A program made the position numbers and the translations under genes. This document shows, piece after piece, positions 1 through 64,000 of a stretch of 64,000 bases of DNA. Origin of the DNA: Tremella fuciformis (lineage: Eukaryota; Basidiomycota; Tremellomycetes; Tremellales; Tremellaceae); contig CP136490.1 in the NCBI GenBank assembly GCA_032768795.1, positions 4,092,001 to 4,156,000 on the forward strand. The letters are read 5' to 3'. Under the pieces are notes generated by a model. It saw nothing but the letters and a program-made list of their open reading frames with translations, made no database searches and had not been told where the DNA came from. Position 1 is the stretch's first letter. Each line of letters opens with the position of its first letter.

Positions 1-28
1 TCTTGTGAGGATGTAGAGCTGATGTCAG

Positions 29-261
29 CCCTCCGAGCGGCTCTCCACGGTCATCTCGCCTCTTCGCCCGCGTTGCTTCCTCTGGAAAATGATGTCCGCT
101 GTGGTCCTCTCCTACCAGGAGCAAGTCTCTCTGCCCGTATGCGCTTCTTGGCATTGCGAGCCGGGACCCACAAAATCGATCGAATGCGGATAAGCGGTGT
201 TGGCGAGGACTTTGAATATGTCCTATCGCCCGTCCTGGATGTCGTAGTGGGATCTGCATGA
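29..261 (+). CDS. C-terminal exon of a TRAPP-like (Trs65-type?) subunit, partial
   Basis: Only the last exon is in the window. It opens after a likely acceptor (CTGATGTCAG ending at 28) and stops with TGA at 259-261. The roughly 77 visible residues form a short beta-rich end: a GPLLPG turn, then RFLALRAGTHKI, then a final strand ending LDVVVGSA. From memory this pattern resembles the C-terminal Ig-like segment of TRAPP II tethering subunits such as Trs65, which act at the late Golgi. That is a family impression and no catalytic motif supports it. The gene converges on asparaginyl-tRNA synthetase with 93 bp between the stops. Confidence 0.4.
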
Positions 262-354
262 GTAATTTACGACTATACCCAGCAAATTATGACGCTGCAT
301 AGATACGATGCATGTTACGAATTTGGACGACTATGCACAAGTGAGAGTGTTCAT

Positions 355-2384
355 TTAAGGGGTCGCCCGGCCCATCCATCTTGGGTACAATGAGCATTCG
401 CGGACAGTGTACCGCTTGAGCAACCAGGCCAGCACCCGCTCCACACCGAGGCCATAGCCGCCGTGCTCGGTAGTCCCGTATTTCCGCTGGTCGATGAACC
501 AGTAGTACTGCTCCATAGGGATCCCCTCGCGCTTGAACCCAGCGATGAGCTCGTCGAGCGCGCTGCTCCTCATACTGCCACCAACAACCTCTCCCACGCC
601 GGGCACAAGCACGTCGACGGACTCTGTAAAGTCGGGCGCGTCGCCAAGTGCTTTCATGTAGAACGACTTGAGTGCTTTCGGGAAGTGTATGAGCATGATG
701 GGGCGGTTGATCTGGTCGGTCATCTTGCGCTCGGCGGCTTCGGCAATGTCGTCGCCGACGACGTGGTCGTTGCCGTCTTCTTTCTTGATGCCATGCTCGT
801 TGAGATATTTGATGGCGTCGCGGTAGTCGAGTCGCATGAACGGCCTTTGAGGCGCCACAAACTCGGGGTGGAGAGTGTGGATGATCTCGGCAGTTTCCGG
901 TTCGGCAAGCAGCTTGTCGATGACTTCGCAGATCTATCGTCAGCATTGATTCAATGTTCCTCTGCACCGGACACACCATGCTCTCGATGTGGTCGAGGAG
1001 GTCCTTGAACTCGATGAATACAAGCTCGGCTTCGAGGTGGGTGTACTCGGACAGATGCCTGATGTCAGACATGCTGCGGATTGGTCATGCATTGGCTCAC
1101 CGCCTGGTCAAGCTCTTCTCAGCACGGAAAGATTCCTGAATGCAATAGACGTCTCCTAGTGCCGGCAATGCGGTCTCGAGATACAACTGGGATGACTGCG
1201 TGAGGTATGCCTTGGCGCCGTAGTAGTCGAACTCGAAGAGCGTGGAGCCACCTTCGACGGACGTCTGCACCATACAGGGCGGGGTGACCTCTACAATGCG
1301 TCGAGAGTGGAAGCTGTCTCGGAAGGCTCGGAGGAGAGCAGCGCGAACTCGCATGACAGACGCAGCGGTCTCTCCGCGAAGCTCGAGGTGGCGCAAATCG
1401 GCCCGGATGGAGGGCTCGGTGTCCTGCAATTGAGCTGTGAACACCTTTGACGAACTTGTCGCTCACTGGTCGTACGCGGCCCTCGAAAGAGTCCTCGCCT
1501 CCTGGTGCAAGACCGAGGATCTTCCAGTAGTCCACCGAAACCTCGATGCCGCCCGGTGCCGACTGCCCCTCCTTGACCTTCTCGACCTTTCCGACAATCT
1601 CCACAGTGCTCTCGATGGTCAAATCGATGGCGTCAACCGTGCGGATACAGTCGCCAGACAAGACACACTGCACAAAACCTGTGCCGTCCCGGACGACGAG
1701 AAAGTAGTTGGTCTTTTGCGGGCGGTAACGGTGCACCCAACCTTGGAACTTGACGCGTTTACCGACGAGCTCAGGAAGAGCGTACACCTTGCTCTGCAGT
1801 GGTCAGCGGGATGCCTCCGGATGTCGAGTGCATTGCTAAACCGACCTTTGTCGACTCTCCCGCATCCTGCAGGATGATGCTCTTTGCTTCCTCTCTCCTT
1901 TTTTGATGCCTCGCATCTGCCTCAGCCTTCTCCTTGGCCAGACGAGCGCCCTCTGCTGCCCTTTTCGCTTCCTTTGTTCGATGTGTCTGGATTGATTTGA
2001 CCAGCTTCTTTTTGGCGCTCGTGGTCAGGTCGACATATTCGTTCCTCTCGACAGAGTCCTGCTTGCGGACCAAAAAGTTGGCAATAGCAGTGGGGTCTGC
2101 ATCGGACGCGGGAGATGGGTTGAGCGAGAGGTACGCGGCCAGAGGGGTCGCAAAGGGCGACAGCTCGGCGCCGGTCCCGGACTCGTCCGAGCCTGCTTTC
2201 TCGTCGATGTACAGAGCCGGCAGGCCTGAAGATCAGTTTCGCTCCGTAACAACAGGTTATGCTTACCTGCGCGATCTTCTCCTGATTTGCCGCCCAAGTT
2301 CAGAGCTCCGCTGACAGTAGCGGCGAGGTGGACGGCGGCGTCTTGCGCCTTGTCCACGACGGACGGAGCAGACGATTCTGACAT
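355..2384 (-). CDS. DED81: Asparaginyl-tRNA synthetase, cytosolic
   Basis: Class IIb synthetase that charges tRNA-Asn. Six exons: 2384-2267, 2225-1846, 1793-1467, 1423-1101, 1058-977, 933-355, giving 602 residues. The first ~150 residues are the eukaryote-specific N-terminal domain ([11 protein letters not shown] followed by a basic helix). An OB-fold anticodon-binding domain follows ([12 protein letters not shown]). The catalytic core has motif 2 ([19 protein letters not shown], split by intron 4) and motif 3 ([17 protein letters not shown]) near the C-terminus. The sequence GGSMR and the C-terminal YPR also fit AsnRS. The start is the ATG at 2384, which gives MSESSAPSV. Introns are 42-46 bp; one has the unusual donor GTCGGT. 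The Ty1/copia element now begins 213 bp upstream of the start codon. Confidence 0.95.
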
Positions 2385-2591
2385 GGTGCTCGGAAACGCT
2401 CTGGGGCTTCGAGCTTTGGGTTCGTCCACTCTGTGACTTGAATGTGTGATTTGTCGAGTGGGCCTGATGCCTCTCTGGGCGTCTTATATGTGCCGTACGG
2501 AGCTCTGCTGCAGATGCGTGACAAAGGAGAGAAAGTCGATTTTCGAGTCGTCGTCGACATGAAACGCTCGGTGCTCGCTGTTCGAGATAAA
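2385..2591. promoter_or_regulatory. Left half of a divergent promoter, cut by the copia insertion
   Basis: About 207 bp between the AsnRS start and the target duplication of the copia element. Before insertion it would have been continuous with 16229-16526, making a bidirectional promoter of about 0.5 kb between AsnRS and the GCP4 gene. I see no clear TATA box or repeated operator. Confidence 0.5.
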
Positions 2592-2596
2592 GCCAA
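2592..2596. repeat. Target-site duplication of the copia element (left)
   Basis: GCCAA directly before the 5' LTR, matched by GCCAA at 16224-16228 directly after the 3' LTR. A 5-bp duplication is typical of LTR-element integrases. Confidence 0.9.
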
Positions 2597-2718
2597 TGTT
2601 GAAGGTTAGCCGCCACTGCGGGGTTATAGGAAGTGCCGTAGGACGAAACTACATATAGCCACCACTCATAGAGATAGTACGATGAATTCTCTCTTCCCAG
2701 CTCGTCCGCGATTCAACA
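2597..2718 (+). repeat. Copia 5' LTR
   Basis: 122 bp with TG...CA ends, repeated at 16102-16223. It is short for an LTR. It contains a TATA-like ACATATAGCC near 2650. A possible primer-binding site (TTTGGAATCAGATAT, 2721-2735) follows within a few bases of the LTR end. It begins TGG and loosely resembles the initiator-tRNA type seen in other copia elements; this is a weak inference. Confidence 0.9.
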
Positions 2719-2772
2719 GATTTGGAATCAGATATATCTAAAGAGGCAACTCTGAGCACAACAACCACCATC

Positions 2773-4907
2773 ATGTTGACCACCGAGACCACTGTCAACA
2801 GCACTGCCATGAGCATCCCTATCTTGAAGGGATTAGGCAACTACTTTGAGTGGCGCAATGCCATGATCGACTGGTTCAACTTGGTCGGTTGTTACGACGT
2901 AGCATTGGGCTACCTGCCAGAGCCAGTGGACGAAGCACGAGAACCCACCCCTGACGTCAGTAGTATGGGGACTACGACTACGAGCGGCACAGAATTGAAG
3001 CCAGCCTTGGGGATAGGGGCAGACCAGAAGAGGAGAGAACTCCTGGATTGGCGATCCAAGAATCAGCGCGCCATGGGGCAGATCCGACGGTTTGTCAGTA
3101 CGACTTATCGACTGGATCTCCTTGACTGCACGACAGCGTTCGAGATGTGGGAGCTCTTAATTGAGATTCACCCACTGGAGTCGGCAGAAAACAAGCAGGA
3201 GATTAGGAGAGAGCTTGGGACGCTCTTCCTGACTGAGGAAGGAGACATGAAGGAGCATTTGGAGAAGTTCGGAGGGATAGCAGAACGAGGGGCAGCAGCC
3301 GGCATACCAGAACTCAAGGACGACAAGTCCCGGTGTGCGGCATTCATCGAGACCCTTCCCTATCACCTACACCCAATTCGCTCACAGTTTTTCAGTCTCC
3401 CGGAGAATCAGCAACGGTTTACATCCCTGCGACGCATCTACCTCATCGAAGAAAAGAGAAAAGCAATATCCGACACCCGTTCAGCAACAGCAGAGGCAAT
3501 GGCACTGGCTGTTGGGGGCCAGCCCTACAGAGGCAATGGCAGGGAACGAGGTCGACGCTTTGGGAGAGGCCAACAAGGAGGCCCTCAGGGTGGCGGCAGA
3601 CGTCAACCCAACTCTAGAGGAGATGGCGAGAGAACTAAAGGAAAGTTCCCTGGAAAGTGCTTCACTTGCGGGAAGCAAGGGCACAAGGCTGAGGACTGTT
3701 GGTCAAGGAAGGACGGAGAGAAGAAAGGAGAAGCAAATGCGGCGGAGAAGATGGTGGGAGTGAGCAAGGAGTACGAGGGATTGGCTGGAGTAGCACCAGC
3801 GCTGCATGTGGGGCAACCTGCTGTAGGAGCTGCTACCGAGAACGGCCATGCACTCTGGATCCTCGACTCTGGCGCTACTCATCACCTCACTCACGACCAA
3901 AGCCTACTCTCCGACATGACCAACCTCACAACCCCACGTCGGTTTGGGGCAGCCAACAAAGATACTGTGATGACTGCAGATCAGTCAGGTTCCTTCGTCA
4001 CGACCATCAACAAAAGGGTACCATTCACTCTCAAAGAGGTGTACTATCTACCAAATGGACGACTCAACCTACTCTCAATGCCAACTTTGGCTAAGCGGGG
4101 CTGGAAGTTCAACATTGAAGCAAGTCGAGCCGGGATGACACACATCGAGCATGGTGTCACTGTCGAGTTCACCCATAGGGGAGGCTTGTGGACGATAGAG
4201 CTACCGCGGGGCAGGGGAGCTAAAGGGAGTCAGCAAGGAGAAAGTACGAGAGGACTGGTGATGGCAGCAACGAGAGGAAGAACGTTGAAGGAGTGGCATG
4301 AGGCGCTGGGGCACTTGGGAGTGACCACCATCAAGGATTTGGCACGGGATGAGAGAGTAATTGGACTCACCATCACGGGAGGCCTCGAGTTCAAGACAAG
4401 CGACTGCGAGAGCTGCCAAATCAGCAAAGCGACCCGACTCACGTTCAACGACGTGTCCATCAGAGGCAAAACACCATTGGAGATTGTTCACTCCGACGTC
4501 GCTGGTCCAGTGAGGCCAAGCACAAGCGGCATGCGGTACTATGTTACGATCATAGACGACTTCACCCAGATCACTCTGCTCCGAGCAATGGAGAAGAAGA
4601 GCGAGGTACTTGGGCACTTGCAGAAGTGCATCGCCCTCCTCGAGAACGCTCTCAGCACCACAATCAAAGTCATCAGGACTGATGGCGGAGGGGAGTACTC
4701 GGGAGAGAGGTGGGATAGGTGGACGCAGGAGAAAGGTCTGGTACACCAGATCACCCCAGCGTACACGCCTCAGCTCAACGGAGTAGCAGAGAGGATGAAC
4801 AGGACGGTGAAGGAGATGATAGCTGCAAATCTCATCGCAGCAAAGATGGGAGGAGAACATTGGGTGTTTGCAATGAAGTGGACGGAAGCCATGCTCATGA
4901 GGACAAG
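2773..4907 (+). CDS. Copia gag-pol polyprotein, 5' half (gag, protease, integrase start)
   Basis: Encodes capsid-like gag (residues ~1-290), a CCHC zinc knuckle (CFTCGKQGHKAEDC, ~295), an aspartic protease with DSGATHH (~364), the pre-integrase zinc region (LKEWHEALGHLG...CESC), and the integrase core with D at ~574 (HSDVAGP) and D at ~636 (RTDGGGEYS). The glutamate is in the NGVAERMNRTVKEM segment. The first in-frame ATG is at 2773. The frame runs without a stop until the nested gypsy LTR at 4908, where translation would end after a few foreign codons. The reverse transcriptase is therefore uncoupled from gag in this copy, and the element cannot act on its own. Confidence 0.93.
4903..4907. 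repeat. Target-site duplication of the gypsy element (left)
   Basis: ACAAG before the 5' gypsy LTR, matched by ACAAG at 13491-13495 after the 3' LTR. Confidence 0.9.
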
Positions 4908-5311
4908 TGTCACGTCGGCCACGCCTCCATGATCACCAAAGCACGCCTACGAGCCTCGTTCCAGCCCAGCACGCCTGTCAAACACGTGAGCCTATCGTCG
5001 ATCCTCGAGTAGCCTCGACGACGCTCGAGTAGCCTCGACGACTTTAGAGCTCGAGCCTCGTCGATGGTGTTTCAAGGAGAAAGCCCAAGGCGGTGCAGAG
5101 GAGGGCACGGGTGATATATATACAAGTCCTCACCCGTAGACCGTCCTTAGCACCGTGGTATTGAGTCCCATGGATAGAAAGTAACGGCGCAGCCGTGTTG
5201 TCGACGCACGAGAGGCTGTAGGACACACCTTCTCGTGGAAGACAGAGACAGATCAACAGACAGCACGTGTGAGAGGGCCTATCAGTCGACGACCGGCCTG
5301 GCCCCGTGACA
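4908..5311 (+). repeat. Gypsy 5' LTR
   Basis: 404 bp with TG...CA ends, repeated at 13087-13490. A TATA box (GATATATATAC, 5113-5123) lies about 30 bp before the likely transcript start near 5150. An internal direct repeat CTCGAGTAGCCTCGACGA occurs twice between about 5003 and 5042. Confidence 0.95.
5113..5123 (+). promoter_or_regulatory. TATA box of the gypsy LTR promoter
   Basis: GATATATATAC inside the 5' LTR. The 12-nt sequence that could self-prime reverse transcription begins at 5150, the distance expected for a TATA-directed start. Confidence 0.6.
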
Positions 5312-5325
5312 GTATACCACGGTGC
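5150..5325 (+). promoter_or_regulatory. Probable self-priming signal: complementary 12-mers at 5150-5161 and 5314-5325
   Basis: GCACCGTGGTAT (5150-5161), near the predicted RNA start, is the exact reverse complement of ATACCACGGTGC (5314-5325), which begins two bases after the LTR end. No TGG-starting tRNA-type primer site is present there. Tf1-type chromoviruses prime reverse transcription by folding the 5' end of their own RNA onto such a site. The pairing is read from the sequence; the mechanism is inferred from Tf1. Confidence 0.65.
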
Positions 5326-5349
5326 CACTACCTCTCACACGACTAGTTC

Positions 5350-6492
5350 ATGGCACCATCGACTCGACGAACCACGTCGACAGATCCTGAGCATCAGCAC
5401 ATTGCTCTACCCACAAACCTACGACTACCGGTGGACACTCGACTGAGAGCCGCCGCGACCAACATGGCCCAACCATTGGGTGATCAGCCGTCTGTGCAGC
5501 AGTTGCTCGCGCAAATCGTGCAGCTTCAGGCGGCCCTCGTCGAGCAGCAGGCGCAGCAACGACAGGGCTCGCCAGGCGTTGGGAACCCGTCCGAGCCGAA
5601 GGCGAACCCGCCTGACACGTTTAACGGCAAGGACCCAGCCGCTTTGGAGCGGTTCATCATGCAGTGCGAGACGGTCTTCAAGCTGCAGCCGTCGAAGTTC
5701 TCTGGCGACACGCACAAGGTCATGTATGTGATCTCGTTCCTCAGGGGATTCGTGCTCGACGCGATTCAGCCCTTGGCGACAGGGCGAGACAGCGATTTGA
5801 ACGAGAACGGAGAGCATGTCGAGGCTGGCGACTACCTCGACGAGAAAATTCGGACTTACGCTGGGCTTCGTCGCTACCTGCGCGAGAACTTTGGGGATCC
5901 CGACGCGAAGGGGACTGCTCGACGCAAGTACTTCTCGCTGCGGCAGACGGGATCGGCAGCCGAATACTTCGCCAAGATTCGGGAGTACACGTCAGTCCTC
6001 TCATGGGAGCTCGACGAGCAAGCAACGGCTCGTGCCAAGGAAGGGCTCTCCGACGTGCTTCAGGACGAGGTGGCCAGGCACCCCAAAGAGTTCGAGACCT
6101 TTGCCGAGCTGCAGGCGTTTGTGGTCCGCCTCGACAACAGTCTGCGAGCAAGGGAGGCAGAGAAGAACAAGGCGGAGAACAGGCGAGAGAAGAAGAAGAC
6201 TGTCCTGGGCGGCAACAACGGCGGATCTACAGCGGTTACGTCAGAGGTTGGAGCGGCGGCGACGAACCCCAGACCCTCACCTGGCCCGACAACCTCGTCG
6301 AGTCTCAACTCCGCTGCAGCCCCTCGACGAGTCTACCCTCCTCGCCCTAGGCTCACTCCGGACGAGCACGAGAGGCGAGGCAGCCAGGGCCTTTGCTTCA
6401 AGTGCGGAAACGCTGGGCATCTTGCGCGCGACTGCCCAGGCTCGTTCAACCCCGGCCAACGCGTGAAGCAGGAGCCGCAGGGGGAAGCCTGA
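5350..6492 (+). CDS. Gypsy Gag
   Basis: 380 residues from the ATG at 5350. A retrotransposon gag domain spans residues ~70-260 (PDTFNGKDPAALERFIMQCE, then a LRRYLRENFGDPDAKGTA-type segment). A basic linker follows, then one CCHC knuckle near the C-terminus (CFKCGNAGHLARDC). It forms the virus-like particle and packages the element RNA. The last ~100 bp overlap pol, which lies in the -1 frame, so Gag-Pol probably needs a programmed frameshift. A run of five G (6480-6484) lies just before the Gag stop, but I see no perfect slippery heptamer. Confidence 0.93.
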   Translation: MAPSTRRTTSTDPEHQHIALPTNLRLPVDTRLRAAATNMAQPLGDQPSVQQLLAQIVQLQAALVEQQAQQRQGSPGVGNPSEPKANPPDTFNGKDPAALERFIMQCETVFKLQPSKFSGDTHKVMYVISFLRGFVLDAIQPLATGRDSDLNENGEHVEAGDYLDEKIRTYAGLRRYLRENFGDPDAKGTARRKYFSLRQTGSAAEYFAKIREYTSVLSWELDEQATARAKEGLSDVLQDEVARHPKEFETFAELQAFVVRLDNSLRAREAEKNKAENRREKKKTVLGGNNGGSTAVTSEVGAAATNPRPSPGPTTSSSLNSAAAPRRVYPPRPRLTPDEHERRGSQGLCFKCGNAGHLARDCPGSFNPGQRVKQEPQGEA

Positions 6493-9400
6493 GGGGTCCC
6501 GAGCTACAAGGAGAAACTCGAGACCCCGCTCCATACACACTCTCCGCCCTCACGCCTCCTGAACAACCGACTTCACCTCTCAAATCCTCTAATCCGACGC
6601 CCACTCACCCACCGACGGGGTCCGCTTCCCTCGTCGAGGAAGATCAACATGAAGAAGAAGCAGAGGACCTGGAGTCCGAGAAGGAGTCTGTACAGAGTGC
6701 TAGTGATGCCGAGGAATGCATGAGCGGTGAGGCTTGCAGGCTGGGAAGGCATCAAGCTGTCGTAGCAGGAAAAGTGGACGGGACGGCCGCTTGCATACTG
6801 TTAGATACAGGCGCAGGCGGGACCTTCATTGATCAGGACTACGCCGAAGGCCAGGGCTTGACCCAACAGAAGTTGGAGCGACCCAAGAATGTCCTCCTGT
6901 TCGACGGCGAACCGTCATCCGCGGGCGAAATCACCCACGAAGTGGTGGCCCCGGTGGAGACGCTTGGGGAAACAAGTGAAGAACGGCTAGCGGTTACGCG
7001 GCTCGCAGGTGCAGACGTCGTGCTAGGGTACGACTGGATGCAAGAGAAGAGAGTAGTCATGGACATGGGAGCTATGGAAGTCACCCGTGGAGAAGAAAAG
7101 GTGGCCTCGTCGACGGTCGTCGAGGCTGCTTCAAGTGATCTGGCCATTTTGGCTACCAGAGCAAGAAGAGAGAGAGGAAAACACGCGGGGCAGTCCCGTA
7201 GGAGCTCCCCGAACCATATCCCCTTGCGGATCAATCGGTGGGAGCAGAACAGGCTCGCCGCAGAGCGGCTGCGAGGGACTGTCACCGACGAGCTCGAGGA
7301 AGTGGTGGGGCGTTTGGACGGGCATCTTGGGTTTGACGAGTACACTCTGTCAGAGGAGGAGTCCCAGGCGGTGCGAAGGATCGTTCCGGAGTACTACCAT
7401 GAGTTCCTCGATGTGTTCCACCCTCGTCGACCCGCCGACACGCTGCCGCCGAGTAGAGAATACGACCTGCGGATCAGACTGAAGGAGGGCGCAGAACTAC
7501 GGGTCGCACCGCTTTACCAACTGTCGCCGGATCAAATGAGAGCACTCAGGGAGCTCCTCGCCAAAGAGCAAGCAGCAGGCAAGATCAGGCCATCGAACGC
7601 GGCGTATGGGTCGCCGAGCTTTTTCGTCCCTAAGAAGGTTGCCGGCGAATGGCGAATGGTGGTCGATTACCGGAAGCTCAACGAGGCAACAGTGTCGGAC
7701 GCGTACCCCTTGCCGTTGATTTCCCAAGTCACGGGTGATCTGGCGGAGTCAGAGTGGTACACCAAGTTCGACCTACCGGGAGCCTACCAGCTTCTTCGCA
7801 TGGCGCCAGGACACGAAGCCTATACCGCCTTTAGGACGCCTTTGGGGATGTTCGAGTCCCTGGTAGTGCGAGATGGCTTGAAGAACGCGCCAGCAGTCTT
7901 CCAGCACTTCCTCAACGAGGTGCTCAGAGAGTTCGTTGGGCGGGGAGTGGTGATCTACATCGACGACATTTTGGTCCACGCCAAGAGCCTCGACGAGCTT
8001 CGTTCCCTCACAAAGGCGGTACTCGAGGCGTTGCGGAAGGCGGGACTGTATGTGAAAGCGTCGAAATCCGAGTTCGAGAAGAGGAAGGTCGACTTTCTGG
8101 GCTTTGTCATCTCCCGAGAAGGCGTGGAAGCGAATCCGGAGTACGTGAAAGGCGTCGTCGACTTCCCAGCACCAAGCAACCTCCTCGAAGTACGCCGGTT
8201 CTTGGGTCTGGCAAACTATTACCGCCGCTTCGTACCCAACTTTGCCAAGGTAGCGCTCCCCCTAGTGTTGCTGACAAAGAAGGGAGTCCCGTTTGGTTGG
8301 GGAGACGCGCAGGCAAGAGCCTTCGAAGAGATCAAGAGGCGAATGAGCGAGCCCCCTGTATTAGCCCATTTCGACCCTGCATTCGAGACCATCGTGCAGA
8401 CCGACGCTTCGCTCTACGGGTGGGGATTTGTGATATCACAGATTAACCCCTCGACGAGCCTCGAGCACCCGGTGGCCATAGAGTCTGGGTCGTTTTCGGG
8501 GGCAGAGTTGAACTGGACGACTACAGAGAAGGAGTTCCTGGCGATAGTGATGGCGTTCAAGCGGAAGCGACATCTCCTTCTGCAAGTAAGCTGCACGGTC
8601 CTCACGGATCACCACAACCTCAGCTATTGGATGGAGCCGAGGAAACTGAGTGGGCGGGTTGCGCGATGGGTCGACGCCCTGGCAGGATTCTCCTTCCGAA
8701 TCGTGTATCGTCCCGGGCTCAAAGCGGCTTACCCAGACGCTCTGTCGAGGAGGCCCGACTACAAGCCTGATGGATTGGACCTGGAGGAGCAACGAGTGCA
8801 GGCCTTACCTGGGTTTGACCAAGAAAGCAAGGTCGAGACGTCGTTGGGGTACATGCTTCGGGCACTGATCGAGGAGCCTCGACGAGGCTCGTCGAGTCCA
8901 GATCCAGAGGCAAGAGAGGATCCGCAGACGGGTACTCGGAGCACCTGGGAGGAGGATGAGGAGTTCGAGCACGCTGGAGAAGAGTTGGAGAGGATCAAGA
9001 AGGAGGAGAACGGAGTGGTGATTGATGCGGCGGGATTCCCCAAGCTGTTTGGGTTGGTTCAAAGGATGGGCCTCGACGAGCCCACACGAGCCAAGGTAGA
9101 GCCTGGCGGGGCCCTGCGACTCAATGGGCGGCTATACCTCACTGGCAAGGGCGATGGGCGGCTCCGAGCCATAAGGGATCGACATGAGGGGATCCTAGCG
9201 GGACATCCGGGAATCACCAAGATGTTGGAGTTGCTCAGGAGGGACGTCTGTTGGCTGGGGCTGCGGCGCGATGTTGAGGCCTACGTACAGGGTTGTGCCA
9301 TCTGCCAGAGGACAAAGACAAGCAGGCAGCGCCCTCATGGTCTCCTCCAGAGTCTCGAAGTCCCGGAAGGCCCGTGGCAAGCAATTTCCATGGACTTCAT

Positions 9401-10460
9401 CGAGGAGCTCCCCGGCAGCCAGGGCTTCAACTCCATCCTCGTCGTGGTAGACCGCCTGACGAAGTGGGCTATCTTCGTGCCGACAACGACTCGCCTCACA
9501 ACGGCGGGACTCGTCGACCTCATCATCGACAATGTCGTGGCGCAGCATGGGTTGCCAAGATCCATCGTATCTGATCGAGGGAGCAAGTTTACTAGTCGAC
9601 TATGGGGAGCACTGTGTGGGGCCCTGGGGATCAAGATCAGCCTGTCGACAGCCTTCCATCCCCAAACCGACGGGCAGACGGAGCGAGTCAATCAGGTCCT
9701 CGAGCAGTACCTACGGGTATTCTGCGATCACAGACAAGACAATTGGTCGAGTCTGCTGCAGAGAGCAGCCTTCGCCTATAACAATACCCAGCACTCGGCG
9801 ATCAAGATGAGCCCGTTCGAGGCGAACTTTGGGTACTCGCCGCGATGGACTGATGACTTGAGAGAGAGCGCCGAGCGAGCGGAGATACCGTCGGTCAAGG
9901 AAAAGCTTGGGTCCCTCGACGAGGTGCACCGATCTTGCCAACAAGCCATACAGCAAGCCAATGAGCGGTACGCCAAGTATTACGATGCAAAGAGAAGGGA
10001 TGCGCCAGTGTTGAAGGTGGATGATATGGTCATGCTGTCGATGGAGAACATCAAGACTCGTCGACCCTCGAAGAAGCTCGACATCAAATGGGGGGGACCA
10101 TACAAAATCCTCGCTAAGACGGGTCCATCAACGTACAAGCTGGAGCTGCCGGCGACGATGAGGGTGAGCCCGGTCTTCAACGTCCTCCGTCTTAAGCCAT
10201 ACCACCCGCCGAGGATCCCTGGACAGACCTACGACCCTCCGCCACCAGTGGAGGTCGACGACGAGGGCCCTAGCTATGAGGTGAAGAACGTCGTCGACTC
10301 GAGGAAAAGGGGCAGAAAGGTGGAGTACCTCGTCGAGTGGGTGGGGTACGAAGGAACAGATGAGGAGACGACCTGGGAACCAGTGGAGAACATTACTGGT
10401 GCTCTCGAAAGCGTCGAGAGCTTCCACAAAAGGAACCCAGGGAAACCAAGAGGAATATAA
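6393..10460 (+). CDS. Gypsy Pol (protease-RT-RNase H-integrase-chromodomain)
   Basis: Open frame of about 1,355 codons in the -1 frame relative to gag. The coordinate is the start of the overlapping open region; no ATG start is implied. Order: aspartic protease LLDTGAGGTF (~6810); reverse transcriptase with WRMVVDYRKLNE and the catalytic YIDD at ~7955-7966; RNase H (IVQTDASLYGWGF); the integrase HHCC zinc motif (~9180-9310); the integrase core (SMDFIEELPG, SDRGSKFTS, TDGQTERVNQ); and a C-terminal chromodomain (~10275-10440, YLVEWVGYEGTDEETTWEP). The chromodomain places it among chromoviruses, whose integrases can target marked chromatin. No internal stop was found. Confidence 0.95.
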   Translation: MLQVRKRWASCARLPRLVQPRPTREAGAAGGSLRGPELQGETRDPAPYTLSALTPPEQPTSPLKSSNPTPTHPPTGSASLVEEDQHEEEAEDLESEKESVQSASDAEECMSGEACRLGRHQAVVAGKVDGTAACILLDTGAGGTFIDQDYAEGQGLTQQKLERPKNVLLFDGEPSSAGEITHEVVAPVETLGETSEERLAVTRLAGADVVLGYDWMQEKRVVMDMGAMEVTRGEEKVASSTVVEAASSDLAILATRARRERGKHAGQSRRSSPNHIPLRINRWEQNRLAAERLRGTVTDELEEVVGRLDGHLGFDEYTLSEEESQAVRRIVPEYYHEFLDVFHPRRPADTLPPSREYDLRIRLKEGAELRVAPLYQLSPDQMRALRELLAKEQAAGKIRPSNAAYGSPSFFVPKKVAGEWRMVVDYRKLNEATVSDAYPLPLISQVTGDLAESEWYTKFDLPGAYQLLRMAPGHEAYTAFRTPLGMFESLVVRDGLKNAPAVFQHFLNEVLREFVGRGVVIYIDDILVHAKSLDELRSLTKAVLEALRKAGLYVKASKSEFEKRKVDFLGFVISREGVEANPEYVKGVVDFPAPSNLLEVRRFLGLANYYRRFVPNFAKVALPLVLLTKKGVPFGWGDAQARAFEEIKRRMSEPPVLAHFDPAFETIVQTDASLYGWGFVISQINPSTSLEHPVAIESGSFSGAELNWTTTEKEFLAIVMAFKRKRHLLLQVSCTVLTDHHNLSYWMEPRKLSGRVARWVDALAGFSFRIVYRPGLKAAYPDALSRRPDYKPDGLDLEEQRVQALPGFDQESKVETSLGYMLRALIEEPRRGSSSPDPEAREDPQTGTRSTWEEDEEFEHAGEELERIKKEENGVVIDAAGFPKLFGLVQRMGLDEPTRAKVEPGGALRLNGRLYLTGKGDGRLRAIRDRHEGILAGHPGITKMLELLRRDVCWLGLRRDVEAYVQGCAICQRTKTSRQRPHGLLQSLEVPEGPWQAISMDFIEELPGSQGFNSILVVVDRLTKWAIFVPTTTRLTTAGLVDLIIDNVVAQHGLPRSIVSDRGSKFTSRLWGALCGALGIKISLSTAFHPQTDGQTERVNQVLEQYLRVFCDHRQDNWSSLLQRAAFAYNNTQHSAIKMSPFEANFGYSPRWTDDLRESAERAEIPSVKEKLGSLDEVHRSCQQAIQQANERYAKYYDAKRRDAPVLKVDDMVMLSMENIKTRRPSKKLDIKWGGPYKILAKTGPSTYKLELPATMRVSPVFNVLRLKPYHPPRIPGQTYDPPPPVEVDDEGPSYEVKNVVDSRKRGRKVEYLVEWVGYEGTDEETTWEPVENITGALESVESFHKRNPGKPRGI

Positions 10461-10600
10461 CGCATGGACTACTGGCGGTGACGATGATCTGGATCGAGAT
10501 TCGTCACCCAAGCTGAGTCCTATCCCTGCATCCCCTGTACAACATGAACAACACGGCATATGAACATGAGCTAAGAAAGAACTATGTACACTATCTACAT

Positions 10601-12401
10601 TCACGACCCCGAACCACTCGCCTCCGCCACGTCGTCGAACATGGGCCCGACCATCGCCCTAAGGTCCAGCCCCAGGAGCCTCGCGTGCCGCCTCGCCTCC
10701 TCGACGTGGTACGCCCTGTCCGCCGGGATGGACTGGGCCAGCGTGACATGGTGCTGAAGGACACCGATGTCGAGCCTCGTCGAGGGAGTCCACGACAAGG
10801 GAGCTGGCGCGGATGGGCGGGCAGGAGTCGACACCGGAGGCGGCGTCGGAGGCGGCACGGGAGCCGGCACGGGTTGACGAACCGACCGGCGAAGTCGGTC
10901 GGTGAAGGCGGCCGGGCCGACAACAGGCGTGGGGGCGGGAGTCGGCGAAGGCGGGTCGACATCCGCGAAGCTCACAGCCCGGCGAGCTCTGGGTGTCGAG
11001 GACGAGCTGGCGGGTCGTCGAGGAGTCGGGCTGGAGTTGAACGAGCAACCTGAGGCTGTGCCACAGGTGTAGCACTTCAACTTCGGCCCGCCTCCATCTA
11101 GGACCCTACACGGCAAGTTGTCCGAACGACACCGCTGGCATCGCTGGCGGCCGTTGAGCGTGCGGAGAGGTCGCCCTTTTGCCTGAGCCTGCAAGATCAG
11201 CGTGAGAGGCTGGAGAGTAGAAGACAACAACGCACCAGGGCCCATGGGAGGGTCCTATTCGATCCCCGGCCGAACGTCGGGTAGAATGGCCCTGGGAATG
11301 AGCGGGGACCTCAACAGATGGCGGACGTACCGAAAAAGGCGCGGTCCAGCGCATTCCTACACCGGACTCGAGGGCCAGCCTCGAGTCGCCTCGACGACGC
11401 CTCGCTTCCCTCCCCATCGGATCCTCCACTGCCCGCTTCGGATTCCCCAACGGATCCTTCGCTGCCCGCTTCGGATCCGTCTCCCGTCGAGATGCTGCCC
11501 TCCACGACGTCTTCTCCTACACCTGCGTTGTCCACGGCGGCCGGGAGAGCATCGGCTACCTCAGACACCCCAAGATACCGGGTTGAGGCTGAACGCAGGC
11601 GAGAGGAGTACATGCCGCCAACAGGCGACACGCGACGACGCTTTGGGGTTGGGGAGAGGGGAGGCGGTATCGTTGGCAGGGGAGTGTTGCCTGGGGAACC
11701 GGGCGACTCGACTCGACGCCGGCGGCGTGGGTTGATTGGCGGAGTCGGAGAGCGGGATGGCGGAGGCATAGAAGGCGGGGGAAGGAGAAGGATAGGCGAG
11801 CCGAGGGGGACGAGGGGATAGGGCGGTATGATGGGGGATCCGGTCCCACCACCAATGTAGGGGCGAAGAGGCCGAGGCGAGGCCGGCTCGAACGGCAAGG
11901 AGTGGGCTTCTCGATAGCGACTCTCGCCAGCGAAAGCCGCGTCGGAAGCCTGGGAAGACGGGGGCGAGGCGTCTGAGTAGCCGCTGGACGTAGAGGAGGT
12001 AGCACAGCTACTCTCCCTAGCGGCTCTGACGGTCCCCTGGTGCCGACGGATCTCGGCGTGTATGTCTGCTAGAGAGCGCAGAATCGCTGTACGCCCTGGG
12101 CATCAATACAAGCAGTAGGGTGACTCAACAATCACTCACCGCTTGGCGCAGCACTGGCAGCATCCGACCAGTCGAGCTCATCGACGAGCTCGTCGATCTC
12201 CTCGACCGGTGTGGGCTCCGGAGTTCGAGGACGGACCGCCCATCGAGGGAACAGTCGAGGAGGGGGAGCGTCGACAGCCGACTCGGGGGAGGATGGCGGC
12301 GTCGTGGGGCTGGGGGAAGGGGTTTTGGTCATCGTGACCAGGCGTAGAGGTCGTCCTCGGAGGACGATTTTGAGGGAGGGATCGGTGGCGTTGGAGAACA
12401 T
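10601..12401 (-). CDS. Antisense spliced gene inside the chromovirus; Zn-cluster-like protein
   Basis: Four exons opposite to pol: 12401-12140, 12095-11331, 11291-11236, 11188-10601, with introns of 44, 39 and 47 bp using GTGAGT, GTACGT and GTGCGT donors. They join in phase to 556 residues. The N-terminal ~350 residues are Ser/Pro-rich with basic and acidic patches and look disordered. Exon 4 opens with a six-cysteine cluster (CQRCRSDNLPC, then CYTC and C, spacing C-x2-C-x6-C-x11-C-x2-C-x5-C). That is close to a Zn(II)2Cys6 pattern, but the middle loop is long. The last ~50 residues look helical. Its 3' end faces the pol 3' end 140 bp away. Function is unknown; it could be a captured host gene or an element-encoded regulator. 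Confidence 0.7.
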
Positions 12402-13072
12402 ATGATGCGTTGGAGTGGAGAGTTTGGAATGGACGGGACGAGTAGCCTCGTCGAGAGGGGGTTTATACCTTTTGGAGGGGACATGGCGGGGACGAGGGAC
12501 GAGAGGGCACTTGACGACGAGAGCAGGCAACACGACTTTTCACGACAGTTTGGCGACTTGTTGCCTAGCAACGAGCAACATGATCGACAGAAGGGCGTAG
12601 CGCGGAGCGGCAATCACCGGTTATCTCGCGGCGACTGCCGCATTGGGCAATCTGACCCCGGCCTCGTGGCCGAGGTCGACTCGAGGTCGACTTACATACG
12701 CGCAAATTCCAGCATGAGACGCCTATAGCTCAGCAACGGGCGGGCTATCCAGCACAGGGATCACCCTCGACACCACGCGCGTCGGGACACATGCGGGCTG
12801 CACACTACCTGTGCCCGTTAGTCACTCCACGACGGCAACACAGCCTACGCCCCGACTAGCGCCTAGAAAGATAGCACCAGCTGCGCGAGACCTCGAGCGA
12901 CCAAGAAGGACGGACCGTCGACGAGACCAGGCCCTGCTTACACACCCACAGACCCTCGGGATCAGCCCTGCGAGGAATGACCAAAAGACACGGCTTAGCG
13001 CGAGGCGGGAGCAAAGGCTCAGGCCATACAAGCTGCCCCGCCTCGCCCGCCATCTCGCAGGAGCTCGATTTC
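12402..13072. other. Non-coding 3' part of the gypsy element; promoter of the antisense gene
   Basis: About 670 bp between the antisense gene start and the polypurine tract. It presumably holds the antisense promoter and the 3' untranslated region of the element RNA. I see no convincing ORF or repeat. Confidence 0.5.
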
Positions 13073-13086
13073 AGAGGGGGGCAGAG
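13073..13086 (+). promoter_or_regulatory. Gypsy polypurine tract
   Basis: AGAGGGGGGCAGAG directly before the 3' LTR. This is the expected primer for plus-strand DNA synthesis. Confidence 0.75.
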
Positions 13087-13490
13087 TGTCACGTCGGCCA
13101 CGCCTCCATGATCACCAAAGCACGCCTACGAGCCTCGTTCCAGCCCAGCACGCCTGTCAAACACGTGAGCCTATCGTCGATCCTCGAGTAGCCTCGACGA
13201 CGCTCGAGTAGCCTCGACGACTTTAGAGCTCGAGCCTCGTCGATGGTGTTTCAAGGAGAAAGCCCAAGGCGGTGCAGAGGAGGGCACGGGTGATATATAT
13301 ACAAGTCCTCACCCGTAGACCGTCCTTAGCACCGTGGTATTGAGTCCCATGGATAGAAAGTAACGGCGCAGCCGTGTTGTCGACGCACGAGAGGCTGTAG
13401 GACACACCTTCTCGTGGAAGACAGAGACAGATCAACAGACAGCACGTGTGAGAGGGCCTATCAGTCGACGACCGGCCTGGCCCCGTGACA
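13087..13490 (+). repeat. Gypsy 3' LTR
   Basis: Second 404-bp LTR. Comparison by eye with 4908-5311 finds no difference. Followed by the target duplication ACAAG (13491-13495). Confidence 0.95.
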
Positions 13491-13495
13491 ACAAG

Positions 13496-15665
13496 AGTAG
13501 GCTCGGATGGGAAGACGCCCTGGGAAGTGCTGTGGAAGCGCAAACCAAGCATGGAGGATGTACATCCTTTTGGGTGCGAGGCATGGGTAAGGATCCCAGA
13601 GCCCAACAGAGAGAAAGGGGATATGACACAGGCAAGAGCGGAGAAGGGACGACTGGTGGGATTGCCAGCGGGAACAAGTGGATGGGCAATATGGCTCCCA
13701 CTCACGCAAAAGGTGATCTTCAGCCGGGACGTCACTTTCAGGACAACAGGTCAAGCCGATGTCAACCCACCTGCAAGAGAAGAGGTAACCGAGCAAGTCG
13801 AGCAAGTGCCGGTACCGATAGAATCTTTGGACGATCAGCCAAGCTCAGGGGAGCAAGTCATAGAGGAGGTGGAAGAGAGGGCAGAGCCCGAGGCGGTAGC
13901 AGAGGAAGGGGGAGCCGAGCCAGGAGAAGCTCAGGCAGACCAACCTGCACCAGTACCTGCGGAGCCAGTACCATTCCAACCTCGACGCAGTGAAAGAGTC
14001 CGGGCGCCACGAGTAATGATTGCCGATGGCGAGGTCAACATTGCAAGCAATGACGAAATATTTGGCTGGATGCTGTCAGCAATGGCAGCATTGGATGACG
14101 ACCCAAAGACGTATGAGCAGGCCATGGCGTCACCCCTCAAGAAACAATGGGAAGAGGCAGTGAACGCTGAGCTGCGCGTGATTGAGAAAGCTGGGACATG
14201 GGAAGAAGCGGTGTTGCCCGAGGGCAGAAGGATAGTAGGGTGCAAGTGGGTATTCAAGACGAAGCGAGATCAGGACGGAGCGATCATCAAGCACAAGGCT
14301 CGGATTGTTGCCAAAGGATACTCGCAGGTTCCCGGACAAGACTTCGAGGAGACCTACTCACCGGTTGCACGCCTCACATCACTTCGAATATTCTTCACCA
14401 TTGTGGCAACAGATGGCCTAGCAACAGGTCAGGTCGATGTCATTTCAGCATTTCTCAATGGAGAACTCACGATACCAATCTACATGGAGATACCCCTTGG
14501 CTATCAAGCGACCAACCGAAAGGCAAACTGCGTGAAACTGCTCAAGGCCCTTTACGGATTGAAGCAAGCAGGTCGAACCTGGTGGGAGGCTTTGGATAAG
14601 CAACTGGCAAAGCTCGGGTTCGAGCGGTGTGCACAGGACTGGGGAGTGTACGTGAGAAAAGGAAGCAAGACGGCGTACCTGGTGGTGTACGTGGACGACA
14701 TGCTGGTAGCAGCAAAGGACAAGGCGACGGTTGATGAGATCAAGAGGGAATTAGCAAGGCGATGGGAGATGACCGATGCTGGGGAGGTGACGTTCATGCT
14801 CGGACTGAAGGTCAGCCGAGACACGGAGGAGCGCACCATCCACCTCAGTCAAACGGCTTACATCGACACCATCCTTGACCGATTCAATATGACAACCGCC
14901 AAGCCTGCCACTACCCCATGGGTAGCGGGTGTCCACCTCCAACCAGACGGAGAGCCGTGTCACGAGGGCGTGGCAAGATACCAGCAGCTTGTTGGGAGCT
15001 TGATGTGGGCAGCAATGGCGACGCGACCGGACATAACCTTCACGGTCAGCGCACTGGCAAGACATTGCTCAGCTCCAACACAAGAGCACTGGGAGATGGG
15101 GAAAAGGGCGTTGAAGTACTTGAAGGGTACACGCACCTTAGGACTGAAGCTTGGCGGCAAAAGGAGAACACCCGTGCTGGAAGCATGGAGCGATGCCGAC
15201 CATGCTGGGGACTTGTCCGACAGAAAGTCAACGAGTGGCTTTATTGTCAAGTTCCGAGGATCTACTGTCAGCTGGGCGACACAGAAGCAGAAGAGTCGAG
15301 CGTTATCAACAGCCGAAGCCGAGTATTACGCCCTCACGGAGACCTGGAAGGACGTGGAATGGGTAAAGAAGGCGTTGATGGAATACGGAGTGGAGAGCAC
15401 GGAAAGGGTAATGATATGGTGCGACAACCAGTCGGCCATAGCCCTGGTAGAGAATCCGGCTCACCATCGTTCAACCAAGCACATCGACATATACTGGCAT
15501 CAGATCCGAGACGTCAAGAAGAGCGGCAGATATGATCTGGAATACGTCAGAACAGACGATCAACTGGCCGACATCTTCACAAAGGGTTTGGCGGGACCGG
15601 CGCATCAGCGACACCGAGAGGGGCTGGGAGTAGTGGAGGCGGAGCAAGAGAGGACTCACGCATAA
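13496..15665 (+). CDS. Copia gag-pol polyprotein, 3' half (integrase end, RT, RNase H)
   Basis: Continuation of the frame broken at 4907: the reading phase resumes correctly after the second copy of the ACAAG duplication. It encodes the integrase C-terminal part (VHPFGCEAWVRIPE), an acidic linker, the RVT_2-type reverse transcriptase (WVFKTKRDQDG, ARIVAKGYSQ, catalytic YVDD at ~14689-14700) and RNase H with the SDADHAGD, STAEAEYYAL and WCDNQSAI segments. It stops with TAA at 15663-15665. It lacks its own start here and cannot be expressed as part of the polyprotein. Confidence 0.93.
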
Positions 15666-16101
15666 ACCATACTCCGGAACAAGGCGGCGGGAAGCATCAA
15701 GTCGAGAGATCCCCGGTTGCGTTAAGCGTGTACTTCTTCGCTAAGCGGGAATCTGTTGAAGACTCGACCGCCGCGTTCGCCCCGGGTGCTGACCCGCTCG
15801 CAACCGAGGTCCCGACCGATAGGATCCCGCCTCTGAAAGACCATTGCAGGCCGGCGGGTGAGGCCTAGGACACTGCTCCTCACCCGGGGGAACCGGGAGT
15901 TCACTGGACTCACCCCGGGATCACTGGACGGTAGAGAGGAGAAAGAGAGAGCGGCGGCGACGAGCAGTCGTGCGTGTTGACGCCAGTCAGGGACTGGAGT
16001 TATGAGGGATTATGAGATGGGTGGCAAATGTGGCACAGTGAGCAAGGCTACTCCGACGGCGTGCACGCATGCTTGGATGGGCAGTGACGTCTAAAGGGGA
16101 G
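15666..16101 (+). other. Copia 3' untranslated region and polypurine tract
   Basis: 436 bp between the pol stop and the 3' LTR. It ends with the purine run AAAGGGGAG (16093-16101), the likely plus-strand primer. No ORF of interest seen. Confidence 0.7.
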
Positions 16102-16223
16102 TGTTGAAGGTTAGCCGCCACTGCGGGGTTATAGGAAGTGCCGTAGGACGAAACTACATATAGCCACCACTCATAGAGATAGTACGATGAATTCTCTCTT
16201 CCCAGCTCGTCCGCGATTCAACA
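16102..16223 (+). repeat. Copia 3' LTR
   Basis: 122-bp copy of 2597-2718, same sequence by eye, followed by GCCAA (16224-16228). Confidence 0.92.
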
Positions 16224-16228
16224 GCCAA

Positions 16229-16526
16229 CGGGAAATCCCGTTTTACGTAAGTTTCGGTCAAGGTTGATCCGAAAAGTCCAGCAAGCGTTGAGAGGGCAAC
16301 GACGCGACGAAGGGCAAGATCTACGCAGCGGGCGACAATCAAGGCCAGGCAGGCGATCAGAAACACTACACAGGCCACGACAGGACTCAGAGGGCGATAC
16401 GTGAAGTGAATCGGAACAAGAGCTCAGGGGGATTCAGCGGGCAACAGGCAGGACTAGCAGGGGCAGCGTTGAACAGGTGACAACTAGGGCGGAGCAGAAG
16501 ACGAGCAGGACTGAGCAGCGCGCACG
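16229..16526. promoter_or_regulatory. Right half of the divergent promoter, upstream of the GCP4 gene
   Basis: 298 bp between the right target duplication and the ATG at 16527. It was joined to 2385-2591 before the copia insertion. No clear motif seen. Confidence 0.45.
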
Positions 16527-19305
16527 ATGCTCGCCGAGATTCTGCTGGTTCTCTCAGGGCATTCATCGTCATTCTTCGTCCCCACGACCTCGCAAAATGG
16601 GTCCTCCACTCTCACCGTCTCACCGAGGCTCTCCGAGTTCCTGCACCCCGGGGAGGTCGCTTCTCTCAATGACCTTGGACTCGTGGCGCATCAGTACCGA
16701 AAGATACGAGACTGGGCAACTTCGACGCAGCAAAGGGGCAGGGAGGCTGTACTGGCGTCGTCTTTGACGGTCAAAGGCAAAGCTCGAGCTGAGGAACCTT
16801 CGGACGATGCGCCGGACCAATACTTGTCTACCCTGGCCAGCGGGGTCCTTGACGTCCTCCAAGCGTACGAGATGTTGATCGTCGAGCTTGAGGCGAAGAT
16901 TCTGCAGCTCGATCCCGCCATCGTGCAGGACGCGGACGGTTATGTCCCGCTCACTACCTTGACGGCCGCATTGTCCCCTTGGCGAGCACCGCTTGCCAGC
17001 TTGGTCGCGCTGGTTGATCGCCTCGCTTCACCACCGGCCGGTACTCCTCGATGTACGCCACGAGCATTGATACAGCTGGTCGAAGTGAATACACATACCG
17101 GCAACCCGCACCTCGCTCAGATCTACGCCACATTGCTAGCTGGTCTGCGGCACCTCTTCCTGACGCATCTGGTCACTTTCTTGTTGTTCGGGATCGCTCC
17201 GACGTCCTCCTCGCCGACATTGCCTGCGATAGCTTTAGACATAGGATCAGACCCGCTTTCGCCGAAACATCGCCAATACCGGCTGAACGATGGTCTGCTC
17301 CCTGCTGCGGTCTCCGCGAGGACTCGAGAGAGCATATTGTATGTTGGCAGAGTAGCAGCGACTCTACAGCGGGAAACTCGGCGTCTTCCGCAAACTACAG
17401 TCAGCGAGCTCAGAGAGGCAATCATGAGTTCACAGGACCTGCAAGAAGGAGGCGACCTCGATTTAGCTATCGACCGCGCACGAAAAGAGGTGGGCGAATG
17501 GCTCTGGAGGCACGTCTTGACGGGACCTCATGTTGCCAACGCCCTCGAGTCGTTGTGAGTCGGTTTGTGAGATCCTTGGAAGAGAGCTCATCCGCAGTGG
17601 AGAATACTTACTAACCCGAGATGGCGAGTTCTCGACCAATTTGATCCGTGAAGTCTCTCGTCTACGACTACAAAAGCTCATCACCTCAAACCCTCATTCT
17701 TCGTCCTCGGTGATTCGCGAGCAAGACCTGTCGCTAGCCATCCTGCGCGCTGCGACAGGCACAAGTGCCGAGAATGATAGACAGCTGGAGAAGCTGCGGT
17801 TCCGCTTGCCGCGCGGACCATTAAGACCGATCATGCCAGCTCTTACAGCATCGACTCGAGGGACGCCCCGACTTGGGACGGACGATAACCAGTATACCAG
17901 CGGGCAGGCAGTTCGAGACCTATTCTCGTCGTTCCTCCTTGGCGCTCCGCTCGAGCTAGAAACGATCGTCGCATGGCCGCTTGACTTGTTCATGACGCCA
18001 GCATCGGTCTCCGCCTATGGCGACATCAACGCCTACTTGCTAGCGCTGAGAGAGACCCACCTACAAGTTCTGGACTGCTGGACCTCCCTCTCGGCTGCGC
18101 AGCGCCAGAGGCGAAAATGGACTGGCGCCAACGAAGGTGGCACTGCCGAAGAGATAGGCGCTAGGCAAAGTCTAGCTCGAACAGCTTGGGGAGCTGTAAG
18201 GGCCATGCTGTTCTTCCTTGATCAGCTCCAGAGTCATTTCATGGTCGATATCATCGCGGTGCAGCACAAACGTCTGTTGGCCGAGCTGGATGGTGTCAAT
18301 GTCCGACAGAGCGAGTCCGAGGCAGGGTCGCTGAGAGGGTCGACCGCAACCAGGCCTCAATCGCCATCAGGAACCAATCGTCCCACTCCTACGCTGTACG
18401 CATCGAGCGTTGTGGGCGGTCGACCGGCCTCTCCAGTTTCGACACACGGCTGGGACACCCAGACTGCAAGGTCGAGAGCGCCTCCCACGCCCGGCCGTCC
18501 TCAGGCTAGCTACTTAGACTTTTTGACCCTCAGGCCAGTCTGCTTCCTCTGCTCACCGAATTCCAGCTAAATGAGCAGGCAGATGCATACGCGCCACCTG
18601 GCCTTCCTGAAAGAAGGCCTGCTCATCAGCGATCGGACTTCGGCTGCACTTGTGCGCGATATCCTTTTGACTTGCAAGCGGTTCACGGGTCTCGTCGAGC
18701 GATGGGGCGGAGATGTCTTGCCCGAACTCCTCTTCGACACATCTGTTCCGAGCGGCAAGGGAGATCTAGTGCAGGAACGGGCTGCAGCAGTGGACGAAGT
18801 GGTCGAGGTGAGAATGAAAATGCGCGACTCAATGGCACCGCTGACCCGCAGACCTTGCGCGAGCACATGGTGGACTTCTTTCGCTTGCTTGTCGAGTCGC
18901 AGAATCCCTCTTTGGCAGGAGGTACCTCGTCAAACGGGACCGCAACGCGTACGGCTAGTCGAGCGGCGTTGTTGCAGGCGTCACGTGTGTTCGCGCGTCA
19001 GACAAGCTTTATTGGTGTGTCTAAGGGGAAGATCGCGCCTGGCGGGGCAGGTGTTGTGGGTAGCAAAGATAAAGCCAAGGCGGCGAAAGAAGAGAGGGAC
19101 CTGGAGGCAGAGGCGCTTATGGGGAGACACATTGAGCAACGTCAGTATTTTGTCCGTTTCACATCATCCGGTCTGACGCGCAGTACTGCTGCGGCTCGAC
19201 TTTAACGGCGTCTTGACGGGCTGGTTGGCGAAAGAAGACGAAGGCGGCCAAACACAGCATCTTCTCGCAGAGGGAGGCCTGTCCCCGCTACCTCAGCCCG
19301 TATGA
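16527..19305 (+). CDS. Gamma-tubulin complex component 4 (Spc97/Spc98 family)
   Basis: Five exons: 16527-17554, 17598-18537, 18583-18807, 18852-19140, 19184-19305, giving 867 residues. The N-terminus MLAEILLVLSGHSS is the GRIP1 start typical of GCP4. Conserved GRIP segments include FLHPGEVASLNDLG, the GEYLLTRDGEF segment after intron 1, and the helical YLDFLTLR...HTRHLAFLKEGLL near the end. The final exon gives LLLRLDFNGVLTGW. GCP4-type proteins cap or complete the gamma-tubulin ring that nucleates microtubules. Intron 2 has a weak donor (GTCTGC) but keeps phase. The gene converges on VPS33 with 31 bp between the stops. Confidence 0.88.
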
Positions 19306-19336
19306 CATCGGTACCCATCTGCCCATCGAATGCATG

Positions 19337-21813
19337 TCATCTGTGGCGCGTCTGCAATGGCTTGGGAGGCGGTCCACCGAAGCTCTCGAGTAGCTAAAAC
19401 AATCAGCTTCGATATCCGACACAGTACATCATAGCTGACCGAGGTTCCGTTGATGATGCCGGTGGTGGCAATGACGAACCGCCTGCTTCGGGTTTGCTTT
19501 GCCATCCATCTCAATGCGGAAATCTCGGTATATGTACAACCACCAAGGAAGAAGACGACAGTAGTCATCGTATCGCGCTCGCGATCTAGAGAAGTCAGCA
19601 TTTACTGCCCATTGTAGTCGAGAAGGATCTACGGGGCTCGTGTCTGTCTCCTTCTGCTCGTTGCCGGACATCCACCGTAGCACCTGGTATGTTTCCTAGT
19701 ACGTCCTCGAAACCCCGCCATCCGACAATAGGATGTGCTTTCGGTATATCCCGCTTCCCTTCGTCCAACTCTGCGCCGGTGGACAGGATCGCGTTCTTCT
19801 GCACGGCGCATTGCACTAAACGCACGCTCAATGGCGCGTACCCTGAGTAGACATAGGATATGTCCGTCGGCTTCGTGTCATCCACATCATCCACGATGAG
19901 CCGCAGGGCTTTCCTAAGCGCCGGGAAAGGTTGTGGGATCGATGCTGGCGATTTTACCAGCAGACCGAGTTTCTCAAGCGCAATCAGAAGGGGTAGATGA
20001 TGATAGCCGTAAACTTGCAAGAAGTCACGTTTGAACGCTTCAAGAAGTTTTGGCTTGATGCCCGCAGATGTAACCGACATGAGGACCAGACACCGGAGAA
20101 TCGTCGTCCACGGCGCTTCCTGAGCGGCAAGGTCTTCCAGAGTCGCCAGTTGACTCGTAACGTCATACCCCGCTACGAGATTCTGCTGGCATTCGAGAAA
20201 TCTGTTGAACTCCTCGGTCCGCGTGATGGGCATGAGCTGTTCGGTGAGGCCGGTGTCTATTGTCAGTCAATCCGGTTCCGTGACCAGCTTCGCAATCCCT
20301 CACGTAGGCGCAAGTTGGCATGCTCCCCTTGCAAACCTCCGAGCTTCCCCACAAAATCTTTCATCTGTTGGGTCGTTTTGAGATTCTTGGCGCCGCCGTA
20401 GTCTCCCTCTAGTCGCCTTGCAAACTTGCTGAGCTTGGATCCTACAACCGCAAAGTTGGCATCTCTCAGGTCGACGAACAATCTGTCTTTCTGAGATGAC
20501 AGCCGGTGCTTCTTCTTTTTGGCTGGTGCAGCCGTTGGTGGCGGTGGATTGGAGGACGAGGATGCTGGCGGCTGATCTACCAAGGACGCATCCACATCTA
20601 TTTGACCTTGACGTCAGCAAGTATGTGTGACGCCAACTTTCAGACCCACTGTTGCGTATGCCGATGAACTCGTCCAGCATGCCCTCATACGTCAACTGAG
20701 TGCACATGGGCGTCACCCAGTCAACCGAACGGTCAAGTACAATGAGACCGTCCACCTGATCCGACACCTCTAGCTCGCTGTACTGCTCGGATCCGGAGGC
20801 ATGATGTCGCTGCAGAAGGCTAGTGAGTTTCTGGACATTAGCAGCTGGAGAGCGAGAGAGCATCTTAGGCCTACCCGTGCACCGTCGCCTTTGCCCATTA
20901 TGCGAGGGAAGAGACCGAAAGCCCGCTGGAACGTCATGAGAGCGAGAGAGGAGTAGAATATTGGAGTGTCGTCGCCATTCTGATGCGTAAGCTCGTCCAG
21001 CTTGGCTGGCGACATCGATCACCAAGAAAATATCTCTTGCAACATCGTCGAGCTCAAGCGACAGTACATCATCCTCGACAGGAATGAGTTCGAGCTTGAA
21101 CTATTCATATCAGCAGGAGGTTCTCCGGAGTGAGAGATTGAACGGCACTGACCTCGCTGATTGTGACATCACCTGCTACGCCTTCATCCTCCAGAACCTT
21201 TCTGCAAAGCTCCGTAGCTCGAGGTACGAGCAGCAAGGTGTATATGAGTGGACCGGCGGGTGAGGGGACGCTTTGCTGGCTCTTGATCTGATCTGTCGCA
21301 AGTAAGCTACTGAGACATTAAGGTTTCGCGTAGCTGACCGGCGATGAGCCGCATATGTGCCATCTTTGGCCGGCATAGCCAAACGACATTCCGTGTTGTT
21401 ACAGCCGGCAGTGTCTCTCCTTCGAGCCAGAATATCTTGTCCACAGCTTGATCCTGTCAATCGGTATGTCTCCAGAAAGCTGTGAGCGCAGATCTACCTT
21501 GAATAACGATATCTCTGTCACTAAACCCAAAGGTCCAGAAAGACTCTTGTCCAGCACAAGCGTTTTGGCTCCTTGGATCTTCCATCAGCCACTCAAATCA
21601 GTAGCGAGGATCGTACGAGACACTCACAGCGTTCAAAGACTCTATCGATGCGCTCTTTGCCAGTTCGGCCAAGATCCCCACGTCCAATCCCCGCTCTACA
21701 GGTTTAGGCCCGGTCGATTCAGAGTCCCCGGAGGTCGAAGGGGCGGGCGGATGCAACCCAGCAGAGGGTGTCGCCGTGCGCGGTCGCGATGGGCCGGCTA
21801 CCGAGGATGCCAT
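19337..21813 (-). CDS. VPS33: Vps33, Sec1/Munc18 subunit of HOPS/CORVET
   Basis: Eleven exons: 21813-21624, 21571-21498, 21453-21339, 21292-21153, 21100-21023, 20979-20875, 20830-20650, 20597-20304, 20256-19633, 19585-19440, 19393-19337, giving 667 residues. Conserved Vps33 blocks are KTLVLDKSLSGPLGL, VWLCRPKMAHMRLIADQIKS, GDVTISEFKLELIP, FGLFPRIMGKGD, LIVLDRSVDWVTPMCTQLTY and VVFFLGGCTYTEISALR. The protein binds SNARE bundles and drives endosome and vacuole fusion. The first in-frame ATG of the open 5' exon is at 21813; a further 5' exon is possible because an acceptor-like CACCGCAG lies upstream. Several introns use GTCAGC or GTAGGC donors. Confidence 0.92.
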
Positions 21814-22170
21814 GCTCGCTGCACCTCTCGTTTCTTTTCTGGGTCTGCGAGCCGTGGACAGCGTTGAGCTGAATGCAGCACGAGCATGACGCAAGGCCGT
21901 CACGCTGCTGATCTCGGCTTCGGCGATCGCCGCCAGTGCGTCTGCGGTGAAGAGAGGATACGGTGAGATGAGAGTGTCGCTTTTGTCCCCAGTCTGCCTT
22001 TACACTTCTATCCTCTTGGCCATCTGTGAGATACCCCTACAGCTCTTCACACGCGCCGTCTGAGCTGTCCCATCCGGACCCATCGTCGAAGTCACCCTAG
22101 ATCCATACTCGAGAAACCTAAAGAGGCAGCTGTTTGGGCTCCTTCGTCGCGATTAACACGAGGACACGAG
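21814..22170. promoter_or_regulatory. Divergent intergenic region between VPS33 and CK2 beta
   Basis: 357 bp between two divergent starts, so it must hold both promoters. No clear TATA box or repeated element; part may be a 5' exon of VPS33. Confidence 0.5.
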
Positions 22171-23215
22171 ATGGACGACGCATCCACCGAATCAGAGAGT
22201 GACTACTCCAACTCGTTAGCTGTCCACTCTCAGGTCTGACGCAGCTGACATGTAGTTGGATCTCCTGGTTCCTATCGACCAAGGGCAACGTGTGTCGCGT
22301 TGTCCCGTTCGCCCCCATAGGTCTGACGAGCAGGAATACTTTGCCGAGGTGGACGAGGACTACATCTTTGACCGCTTCAACCTTACTGGACTGAATAGTG
22401 ATGTCGTCGCGGAGTATTCGAGAGCGCTGGATCTAATCACCGACTCGCTAGGTGTGTCTTGCAAGCCAACGTCCCTTGAGACTTCAACTGACATCAGACG
22501 ACGAGGCGCTCGACGATGATGTACGGGAGAACATCGAGCACTCTGCGCGCTTCCTATACGGACTCATCCACGCACGATACATCGTGACCTCACGCGGTCT
22601 TGCAAAGATGGTCAGTTCAGCCCCGCCTTAACACATGGGTTCATGCTCACTGTGCAGCTGGACAAATTCCGCAAAGCCGACTTCGGGCGATGCCCACGGG
22701 TATACTGCTACGGCCAGCCCCTGCTCCCCGTTGGCCTGTCCGACATTCCCGACCAAAAAGCAGTCAAGCTTTACTGTCCGCGATGTGAAGACATCTACTC
22801 GCCCAAGTCCAATCGGCACGGCACGATCGACGGCGCGTACTTTGGCACCACGTTCCCGCATATGCTGCTCATGGTCTACCCGCAGTTCGTGCCTACAAAA
22901 GGGCAGCCGCCAGGGAGCGGCGGCACGACGCTGAGCGAGTTGAGCCGGCCGCCTGGTGCGAGGGAGGGCGGGATGGGCAGTGGGGCAGGCGGCGGGGGAG
23001 GTGCAAGCGCGGCGTTGAAGGCGGATCGGTATGAGCCGCGGATATTCGGCTTCAGAGTGAACGAGGAAGCGAAGCTGGCGAGGTGGAGACAGGCCAGAAG
23101 AGATACGTCAGTTCTTGTCTCTGTGAGAGACGCGACGAGGGTCAGGCTGATGTCCAGCCAAATCGCTCGATTGGAGACAATAGAGAAGGAGAGCAACCCG
23201 CCAAGCGTCTCATGA
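22171..23215 (+). CDS. CKB1: Casein kinase II regulatory (beta) subunit
   Basis: Six exons: 22171-22214, 22256-22289, 22334-22451, 22498-22610, 22658-23106, 23158-23215, giving 271 residues. It shows the N-terminal [18 protein letters not shown] block, the acidic segment leading into DRFNLTGL, the zinc-binding dimerisation site (CPRVYC and CPRC), and [14 protein letters not shown]. It forms the dimer that holds two catalytic CK2 subunits. A Gly/Ala-rich insert (residues ~185-205) precedes FGFRVNEEA. Intron 5 is 51 bp, a multiple of three with a GTCAGT donor, so spliced and retained forms both stay in frame and the exact C-terminus is uncertain. Confidence 0.95.
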
Positions 23216-23438
23216 GGGAGGAGCCTATGGAACAACCTCTAGCTGCATGCGAAACGATCATCTATAGTCTGGTATATACCCTTCATCTCTCCAGGCCGAC
23301 CGGCTCGGTCAATACGCTATATGTTTGGGAGAGACGAGTTGAAACACCTAGACCACGCTGGTGTGCTCCAGCATATGCATGTTACTTGTTGTGCGTGTTG
23401 AAGAGGCGATCACCCTGCATGTCAGGAATCGCCCCATC

Positions 23439-24369
23439 CTACGCCTTGAAGGGACTCACTGCATCTCCGAGACCAGGCGAGATGTAGCCATTGACGGTCA
23501 ATTCTTCGTCAACGGCGCCAATGAAGATCTGCAGTAAGTCCCAATGTGACCGTTCTGGGATACGGATGGAACCTACTTCGACTTCGGGGTACTCTTCTGC
23601 TACATGCTCGACGCCCTGCTTGCTGCCGAGAACAGAGACGATCTTGATCTGCTCCTGCTTGAGACCCCAGTCCGTCAGCATGCCAATGGCCGCAATGGCC
23701 GTGCCACCAGTCGCAATGAGGGCTTTTGCTCAGCCCCGAGGCGTGCAGGGAGGCGACGACTTACGATCAAGCAGGTAGACTACATCTGCGGTAACTTCAG
23801 TGGGGAGCTTGGAGTAGTACCTCGATGTCAGCTCGACCGCATGTTTCCGAATGCCGCGACTCACTCGATCGCTTGAAGTGTAGTCTTATCCCTGAACAGG
23901 CCAAGATGAAGGACGGTCGCATCTGGGAAGTAGTCGAGCGCAGCTATTCGTCAGCTCGTCCTCCTCCGACCAATCGCTGCGAATTCACGCTCCAGGAAAC
24001 CAGTTCCAGCTCGGAGTATAGGACTGAAGCCGATCCGCAGGGGAATAGTCTGGCCCGTGAACGCGGCAATGGGACTCTGAAGCTATGCCACGGTCAGCAT
24101 TGCGTCCTGCGAGCGGTCACAAGACTCACACCGGACACGTCGGCAAGCGGGAGCTGTCGCGCCGCTTCATACATCAGCATACCGCTGCATGTCAGCAAGC
24201 CCGAATACGTCGGCCCAGCCTCGTGCGGGCGAGTTCGTCCGACTCACCCGATAGACTTGACGCCCTCTCGGAAGTCCTTGGGAGGCAGGTCGTGCAACCG
24301 CAGCTGGGTGAGCTTGGAGAGCACGAGCGGGTGCGAAGAGACGTGGATCTTGGCGGCTGGTGTGGACAT
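23439..24369 (-). CDS. FUR1: Uracil phosphoribosyltransferase
   Basis: Six exons: 24369-24248, 24184-24130, 24082-23989, 23943-23865, 23820-23765, 23722-23439, giving 229 residues, a normal length for Fur1. It converts uracil and PRPP to UMP in pyrimidine salvage. Motifs: TIPLRIGFSPILRAGTG, LHLGLFRDKTTLQAIEYYSK, the PRPP loop DPLIATGGTA, and the uracil-binding GYISPGLGDA at the C-terminus. The start at 24369 gives MSTPAAKIHVSSHPL. It converges on CK2 beta. Introns are 42-63 bp. Confidence 0.95.
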
Positions 24370-24915
24370 CGTGAGGGGTGTAGTGTCTATGCGCAAGGGT
24401 GCGATTGGGAGTGGTGCAGGCGCTTAGTTGGAAGGCGACCAGAGCGATGGGGCTTTATATCTCTGCCAATGGTGATATGGATACGAAGAGCCGGAGGGGA
24501 GGGGATGATGAGTGGTCTTCTAGCGAGGAGAAGGCGCGTTGACACGTTCCGAGTTGACCGGGTAAGACGGCGGAGAGAAAGGAGAGATCGTCAAGGAAGG
24601 AGATAGCGAGACGGCGGGAAGGGCGAGGCTGGCGTGAGATTGGCACGCACACGAGCAGTCAGATACTCACTGAAAGATCTGAGACTTGGTCCTCGAGCGT
24701 AAGGTAAGATGTATGATCAGTCGAGGAGCAGTACAACGTCAAGGATCGCCCATGAATGAACGGTTATCTCGCCGGTTACTCGCCCAGTGGCTTTGGACCC
24801 TGAATCCTCGTGGCACAAATGCGAGTGGCACTGATCGCAAGAGTAGCGTCTCTGAGGAGCAGCGTCGGGGTCGCCGGAAGCTTGACGCATGTGTGGTCTT
24901 GTCCCTAATGTCCGT
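24370..24915. other. Intergenic, Fur1 promoter side
   Basis: 546 bp between the FUR1 start and the DUF6534 gene stop, both on the minus strand. It presumably holds the FUR1 promoter and the terminator of the upstream gene. No supported ORF or repeat. Confidence 0.4.
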
Positions 24916-26486
24916 CTACCTTGAATAACCAATTACCACTTCTAGCCTTCTTGTCTTCTCCTGCTGCCCAAAGATGTCCTCAGACACCGCCGTCCCGCTC
25001 GAATCTCCAAAGGCGCTCACGCAAAGACCCGCATCCCGAACACTCGTGATGAGACCTTCCGAGTCCTCCTCATCCGCCGAATGACCCTGCCTCGCGAGAG
25101 TACTCCGGTCCGAGGTGAGACGACTTGTGCTTCCGGGCACATGCAGTGCTTGTGTTGGACCAAACGTCTGGGCTGCCGCGCGGCTCTCGAGAAGGACGGG
25201 AGGGGGGATAGCGATGTGTCCAAATACCGGGGGCCGCATCTGAATCGGTGCTCTGAGTGGGATGTGTCGACTCTCTTGAGTAGCGGGTGTAGGCCTAGAG
25301 CGAGTTCGGGCGACATCTCGGGGAAGGGACAGGGCGAACAGCAGAGTCGAGGAATAGACCTTGGAGACGAAAATCGCTGGGAAATCGGACCACGCAGTGT
25401 CGCTAACTTGGTATAATATGAGACAGAGGATCTGGAGGGCGGTGATGAGAAGTCCCGACTGGACTGCCAAACGAACGAGGGATCGAATCATGTCGCCACC
25501 CCCCTTGCGGTTTCTTAGCTGAAATGTCACTTCTGCACTCCTACTTCCAGGCGGTGAAAATCGCGTACATTTGCAAGACGAAGGGAGGAGATGATCACTG
25601 CTGACAAAGCGATATCTGTGGCCTGGAGGTCAGTGGAGTACGCACAAATAATCATAGCTCACGGCGGAGGCGGATAGCCAGATTGTTGTCACCGTCGGGA
25701 AGGTGCCATGTGGGGAGAAACCTTTGTAGGCATAGATGTAGTTTCGGAGTTCCTGCTCTTCAGTCTCTTCAGTCTCAAACCCTTGACGACCCCGACAAGC
25801 TCACGTTGAAAGTCGCGACCACACCAAGGCCCGCTCCCAGAGTGAGGAGGATGCCAAGGGCGAGTACGAGACCAACGCTATACAACTTGAGCCGAAAGCG
25901 GCCGGTCGTGCGTTTGCTTAGGGCAACGCTCAGCGAGAGGAATTTGAGAGACCGGTCGAGGAAGAAAAGCTGGACGATGAAGCAGATGACGACGCTGAGG
26001 GTGGGTGCGATGATCTCTTCGGGTCGCTGGTGAAAGTTGATAAACTAGATTCAGCATTATATTTCGCGCTGATGTGAAACTAGTTACCCACGTACACCAA
26101 GTCATCTGGATTGAGCACGAGTATCTTGATCAGTCGCGAGCAGTCACACACACTCTGAGCAACGTTGAGAGAAAGTAGTAGCTAGCGATGAGCTCGCATT
26201 CTCCTTCTGAAAGGTCGGACTCACCAGCAGGAGAAGCTTGATCCAGAGCCGCTCGCGCGAGTTCGAAAAAATGTACGAGGCCACTTGGAGCATGACAACG
26301 CCACAACCGAACGCGCTCAGAAGTACCCCAATGCACACCGGACCATACTGAGCGTGAGCTGACAAAAGATCGGCCGCCTGCGTCGCTCACAATATCGATA
26401 TTCTTTATGCCATACGCCGCGGCGCCAACGGGCAGAGCACGGACACTTGAGAGCTTCATGCTGGCAACCGACTCCATCTGGCGCAT
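24916..26486 (-). CDS. Seven-helix membrane protein, DUF6534 type
   Basis: Seven exons: 26486-26391, 26347-26225, 26181-26092, 26044-25805, 25752-25663, 25622-25569, 25518-24916, giving 431 residues. Seven hydrophobic helices are visible; the first is GPVCIGVLLSAFGCGVVML and the last ends KVYSSTLLFALSL. The layout, with the GP-start first helix, a W after each long loop, and the conserved RSLVRLAVQSGLLITAL segment before the last two helices, matches a large basidiomycete family annotated as DUF6534. The final ~125 residues are a soluble Ser/Pro-rich tail. The function of the family is not established. Confidence 0.8.
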
Positions 26487-26912
26487 CGGAAGGGCGGCGA
26501 CGTCACTCGAGACGCCTCACTCCCGAGATCATATATAAGGCAGGGATCAAAGAAGGCAGTCAGAGCTCAGCAATAAGTTCTCGCACGACCAGTTCGGCTT
26601 TCTTGAACATCAGGGCGGAATGATGCGGACATTGTATCGGCTGACGAGCTGACGCGCAGCCATGTCTCTGCTCTCCCGCCCAGCGGACCCTGTGAGTCTT
26701 GCATGTGAGACCCGATCGACGGGGAAAGGAATGCGCACGGGCTTGTAGTAATTGATGGCTGATCAGGATCTACGCCCTTCCCGCCCCTTTAGATCCAAAC
26801 TCAAACACCCGCATGGCGGTGATCACCATCCTTTGACCCCCGTGATGCTCGGTACCGACCAACGACACCGACAGGTCGCTGACTATTTCAAGGCAGTCAT
26901 GCAATACTCTAC
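26487..26912. other. Intergenic, promoter side of the DUF6534 gene
   Basis: 426 bp between the DUF6534 gene start and the glycosyltransferase stop. No supported gene. Confidence 0.4.
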
Positions 26913-28925
26913 CTAATGCGAGGTAAAGAACCGCGAGAGCCCCATGACAGCCTGCCGACTCCCACCGTCCTCCCAGCTTTTGCGCAGTACGTCCCGGACC
27001 TCCTCCGTCTTGGCACGATACCGGACCCCTGGCTCTCCGCACATATCCTTCCAGGCCTGAGCGAGCTCGGCCCGCATCGCCTCGTGCGTCCCGGGGACAT
27101 GGACGCCTGTGCCCATGGTGCGCCCCGCCAGACCGCTAGCGAGCTGGTTGAGCTGTCTGCCGATCGGTGTGATCTGTGTGACTGCATATTGTCAGTCATA
27201 CACCGCTTCACAGATGATGTCGTACAGTGCGCCGAGAGAGCTGGCTGATCCGCCGCGAACGGCATGGTGAGGATCGGCACGCCACATACGATGGCCTCGG
27301 TGAGCGATCCGACGCCGCAGTGAGTCTGGGGATCAGCATGAGCCCCAGACAAGATCAGCATCACGCACGAGGAAGATTCCCGTCGCTGGGTGCTGGAGAA
27401 CCTTGACTTGCGGCGCCCAGTCCGTGACCAAGCCGCGCCCGCTATCGTGTATCTTCTGCTTGACCGCATTGGACAGCTTGCCGTCGGGGTTGGCGGTCGC
27501 GAACACGAACGGAAGTGGGGGCTCGAGCGCGAGCAACGAGTCGACCACCGTCTCTATGATGTCTGGCCGGGCCGTCGGCCAGAATGCGGTGCCGAGACTA
27601 GACCTAAGCGACGCACCGATCACTCAGCTCAGAAAGTCCCACCTCAAGTACGCTGCCGAGTTTTCCCCATACTTGCGGTACGCCTCGTCCAGGAACGAGA
27701 TGATGTGCGCCTCGTCTTCTTTCGCCTGACCAGACTTGGGCTCATCCGCCGCCACCGCGGCTTTCCATACATGCTCGCTGAACTGTGGTCTGCAGATCAG
27801 CTGCCATTGCACAGCTCAGTGCGCTGGTCCGACGCTGAAGACGTACCCCACGCCGAACACGTCCGCACCGGCGATCTTGGCCAACCGGTCGAGCGAAGCC
27901 GAGTCGAGCTCGGGTATGGAGACGCAGATGATGCCGTCTTTGACGCGGTCGCGTTCAAAGGCAATGGACATGACGGTGATCATGATCGCAGAGAATACCC
28001 TCGACTCGGCCTGAGGCGCTGCAATGTTAGCTCCTGCCAGTAAAAGCAAGACGTATGCGCACTCCACTCGTCTGTAGATCAGTATATGCCAGCAGTGCAG
28101 CACGGACAAGCTCACAGTCGTACATTGGGGGCAGGTCCGGCCACTCGAGCAGACGGTCTTGTATGAAGCGCATGGCCTAAGGTGAGCTCCTGAACATATG
28201 CGGAGGGCTCTGGCTGCTCACTTTCTTCGAAGCGTCCTTCTCCTCTAGTCCTTCGGCGAGATTCTGCTCGTACCGCTCCTTGATCTTCTCGCACATACCC
28301 CCATCCTCATCCGCGCTGATAAAGCTGCGGGTCAGCCGCACGGTGTCGTCCTACTTGGTGCTCGCAAAAGATGACGCACCGGTGCATGCCCATGCCGAAC
28401 GTCGACATCATCTGAACGATGGGGATGGGCGGCAGACGCAGCCTGTCCACCGTCTCACGCACCATCGCCCACAGGCTGACCCGGAAGGTCTGGCCTCAGT
28501 GCGGGGCCACAGACTCGGAGGAGCGAAAAGCTCACGTCCGCAATGAAGGCGCACGGGCGGGTCTTCCACCACCCATCGCCCACCTGTCCCAGAATCAACG
28601 CTTCCACAGTGGGCGGCGCCATCTTCGCAAAGACCTGGTTCTCCATGCCGAATCCGCCAATCTCCGTGAGCCCATCGTCGATCTTGACCACCCTGAAGCG
28701 CTCCCTCATGCGCTCCAGCAGCGCCGCGGGCTGCAGCGCCAACTCCTGGTCGACCCGCTCGGTGTAAATTTGGGGGATGAGGATGGTGGTGATGAGTGAG
28801 GGGTGGAGGTCGAGGCAGTTGAGCGAGAGCTGGAGGAGGATGCGGATGTGCGAGCGCGCAGAGATGGGCACGAAGACGATGTGGTTGGTCGGCTCGTTGG
28901 GACCGTCCGGGGTTGGACTGGACAT
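26913..28925 (-). CDS. UDP-glycosyltransferase, GT1 family
   Basis: Ten exons: 28925-28536, 28489-28380, 28324-28222, 28176-28116, 28071-28063, 28018-27847, 27789-27643, 27603-27369, 27325-27226, 27181-26913, giving 531 residues. The N-terminal Rossmann half begins HIVFVPISARSHIR. The C-terminal half carries the UDP-sugar signature: TDWAPQVKVLQHPATGIFLT, then HCGVGSLTEAIVCGVP and PFAADQPA. The acceptor is unknown; fungal relatives glycosylate lipids or small molecules. Exon 5 is only 9 nt and completes the segment MYDYEWTPQ. The start is the first ATG; an upstream ATG at 29038 with a possible extra intron cannot be excluded. Confidence 0.85.
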
Positions 28926-29200
28926 GGCGTCGGGGGAATGGGCTTCTGCCAAGGAGATCAGCGAGGGGTCAGTCCTAGTCAAGAAGTATGAGTAGACGAG
29001 AGAGACTGGACGTGCGACCCAACTCTTCGTCCAGCGCCATGGCCGTCAGGCCTTTCGGGGTCGCTGCTTGGGTGGTCAAAATAGTCTACGACATGCGATC
29101 CCCGACGAGCCCGGCAGACCGACACGGAACATGGGGCTCAGGCACAGATCCGATTCCGGTTTAGAGATCTACGCTGGCGTCCAGCGATGAGTTGCATCCA

Positions 29201-31924
29201 TCATGACGATACCTCGCCGACGGACACTGACGCTAGTTTCGCACCCAGTGCGTCTACCTTCTTCACCAGCTTGTTGATCTCGTCACTCCGCTTCTCCAGT
29301 GATCGCTCGAGTGGACGAATCTGCTTCCCCTCCACCTTCTCCGACGCAGGGGCCTCCCCGCTCGACGCTTTGACTGCTTGAAGTTTCTTTACCTGTCCCT
29401 CCAGCTGTCTGTTAGCTGACTGTCTCATAGGTTGCGCCGGGTCTCACCTCTTGCACCTTCTTCGCAAGGCCAGATCCTTCATGGACCCGGACACGCAGCC
29501 CTTCCAGATCATCTATCCATTGCTTCTCTTTCTCGCTCAACTGATCGCCCTTGTCCCCCACCAAACGCCCGACCACATCATTCAAGCGTCCCTCCAGCGT
29601 CCCTTGTTCCGCCAGAAGGCCTTCGACCCTCGACGTCGAAGATGCCTTCAACGCGTCGACTGTGGACGCCACTTCCTTGACCAGCCGGATCTGCCTCTGG
29701 TACTCCTTCAATTGCAAGTCGAGCCGATGTTCGACCTCTTCCGAAGCTTGCCTGATCGCCTGAATGACTTCCTGTACGAGAGCAATAAGAGATCCAATCG
29801 TCTTCAGGTCTGTCGCCGAGATTTCTTGCAATCGGGCGTCTGGCTTCGGGATCATCGATTTGACTGCGGATGCGCTTAATCGAGCGAGCTGGGCCCGAAC
29901 GTCGGATAAGAGAGCATCAACAGCGAAGGCTTGGCTCAATAGCAGCGAAGCAGGATCGTCCTCGTCTACTTCTGCGATCTGCTTGACGATCGTGCTGGCA
30001 TCGATCTGCGATGTCACAGCGAGTGCAGCAGAGTGAAAGTCAAGCTCGAGGGCAGCGAGTTGACCCGAGGATGCTAATGCTAGGACGGTATAGCCCAATG
30101 AGATATTGCACAAAACCGAGGCGCCGACTATCGGGTTCGAGTCGGCATTCACAAGCTGTCGTACGTCACTTGCAGCGGGGTGATGGTCCGCTTGATCGAA
30201 TAGTTGCGATTTCCATGTGCCGAGGTCGACCGAGAAGACGCCTTGGGGGTGCTGTAGGTGGAAGACCTCATTGTATATAGGATCCGAAAGGATGTCCGCT
30301 GAACACTGAGACGGCGAGACATCTGGATCAGGTGCAAGCAAACTCAGAGTCTCGATGACAGCGACGTTGAATTCTTCTTCGACGCTGTCCTGCGATATGA
30401 GTCTCCAGAGCAGAAAAAGGACAAGTAACTCACCCTCGATACCAGCCACCTAGGCTCAGGAGCATCGATCTCAACACCGATGTCCAGGGAGCCGCTTGCC
30501 CAGGCTACAGCAAGAATGCTCGCTTCGCCTTCCTCACCCGTCGGACCCTCGTTTGCATCGGCGTGCAGCACGAAGAAGCCCAAGTCGGTTGCCGCATCCT
30601 CGGGATCGAAGTCGTCGGCCTCTCGGACTCCGGCGCTCAACGCTAGGGGTCCTTGGCGCAGGACAGCATGATGTACACCGGGCGCTGGACCGCCATGCTC
30701 CGTAAGATGAGGTGGGTGGACTAAGACTTTGCCGAGAGGGGTGTCGGCCGCCTGGGGCGCGACTGAAGCATGTCGTGACGTTCGCCGTGGGGGAGTTTGC
30801 TCTCTTCGTTTTCGGACCTCTTCTCCGAGCTTCACCTGCTTGCACAGATGCTCCACCCACTGGGCCTGCATCTGGGCTCTGAAGTAACCCACTGACCCAT
30901 CCCTGAAGACATCGTCTGATTGTCTTGAAAGCTGAGCGATTGTAAAAGCCCTAAGCATCTGAAGGTAGTCGATCGGCACCTCTGCCTTGAATGGGATGAT
31001 CGGACCCATTGTATAGATGTCTCCGTTGGCGATGAGGACATACACCATGAGGCCTCTGAGTCCCGTGAGCTCAGTCGGCCCGAAGGCAAACGAAGTCGCA
31101 TATTGCTCAAACGGGTCCGCAGCAGAGAAGCGGGAGGACGAAAGCGCGGTATGCTCAGGAAGGAAAGAGAAGGTCTGAATGGGCTCATAGGGCTGTCGTG
31201 TATCGTATTCTCTGCCAGTATCAGTCTGCTGCCGCACAAGAGCTACCATCAGTCATAAACCCACCTCAGCTCCCCGTCTGAAGTCAGGATCCACAATGAC
31301 TGTCCCCCTTCTCCCCATGGGTGCCACAGCACCTTTGTGATGACCGCCGCGCTCGAGGACGAGAACTGGTATGCGTCCACCTTGAAGGCACTGCGTGTGA
31401 GCAAGAGGGGTATGAGCATGGCATTCCAAACTCACCTGCAGTCCATTGTGTTATCAGTCGTGATCGACGGAGTGTTCGGCAGGTTCATGACAGCGAGTTG
31501 TTTCTCGCCTACCACGGCCATGAGCCTCCCACTGGGGTTGGGAATGATCTGCAAAACCTCAAAGTCCACTGCAGGCGACTTGAGCACCTATATTATTAGC
31601 TCTGGGTCTTAAGATGTACTGGAGGCTCACGGTGTATGCTCCATGTCTGCCATCCCTCTCGTCCATTGATGCCGAAAGGCTGGTCATGCGAATCTCGCCT
31701 TCCAGCAAAACTATCACATCGCGGTCTCGGACTGCAAGCTTTGACTTGCGATGCCCAACGAGTGGCTCCTCCTCGTCTATAGCACCGGCCTCGGAGCCCT
31801 CGCGCGAAGGAGCAGACAGTATCTCCCAACCGTCATCTTCGCGTCTAGGAGTTGAAGGACCGGGTGTGGAAGGGGGGACGAAGATGGAGTGCTGGTGTAG
31901 GTTGCGAAGGGAGACGGGCGCCAT
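29201..31924 (-). CDS. Nucleoporin of the Nup88/Nup82 family
   Basis: Six exons: 31924-31631, 31587-31436, 31390-31265, 31211-30434, 30389-29448, 29404-29201, giving 831 residues. The N-terminal half looks like a beta-propeller: GRLMAVVGEKQLAVMNLP, ITKVLWHPWGEGGQSLWIL, TSDGELREYD. The last ~300 residues are long coiled coils (LQLKEYQRQIRLVKEVASTV onward). This layout and the propeller blocks match Nup88/Nup82, a cytoplasmic-side pore subunit in mRNA export. Length fits. Introns are 43-53 bp. The next gene start on the same strand is 275 bp downstream of the stop. Confidence 0.8.
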
Positions 31925-32154
31925 GCTGGATGATGACGACGTGGCTGCTTTGCCTGATGCTGCAGCAGCTTGCTATACGGTCGCCTCCGGGATTGTGTGC
32001 CGACAGACGAGACGGCAAAGTATAGAAGTACAAGTAAGTTACAGGAGGAGCTGCAGGAACCGTCTGGCAAGTGGCAAGTGGCGAGTGGCGGATCCTTCCT
32101 TTCAATCCGAAATCTCTTGAACCTCAAACGCGTCTGCTGCAACATACATGAGTT

Positions 32155-33475
32155 TTACAACTTTGGTGCACCGTCGTCGCCCAGCCGGCCTTCCCCGACT
32201 ACCTTGCCCTCAAGCTCGACCACCACCTCCTGACCCAACTCCTTCACCCTCTCCACATCGTGACCTATCAGGCTGACATGTACCCCGCTGTACAAATATG
32301 GATAACTGCCAATTCGGATCCCCTCTTTCTTCACCCGCGCTTGCAGTTCGGTAAGATAAGGGGCGATGACAGATTCTGGTTTGGAAGTGTAGATCAAATG
32401 GCGGAAGGGCTTCGCGGACGCAGGAGGTAGAGGCAGATATGGCGTTAAACCTAGCAGGAGCTGCTGGAATAGGCTGGGAATGCCTGGGAAGATGCAAAGC
32501 TGCCCGTCGTCAGCTATCCCCTTTCTGGCTGCGGTCCAAGCCGGTTTGATTAGCAGCAGGCATCTGCTCACTTTTCCAGCCAGTCTGACGACTGGCACCC
32601 ACTTCTCAGGCTCGACGAACAACACCTCACTGATTGCACCCCCTTGCCCGTCCCCGAAGTGACCTCCCTTGGCAGTCGGGAACAGTGCCATTCGATCGCG
32701 CGCTTCCACTTGTGCGGGTGTAGCTTTTGAGAGCTGCTCCTTCCGCTCTGGGCTGGCCAAGGCCCACATTCGACGCTTCGTTTCTTCGTGATATTCTAGG
32801 GGCAAGTCGAAAGCTTTGCCGAGGGAAGCGTAGGTGATGTCTGCAGGTCAGACCGACTAGGCAAGGTGGATGATGCTGACCATCATGTGTAGGCCCGATG
32901 CCTCCCGAGGTCACGACAAAGTCATAATTTTCTGTCATCCGTCTTGCAGCCTCAACACTGACGGATGAGCTGCACTCAAGCGCGGAGTGAGCAACCCTCA
33001 CATCTCGTCTTCATCGTCTGCGATCACCTCTATGCGTTTCCTATCTGTCAGCGTTACTCAAGCCCACCAAAAAGACGATGTACAGCTCGATGCCCAAGTC
33101 GAACGCATATTGGGCAAAAAAGTTCGAATTCGTATCTTTGGTCTTGCCATTCAGTACTTCATCCCTGCAACATCAGACACCAGATGATCGAGTGATTACT
33201 GAGACCCACCCGATTATCAGGCATCCAGCCGTTCTGGACGTCAGCAGCAAATCGAAGCATGTATCGGCGGAAGCTGACTTGATGTAATTACCCTCCCCCA
33301 AGGGGTTCTTCACGGACTTAAGATCGGTAACTTCGAGCTTCTCCTGGCCAGCAGGTGCGGACATTGCGAACGATCGGCGAGCAGCGTTATGAGAGACGAC
33401 CAGCAAGCGGTATCTTGACTTGACGATTCGAGCTGTACAAGGCCTTCGCGCCGAGGCCAAGCCGAGTCTATACAT
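32155..33475 (-). CDS. Molybdopterin-binding (MoaB/Mog) domain protein
   Basis: Six exons: 33475-33210, 33164-33084, 33040-33002, 32957-32881, 32840-32572, 32499-32155, giving 358 residues. The MoCF fold is clear: [49 protein letters not shown], and the later [14 protein letters not shown]. Relatives are the N-terminal domain of human FLAD1 and CinA-like proteins. No FAD-synthase domain follows, so a stand-alone nucleotide-hydrolysing or binding role is more likely than molybdenum-cofactor synthesis. Residues 1-40 are basic and Arg/Ser-rich like a mitochondrial presequence. The 72-bp last intron is a multiple of three. Confidence 0.85.
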
Positions 33476-33829
33476 ATGCTTGATCACGCAGATCGACCTC
33501 TCATCGGCGTCTATTCAGCTGGTCGGAGGTGCATGATGTCACCCGGCCGACTCCTAAATGGGGAGAAGAAATAAAACAACGCTTCGTGCCTGAAGTTTAA
33601 GCCGCTTGCCCTTTTGAGCAAAAAGAAGAAACAACAAGACCAGCCCTAGCAATCCAGCATCGCCCAATTCTACAGCTTGCGAGCAGCAGAGTCATTGGCC
33701 AGCAAAGAAGACGATCTTCTTGCTAGGCCTTTGACGAGCTCTCGAAAGATACCGACAACGGCACTCGACCTCACGTATCGGCGATAAGACATCAGCACCC
33801 TCATCGCCGCTTTGCGCGATCTGGCAAAA
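33476..33829. promoter_or_regulatory. Divergent promoter between the MoaB-domain gene and the Zn2Cys6 gene
   Basis: 354 bp between divergent starts. A-rich and AG-rich stretches (around 33560-33650) precede the plus-strand ATG, which has a good context (AAAAATGG). No clear operator. Confidence 0.45.
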
Positions 33830-36800
33830 ATGGAGGTCCACCCCGAGCCCACTTCCCCACGTCCGACAGATACTGCACCGACTCTCGATACCGTCATCGA
33901 CGATGCCATGGCAGAGCAGGTCCAAGACTTGGTCGCTGAGTTTGGCAATGGTCCAGAAGACGAGCAAGATGCATTGGACAGCATTGTTGATCTCGACTCG
34001 CGCATGTTTGAGGATCTCGCCGCCCTCTCCAATTCGATACAGGCTGAACAATTCGAGCTGTCCGGGGAGAGATCTGCCCAGGGTCAGGACGATAGAGCCA
34101 CACATGTGGTTGAGTCGCAAGCCGAAGAGAGGCAGCCGAGTCCTCATATTGATCCTACACCTGTGGAGAAGGTCGAGCCGGCTCCGGCTGCAGCTCCAGC
34201 ACCCGAGACCCCGACAGAGGCAAATGAGCCCGTCGTCGCTGGTCCGAGCACGAAGCGGTCTCGCGAGAAGACTATTGATGCCTCAGAGGATGCAGAGGAG
34301 GAGGAGGAGGATGGCGATAAGGAAGACATGGACAATGATAGCGAGTTTGGCGATGGTGGAAAGGTCAAGAGAAGACGGAACAGGGCGGCTTTGTCAGTGA
34401 GAAATTCCGCCGGAGTTGCTTTGCTCACGTACAAGAAGCTGCACAGAATGTCATCGTAGGGTAAGTGTCTGGTCGTCAAGTCACACGCTCCTTGCTGATG
34501 ATCAGAAACGTGAGCTGCATATACATCCAAGATCCGTCCCAACTGACGCACCCTTTGATTTTGTTCAACAGAACAAGTCAGCCATTTCCTGCGCCGAGCT
34601 GTCCACAACTGACGACCAGTGCGATCGTAAAGTCCCTTGCAATCGATGGTGGGCTTGAGCCGACAGCTCGACTCGCATACTGACGACCAGTATCAAGCGC
34701 GGATTGGCAAGCATGTGCCGGATGGAGATGCCGGCGGGACCAGTGCGAAAGAAGCGCAAGCAAGTTCACTCACCCCCAACTGCTATGCTCTGCTGACTTT
34801 CAGACGCCCAGTGGATTGGCAGACCACTCTGAACACGGATTTGCAAATTCAGGCACTACAAACGCTCATCTCCTCCGGCTCTAGTCTCGAAGGAGAGGAA
34901 GCCGCCGCTGCTGCGCGTGACACCATTCGGCAAGCGACTAGAGCTATGCAATCGGGATCGAGACAGGCCACAAACGCGCTTGCCAAACTTACGCAGAGCG
35001 CGACAGAAGGACCCGGCATTGACGACATGTCCCAAGATGCTCGAGCGGTTTTGCTAAATGAAGTGTTAAAGCAGGTGAGCGTTTCCTTTATGACCAAAAG
35101 CAGAAGTTGAGAATCAGCTGTCATCGGCGAGCATGACTGCTCGGGCTGGATCGGTGGAGCAGGGTGCCCGGAGTGACGATGGCGCGGAAGAAGCTTGGTC
35201 TGCAGTACCCAAGGCTCCCTCAGACTCGTGAGTCTCTTCGTCTTGTCAGTATAAATTGTCGCTCACGATCAGCGTTGCCCAGATAGCATCTGCTTTTGAG
35301 GAGGACAGCCACCCTGACAAGCTAAACCTTTCCTTATCCGGTCTCAGAGGGGACGACGGACGCCTGTTCATCCCTCCGTCTGTGCAGAGAGTGCGCCAAA
35401 CTGCTTGGGCCGACGGCATGTTTGGCGAAGAGCCTCTGTCGGCTCGCGGCCATACTGCATTCATCGAGAGTGCTCTAGAACTTGCTTTCGGGGCGGAGAG
35501 CAAGGCATTGAAACAAAATAGAGCAAGCCATATCTTGATTTAGGCAGTCCGCGCTGATTGTTAGATCAGTGCCGTCCAAGCGACGTCTATCACTGGAGCG
35601 CTTCGCATCGCTGCCACTTTTCTTTCTCGCTTCCCTGTCGAATCGCCGCAGAAATACGTGTATCGGCCGAACGTGACCAGCCGGGAAGATCTCGCTGTTT
35701 TGCATGAGTGCGGTCTCGAACTACGTACGTATCCTCTGCTGGACAGAAAAACTGGGGAGATCGATTGGGATGGCATAAAGTCGGAGTTGCAGGTATGACG
35801 CTGCTGCTAAGGTGCGAGCCAAAACTGATCAAAGTCTGCAACTCCCCACTCCATTGTGCTACTATCTGCCGGAGGCTTTGAGCCCTCGGGCGCAGATTTG
35901 ATTGATTCTCACTGGCGGACTCTCGTCACCGTTCTGAATGTGAGTGCGTCTCCCCATGTGGAAACCCGATTCCAACGCTCAGAAACGCCAACTTGTACCG
36001 CTGGTTATCATGCCGAGTCAAGGACTTGCAAGCGGGGATCCCGACGAAGACGCGCGACATGTTCGCTACATGGTCGACCAGGGAGTACCATTAGTGCTAC
36101 TGCAAGGGTTTGATGCGGTCAGCTTTTGCGTTCCGCGCGAGGCCAAGACTCATCAACCAGATCCTTGGGCTATACTCCGACTCGCCGGCTGTGGTATCCG
36201 TCCTGACTGACTCCCCGGCGGATCGAAGAAGAGTGGACTCGCAGCTGCAGAGTATCGCACGGACTTTCCACGTCCATGCCTCCCCTTGGGGCGCGCAAGT
36301 CGCCTCGTCTCTGTTATCGGACGGGCGATACGTGTCTGCGTGGTTCGTATAGACCGCAACAGCTGTGCCATCTGCTGATGATCAGGCGAAAAGAGATCAA
36401 GGCCATGTCTGCCCGATTGCAAGGCGCACGCAAGCTGCTTTTTGACACCCTGACGAACAAGCTCAAAACTCCTTCTCCGACGGGGGACTGGTCACCCATT
36501 CAACGTTCAGTTGGTCTCTACAGGTAAACCGCGTTTTAGTCAGCATCCAAGGCTCATCCTTGACAGCATGATCTTCTTGCGTCCGTCCGATTTGGCCTCC
36601 ATATCCGTCAAACGGCACATCTACCTGCTCCCCGACGGCTGTGTCTCTCTCGGCTGCCTGACTGCCAGCAAGGTCGAGGCTTTGGCCAGGAGTATCGATT
36701 ATGTCATCCGGCAAGGTATCCGCGAACGCGAAGAGGCAGCCGCGCAAGAGATGGCTATGCAACTCGCGCTCGATGCGGCGCGCGAGCAGGCTGCACGGGA

Positions 36801-37050
36801 GGAAGCAGAGGCTGCTGCCTTGGCCGAGGCGGCAGCAGAGGAGGCAGCAAGAGAGGAGGACAACTTGCTCATGGCGCGCAGTATCGCCGATGCCATGGAG
36901 GCAGCGAAGAATGTGCAGGAGGATGAACGGAGGAGGATGGAGGAGGAGAAGGCGATGGAGGCGGCGATCCGGAAGGCCGCAGAGAGGGAGGAGATGTTGA
37001 AGCATTCGGAGGCCATCTTGGCGCAGATCCGAAATGCCGAAATGAGGTGA
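33830..37050 (+). CDS. Zn(II)2Cys6 DNA-binding domain fused to a degenerate aspartate-aminotransferase fold
   Basis: Fifteen exons: 33830-34392, 34439-34460, 34506-34509, 34572-34576, 34620-34648, 34691-34759, 34804-35074, 35118-35227, 35273-35522, 35565-35792, 35835-35939, 35983-36117, 36161-36342, 36386-36523, 36567-37050, giving 864 residues. Residues 1-185 are acidic and disordered. A zinc cluster has Cys 189, 192, 199, 205, 208 and 217, then RKKRKR. From ~345 to ~755 it follows class-I aspartate aminotransferase end to end (PDKLNLSLSGLRGDDG, ITGALRIAATFLSRF, GLYSDS). Key residues are lost: the PLP lysine aligns with Ala597, the pyridine Asp with Ile561, Tyr225 with Ser564, Asn194 with Glu533, Arg386 with Cys729. 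A ~110-residue charged helical tail ends it. Two introns are GC-AG. If intron 7 is retained the protein would stop after the DNA-binding part (35110). Confidence 0.75.
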
Positions 37051-37321
37051 TGTTGTATAGGTATAACACGTACCTCACTGTGGCTGAGATGTTGTACTGC
37101 GCTTGTTGCATTATGACCTGTTCCATCATCGAAGCCCGCGTAAGTTCAGAAGAGGTGAGGATGTCCGCTCGTTATCTCAGGATTCGAGCTTGCGCCCGAC
37201 TTAGCGTACCGCAAGGGTGCCGAGTTGTCTCAGCTCGCCCTCAATGGCAGGCAGAGCGGCGTCTTGCGCGACGGTCTCAGGGCACCCACTAGCTCGTGGC
37301 TGCCAACGAAGCAGCTAAAAA

Positions 37322-37443
37322 TGAGTTGGGGAAGAGTCGAACTCCCGCACGCTCCCTGTGGGAACGCCCCGCTCTGCTGGCGCCCGGTCGTTTGACTGGG
37401 CACTGCGAAAGACGGACGACTTTGACCGCTTGTCTACCAACTC
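37322..37443 (-). tRNA. tRNA-like element, class II shape (Leu/Ser type), anticodon unresolved
   Basis: On the minus strand GAGTTGG (37443-37437) pairs perfectly with CCAACTC (37329-37323), followed by A as discriminator. A D-arm-like GAC...GTC with AAGCGGTC in the loop is present. There is a 7-bp variable-arm hairpin (CGTTCCC ACA GGGAGCG) and a T arm (GGGAG TTCGACT CTTCC) that matches an internal B box. The anticodon region is too long and would need an intron of about 30-35 nt. I cannot find a Leu or Ser anticodon in the expected place, so it may be a decayed copy. Confidence 0.45.
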
Positions 37444-37591
37444 CGGTGTGCTGAGGAGCGTAGCGAACAGTGTGGAGTGCGGTCAGAGGTCAGCCCTGAA
37501 CGGTACAGCTAGAAGTTACATGGTCGCGTGATCAAGAGAGAGACCGCACGGCTGGCTGACGAGATGTCCCGGCAACGAAGATGGTAGCAAG

Positions 37592-38530
37592 CTAGAACTT
37601 GATTTGGCCGGTATTGTCGAGCTTCTTGACCTCTTCCATGACCTCCTCCAAGCTGTCCTTCCACTCCTGCATGTCCTCTGCCGAAGGCGCGGCCTTGGCG
37701 GTGGCGCCTGCCGCTGCAGACTTTTTCGCCGGTGTCGAGCTGGCTTTAGCTCCGCTCCGCTCCCCAGAGCCTTGTCGTCCTCACCATATCAAGACACACG
37801 ACGTCGCACGCTTTGTACCGCTCGCTGCGCCGAGTTCCTCCCTATGTCGTCAGCCAAAGCCGAGCACGGCAGTCGTGATAGACCCACTTGCTCAATACCC
37901 AGCAGTACTCGACACCCGCAGCCTCCTCAGCAAGCAGAGGCAGATGGCTAATCACATCAAGCGGGGTGATGTTGCTCGCGAGCACCAGCAAACCCTTCTC
38001 CCCTTTCCGCAAGGCTTTGACGACCTCCTTCACACCCCGGCGCAGTTGGCGTACTTTCGAGGAGCGCTTGACGGTTTTGAACACTTTCTTCGACAGTTTC
38101 TTGCCGGCAAGCGGCGAGGCGATCGGCGAGATGGCGTCTGGCGGGACATAAAACTCGGACTGGGATCAGTTTCTTGATCCATCACTCGACACTTGCACAA
38201 GCATGTCCAGTGCGCTCATGCGCATAGACTCGAATAAGATTAGCTAGCAGGGAGATGGCTCACCTTGACATCCCCCTGCCCGTCCACAACAACTGACTCG
38301 TCTGCTCCAGCAGCAGCAGTCGATTTTCGCTTCTCCTTCTTCTCCTTCTTGGCCTTCTTGGCCGCCTTCTCCCCATCCACCTCCATTACCACCGCCTCGG
38401 CGCTCGCGGTCCCTGCAGGCGGAGGGACAGGTTCGGGTGCGACGACAGAGGCCATAGAGACGTCCCCTGCGGCTGCTTCGGACTTTCTCTTCTTGTCTTT
38501 CTTCTCCTTCTTCGGGGCGGCGTCGGACAT
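37592..38530 (-). CDS. NHP2: Nhp2, H/ACA snoRNP L7Ae-family protein
   Basis: Four exons: 38530-38264, 38159-37888, 37841-37785, 37739-37592, giving 247 residues. A Lys/Glu-rich N-terminal ~90 residues is followed by the L7Ae core: ISPIASPLAGKKLSKKV, VVKALRKGEKGLLVLASN, ITPLDVISHLPLLAEE, and KEELGAASGTKRATSCVLI. It binds H/ACA guide RNAs for pseudouridylation and is part of telomerase RNP in other eukaryotes. The acidic/basic tail ends KKLDNTGQIKF. Intron 1 is 103 bp, the longest in the region. Confidence 0.92.
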
Positions 38531-38661
38531 GGTGGGCAAGAAGAGCTGGAGGAGAGCAGCGAGCTTTGGCAGGTTTAGATGAATTGCAGCACTACGTCGC
38601 ATAGACTGAAATCCTCGGACAAAATGCATAAAAAGGGGAGGAAAATATTCCGGCGTCACGG

Positions 38662-40344
38662 CTAGCACCTCTGCAGCTCGAAGACCTGTTCTTGTATTCT
38701 AGCAATGATCCTGTCAATCACCGACGCCTTGGTCGGATTGTTCGAGAGCACCTGTAGCCATCGGTCAATCTGCGACAGCTTGTGATCAATCTGCGCGTAG
38801 AGCTGATTCGACTCGCTGACGACTGGAGCCGTCTGTGAGGAATGGACGGGCAGCGCCATGGCATAGCCATCGCGACCTTGCGATGTTGATTTGGGAGTCT
38901 CGTGCAGCGCATCCTGTATGCGAGAACCCGCTGTCGAGTCCGCCGCATGCGCCTTGCAGTGGGGAAACACTTGCGTTGAAGGTGGGGAGGTCGAGAAGGA
39001 TTGACCTCGGCTGTCGCCCTCACCCGGATGAGAACGAGATACCGCATCCCGGTCGATCTTCGTCCAGACCCATGTTACATCATGATCCGTCCATGTTGCC
39101 GGTCCAGCTCGCTTGTCCTGGCGGCGCAGCTGCTCAGCAAGCTCTTCAACCACTCTGACCCTTGCGGCTGCACGTTCTTCGAGCCAGGCATCCCAGCAGG
39201 GCTCGCCAAGCTGTTCGCGAGTCACAACTATCACACCCTGCAGCGGATACCCAGGCTTGGTCTCGGCTGGGCGGAGGAACATTCGCTCCGGTGGATGGAT
39301 ATCTGGGAGCACTGCGCTGGTGTGTTTGGTAATAATCACGTCTGGCATCGGGGCGGTGGGCGGTGGACAAGCCGCTGGCAGGCTTGCGCGTCGAGGTGCT
39401 CCATTCAAGCGAGGAGTCGGGGCAGATCGTGATTGGGGAAGGCAAGCGTCTGGTGATGCGGCGAGTGAAGGAGCCGGACTGACTTTGTTCTTCCTCGCGG
39501 ATTCGACGACAGGAGTGCTGCAATCATTAACGCTTTTATCGACGGCCACCTTCCCCTTGCTGGACAGAGAATCATGAGCCGCGCCCTTTGCAACTGGGTT
39601 CGAATGGGTCGCACGTCGGGAATCCCTGGGTTCGCCTACTATCGGCGGGGTCGTCGTACGGCTTCGAGATGGCACACACGGACGGTGTTGAGCAGGACGA
39701 GTGGGAAGCGGAAGGCGGGTGGCTGGGGTAGGAGCCGGCGTAGAATCCTTGGTCTTAATGGGAGGTCGAGCCTCGACTTTGTGCCGCTTGTTCACAGATC
39801 CCGAGCCGCTAGAGACGGGGAATCTCTCGGGCGATGGATCTCGCCTGTGCTTTCGAGGTGGAGGAGAGCGGGACCGTCGACTTGTGACGGGAGGCAGATC
39901 CTTCCCGGACGACCCGGACACTCTGCTTGACCGGTGAGACTCTCGAGTCGTGCCACTGGCGATCGTGAGATCTCGTTTACTGCTCTGACTTCCGTGCGCG
40001 TCTAATGTATCGTCACGGGTCCGCCCTCTGTCACGCTGCCGCTTTTCCGGACTCCTTTCCGCCGAGGACTTCGCGCGGGTTTGAGCATCATGTGTGTTCG
40101 TGTTGACACTACTCAAGACTGGTTTTGTCGGGACGGTGTGGCTGGGAGGTCGCGCAGGTAGAGGGTGCATGGGACGAGGAGCGTTCGGAGCTGTGGGAAC
40201 GGATGTGCGAGAAGTCGGATTGGAGCTGACGGGTTGTCGTTCTTTCGGCTTCGATTTCGACTTGGGTGTTGGGCTGCTGTGAGTGCTGGGCTTACGAGCA
40301 GTCTTGCCCGACTCGGCAGGCTTGACAGGGTGAGACTTGGCCAT
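38662..40344 (-). CDS. Tandem IDRW-family protein, copy A
   Basis: Single exon of 560 residues from the ATG at 40344. I do not recognise a known domain. The first ~350 residues are Ser/Pro/Arg-rich, with SR-like stretches (RRSRSPPPRKHRRDPSPERF). Residues ~385-460 carry the module shared with its neighbours: a W-containing start (CWDAWLEERAAARVRVVEEL) and the closing motif TWTDHDVTWVWT. The C-terminal ~60 residues are the family coiled coil (SQIDRWLQVL ... RIQEQVFELQRC). It is the first of six same-strand paralogues and lies 131 bp upstream of NHP2. Confidence 0.75.
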   Translation of the reverse strand: MAKSHPVKPAESGKTARKPSTHSSPTPKSKSKPKERQPVSSNPTSRTSVPTAPNAPRPMHPLPARPPSHTVPTKPVLSSVNTNTHDAQTRAKSSAERSPEKRQRDRGRTRDDTLDAHGSQSSKRDLTIASGTTRESHRSSRVSGSSGKDLPPVTSRRSRSPPPRKHRRDPSPERFPVSSGSGSVNKRHKVEARPPIKTKDSTPAPTPATRLPLPTRPAQHRPCVPSRSRTTTPPIVGEPRDSRRATHSNPVAKGAAHDSLSSKGKVAVDKSVNDCSTPVVESARKNKVSPAPSLAASPDACLPQSRSAPTPRLNGAPRRASLPAACPPPTAPMPDVIITKHTSAVLPDIHPPERMFLRPAETKPGYPLQGVIVVTREQLGEPCWDAWLEERAAARVRVVEELAEQLRRQDKRAGPATWTDHDVTWVWTKIDRDAVSRSHPGEGDSRGQSFSTSPPSTQVFPHCKAHAADSTAGSRIQDALHETPKSTSQGRDGYAMALPVHSSQTAPVVSESNQLYAQIDHKLSQIDRWLQVLSNNPTKASVIDRIIARIQEQVFELQRC

Positions 40345-40544
40345 CGTCGGCCAAATGTCAGATACGATCAACACTACAGATGCAAAGACAAGATTTCTTC
40401 GGGTCACTGCTGATGCTGAAGTTTCGACATCAGAAGGCCCGAGCTCCTCGCTTTGACGTTTCAGCTTCCTTTCCCCTCGTCAACAGCACAACATCGGAGT
40501 ATCATATAACCATTGCGAATGAGAGAACTACGAAACGGCAGCAA

Positions 40545-43500
40545 CTAGTCCGATGCTCTTGCGCTCTCAAAGTCGATTTCCTGCTGGAGCTGAAGTACCT
40601 CGTTTTGCGCCTTGTCGATGAGCTTGTCCAGCAGCGGCTTCCTGTGCGGGTGGCTGTCCTGGATCTTGAGCCAGTTCTCGAGGTCGCGCAGCTTGGCGTC
40701 CATGCTTTGTCTGAGGTCCTGTACCCTCCCCGCTTGGCTGGCATCGGTTGCGAATGTGGCACCCGAGCTCGTAGATGTCGACCCGCTTGTAATGCTCGTA
40801 GTTTCCGGGATAAATGTCGATTCGGATAGGGCCGCCATGGGACTCTGAGGTTGAGGCGAGGATTCAGATTGACTCTGTGTCGCTGGCAGCTCGCGATCAG
40901 TCGTTGTCGATTCTGCAGGGACTTGATGGTTGTTCGTCAATGTGATATCGATTGGCTGCTTGTTCCCTTCATTCGATGCAGGCCTCTCGGCACGCTGCGG
41001 ATGCGTGATGTCGAGAATTACAGAGCTTTGTCCTGATGTGGAAGAGGTTCGCGGAGCAGCTGGTACATCTGCACCGTCCATGTCGCCCTTCGGCTCGGCC
41101 GCGTCTGAAGCCAAGGGTGTAGGCGGAATCGGATCTGCCTCTTGATGGGCTTCAGACTGGTCCACCGTCCAACGGAAGATGATTTGGCCTTGTGCTCTCA
41201 AAGATCGGATGCTGACCGGCGCGGAACCATGCTGGGCCCCGAGTTGTGTGCGAAGCAGAGCGCGCTGCGCTGCTAGCCACGGCGCAAACTCAGTGTCCGC
41301 CTTGATAACAGCGGTCGGTATGTCTGCCCATTTGGCGGGAAGGGGTACGGTATAGCTGTTTGTGGCATCGGTGTCTTGCTCAAGAGATATTGCCAGAGTG
41401 CTGGTATTCTGCTTGTCGCTGGTCTCTGGTAGAGCCTCGGAAGCGATATGCGCGTGATCTCGACCTGGAGCCAGGGTCGATGATGGCGCCGTCCCCGTCA
41501 GTTCAGCCGGATTGGAGGACTCCCGTGAGGACTGCGGGAGTGGGATAATGCTGTGGGAGTCGCTGGCCCCAGTGTCTGCCTGTGAAGGCGGTGTGATGTA
41601 GGCGAGCTTGGCGCCTGGGATAGGACTGACGGGAACGGACATCGTCTTCGGAGGAACCCACAAAAGGCGAAACACACCGTCACGAAGCTTCTTGGGCTGG
41701 ACCCAGCAAGTGCGCGCGCCACGTTCGTCGCGCATTTGCGCGGCCTCGATCTGGCTCTTCTGCCATGCCATGTATTTGGGTCCTGACCTGTCGTGACTGG
41801 TCTGAAAAGCGACAGGGAGCGATATTTCGATAATGAACGTCCGATCATTTCTACCTCCGACGACGGCGTCTCGTGGCGAAAGGCGAGGGGAGCTGTTGGC
41901 GGGCGACGCGGGCGATGGACCACTCGAATCACCGATTCTGGAAGAGGCCTTTCCTTCTGATTTATCTGACGCTGAGACAGCGAGCGCGTGGGCAGTACGC
42001 CCAGACAGGGTTTCCTTCATTCGCATGTTGTCCAAAAAGGCTTGAGCTTCCAAGAAGAGGGCTGCCTCGCGATCGTCTGGCGAAGTGTCCGTCGCGCCGG
42101 CCTGCTCACTAAACCCCATCGGTGTCTCCGCGGCCTCAGAGGCTTCTGGCTCGGCAGAAAGCGTCCAGCTATACGACATTCCCTCGTCACTCCAAGACAC
42201 TCTCTCGACTCTCCTGTTGTTTGAGCGACAGCCGGACACGAGCTCCTCGCGAACGCGCAGCCTTGCAGCAGTGCGTGATGCGACATCATCGCTCCAAAGG
42301 TTGTCGGGAAGCTTCGCTCGGGGTACTAATATCGTACCCGCAGTGGTCGGGTTTTCATGGATTCCGCCTTCACTGTTATCGCTTGAGTTGATCGGCGGCG
42401 AGGAAAGTCCGTTGGGAGGTGTATGCTCTTGATCGCTGGGGGAAGGGAACGAGGTTGATATCGGGTTGTGGAACATGTCGACATTGGGTTCTGCATCACG
42501 GATGACTGAGGGCATCTCGTGGACCAATTCCGGAGTGGACAGTCGCAAAATCAGGGGCAAGGTAGTGGGCGAAGTAGGAGCGTCGAGGGCGAGGGACGAG
42601 AGAGGCTCGCCAGGCTGCTCTACCATGTCGGCTGGAGGCAGAAAGACATGCTGGGCGTGAATTGGCGAAGTGTCGAGAGGCTCGTGTCCAGGGGATGGCG
42701 GCGTAGGATTGCCGGTCGAGTAACTGGTCACAACGTCTGTTGTATGAGCGCGGTCAGCCGTGTGAGGCTGAGTTCCGACGTCGCTGTCCTCGGGGTATTT
42801 GCGGTTTGGCAAAGTCGCTAATGCGGGCTTCTTCGAAGGCGAAGCGGACTTGGAAGGTATAAGGCCGTTGCTTGCTTTGCGTTTGAGAGGCTGCGCCTCG
42901 ACCGGGTCGTACGATGCGACGGTCGCAGCCGAATCCGCGGGATCGAAAGCTCCAGCAGATTCTCGAGACTGGCCATCGGAGACCGGGGAGCGAGCGGGAG
43001 GAGAGTGAAGATTAGCGGAAGATGCTATAGAGGGTAGGACACCCTCATCATCGGGGGGAGGGTAGTCGGGCGAAGGAGGACGGAAATCTTGCGCCGGCAA
43101 GGCTTGTTGGGGCGGAGGTGTGGCTGGACGGGGCGATCTTGAAGATAGGAGGTGGGACAAAGACGTGCTTGTTGCCGCTTGAGCTGCTTCGGGTGGTGAA
43201 CGATGAACACTGCCACTGGGAAGGTGATCCTGGCGCCGTTCATTGTAGTCTGCCCACTCTTCGTCATATTCGCGAGCTCGGGGCGGTCTTTCTGGTAGAC
43301 TACTCGAAGGTATCGAGGCGAGCAATGACCGAGGAGGTGTTGCTCGTGGGATAGGTCCGAGACGAGCCAAGAGGCTGGCTGATGCCCCAGTATCACCCAT
43401 ATCCGCCTTACTATGATGGACGGGCGTGGTCGTGCTCCACAAGGACCGTTGTGGCAGATCTGGCTGGATCCGCTGCGCCAATGGTACTGACACATCCGGC

Positions 43501-43694
43501 CGGCTCTCCTTCACTTTCTGTAGCTGCGCATCAGAAGGTGCTGCAAGCCCAGCGATGTGTCCAAGCGCTGACAACCCCCTGGACAGCCGGTCTGTGGTGG
43601 TCCCGGGATTCTGGACTCGCGCAGATGAGAAGAAAGCAGCCACGTCCGTCGAGGCCGGCGCTGCACGGGAGATGCGAGCTGAGAGGTCGGTCAT
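40545..43694 (-). CDS. Tandem IDRW-family protein, copy B
   Basis: Single open frame of 1,049 residues, the longest of the family. The N-terminal ~450 residues are disordered and Pro/Ser-rich. Three tryptophan modules follow: LPDNLWSDDVASRTAARLRV ending SWSDEGMSYSW; an ISLPVAFQ...MAWQKSQIEAAQMRDE unit ending RLLWVPP; and a VPLPAKWAD...WLAAQRALL unit ending IIFRWTVD. The C-terminal coiled coil is present, but the signature reads LENW instead of IDRW (LRDLENWLKIQ ... KAQNEVLQLQQEIDFE). No known enzyme motif. A nuclear or RNP scaffold role is a guess from composition. Confidence 0.72.
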   Translation of the reverse strand: MTDLSARISRAAPASTDVAAFFSSARVQNPGTTTDRLSRGLSALGHIAGLAAPSDAQLQKVKESRPDVSVPLAQRIQPDLPQRSLWSTTTPVHHSKADMGDTGASASLLARLGPIPRATPPRSLLASIPSSSLPERPPRAREYDEEWADYNERRQDHLPSGSVHRSPPEAAQAATSTSLSHLLSSRSPRPATPPPQQALPAQDFRPPSPDYPPPDDEGVLPSIASSANLHSPPARSPVSDGQSRESAGAFDPADSAATVASYDPVEAQPLKRKASNGLIPSKSASPSKKPALATLPNRKYPEDSDVGTQPHTADRAHTTDVVTSYSTGNPTPPSPGHEPLDTSPIHAQHVFLPPADMVEQPGEPLSSLALDAPTSPTTLPLILRLSTPELVHEMPSVIRDAEPNVDMFHNPISTSFPSPSDQEHTPPNGLSSPPINSSDNSEGGIHENPTTAGTILVPRAKLPDNLWSDDVASRTAARLRVREELVSGCRSNNRRVERVSWSDEGMSYSWTLSAEPEASEAAETPMGFSEQAGATDTSPDDREAALFLEAQAFLDNMRMKETLSGRTAHALAVSASDKSEGKASSRIGDSSGPSPASPANSSPRLSPRDAVVGGRNDRTFIIEISLPVAFQTSHDRSGPKYMAWQKSQIEAAQMRDERGARTCWVQPKKLRDGVFRLLWVPPKTMSVPVSPIPGAKLAYITPPSQADTGASDSHSIIPLPQSSRESSNPAELTGTAPSSTLAPGRDHAHIASEALPETSDKQNTSTLAISLEQDTDATNSYTVPLPAKWADIPTAVIKADTEFAPWLAAQRALLRTQLGAQHGSAPVSIRSLRAQGQIIFRWTVDQSEAHQEADPIPPTPLASDAAEPKGDMDGADVPAAPRTSSTSGQSSVILDITHPQRAERPASNEGNKQPIDITLTNNHQVPAESTTTDRELPATQSQSESSPQPQSPMAALSESTFIPETTSITSGSTSTSSGATFATDASQAGRVQDLRQSMDAKLRDLENWLKIQDSHPHRKPLLDKLIDKAQNEVLQLQQEIDFESARASD

Positions 43695-44025
43695 GATTGC
43701 GGCATGAGAGTGATGAATGTGCTGATCAATGTTGTCTTGTCTTGCTCTTTAATGCGTTTCCTTGCGTCGGCGTTCGGTCAACGGACCATTTCAGGGAAAC
43801 GCGATGGTGCCTGGTCAAGTGGTCTTTTGTCAACGTTACCCTCGGTCCACCAGCATCAGCGATTCGACGAATACTACACATGACATGAGGGCGCAGGCTT
43901 TGCCCGATCCTTTGACTATCTGCGTCTGCTGATTTGAAAAGGAGAGGCGACATGAAAGTTTCAACATAAATGAGTGGCAGCCGCTGACCTGCGAAGGTAA
44001 GCGCCTGATTCCCTGAGACCAGCAA
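43695..44025. other. Spacer between family copies B and C
   Basis: 331 bp with no supported gene. It should hold the promoter of copy B and the terminator of copy C. Confidence 0.35.
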
Positions 44026-45911
44026 TCACTTCTCCTCTCGCATCCGTGCTTGGATATCGAAAATTTCGTCCTCGATCCTTGCAATCTGTCGCTTCGCCAG
44101 CTGCTGATTCTCCGGAAGCTCTTCACAGATGGTGGTCCATCGGTCGATGGATTTGAGCTTATCGGCTAGACTTGCGCGAAGGTCGGACGTCGAGCTCGAT
44201 GCGAATCGGGGCCGTTTCCCTCCCCTTGAATCCGATGTTGGAACAATTGGGGGTGATCCCGCCTTTTGAATCGGCTGGGCACTGTCCGAAGCATCTCTCT
44301 TCTGACCGGCGATGGCACTTGCGGTGCCAACGAGAGCTCGAGCCGGACCGGATGAAACCATCGTGCGGGGGACGTTCCAGCCTTCCCGCGGCCGATGGAG
44401 TAGCTCGAACTGCGGGAAAGGGTTGACGAATCCGCGACCTTCGACGATCGGCTTCATGTAGACGGGAATGACGAGATTCAGCTCGATCTTGCCCATCCTC
44501 ACGATATTCCTTCTCTCTCCGGTCTCGGGTACGTGGTGGAAGGCCGCCAGCATGACGTCTTGGTAGAACTTGTTGAAGTCCCGACCCGAGTCGGCGCTTC
44601 GCTCTGACTTGTCTCTCCATTTCTGAGGCAGGAGGTATGAGACGAGGAACGGAAAGGAGTTGAAAGGTAGGTTATTAGGACAGGTAGGTTCGATTGGCGG
44701 TGCGGCCGCTGTCGGGGCGATCACCCTCTCTTCGTTAGGACCTGGTGTTTGGGCTGTCCATGTCCATTGCACACCGTGATCGGTCCAAGTTCCTTCGCCC
44801 GGCTGTTTGCCTTGGGTCCGCAGTTGACGGCGAAGCTCTTGGCGCACTCTGGCTCGCGCTTCATCTCGTTCTTTCTTGTTGGCAGACCAGAGGACTGAGG
44901 GTAGCTCTTTGCGACTGTCACGTCAGCTCTGACCACAAGGAACAGCAGAGTCGCTCGGCAAATCCTAGGAGGGACGTACTCGACGTGCACGACTCCTTGG
45001 CTCCCTCTCCCAGCAGTCACGGCGAGAGCAGGGCCATGCGACCGAGGCACAGTGGGAGGCGAAGGGAGGGGTCCCCCATTCGCCAAGTTTGCATTCTCTG
45101 CAAACCCTGGGCGCGCAGAGAGGGCAAAGAACTTGTCGTGCTTCCATCTTTCGTTGAAAGCTTCAGCAAGCTCTTCCGGGCGCCTCTGCGACCCGAAGCC
45201 GCGGAATGTAGCCGTTGGACCCGTGCGAGACTCGACCGTGTCCGTACCTCTGGCTTTCGGTGCATGCGGCGGCCAAGAGAGGTGATGGTAGGGAAACCTC
45301 TTGGCCGCGAACAATTCAGCGAAAGTCGGGGTCGAGTCCGCCGTGACCACGGAAGAGCTCTCCTGAGGCGAAGGGGAAGGAGCTTCGCGATACTCCCTGT
45401 TGACCGACTCGCGGCCGGTCGAGCTCGTACTCTCCGCCGAACCACTCATACTCTGCGTATGCACTTTCTCGAGCTCCGAATGAGTGGTCGGCGTAGCCGA
45501 TGGCTCGATGTGGAGAGCCTGCGACGCTCCCATCCCCATCGCGTCAGCCACCAGGGAACGCTCGTCCCTGGTGGCGGATGCGATGGGAGTCGCCTGTACA
45601 GCTTCAACGTCGCATGCGCTAGTCCTAGCTCCGATCACGTCGCCTTGCTGCGCCGAAGCGGAGTGCTCTTCGACGACGCCTGGGGACGCGGGCAAGCGAC
45701 GTGCTATGTGCCCTTGCTCCGTACTCGCCGCGGCAGGGACGGGGCAAGGAGTGTGCTCGACATGAGGCGAGTCATGCGAATCTACCTCGACAGCATCAGG
45801 CTGCTGCCAGTCGCCAGTAGCGCGCATGCTCGTATGCTGCAGCGCTAATGACGGAGAGGGTGGATGAGAGTCGAAGAGGCGAAAGACAGTATTGAAGAAG
45901 GGAATGGGCAT
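44026..45911 (-). CDS. Tandem IDRW-family protein, copy C
   Basis: Two exons, 45911-44980 and 44914-44026, joined in phase by a 65-bp GTACGT...CAG intron, giving 606 residues. The intron falls just before the first module (RKELPSVLWSANKKERDEAR, ending GTWTDHGVQWTWT). The intron in copy F has the same position and phase. A second module spans FPFLVSYLLPQKW to KIELNLVIPVY. The tail is SIDRWTTICEELPENQQLAK with IARIEDEIFDIQARM. The N-terminal ~220 residues are low complexity. Function unknown. Confidence 0.72.
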
Positions 45912-46563
45912 GGTGTGATGGGTGATGTGTGATCACCGGTGGAGGTTCCTGGTTCACACTCACCCTTCTTCGTGTGACCCCGGTCAGAGAAGAGGAGTTT
46001 TCACCTGGGCCTCAGGCTTTAGGCGGAAGACGATGCGTATGAAGTGCGGACAAGGAGGGGACAAGGAGAGAGCCATGAGAGAAACACCAGTGGAATTAAT
46101 GGCGCCACCGTCGCAAATCCAGTAGTCATGCCTTGCTCACAACGATTGAAGGGCTAGGCGCGCAAAAGAGATGCATATGGTCCAATCCTTGCACTCATGT
46201 TGGCTGTGTTCACAGCCCACCCCCATCATGACATTCGAGAAGAGAGAGCTATGACGTTTCAGTGAGCACGGCGAGCGCATCTATGAGGGATGACTGCAAG
46301 TCACTCCTCCCGACCGTAGCGCATGTAGAGCTGTGTATGCGTCAAGTACGAGGCTCGCAAGATGTATTGTATTGCAGTCTTGGATACGCGCTCTGAGCTT
46401 GCCCCAACAATATAATCGTCGGTACTGACTTCAGTCTCGGAGAAATAGGAGCATCGTGCGCGCGCGCATGCCGTCACCCAAGGCTCAATCTGCCACATGT
46501 GCATATTCGTTCATACTCATATGTCTAACGTATCGTATCGTAAATAGTATAGAGAAAGGCGAA
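45912..46563. other. Spacer between family copies C and D
   Basis: 652 bp, the widest gap of the array. No supported gene. Confidence 0.35.
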
Positions 46564-49260
46564 TCAAGAACCGGGTCGAATTGGCGGTGAAGCTTTAAAC
46601 ATTTCAATTTCGGCATCCAAGCGGAACACCTCGTCTTGTGTCCGCTTGAGCTGTTTTCCAATGATCGAACTGCTTTCGGGGCGCCGCTCTAGCAATTCGG
46701 TCCACCGGTCAATATCACTGAGCGCATCGAGAAGGGCGGATTGAAGCCTGCTCAACGCTCCATTGTCTTCGGCCTGCGGGAGCGTTTTGACTTCCGAGAC
46801 GAGGACCGGCTCGGAGTTGCATGCTTCTGGCAACGGGGCCGGCTCAGTATCGCGAAGGTCCCCAGCAGGTAGCACCTTGACCTCGGGAACCGCGACTGCA
46901 TTCTGAAGAGGCGCGGTATCATTTGCGGTGACAGTGCGATCAGATGGCACGGTGCTCGGGGAGCGAGAGGGCGAATCCGTCTCGATGACACGTTTGCGTC
47001 GAACTTTCGGTCCATGGCTCTCACATAGGGGTACGTCTTCCTCGGACTCGTCATAGTTGATCGGCGGCTCCGTAGCTTCTGTCGTTGGTGCCGTGATCTC
47101 CGAGCTAGGACTCGGGGAGGGGTCTTGTCGACCCAGATCATAGTGGGTGTTGAAGGCGGATTCGACGATCGACGGCGGACTGTGAAGCCCACGCTTCCGC
47201 TTCCTGGGCGCCCGAGGTTGTGCACCAGGCCGTGTCGAGTGTTTCTGCCCCGAGAAAGCATCGATCATGTCGTCGTCTAAGTACAAAGGGCGCCATAAAA
47301 TGACATAGTCGTCCTCGACTCGACCGAGAGTTTTGATGAGCCGCGTGGCTTGTCCGTTGGCGTTCCTTCTTTCCGCCTTGGCCTTCTGAACCTTGATCCA
47401 CTTTCTGTGCAGTGTCATAGTACGGGGAGTCTCGCAGGCAAGATAGTCCTCGGGCAAGGGGATGTAAGAAATATACGGAACATCTTCCTTGCGGATACTC
47501 CTCATGGATATTTGGCCACTTGCAGTAAATTTCAGATTGGGAAGCGGCCCATGAATCGGCGTGCTCTGCTGGGCTAGACCGGAAGCTGGCTCTCGTGTCG
47601 GCTGAATGCTGGTCCCTTGAGCCTGAGCACTCGGGCCGCCGGGGAGTGGCGAAGGATCGTGTGACACCTCAGCGGCTACTGGTGTGCCTGAAGAGACCGA
47701 CTTTCGGACTCGACGTCCGGGAGCCTTCCTCGTTGCAATGTCGGGGAACGCGCGTCCTGAACTGACACCTGCATTTCGGATAGCAGTCCAATAAATGCGT
47801 AATTTGCGGGCGCCTCTGCGGCCTAACCTGCCGATCCGCACCAGACGAGTCGGCTCCCCAATTGCGTCACGACAGACAGCGTTTTCGACCTGCAGCCGCC
47901 GCCAAGCCCTCTTGGTCCGTGTACTCATGTCCGGGTAGTTTGCGGGGACAACGATGTCGAAGAAGTGTTTGAAGTTTTCATAGGGAATGTGTGTCGCTTC
48001 TTCGACCAGCGTTCGCGGCTTGGCAACGGATGCGAGATAGTTTCCGCCGGACAGAGCTTGTCCCGGTTCGACATCACCTGGATGAGACTCCGCTCTCGCC
48101 TCGGGAGATGACTGAGGTGGCGGATCGTCCGAAGCCGGGTCGGTGATGGGGGCATTGAGCGATGGACACGCAGCGGCACGTACATCCTCCCCCAGTAGGG
48201 ATTGTTCGCCACACGAGGAACGATCGGTTTGATCTGCCCTGGCCGCTTGACTTTCCGGCGTCTCAGGAGGGGCGGGCTGCATCGCTTCGGGCTGCGCAAG
48301 CGGCTCGGCTCTAGGTCCCTGGCTGGCTGCCTCTTGTATGACCTCTTCCTCGATCTTGACCTCATACTCTTCCTTGAGTTCCTGCTTGATATACACCGGT
48401 CTGTCGGTATCAAGCTGTGCCTGCAGGATCAGCGAAGAACGTATCCTCCTCTCAGTATGCACCTGCCGGGGCTGAGTGGGAATGTTGGCTGGGTGACGCT
48501 CCCGTGGACCGGTCGGTATCGCAGGTCGATGCGGCCTCGTTTCGTCGTGTGCCGACGGCGGAGGCGTGGGCGGATGAACAGAGTGCGTGACTGGGGATTG
48601 CCCTATTCGGACCGATTCCCTGCTTCTCTCACGAGCACGTTTCTCGATCTGAGTGGAGTGGTCAGACGGTGGCGAGCGGTCGATCTCTTTGGAGGTATGA
48701 AACGAGCGCGGGGCGGGAGAGCGCGGACGGCGGGGCGGGCTGCGATCCCTCGGTGGCCAGCGCGGGCGGGGATCGTCCCGCGTTCCACGCCAGTCGCGGT
48801 CTCGCTCATATCTGTCTTCTGGAGAGGAGAGACGAGCTCGATTATCGTCATCCCACTGCTGCCGGCGGCGGCGTTGGTACGCAGCCCAACTCCGCTCCTC
48901 GTCTTCGTCTCGCCTGTACCTGTGGTACGGCTCGGGCGGGCCTCTCTTGACGACGTCCCCTCGCGGACCGACGGGTGGCGGAGGATGCGTCGGCAAAGGT
49001 GAGCGGGATACTTCTTTTGGTCGAGGTGCACGTTCATCGACTGGCGAGAGGACGAGCGGTGGCCTGTTGTCTTGATCGCTGATCGAGGATGGATTCACGG
49101 AGACGGCCGAGGGCGAGCGAAAGCCAGGCGGTCCGACGCGGTCACTCAAGGTGCGTGGCGGGGTCAAACGGGCAGCATCGTACTGAGGAATGTATCGATC
49201 GCCGTTGGGAGGACGAGGCGAGCTTTGCCTATGCGGGAGCCTGGCGCCGAAGGCCGACAT
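46564..49260 (-). CDS. Tandem IDRW-family protein, copy D
   Basis: Single open frame of 898 residues from the ATG at 49260. The first ~270 residues are Arg/Asp/Ser/Pro-rich (for example WPPRDRSPPRRPRSPAPRS), like splicing-factor tails. There are two related modules: YENFKHFFDIVVPANYPDMS...GEPTRLVRIGRL...LRIYWTAI, and YISYIPLPEDYLACETPR...GQATRLIKTLGR...VILWRPLYLDDD. The tail is DIDRWTELLERRPESSSIIG with LKRTQDEVFRLDAEIEM. It is closest to copy E, so D and E look like the most recent duplication. Confidence 0.74.
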   Translation of the reverse strand: MSAFGARLPHRQSSPRPPNGDRYIPQYDAARLTPPRTLSDRVGPPGFRSPSAVSVNPSSISDQDNRPPLVLSPVDERAPRPKEVSRSPLPTHPPPPVGPRGDVVKRGPPEPYHRYRRDEDEERSWAAYQRRRRQQWDDDNRARLSSPEDRYERDRDWRGTRDDPRPRWPPRDRSPPRRPRSPAPRSFHTSKEIDRSPPSDHSTQIEKRARERSRESVRIGQSPVTHSVHPPTPPPSAHDETRPHRPAIPTGPRERHPANIPTQPRQVHTERRIRSSLILQAQLDTDRPVYIKQELKEEYEVKIEEEVIQEAASQGPRAEPLAQPEAMQPAPPETPESQAARADQTDRSSCGEQSLLGEDVRAAACPSLNAPITDPASDDPPPQSSPEARAESHPGDVEPGQALSGGNYLASVAKPRTLVEEATHIPYENFKHFFDIVVPANYPDMSTRTKRAWRRLQVENAVCRDAIGEPTRLVRIGRLGRRGARKLRIYWTAIRNAGVSSGRAFPDIATRKAPGRRVRKSVSSGTPVAAEVSHDPSPLPGGPSAQAQGTSIQPTREPASGLAQQSTPIHGPLPNLKFTASGQISMRSIRKEDVPYISYIPLPEDYLACETPRTMTLHRKWIKVQKAKAERRNANGQATRLIKTLGRVEDDYVILWRPLYLDDDMIDAFSGQKHSTRPGAQPRAPRKRKRGLHSPPSIVESAFNTHYDLGRQDPSPSPSSEITAPTTEATEPPINYDESEEDVPLCESHGPKVRRKRVIETDSPSRSPSTVPSDRTVTANDTAPLQNAVAVPEVKVLPAGDLRDTEPAPLPEACNSEPVLVSEVKTLPQAEDNGALSRLQSALLDALSDIDRWTELLERRPESSSIIGKQLKRTQDEVFRLDAEIEMFKASPPIRPGS

Positions 49261-49524
49261 GGCGTCAAGCTGAATCCAAGCTGCGAGTGCATGCAGCTCG
49301 CAAGGGTGGCAAGAAGTCAAGATGACTTTGAAGGTCAGAAAAGACAAGATGAGGACGAGGCTGAGCTAGAATCATTCCATGCATCGTCGCGAGGAGTCAC
49401 AGAGGCGAGAAGGCCCGTGTACAGTTTTTCCATCATACACACACACAAAAAGATTGTCCGTGGATCTGAAACACAAGGGGCAACTCGAAACGGACCGACC
49501 GTTCCGAATTCCGGATCTTGCTTA

Positions 49525-51794
49525 TCATGCTGTGGCTTTGGTCAATTCAGCGTCCAGGCAGAAGACCTCCTCCTGCGTCCGCTTGAGCTGTTTTCTAATG
49601 ATCAAGCTGCTCTCCGGATGCCGTCTCAGCATCTCGGTCCATCGGTCGATGTCGTTGAAGGCATTTTGCAGGGCGGCCTCGAGCATGCTTCGGGGGGTCG
49701 AGTCGGCCGGCGGGTCATCGGACGGACCTGCAACAACGCTCGGCGCCGCATCAGAGTCGACAATACTGGTTGGAAGTGCCTTGGTACTTGGCGACTTGTC
49801 CGGAGTATCGTCGTCGGGCACAGCTGTCTGCCGATGCGTGGCATCCTTGACGATGACGCGGCTCTCGATTTCAATACAGTGCGTCGATGTCGCTGTGGCG
49901 CGTCTACCGCCACGAGCAGCCTTCACAGCGAGAGGGACATCGGAGTCATCATCGCTTTGCTGATCCGCTGGAACAGATGGCCTCTCTGCTAATCTTGAGG
50001 CTGACTCTCTCTCCAGCGAAGTCGTTGCGCCGCATTTCCGCTTTCTCGACGTTTCGGTATCGGCAATGAACATATCGGCCAAATCGTCGTCTGGATTCAT
50101 TGGCGCCCAGCGGATCGTCATCTTGCCATTGAAAATGCCGGTCACCTTGACCACCCTGGTAACATTCCCCGACTCATCTCTCCTCTCGGCGCGGTCGCGC
50201 ACAGATCTTGCCCAACGCCGGTATAAGGGGGATTTGCTCGGATGTGCATGAGCTAGTATGCTAGCTGGCACAGGGCAATGGGAAACGTTGTGCAGGTCGT
50301 CCAGGCTGACAAGCCGGGTGTTGATCGCCCCACTGAGTGTTTTCGGCACACGATACCAGGGAAAGGGGCTGTTGCTCTTGTTTCCCGAAGTTCGCTTCTC
50401 AGATTCTGGCAGGGCGTTCTTGGCAGTCGGCCGGTCGGCCATTCGCTCGACCTCTCTGTCATCATCCTGATCGAGCAAATCGACGTAGTCGAGAGAGGAT
50501 AAGGAGGATAGGGATGAGTTGCTCGGAGAGCGCAGCCTCTTTGCCACCGCCTGACGAGACTCGTTCTGCTCGCAGGGCAATTGCTTTGGCACCCCATCCT
50601 CGCTTGGGATCGGAGTGGAAAATATCCACAGTTTGCGAGCGCCTTTGGGCGGCACCTTTCCGCACCGAACAAGACGAGTTGGCTTGCCGCTTTCATCGCA
50701 GGCCGAGGCGATCTGCAACTGCATTGACGTCCACGCCTCTTTCGCGTCTTCGGTCATGCTGTCGTATGCGGCGGGCACGGGGACCCAGAAGCAGTGCTCG
50801 AATTGCTCGTATGCCATATTCGCCGGCTCCGCTGACTTGCTCGACGGCCTGCCCTCCGGAATGTGCTCTGAGGTGCCGTTCGTGAGAGTGGCCGTTGAAG
50901 TTCTCGAATGAGAGCGCGCATCTGCGGTCTCCACGGTCGCTGCAGCGCCATTCGCTCCGTTATCTGGCTCCATACCAGTGATACCTGGCCGCAGTACTCT
51001 GTCGACCGGCATGTCATCATCGCTATCATCGTCGCTGATAACAATGATCTCCTTTCCGTGATGCTCTTGCTTGACAGGTAGCTCACTCTGAGCGCTGGGC
51101 TCCTGCACAGGCGGAACGGGAGCACGAGTCGGGGTTTCGAGCTGCGGCAGCGTTGGCCCACGGGTAACGGCTGTCGGTGCGACAGGCCGTGCTTCAGCCC
51201 GTGGACCTCGAGGGGCAGATGGAGGCGGCGTGGGATACCCAGTCGGGCCAGAAGCGTCGCTCGTCCTGCAGCTGTCTGACAGACGCAGCTGGTGGCTACC
51301 GTTGGGATCCCGTGGGTCCGAGCTCGGAAGGGCATACGGCGCCGAGGAATGAGGGCGTGGCCATTGAAAATTGGGACGGGCAGGCAGACTCGTCGGTATC
51401 GGCCTGGCAGGTGTAGCTGCGATGTGAGCAGCGCCTCTCCCTACAATAAACAATACTCGCTATTGGGATCTGGCTTTGCTTCGCTCTTAGAACAATCGGT
51501 CTGTCCGGGCGGAGCGGTGGGTGTGTCAAGAGCCTGGGTAGAAGGGCGAGGCTGTCGAGGCACATAGCATGGGTTTTTGCGCGGAGGCGAAGGAGGCGGA
51601 TCAGGCGGGGTCGTTGAAGGCTGAGGCGGTCGATCAGTGTTGCTCGAGGTAGAGGGCAGGGTGGCTGTGCTGACCCCTGCGAGCGCACTGTGGACGGTGG
51701 CGCTATCGCCTTCCGAAGAATCTTGGCAATATGCGGTTGGATGGGGAGCCCAAGTTCTCCTTCTGAACGGTGCCGTTCGCCATCCCGGGCACAT
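49525..51794 (-). CDS. Tandem IDRW-family protein, copy E
   Basis: Best model has two exons, 51794-51494 and 51440-49525, joined in phase (53-bp intron, weak donor GTTCTA), giving 738 residues. The 5' end is uncertain; another in-frame ATG lies at 51878. The N-terminus is Pro/Ser-rich. The two modules match copy D in order: FEHCFWVPVPAAYDSMT...GKPTRLVRCGKV...LWIFSTPI, and CPVPASILAHAHPSKS...GNVTRVVKVTG...IRWAPMNPDDD. The tail is DIDRWTEMLRRHPESSLIIR with LKRTQEEVFCLDAEL. Function unknown. Confidence 0.68.
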
Positions 51795-52105
51795 GACAGG
51801 GACCCTTTCTTGATCTCTTTGACCAGAAAAGCAATACCATACAGAGAAGAGAGTGCAAAGTGATCCTTTGCCTGGCATCAAGCAAAGACCACCGGACAGG
51901 AGAACCGTGCCACCGAGGAGACAAAAAAAATTGCTCAACCTGAAACACGGAAGGGGTCTCGTGTCTGTACCAGAGTCACGAAGTCTTTTCTGGCGTGATG
52001 CATAGCATGCAATATGTATTCGGTCGTGTTGTGATCTGCACAGTGTATGAATGTTGATCTATGCGCGGGGAATGTCGGAATGGCTGTATGTATGCGATGA
52101 TCCCC
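51795..52105. other. Spacer between family copies E and F
   Basis: 311 bp. May hold the 5' untranslated part or an alternative start of copy E. No other gene seen. Confidence 0.35.
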
Positions 52106-54702
52106 TCAAGCCGGCGCACTCTTGAGTCGCGTCTTCTCTGCGTCGATTTCCTGTTGAATCCCAAAGATCTCCTCCTGCATCCGATCGATCTGCTTCCTCA
52201 ATGTCTCGGCCGACGCTGGGTATTCGGCCAACATGCGGGTCCACCGGTCAATGCTGGCGAACTTCTGTAAGATCCGATGCTCAAGTTCTTGCAAAAACGC
52301 AGACGTGGCTGGCGGGGGCGGCTTCGGAGGGACGATGGTCGGCTTGCCAATCTCCGCCGGGGCAACCTGCGAGGCTTGCGGGGGATGCGGGGGAGGCCTG
52401 CCATCATTGAGCGCCAATTCCTCCTCTTGCTGTGCTCGAGACGCGCGGGGAGTCGTTTGCAGGAGAGAAACCTTCTTCTGCTTCTTCTTTTTCGGCGGCT
52501 CGGGTCGTGGCTCCTCCAAAGGCTCCTCGACCTCGGACGAGGACTGGGAACGTGACCGCTTGGGCGGCATAGCAGGAGCGGACTGTGCCGCTGCGTCCTT
52601 AGCTGTTGCTGCCTTGGCTGCTGCTTCCTTGGCTGCTGCTTCCTTGGCTGCTGCTTCCTTGGCTGCTGCTTCCTTGGCTGCTGCTTCCTTGGCTGCTGCT
52701 TCCTTGGCTGCTGCTTCCTTGGCTGCTGCCTTGGTCGCTGCTTTCCTCGCCGCTCGCCTTTCCCTCTTCAATCTGGCTTTCTCCGCCAATTCAAGTTCCG
52801 CTTGCGCGGCCTCATTTTCCAACAGACCATTGACCGACTCTTCACTAGCGAGAGCCTCAAGCGGGAACTGAGTTAGAAGAGAGGAGTCGGCCGTCATTGG
52901 GGCCCAAGAAATAGGGAGAACGTCGTTGTGCACATGATCGAGTCGAAAATGCCGAGTAGGCTGGCCCTGGGCGTCCTTGGCGCGGGCAATCTGTGCCTGG
53001 GCGACAGCCCAATCCTCGTAGCCGCTCCTGTCGGAAGCCCTGCCTTGCTTGGTTGCCCAACGATCAGGAATCTTGAGAAACACTCTGTAAGGCCATGGCC
53101 CACGATACTTCTCGCCGGGTTGTGTTAACGAGCCATAAATTCGCTTCAAGAAGTGCTTCTTCGAATCGTCGGTTGACGGACCGGCGGGAGAGTTGACAGC
53201 AGCATTGGCGAGAGGTGTAACCGAAGGTCGCGGCGGTAAGGAATGCCGGTCCTCTTTGGCAGAGGGCGATGGCTTCGGGGTCGGTGGTTTGGGTTTCGTC
53301 GGCGTTGCTGGGGGTCTTGGCGGGCTGAGCTGTCGCAACGGCGTCGGAGAGCTCGACAATATGTCTATCACCGTCGACGCCGGAGCCTTTGGCGAAGCCT
53401 TCGCTGTCGATGCTTCGTCGAGTGGTATGGGCGAGTCGGATGGGCTTCTTGTCGGGCGGTTCTGCGCTTTCTGAACCCATGGAAATGCTACTCCATCATC
53501 TCGCCAGAAGACCTGAGTCACAGTCTTGCCCTCCTTCGACAACCTCGATATATGTTGTTTCCGAAAAGCGGTTCGAGCGTCGCTTAGGATCGACCTTTTC
53601 TTGGACCACAGGTCTTTCGGTAGCTCAGTTCGGCTGAGCATCAGCTCACGCCACTGAACAAAGCGTTGTCCGCAACATGTGTATAGAGTGCATGGAAGTA
53701 TAGAGACACGCACCTAAATGCAAGAACGCCCTCCGCGCCAGATCCTGTCCCATTGCCGAGTGTCTCCTCCTCCAGCTCGTCAATCTCCCCGCCCCCATCC
53801 ATCTTCTCATCTTCTCGGACGGGTGCGTCGGAAACCTCGGGTGTCGAGCTACTGGCTTTCCTCACTGCGAGCACACGGGGCTTGAATTTGAGCTTCTGTA
53901 TCGGTGGCCGTTCCTCCGGGGCGAGAGGTTCTTCCTTGACTCCCGCCCCGTTCGGCCTGCGGCCCGGCGCTGTGGTGACGGAAGGCGCAGGCTTTGGAGG
54001 CGGAGGTCGCACAGAGGGAGGAGCGCTGGACGGGGCTCCAGAAGTGACAGATGAAAGCGGGGGCCGGACAGGTGCGCCGCCGGGTGGGCGGCTCGGGCCA
54101 GCTTCTGGTTGCTGCGGCCTGAGATATGAGGGGCCGCCATACGACATGTCCACCGGCCTCGTAGGGCTATACGCACGCGGGATTTGCGGCGGCAGCGTCA
54201 AGCCGACTGGTCGAGGTGCAGGCGGGCGGACAGACGAAGGGGCCGCTGAAGTCGTGCGCTCGGGCGAGAAGCGTTGGTGTCGCGCAGGCTGCTGCTCCGA
54301 GGCGGGCTGCGCTGCCGCGGCGAGAGTCGGCATGCGATCATCCTCGGGCTCCCTCTTGGGCAGCTCGCGATCGCCATTCCTCTCGCGCTCTGCCCTGGGC
54401 GATGCAGGCGGGCGATAAGTGTCGGCAGCCCGCCCAGCCCACCCTCCTCCCCGACCTCCACTGGCATTGGCACCGGTGGCAACCGAGCGGCCCCGGACGG
54501 TAGGCGGCAGCCCGAAGCCTGCTCGGCCCCTACCTCGCGGACCGCGAGGAGGGCGAGCAGCAATGACGGTGGGAGGCAGTCCGCCATGCTCCAGCCGGCG
54601 GTTGGCAGCAACGAGACTGTCCCGCGCATCGCGGTCTTCTCTTCGTCTCGGCGGCTCTGCGCCACCTCTGCCTCGGCCCCGTCCACGGCCCGCATTGAAC
54701 AT
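52106..54702 (-). CDS. Tandem IDRW-family protein, copy F, RG-rich with EAAAK repeats
   Basis: Two exons, 54702-53714 and 53633-52106, giving 838 residues. The 80-bp intron has donor GTGCGT and acceptor CTCAG. The N-terminus is an RG-rich, RNA-binding-like tail (FNAGRGRGRGRGGAEPPRRR). Residues ~210-320 are Pro-rich and acidic. The LW module follows the intron (SRTELPKDLWSKKRSILSDA ending FWRDDGVAFPWV). A second module is VFLKIPDRW...GQPTRHFRLDHV...ISWAPM. A run of seven EAAAK pentapeptides lies between it and a KKKKQKK patch. The tail is SIDRWTRMLAEYPASAETLR with IDRMQEEIFGIQQEID. Confidence 0.72.
52611..52731 (-). repeat. 15-bp tandem repeat encoding (EAAAK)7
   Basis: The plus-strand unit TTCCTTGGCTGCTGC recurs seven times in a row with no visible variation. 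Read on the minus strand it encodes EAAAK, a pentapeptide known to form a stiff alpha helix. Near-perfect copies suggest recent expansion by replication slippage. Confidence 0.9.
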
Positions 54703-55043
54703 GCTGCTCGTGGGAGGCTATGCTAGACGCTCGCCGAGCCGTCTAGAGCGTTGCCCGTGGTATTGGAGGTGATTGTAATAGTGACATGGTCGAACGCGTC
54801 GCGAAGAGCAGGGTTGAAACGTCTGAAAATTCACTGAACGGACCCGGTGTCCATCAGCTGATGTCTTACGGCAATCACCGCCTAGGATGGATGACATTCA
54901 GTATGGTGCATGATGGGCATTAAGGTCTTTCTACTTTCGTGCAAGGACTGTACTTTTCCATTCGAACAATGTCAGCTGCCATCTCAGGTGTCTACTCGCC
55001 CGGCTCTCGGCCTTGTCACAAAATCTCGTGTCTGTATATCGTA
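54703..55043. other. Intergenic between copy F and PKC1
   Basis: 341 bp holding the promoter of copy F and the PKC1 3' region. No supported gene. Confidence 0.35.
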
Positions 55044-58000
55044 TCACGTTGCCCACGGCGCAATCCAGGAGAAGCCGGCAAACTCTTGCTGATCCGCAGC
55101 GGATAATTGGGTGTGTACCGGTGTGAGCGTAGGCTGCTCGCGCGTAAACTCTTGGTCAAAGTCTGAAAAATCAGCATTGAGAAAGGGCGGAGGCCAGAGG
55201 GGTAAACTCACTGGATGTATCGGTCGCTCCAGCAATGGTGGGGAAGTAAGGCGGAGGAATGCGCTTATGATACACATCGTCAAAGTTGACGTCTTTGAAG
55301 AACAAGTGCTTCTTGATGTCTTCGGCATCGGCTTCACCAGCCCCAAGACGACGTGTTGGGTCACGCGTCAAGAGACGTTGAAGGAGAGAGACCGCATCTC
55401 GAGGCATGGTGATCGGGTACAAAGGCTCATCCTCGAGGATGGCGTCGAAGATTTCGTCTTCGTCGTCGCCGCGGAAGGGAGATTGGCCAAGAAGCATTTC
55501 GTAAGTCAAAACACCAAACGCCCACCAGTCGACAGCACGACCGTATCGCTGTTCGAGGAGGATCTATCGGTCAGCACGAACACCGCTTGCTCTGTACGAT
55601 GGCTCACTTCTGGCGCCATGAACTCGGGCGTCCCACAGAATGTGCTGGTAGTCTGTCCGAACCACATCTCCTCCTTGCACAAGCCGTAGTCGGCAACCTT
55701 GACGTGCCCGTCCAAAGTCAACAGGATGTTGTCCAACTTCAAGTCTCGATAGATGATGCCCTTGGAATGGAAGTATTGAAGGGCGAGGAGGACTTCGCAT
55801 GCGTAGAATTTGGCTTGTCGGAGGGTGAACTGCTTCTTCTGGATGTGCAACATCAAGTCACCACCCGAGACGTACTCCATGACGAAGTAAACTCGAGTCT
55901 CAGTCTGGAAACAGGAGTGCAAGCCGAGCAGGAACGGGTGACGTTCTTGAGCGGCAGCAAGGAACACCCGCTTCTCGGATTGCGTGCTGTTCACGTCAAC
56001 CAGCTTCTTGACTGGAATGAAATGCAACCTACCTCTCCACTTCATCGTTCTCGATGATGAACTCCTTTTTCAGCACTTTGATAGCGTACAAGTTGCTCGA
56101 CGTCTTCTCCTCGGCCAACATAACCTTTCCGAAGTTACCCTTACCGAGCACGGCGAGGAAATTGAAGTCGTCAAGGCCGATCTTGCGCTTTCGAATTGGC
56201 TGCTGAGGTCGGGCAACAGGCATCACTTGCTGTGGAGGAGATGGTTGCTGCTGTTGCTGAGGATATCCACGAGGCGGGGAAACGACCGGAGGAGCCACGG
56301 GATGAGTCTGGACCGGAGCCACCGAAGGCATGGCTGCGTAGCCGTCCTGGGGACGCTGTTGCTCGTAGCTCGGCCTGTGAGGGAGTGGTGAGGGCGGCTG
56401 TGGCATCGGCCGAGCTCCGGTGGGAGGAGCAGGCCGAGGTGCGGTGAATTCCTCCTGCGGTCGAGTATATGGCTGCTGTTGCTGCTGCTGCTGTTGCTGT
56501 TGAGGAGGTTGAGGGGTTGCAAATCTGCCATCGGGGTAGCCGCTAGGAGGCTGCGGCCGAGGGGGCGCATGCTGCTGCACGGGCGGGACTGTCAATTGCT
56601 GTTGACTCTGAGGTGGTGTCGAGACCTGGTACAAAGGCAACGTGGATACGGACGAAGTCGAAGACGGAGTCTTGCGAACTTGGGTTGTTTTGATATCTCG
56701 CAAGTTTTTCAACAAAATATTGGCCATCTCCATAGTCATTCCACAGAAGTCCGGCACAAGATGCGAGCAAGTTTGATGACAAGTGAGAGCACATTCTGCT
56801 ATGTCAGCTATGTCGAGGCGTTGCACAATCACAATGACCCACCTGAACATTTGACGGAGTTCTTCCGACCGAACGGTAACATGTAGCCGCAGTGACAACA
56901 CCAATTGGCAGACATGTTGGTGTATGGCGCGAACCGATGTGGAATGCGATGATTGATTTTCTCCTCGTCGCCCTCGCCGTCCGCGTTCGACTTGCTGATA
57001 CATTTCGTGACGACCTTTGGGTAGCACTTCTTGTGACAGGCATATCGACAGTCCTCGCATTGGTAGCCCTCCCCGGTGAGGAGAAACTCCTGACACAACG
57101 CGCACATGATAGGTTGGTAGAACTGTCGTTGGACGAATTTGTGCCCGTTCATCTCGAACACATCGCCCTTGCGCTTGCGCACAGCGCCTTGACGTCCAAG
57201 AGCCTCATAGGGTCTCCTGCCACCAGCCACGGTGTCCTTGACTGTACTGTCAGCTCGGACATTGTATGCATCACGGAAGGCTCACCAAAGTCAAGACGGA
57301 GCGAGATGGCACCTGCGGGCTCAACCGACCACCAGCCATCAATCGCCTCGGGCGGTCGGCTGTCGACAGCTCCATGGCCCGGAGCTCTTAGCGTCCCGGA
57401 TGAATGTAGCGTCACCGAGTCCGGCGCATTTCCATGCTTCGGACCCATGCTTGCGGCCGTTGCGGCCGTCACCCAACCCGCCCCTTGACTTTCCGCGCCC
57501 ACTTTCTGCCGACGCAACGCCTCGACGAGATCGCTCACTCTGAGCCACAGCATACCGATTGGCGCGGAGTCGCCTGGGGCTACCTGATCATAGATTGTCA
57601 ATTCTACTTCGTTGGCCTTCTCCACCGGAATCTCAAAGTCTTCGAGCCAGCGGTCATTCCGGGATGGATGGGATACGGCGCGTTCGTTTCCTTCGATCTT
57701 GATGACGACTGTGGTCTCATTGAACACTTTCGACGACTTTCGAGGTAGAGGGCGATGGTTCAGGTCGCGAGCTGATCGAAGAGAGATGACAAGTTTACCG
57801 GAAATCGGTTTTCGGAGGGCCTCTTTGCGCTTTCCATCCTCTGGCAGATCTACAAGTCAGGACCCGGAACGCAGCTTGCGAGACTGCGGGACTTACCGTC
57901 GTCGTCCTCTACAGCCCCGCCGAATTTGGCTAGAGTCTCATATCGCCTCTTTGCCTTTCTGAGAAGCTGGATCTTCCCGTCACTCTCGATCCTCTTCGAC

Positions 58001-58697
58001 TCTGTCTCGTTGCGCAGCCGCTTGTCCCCTTCTGCTCGATACGCCTGCGCCATCTTTTCTATCCCTAGCTTGTATTGTTCTTCTACTTGCAGTTTGAATT
58101 GCAATTGATTGAGCATCTTTGTAATCTTGGCGCCGGTGAGCGGCGCATCATATCTAAGGAGGTCTGCAGATCAGTATCGCCGGACAGATGACCTAGCTCG
58201 ATTGCCTCACCTAGTTGTGTGTAATTCTTCTGTTCCGATTTGGATACCGCCCCTCCTTCCTCGCCCCCGGGTGGCGGGGGCAACGGACGGTTTCTCGCGT
58301 CAAAGCTAGGACTGGGTGAGACGCCACTACCCGTGCTCGCTCCGCTTCTCGAAGGCGTCATCGAGCCGCCTGGCCCGTAGCCCGGCCTTGAGCTGCTCCC
58401 TTCCCCACCCCGCATGGGCGAAGACCCCGGCCCGCCGACCTGCAGCTTGGCCAGCTCGTCCTCGAGGAAGCGGATCGACGCCTGGGCGCTCCGCACCTCG
58501 TTCTGCGCCTGCTGGATGACCGCCTCATTCCTACTCGACGCTTCGACGGCGCGCATGACGGCCTTGGCGCCCTCCAGATTGCGCTTCTCCGACTGCAGCG
58601 TCGCGAGGAGCTGGTTGATCTTCGGGTCTCCTGAAGGGGGCGGCTGCGTCTCATCAGCGTCATTCCCCGAGAAGCTCAGGCAAGGACCACACACCAT
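55044..58697 (-). CDS. PKC1: Protein kinase C of the cell-wall integrity pathway
   Basis: Eight exons: 58697-58211, 58163-57897, 57849-57286, 57241-56843, 56795-56033, 55986-55608, 55563-55212, 55162-55044, giving about 1,109 residues, the usual Pkc1 size. Order: HR1 coiled coils (~25-95, ~185-250) for Rho1; C2-like domain (~265-400); pseudosubstrate [10 protein letters not shown]; two C1 zinc domains (~470-590); a Gln/Pro-rich linker; kinase (~775-1035) with [17 protein letters not shown], the fungal DYG variant of DFG, and [12 protein letters not shown]; and the AGC tail ending [10 protein letters not shown]. An in-frame 51-bp stretch right after the start codon looks like an intron (GTGTGT...ACGCAG), so the protein may begin MPPPSGDPK. 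Confidence 0.96.
56471..56502 (-). repeat. Poly-glutamine codon repeat in the PKC1 linker
   Basis: Run of CAG/CAA codons on the minus strand giving about ten glutamines between the C1 domains and the kinase. Such tracts vary in length between strains of many fungi. Confidence 0.8.
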
Positions 58698-59228
58698 CTT
58701 GGGCGCGTGCTGACGAGCTGTTTGCGCCGCTCCAACAAGTAAAAGAGGAAGATCCAAAGACGCCAAGGCCGACTTTGAGCCTTTCAGACTTCAGGGCGAC
58801 GTCAGATCGAGCTTTGACGGGGTTGTCAGGCAGCCCTTCCGAGAGGCGGTGTCGAAGCGGCGTGCTGTGCTTCTGACGCTCGTCCCTGTCGTGTAATCTA
58901 TGGGAACAACCCTTCCGACTGTGCGCAGGACGAGAGATGTGGGCCACAATGCGCGACAACCTCGCGTCGAAAGAGCTGGATAGTGATTCTGAGAAGTAGT
59001 GTGAAGGAAGATGTATAGACGGGCACACGCAGTATCCCCCCCGCGCCTCAACCTCGGCGGGCGGGGTCAGGGTCGACGCGCGTGGCAGATCAAAGGGGCT
59101 TAGTGGCACATTGGCTAGTAGAACGGAGTTACCCGGCGTTTAACCGGCAAGAGATCTGCAGATCACATAGGTTGCTGGAGGACATCAAGAGCGTTGCATG
59201 TACACAAAACAGGCCAGGACTTCCATAG
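58698..59228. other. PKC1 upstream region
   Basis: 531 bp between the PKC1 start and the Wss1 stop. An open minus-strand frame crosses the start region but has no conserved content; it is probably 5' leader. Confidence 0.35.
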
Positions 59229-61361
59229 CTATATCACGAATGTGCCTCGGCCGCGTGGTACATCGTCTCTCTGGGACTCGCACATCTCTGCAGATCAGCT
59301 GGTATTGGGAGACCCAAATAAGAAAAACATACCGCATCGACCTCGGTCTTGGCTATTGATGAATGTGCAGACGTGGCAGGACCAAACTGGATTTGAAGGC
59401 TTTGTCGAATCGGCCTGACCCTCTTTCTTGACTGTGAGAGGGGGGTCCTCGCCGCACGGTCCTGTCTCCTCGTCACTGTCTTCAGGCAGGAGAACCAGGT
59501 GCCCATCCCCCAGGTATTGCTCCCATCGCACGCGCAATCTCACTCTCTCGTCGTCCGACATCTCGTCTTCCATCTCTTTCTGGCGATCTTCGGCTCCAAT
59601 GTGGGGATCTGGCACGTCTTGCTCATCGTCAGAATCACCCAGATTGGGCTTCTGGTCGGGGCGTTCACCCCTAATGCTCGGATGACTGTCCTCATCTTTG
59701 ATCTGCTCTAATTTGATCGGCGCTCCATTCGAAGACTTCAGCCTCTTCTCGGCTGCTTCAGCCCGCATTTCAGCAGCACTGGCAAATGAGCTGGTGCAGT
59801 GCGAGCAACACCGCAAAACTGACGATTTGGACTTGGCACTGCGAAAGATCAGCGACAAAGTCACCCGAATGGAAACCAAGACATACGTCTTCCCATGCGT
59901 GCTCCCAGCTTTGTACCAGGGGTTCTCTGCGTCCCAGCGCTCGGCAGCTTTCCGCTTAGCTGTTGTTGGAGCCATTCCAGCTCTGGTGAGGCGCTCTGAT
60001 TCTCTGTCGATGGCTGTCTTTCGTCGGTCACGATCCTCCTTCGTGACCTCTGATATTTCAGCCCAGACTTTGCGCGACAAACGCAGGTCTGACCTCGTCC
60101 TCCGTCAAGCCTAGTCGATTCGGATCCCATGTCGACATTATTCCGCCTCGCGGACTTGACGTTGTATTCCGTTTGCCGGCCAGACCGATGAGACGCTTCG
60201 CCTTTCACCAGACCAGGTGTCTGAGAGCTGCGCGGCCCACGCGCCTGTCCCCTTGCTTTGCGCGAGTCACTTGATGGTTGAGCATTCTGATACGCCGGAA
60301 AGCTGTAGCTCACGAAGCTGTGACTCCGCAGATGTATTCCGGGAAATCGGAAGCCTCTAGCTATGTCAATATGTGGCCCGATAATTATAATGACTGAGAA
60401 GATGACTGACGCAGGTTGTCTCCGCCTGTTCTCACGCTGTCTCGTAGTCGCTTCCCATCAGACCAGAAGCCTATTGTCAGCACCGGTCGAGAGACGGACT
60501 TTCCAGCTCACCATCTCCAAAATTACCCTTTGCTTGCATCTGGCGAACGTCCGCCTTGATAGCAGCGTTCAGCTGGATGTCAGGGCGGGCTCAAGACCAT
60601 GGACCGTTCTACCTTCTGGAACTTTGGGCCGTGATTCATTTGCTGCGTGTCAGCTTGCGTCGAAGTGTACACGGCGCACACACCTCGATATGAGCCATCT
60701 GTCAGATACATCAGCGACATCTAAACGGTCGTTCTCTTGTGCTGACCTCATGGCACATGACAGATATGATATAGGAGAGTCTGCGGTTGAGCGTCGGGAA
60801 GTATGTGCTGAGCCCCGCTCACGGTAGAAACTGTCCACGAGAATTGCGTAGCACCAGCTCGATGCTCTGGCCATGATTCCAGTTCCGACCTGCAAACTGC
60901 CTTCGTCGGTGCCAGCTTGTTACATGGCTGATCAAGCTCACCACACGGTTGAATTCAGCCTCCTCGAGTGTCCCAACGAACATGAAGCGATCCTTCATGA
61001 TCTTCTTCATCTGCCCATCAACCAAGAACGGCCGACCGGCACTGGGCCCTCAGATCACCTGGGCAGCTGGACGTAAGCGAGGCAGAATGGGTCCACGACG
61101 ACCCACCGACTGCTTTCAATATCATCTCAGCGTCCTGACCGTCAGATTCACCCCATTTCACCTTGCTGAAGCCTACCGCATGATTCCTCTTCTCCTTCAG
61201 CGGTCTGAGGAACGCAATATATCTCCTCAATCAGCTCTCACGAGGTCCGTTGAAAGAGGTGGTCATACGGATTGGGGTTTGCTTCCCGCTCGTTGAAGCG
61301 GCTGCGACGTGAGCTGGCTGCCACGCGGTGTCATATTAGCTCACAACCGCGGGGCCTGCAT
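59229..61361 (-). CDS. WSS1: Wss1-type DNA-protein-crosslink metalloprotease (WLM domain)
   Basis: Seventeen exons: 61361-61345, 61301-61269, 61222-61177, 61135-61108, 61066-61059, 61010-60942, 60896-60823, 60780-60747, 60698-60684, 60642-60613, 60572-60512, 60470-60411, 60356-60325, 60286-60094, 60049-59887, 59838-59333, 59287-59229, giving 475 residues. The WLM domain runs from FNEREANPNPYIAFLRPL. The zinc site CHEMAHIEQMNH (HExxHxxxxxH) is encoded across three exons. GFWSDGKRLRDSV and ASDFPEYICGG follow. A C-terminal RanBP2-type zinc finger (WSCHVCTFINSQDRGRCEMC) should bind ubiquitin or SUMO partners. Wss1 cleaves proteins trapped on DNA. Exons of 8, 15 and 17 nt are notable. Confidence 0.88.
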
Positions 61362-61794
61362 GCTGCAGCTCTTTGGTGGTCTCAAAGTCGGTTGTTCGTC
61401 CTTTCATCGCGAAGCTCGCCGAGGACGCGGCTGACTGGACCAACCTCCACCGGGTTGACGTAGGGTGGTGAATGAAGTGTGGCACATGGTGAGCGTGGCG
61501 ATTTGAGTTTCCCCGGAAAGAAGGCGAAGAGGAGCGGTACGAGGCTTCGGCGAGCCAGTCAGTCAGCAAACTCGGCTGGAGCAGGATGACGGGTGAGTAA
61601 CTCATCGAGCAAGGCAATCCTTTCTTCCCTATCCTTTAACAGCTCACCCCTTGCTCGGTCAACACCCATCCTGCCCCATTAGCGACAGCGAGTGCATTTT
61701 CGTCGGGGCGACAGTTTGGCTGTACGATCAAGCGACCCTCATCGATAAGGCTTGATGCCGGGGAACAGCTCGAAAGAGAATACGAGCGTCTCAG
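61362..61794. promoter_or_regulatory. Divergent promoter between WSS1 and the surface-protein gene
   Basis: 433 bp between divergent starts. No clear TATA box or repeat identified. Confidence 0.4.
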
Positions 61795-63266
61795 ATGACT
61801 AGCCAGCTGTGGTTGCCTGCACTCTCGCCACTATTCTTCTACTCCCCCTCGCCTATCTACTTTGCGGGGTCGGCCTATTCTTCCAATTGGACCACCGTGA
61901 ATGATGGTACTGGCGCTTCGGGCAACGACAGCGTGGCAACGGCGCGGGGTCCTGCTGCCGTCCTTCTGCCTGTCATATACTGTAAGTGACGAGACCACTC
62001 GATGCAAACCAGCTGAAAGCAGCAACGGCATTCACTCCAATCTGGGACACGGTAGCAGACTACGCGGTCCAGCTTGTTGTTGGGACAGGCTCCTCGCAGA
62101 CATGGTCAAGCGGAGAGAGCACAAACGAGACAGGGTTCGCGTCGCAAACGTACGAGCTGGACATACAATGTAGCGGTAGCTGTGCGCAAGATTTCGTCTT
62201 TCGGGGCGCGTATGTGGAGACATACTACCTTCCCCAAGGGTGAGTGCAGCAGGGCCACTAGCTTGCGCTCACCAACGCTCAGATCGTCTGGGGAGAGTAT
62301 GAGCCTAGATGACGCCTCGAGCGGAGTGCAATATGCTGGGTTCTCAGCGGCGCAAGCGCAAGCCGTCATTCCGGTCGACTCCAGTATCGACTTTGAAGGA
62401 ACACTGAGCGAGACGCAGACAGCCGGGGCGACTGCAAACGTCACGTTCCAAGGTACGATGGAACGTTGCGTGGGCGAAGCAAGAAGCTGACAAGCAGCGG
62501 CGTCAATCATGCTGATTGGGGCAGTTGGGCCTGCCCTCGGCGACTTTGACATCTACCTCGACTCCACTCTCGTCGGTTCACTATCAGCAGCAGCGGACGT
62601 TGTTGCCCACGGTGTTCCCTTGTACTTTGGCACGAACCTTGACACCTCCAAGAAGCACACGCTGGGAATCGAGTCGACAGGATCAGGTCTGGTCATTGAT
62701 GCCTTCACCATCTGGGGTCCGAGCGGTGGTGTAGGTTTTTAATGAGTCGCCTGATGTCACCAGCTGGATTGAGCTGAGCAGCAGTGGTCCCGGCGGAACG
62801 CCTGTGTCTGGCACACCAGGTGCTGCATACCCACCTGGCTCGGGAGGCAGTAGTAGCATTGGGGGTGGATCAACGGGTACGAATGACACCGGTACTTCTT
62901 CGGGCTTGTCAGGTGCCACCTCTTCGGGCGGAGTAAATGCAGGAGCTATCGTCGGTGGGGTTCTCGCGGCCGTGGCTGCCATCGTAGGTCAGCCTTTCAT
63001 TGATAGGACATTCGCCTGAAGGACAGGCGGGCATTTGGTGGTTCTTCAATAAACGCGCGGCCTTGATGGCGAAGGCTGCACCAGAAAAACTGAGTGGTTA
63101 TGACGACGCGAATCACATACAAAAGGTGATTGAAGGCAAAAATCAGGGGGTACACATCACAACCTTTGCTCATCAGCGTTATTATTACCGTGAGTTACGC
63201 ATCCGGAAAGCGCTATTCAACTCATCAACAGCGGGAGGCATATCGTATAGTAAACTCAAGAAATGA
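61795..63266 (+). CDS. Single-pass surface protein with beta-sandwich-like ectodomain
   Basis: Six exons: 61795-61981, 62023-62239, 62283-62452, 62498-62730, 62774-62983, 63027-63266, giving 418 residues if exon 6 is uninterrupted. The N-terminal ~260 residues alternate hydrophobic and polar strands (DYAVQLVVGTGSSQTWSS, FDIYLDSTLVGSL, HTLGIESTGSGLVIDAFTIW). This resembles the jelly-roll ectodomains of many basidiomycete membrane proteins. A Gly/Ser/Thr-rich stalk follows. One transmembrane helix (AGAIVGGVLAAVAAIVAGIWWFF) is rebuilt by intron 5 splicing, and a basic cytosolic tail follows. A signal peptide is not obvious. The 3' end may contain a further intron. Confidence 0.65.
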
Positions 63267-63367
63267 GTGAGCGCAGGCACTTGCGGTCTCAAGGCGAACA
63301 GGGCGCAGTGTTGCACTTGACACGAAACCTATGGTGTGCTGCATCACTCGCAGGTAGTCATCGTGAA

Positions 63368-64000
63368 CTACCAGCCTTGAGTCTGTCCCATGCCTTGCAG
63401 TATACGCTCGATCAGTGCTCGCTTCATGTACTGTTCCCGGGCAAGGGTTCGTATGGACTGGTCTCAGCTGCCGACTCTCGCACATTGAATCATCTCACCT
63501 TAAGGAACCGGTCCAAGTCAATCCGTTCGGAATCCAGTGCTCGCGTCATGTGATAGATCGTATCCTCAATCGCGTTGTCCTCGGCGACAAGATCGATCAA
63601 TCTGGACGATCAGTGCAGGAACCAACGGGGGAGAAAGGCTCACTGGTTGTGTACGATGGAGATTCCGCAGACCAGCTCGTCAACGCTGACTTCGCCTTTG
63701 TCCTCCAGCTCAGCCACCCGTTCTTCTGCTCTGCCCACCACATCAGCCATCTTGCGCCCGGTTGAGTCGCAGACTTTCTTGACGGCCTCCAGTCGTGCCA
63801 TCTCGTCCCGGATTGCTGGCTCGCCCGAGACTAAGTCCTCTTTTCTCTCGAGCAAATGGGCTCGATTTGTTTGGAGAGACTGCAGCAGGGGCGGTAGAGC
63901 CGCTGTCAGATGGGGCAGTAGGATTGAGTGGAGATGCAGAAGGGATGGAGGTGGGGGTTTTGAGGGCGGCAACGGAGGGGGAGCCCCGTTGGGCTGGGGA
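63368..64000 (-). CDS. VPS23: Vps23 (Tsg101), ESCRT-I subunit, C-terminal part
   Basis: Three exons in the window: beyond 64000-63644, 63601-63499, 63457-63368. The gene continues past the right edge. Visible: a Pro-rich linker (PPSKPPPPSLLHLHS), the coiled-coil stalk, and the Vps23 core ('steadiness box') with LIDLVAEDNAIEDTIYHMTR, ALDSERIDLDRFLK and REQYMKRALIERILQG. ESCRT-I sorts ubiquitinated membrane cargo into multivesicular bodies. The N-terminal UEV domain is outside the window. Introns are 42 and 41 bp. Confidence 0.92.

What the first reader, a model, noticed from the sequence alone, without database searches (positions are those of the whole stretch)
33830..37050. Fungal regulator candidate: zinc-cluster DNA-binding domain fused to a catalytically dead aminotransferase
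The Zn(II)2Cys6 cluster (Cys 189-217) and an end-to-end aspartate-aminotransferase fold lie in one phase-consistent 15-exon model. The exon carrying the zinc-cluster protein's last residues joins in phase to the exon starting the aminotransferase part. If they were separate genes only ~22 bp would lie between a stop (35110) and an ATG (35133). The PLP lysine, pyridine-binding Asp, Tyr225, Asn194 and both substrate-type arginines are all replaced, yet the fold-defining segments are kept. Bacteria have MocR/PdxR regulators (HTH plus class-I aminotransferase fold) that sense PLP. I know of no described fungal equivalent, and this one has lost even the PLP lysine, so it may sense another ligand or act as a dimerisation platform.
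Basis: partly seen in the sequence, partly recalled or inferred. Interest (0 to 1): 0.93.

Follow-up and report, generated by a model that had tools for sequence, protein, structure and literature searches.

The report
Zinc-cluster regulator with dead aminotransferase
A fungal protein type found in jelly-fungus relatives, Cryptococcus included, joins a zinc-cluster DNA-binding head to a full aspartate-aminotransferase fold that has lost its catalytic residues; many database gene models lack part or all of the head, probably because it is split over tiny exons, so the proteins are often named as enzymes.

The parts
33830..37050 (+). Whole gene, 15 exons, 865 aa
   Evidence: Splice product identical to P0001
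33830..34392 (+). Exon 1: acidic, mostly disordered N-terminus with a short helix (model 57-75) and a basic run KVKRRRNR before the cluster
   Evidence: Alignment A1; model, low confidence in most of this part
34440..34718 (+). Zn(II)2Cys6 cluster C190, C193, C200, C206, C209, C218, split over exons 2-6
   Evidence: Pfam PF00172 27.9 bits, cut-off 21; positions
34506..34509 (+). Microexon (exon 3), 4 nt
   Evidence: Needed for residues KQQ present in P0001
34572..34576 (+). Microexon (exon 4), 5 nt; 4 + 5 = 9 nt, so including or skipping both keeps the frame
34760..34803 (+). Intron 6, GC-AG (GCAAGT...TTTCAG)
34804..35227 (+). Exons 7-8: helical linker (model helices 243-256, 262-281, 285-299, 309-332; pLDDT about 50-65)
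35075..35117 (+).
35273..36663 (+). Pseudo-aspartate-aminotransferase domain (about residues 359-737), exons 9-15
35523..35564 (+). Intron 9, GC-AG (GCAAGC...TGTTAG)
   Evidence: product matches P0001
36115..36117 (+). A598, place of the PLP lysine (AspAT Lys258)
36260..36262 (+). R632, retained equivalent of AspAT Arg292
36640..36642 (+). C730, place of AspAT Arg386
36664..37047 (+). Long C-terminal charged helix (model 738-864)
   Evidence: conserved in alignment A1

Best explanation
This is a single fungal gene-regulatory protein of a Tremellomycetes family. A Zn(II)2Cys6 cluster with flanking basic residues binds DNA. A duplicated and fused AspAT, stripped of its PLP and catalytic residues, serves as a dimerisation platform together with the linker and the long C-terminal helix, presenting two zinc clusters to DNA as many zinc-cluster factors do. 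Its former active-site cleft is no longer a PLP site; it either holds another small carboxylate-type ligand or is a surface for a partner. Supported by computation: one spliced message (probable), the fold, loss of catalytic residues in the relatives found, conservation. Inferred: DNA binding, dimerisation, nuclear location, absence of PLP binding, regulation by a ligand or partner.
Against: No expression, DNA-binding, localisation or ligand data. The cluster is intact in only 6 of 43 database models; 9 have three instead of six residues between the second and third cysteines, 4 show one half only and 24 neither half. Mis-modelled small exons and truncated models are the likely cause, but real degeneration in some species is not excluded, because no DNA of those species was seen. 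The cluster is modelled with low confidence (pLDDT about 38-56). The middle homology region common in zinc-cluster factors (Fungal_trans) was not found. That P0001 comes from mRNA is inferred from its content; its source is shown only as 'lgn'.
Confidence: 0.72

Rival explanations
1. Ligand-sensing version: the old AspAT cleft was rebuilt to bind a new metabolite (for example a dicarboxylate through the kept Arg) that changes DNA binding.
For: Several cleft positions are fixed to a new residue rather than drifting (weighted shares over 33 members): Asn142 to Glu 0.99, Arg266 to Ser 1.0, Phe360 to Tyr 0.92, Asn297 to His 0.84, His143 to Asp 0.84; Arg292 kept in 41 of 41, Tyr263 in 41 of 42.
Against: Taken together the 24 cleft positions are no more conserved than the domain (mean entropy 1.08 against 1.16; 31% of random sets as low). 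Asn194, Trp140, Gly108, Asp222 and Ser296 vary.
Confidence: 0.25
2. Microexon switch: skipping both microexons removes KQQ in frame, shortens the spacing between the second and third cysteines from six to three residues, and gives an isoform that should not bind DNA but still carries the pseudo-enzyme and helix.
For: 4 + 5 nt = 9 nt, frame-neutral only together. Seven of 43 database models read CTECHRR-CDR, as such skipping would give. Precedent: a 20-nt microexon in the zinc cluster of Trichoderma Xlr2, included without glucose and not expressed with it (PMC11121469, passages read).
Against: Those models are more simply explained by gene finders missing tiny exons; the exon structure of the other species was not seen; no isoform data.
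Confidence: 0.2
3. Two adjacent genes wrongly fused by the model.
For: Retaining intron 7 gives a stop at 35110 and a new ATG at 35133.
Against: P0001 is a single protein equal to the fused product; the same fusion is annotated in Kwoniella and Cryptococcus.
Confidence: 0.02
4. A cytosolic or organellar pseudo-subunit that modulates real AspAT by mixed dimers, with the zinc cluster incidental.
For: The kept Arg292 is the residue which, in AspAT, reaches the neighbouring subunit's site (recalled knowledge). The cluster is missing from many database models.
Against: Tyr70, also given in trans in AspAT (recalled), is lost in all 41 covered; where the cluster is modelled whole it is nearly the same in Kwoniella, Cryptococcus and the window.
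Confidence: 0.08

Closest known systems
Zn(II)2Cys6 (Gal4-type) fungal transcription factors, Pfam PF00172
   Same: Six-cysteine spacing, basic flanks, Pfam score above cut-off
   Different: No Fungal_trans region found; the effector part is an AspAT fold
Bacterial MocR regulators such as GabR and PdxR (GntR helix-turn-helix plus aminotransferase-like domain)
   Same: DNA-binding domain fused in front of an aminotransferase-fold domain
   Different: No GntR domain found; PLP lysine and other cofactor residues absent; best sequence matches among solved structures are eukaryotic AspATs
Eukaryotic aspartate aminotransferases (GOT1, GOT2, yeast AAT)
   Same: Whole fold, about 30% identity
   Different: Lys258, Asp222, Asn194, Trp140, Tyr70, Gly108, Arg266, Arg386 all replaced; fused to cluster and C-terminal helix
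Trichoderma Xlr2, microexon-gated zinc-cluster regulator (PMC11121469)
   Same: Microexon inside the zinc cluster, missed by the annotated gene model
   Different: One 20-nt microexon there, 4 + 5 nt here; no aminotransferase domain mentioned in the passages read
PLP-fold pseudoenzymes such as SPTLC1 (recalled, not tested)
   Same: Fold-type-I protein lacking the lysine
   Different: SPTLC1 is an enzyme subunit, not joined to a DNA-binding domain

Membership tests
Zn(II)2Cys6 transcription factors | CX2CX6CX5-12CX2CX6-9C cluster | tested here: met
   C190-C218, CX2CX6CX5CX2CX8C; Pfam 27.9 bits against cut-off 21
Zn(II)2Cys6 transcription factors | Fungal_trans middle homology region (common, not universal) | tested here: not met
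   No PF04082 match listed at E up to 1
Zn(II)2Cys6 transcription factors | Zinc-dependent DNA binding | not testable with these tools
   Needs protein
Aspartate aminotransferase (active enzyme) | Fold type I, AspAT-like | tested here: met
Aspartate aminotransferase (active enzyme) | PLP lysine 258 and Asp222 | tested here: not met
   0 of 43 each; A598 and I562 in the window protein
Aspartate aminotransferase (active enzyme) | Both substrate arginines, 292 and 386 | tested here: not met
   292 kept in 41 of 41, 386 in 0 of 35
MocR regulators | GntR-type winged helix-turn-helix | tested here: not met
   No GntR match listed in Pfam at E up to 1
MocR regulators | Aminotransferase-fold C-terminal domain | tested here: met
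MocR regulators | PLP binding | not testable with these tools
   Lysine and phosphate arginine absent; binding itself not measured

The most novel reading that the evidence does not exclude
A eukaryotic, independently evolved counterpart of the MocR idea: a zinc-cluster regulator that senses a non-PLP metabolite through a rebuilt aminotransferase cleft, whose DNA binding is additionally switched by joint inclusion or skipping of a 4-nt and a 5-nt exon inside the cluster, present across Tremellomycetes including Cryptococcus.
Probability: 0.15. Interest if true: 0.92.

Novelty: new variant of a known kind. Interest (0 to 1): 0.74.

Why it matters
It adds to the zinc-cluster class of fungal regulators an effector domain that no paper in my searches describes, and suggests that an enzyme fold was recruited to gene regulation in a eukaryote as in bacterial MocR. 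It also points to a likely annotation gap: many database models lack part or all of the DNA-binding head, so catalogues built on domain prediction could have missed the protein. The C. neoformans entry (P0027) starts at the methionine just after where the cluster ends in its relatives.

Tried and rejected
Two-gene reading: contradicted by P0001. Active aminotransferase: contradicted by residue counts. Pseudogene: disfavoured because the frame is open through 15 exons and the domain is conserved in the family; no selection test was possible without DNA of relatives. My first model used a GT-AG intron 6 (34764-34822) and gave 860 aa; it was replaced by the GC-AG intron after comparison with P0001. 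The homology, Pfam and PDB calls with typed letters used the 860-aa model or its aminotransferase part. Complementation of real AspAT in mixed dimers: disfavoured because Tyr70 is lost. Species: not identified; the genome (28.1 Mb, 11 contigs) is called tremellomycete-like from its relatives only.

Searches that gave little: (whole alignment as query; 3 hits, all known already); tRNA and Rfam scans of the window, 0 hits (ARAGORN ran in its bacterial mode). A regular expression for an N-terminal hydrophobic motif matched 0 of 43 because it was badly written; the motif (consensus DPATLANLAALSRI) is read from alignment A1, and the window protein matches it only loosely. A first conservation test on 17 cleft positions (1.13 against 1.16) agreed with the later one on 24.

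Literature searches for this architecture or for pseudo-aminotransferase regulators, with papers listed of papers holding the terms: 2 of 2; 15 of 73; 12 of 135; 0; 12 of 61; 6 of 6; 10 of 2,891; 12 of 12; also 35 (15 of 111) and 39 (12 of 1,434) on microexons and Cryptococcus factors. Titles and abstract beginnings seen; none describes it. Unlisted papers and subscription journals were not seen. Passages only: PMC4391232, PMC10470540 and PMC3990503 (microexon appears once in each, as a read-mapping option), PMC11121469, PMC5415576, PMC5320631. The supplementary list of the Cryptococcus factor library was not read, so whether this gene is in it is unknown.

Rows dropped: from 47 proteins, P0023 (an unrelated zinc-cluster protein) and P0045-P0047 (lysine-bearing AspATs), leaving 43; tree and entropy used 33 of 43 (coverage over 90%). 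The tree's true-AspAT side has seven rows, four of them from this genome, and long branches, so the enzyme ancestor is not placed. Three further AspAT-like matches of this genome (contig C6 near 530 and 597 kb) were left out of the tree.

Full report
WHAT IS THERE. I rebuilt the gene from the sequence. It runs from ATG 33830 to the stop ending at 37050 on the + strand in 15 exons. The zinc cluster is spread over exons 2-6, two of which are 4 and 5 nt long. My first model differed from database protein P0001 only around intron 6; taking intron 6 as GC-AG (34760-34803) makes the spliced product identical to P0001 over 865 residues. Intron 9 is also GC-AG. P0001 contains the residues KQQ, and a scan of the region for one or two bounded exons gives only AAAC plus AACAA as a way to encode them. 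A gene finder without transcript data is unlikely to find exons this small, and the search of the window's genome showed no uninterrupted copy of the aminotransferase part, only two intron-split pieces of this locus and seven matches at other AspAT-like places. P0001 (source shown as 'lgn', three contigs, longest 3,399 bases) is therefore probably read from mRNA; this is an inference.

FAMILY. Searches returned 47 different proteins, each call scoring only about 7,990 candidates, so the count is a lower bound. Four are outsiders (one unrelated zinc-cluster protein, three lysine-bearing AspATs), leaving 43. Of these 32 come with an organism name: Kwoniella, Cryptococcus (C. neoformans, C. bacillisporus, C. 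depauperatus, C. wingfieldii, C. floricola and unnamed species), Cryptotrichosporon, Cutaneotrichosporon, Vanrija, Saitozyma, Naematelia, Kockovaella, Papiliotrema, Dioszegia, Filobasidium and a 'Tremellales sp.'; the named genera are all placed in Tremellomycetes, in the orders Tremellales, Trichosporonales and Filobasidiales. On a tree of 33 well-covered members and seven true AspATs the family is separated by a branch with support 100/100. The rows have long branches, so this shows one group but not which AspAT it came from.

THE ZINC CLUSTER IS PATCHY IN DATABASE MODELS. Six of 43 models have the intact motif CTECHRRKQ(H/Q)CDR (P0001, P0002, P0005, P0031, P0032, P0034). Nine have three instead of six residues between the second and third cysteines; seven of these read CTECHRR-CDR, one (P0008) has a misjoined front and one (P0015, Vanrija) reads CHKH-CDR. 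Two show only the second half, two only the first half, and 24 neither. Of the 24, six still have the basic run in front of the cluster but not the cluster (P0012, P0013, P0014, P0019, P0020, P0025), and the others are fragments or start later, for example C. neoformans P0027 (MEHPVLP, against MCRMEHPVLP in Kwoniella) and Filobasidium P0038. The gap at CTECHRR-CDR is exactly where the window gene has its two microexons, so mis-modelling is the likely cause; but I saw no DNA of those species, and real loss or real skipping in some is not excluded. As shown (names are cut), 16 of 43 bear an aminotransferase- or PLP-type name and 7 of 43 a Zn(2)-C6 name, so some databases already note the cluster. 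Pfam finds Zn_clus at E up to 0.01 in 10 of 22 members of A1.

THE ENZYME IS DEAD, AND ONE READER DETAIL IS WRONG. Family members that keep the AspAT residue: Lys258 0 of 43, Asp222 0 of 43, Gly108 0 of 42, Trp140 0 of 42, Asn142 0 of 42, His143 0 of 42, Arg266 0 of 42, Asn194 0 of 41, Tyr70 0 of 41, Asn297 0 of 41, Phe360 0 of 37, Arg386 0 of 35. Kept: Arg292 41 of 41, Pro195 41 of 41, Thr109 41 of 42, Tyr263 41 of 42, Ser107 39 of 42, Ala224 39 of 43. Mixed: Ser255 27 of 43, His189 17 of 41, Tyr225 13 of 43. The seven true AspATs are not themselves uniform everywhere: Asn297 in 4 of 7, Gly108 and His143 in 6 of 7. In the window protein the lysine place is A598, Asp222 is I562, Asn194 is E534, Tyr225 is S565, Arg386 is C730, while the Arg292 place is R632. 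Four AspAT genes elsewhere in this genome have the lysine. AspAT residue roles and numbers are recalled knowledge.

IS THE CLEFT STILL A LIGAND SITE? The evidence is divided. Over 24 cleft positions the mean entropy is 1.08 against 1.16 for the domain, and 31% of random position sets are as low, so the cleft as a whole is not specially conserved. Yet several positions are fixed to a new residue: Glu for Asn142, Ser for Arg266, Tyr for Phe360, His for Asn297, Asp for His143. The loop after the lost lysine (consensus MMGLYADSPA) is among the most conserved stretches. I put the scaffold reading first and the rebuilt-sensor reading second.

MECHANISM. Most likely the cluster contacts DNA, and the pseudo-AspAT with the linker and C-terminal helix holds two subunits together and presents the acidic N-terminus to the transcription machinery. 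DNA binding, dimerisation and nuclear location are inferences. A further possibility is control by the microexons, since 4 + 5 nt can be skipped together in frame and would destroy the cysteine spacing; a 20-nt microexon switch in a zinc cluster is reported for Trichoderma Xlr2 (PMC11121469, passages read).

NOVELTY. Searches of the held literature list no paper that describes a fungal zinc-cluster protein with an aminotransferase domain; for several only the best 10 to 15 of many papers were listed. PMC5415576, a survey of fungal factors, has no occurrence of 'aminotran' in its main text. The Cryptococcus deletion library was chosen by predicted DNA-binding domains (PMC4391232, passages read), so a gene whose cluster is missing from its model could escape it; I could not check the list itself. 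I rate it a new variant of a known kind: a zinc-cluster regulator with an effector domain not described in what I could search.

Noticed in passing
window 32158-33364 (-): Divergent neighbour upstream: pieces of an FAD-synthase-like/molybdopterin-binding protein (FLAD1_M, E 1.4e-8; earlier pieces read by eye); its likely ATG at 33364 lies 466 bp from the start of this gene, so they may share a promoter.
   Followed up: partly
window about 37595-38530 (-): Downstream convergent gene that looks like the snoRNP protein NHP2 (recalled resemblance; frames read, no family search).
   Followed up: no
window 2686-15662 (+): Retrotransposon parts: copia-type gag/integrase at 2686-4929 and copia-type reverse transcriptase at 13452-15662, with a polyprotein of another type (RVT_1, integrase, chromodomain) at 6351-10457 between them, as if one element had inserted into another.
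   Followed up: no
window 34461-34619: A 4-nt and a 5-nt exon separated by a 62-nt intron are among the smallest exons I know of (recalled). Kwoniella models P0010 and P0011 read CHRRKRT here, which would fit an AAAC|GT donor there too.
   Followed up: partly
window 16515-17555 (+): Gamma-tubulin complex component N-terminal domain (E 1.5e-22).
   Followed up: no
G000:C7:2152642-2153310, C3:2603530-2604165, C7:2209337-2210002, C6:105616-106266: Four diverged AspAT-like genes in the same genome, all with the PLP lysine, forming a group of their own on the tree.
   Followed up: partly
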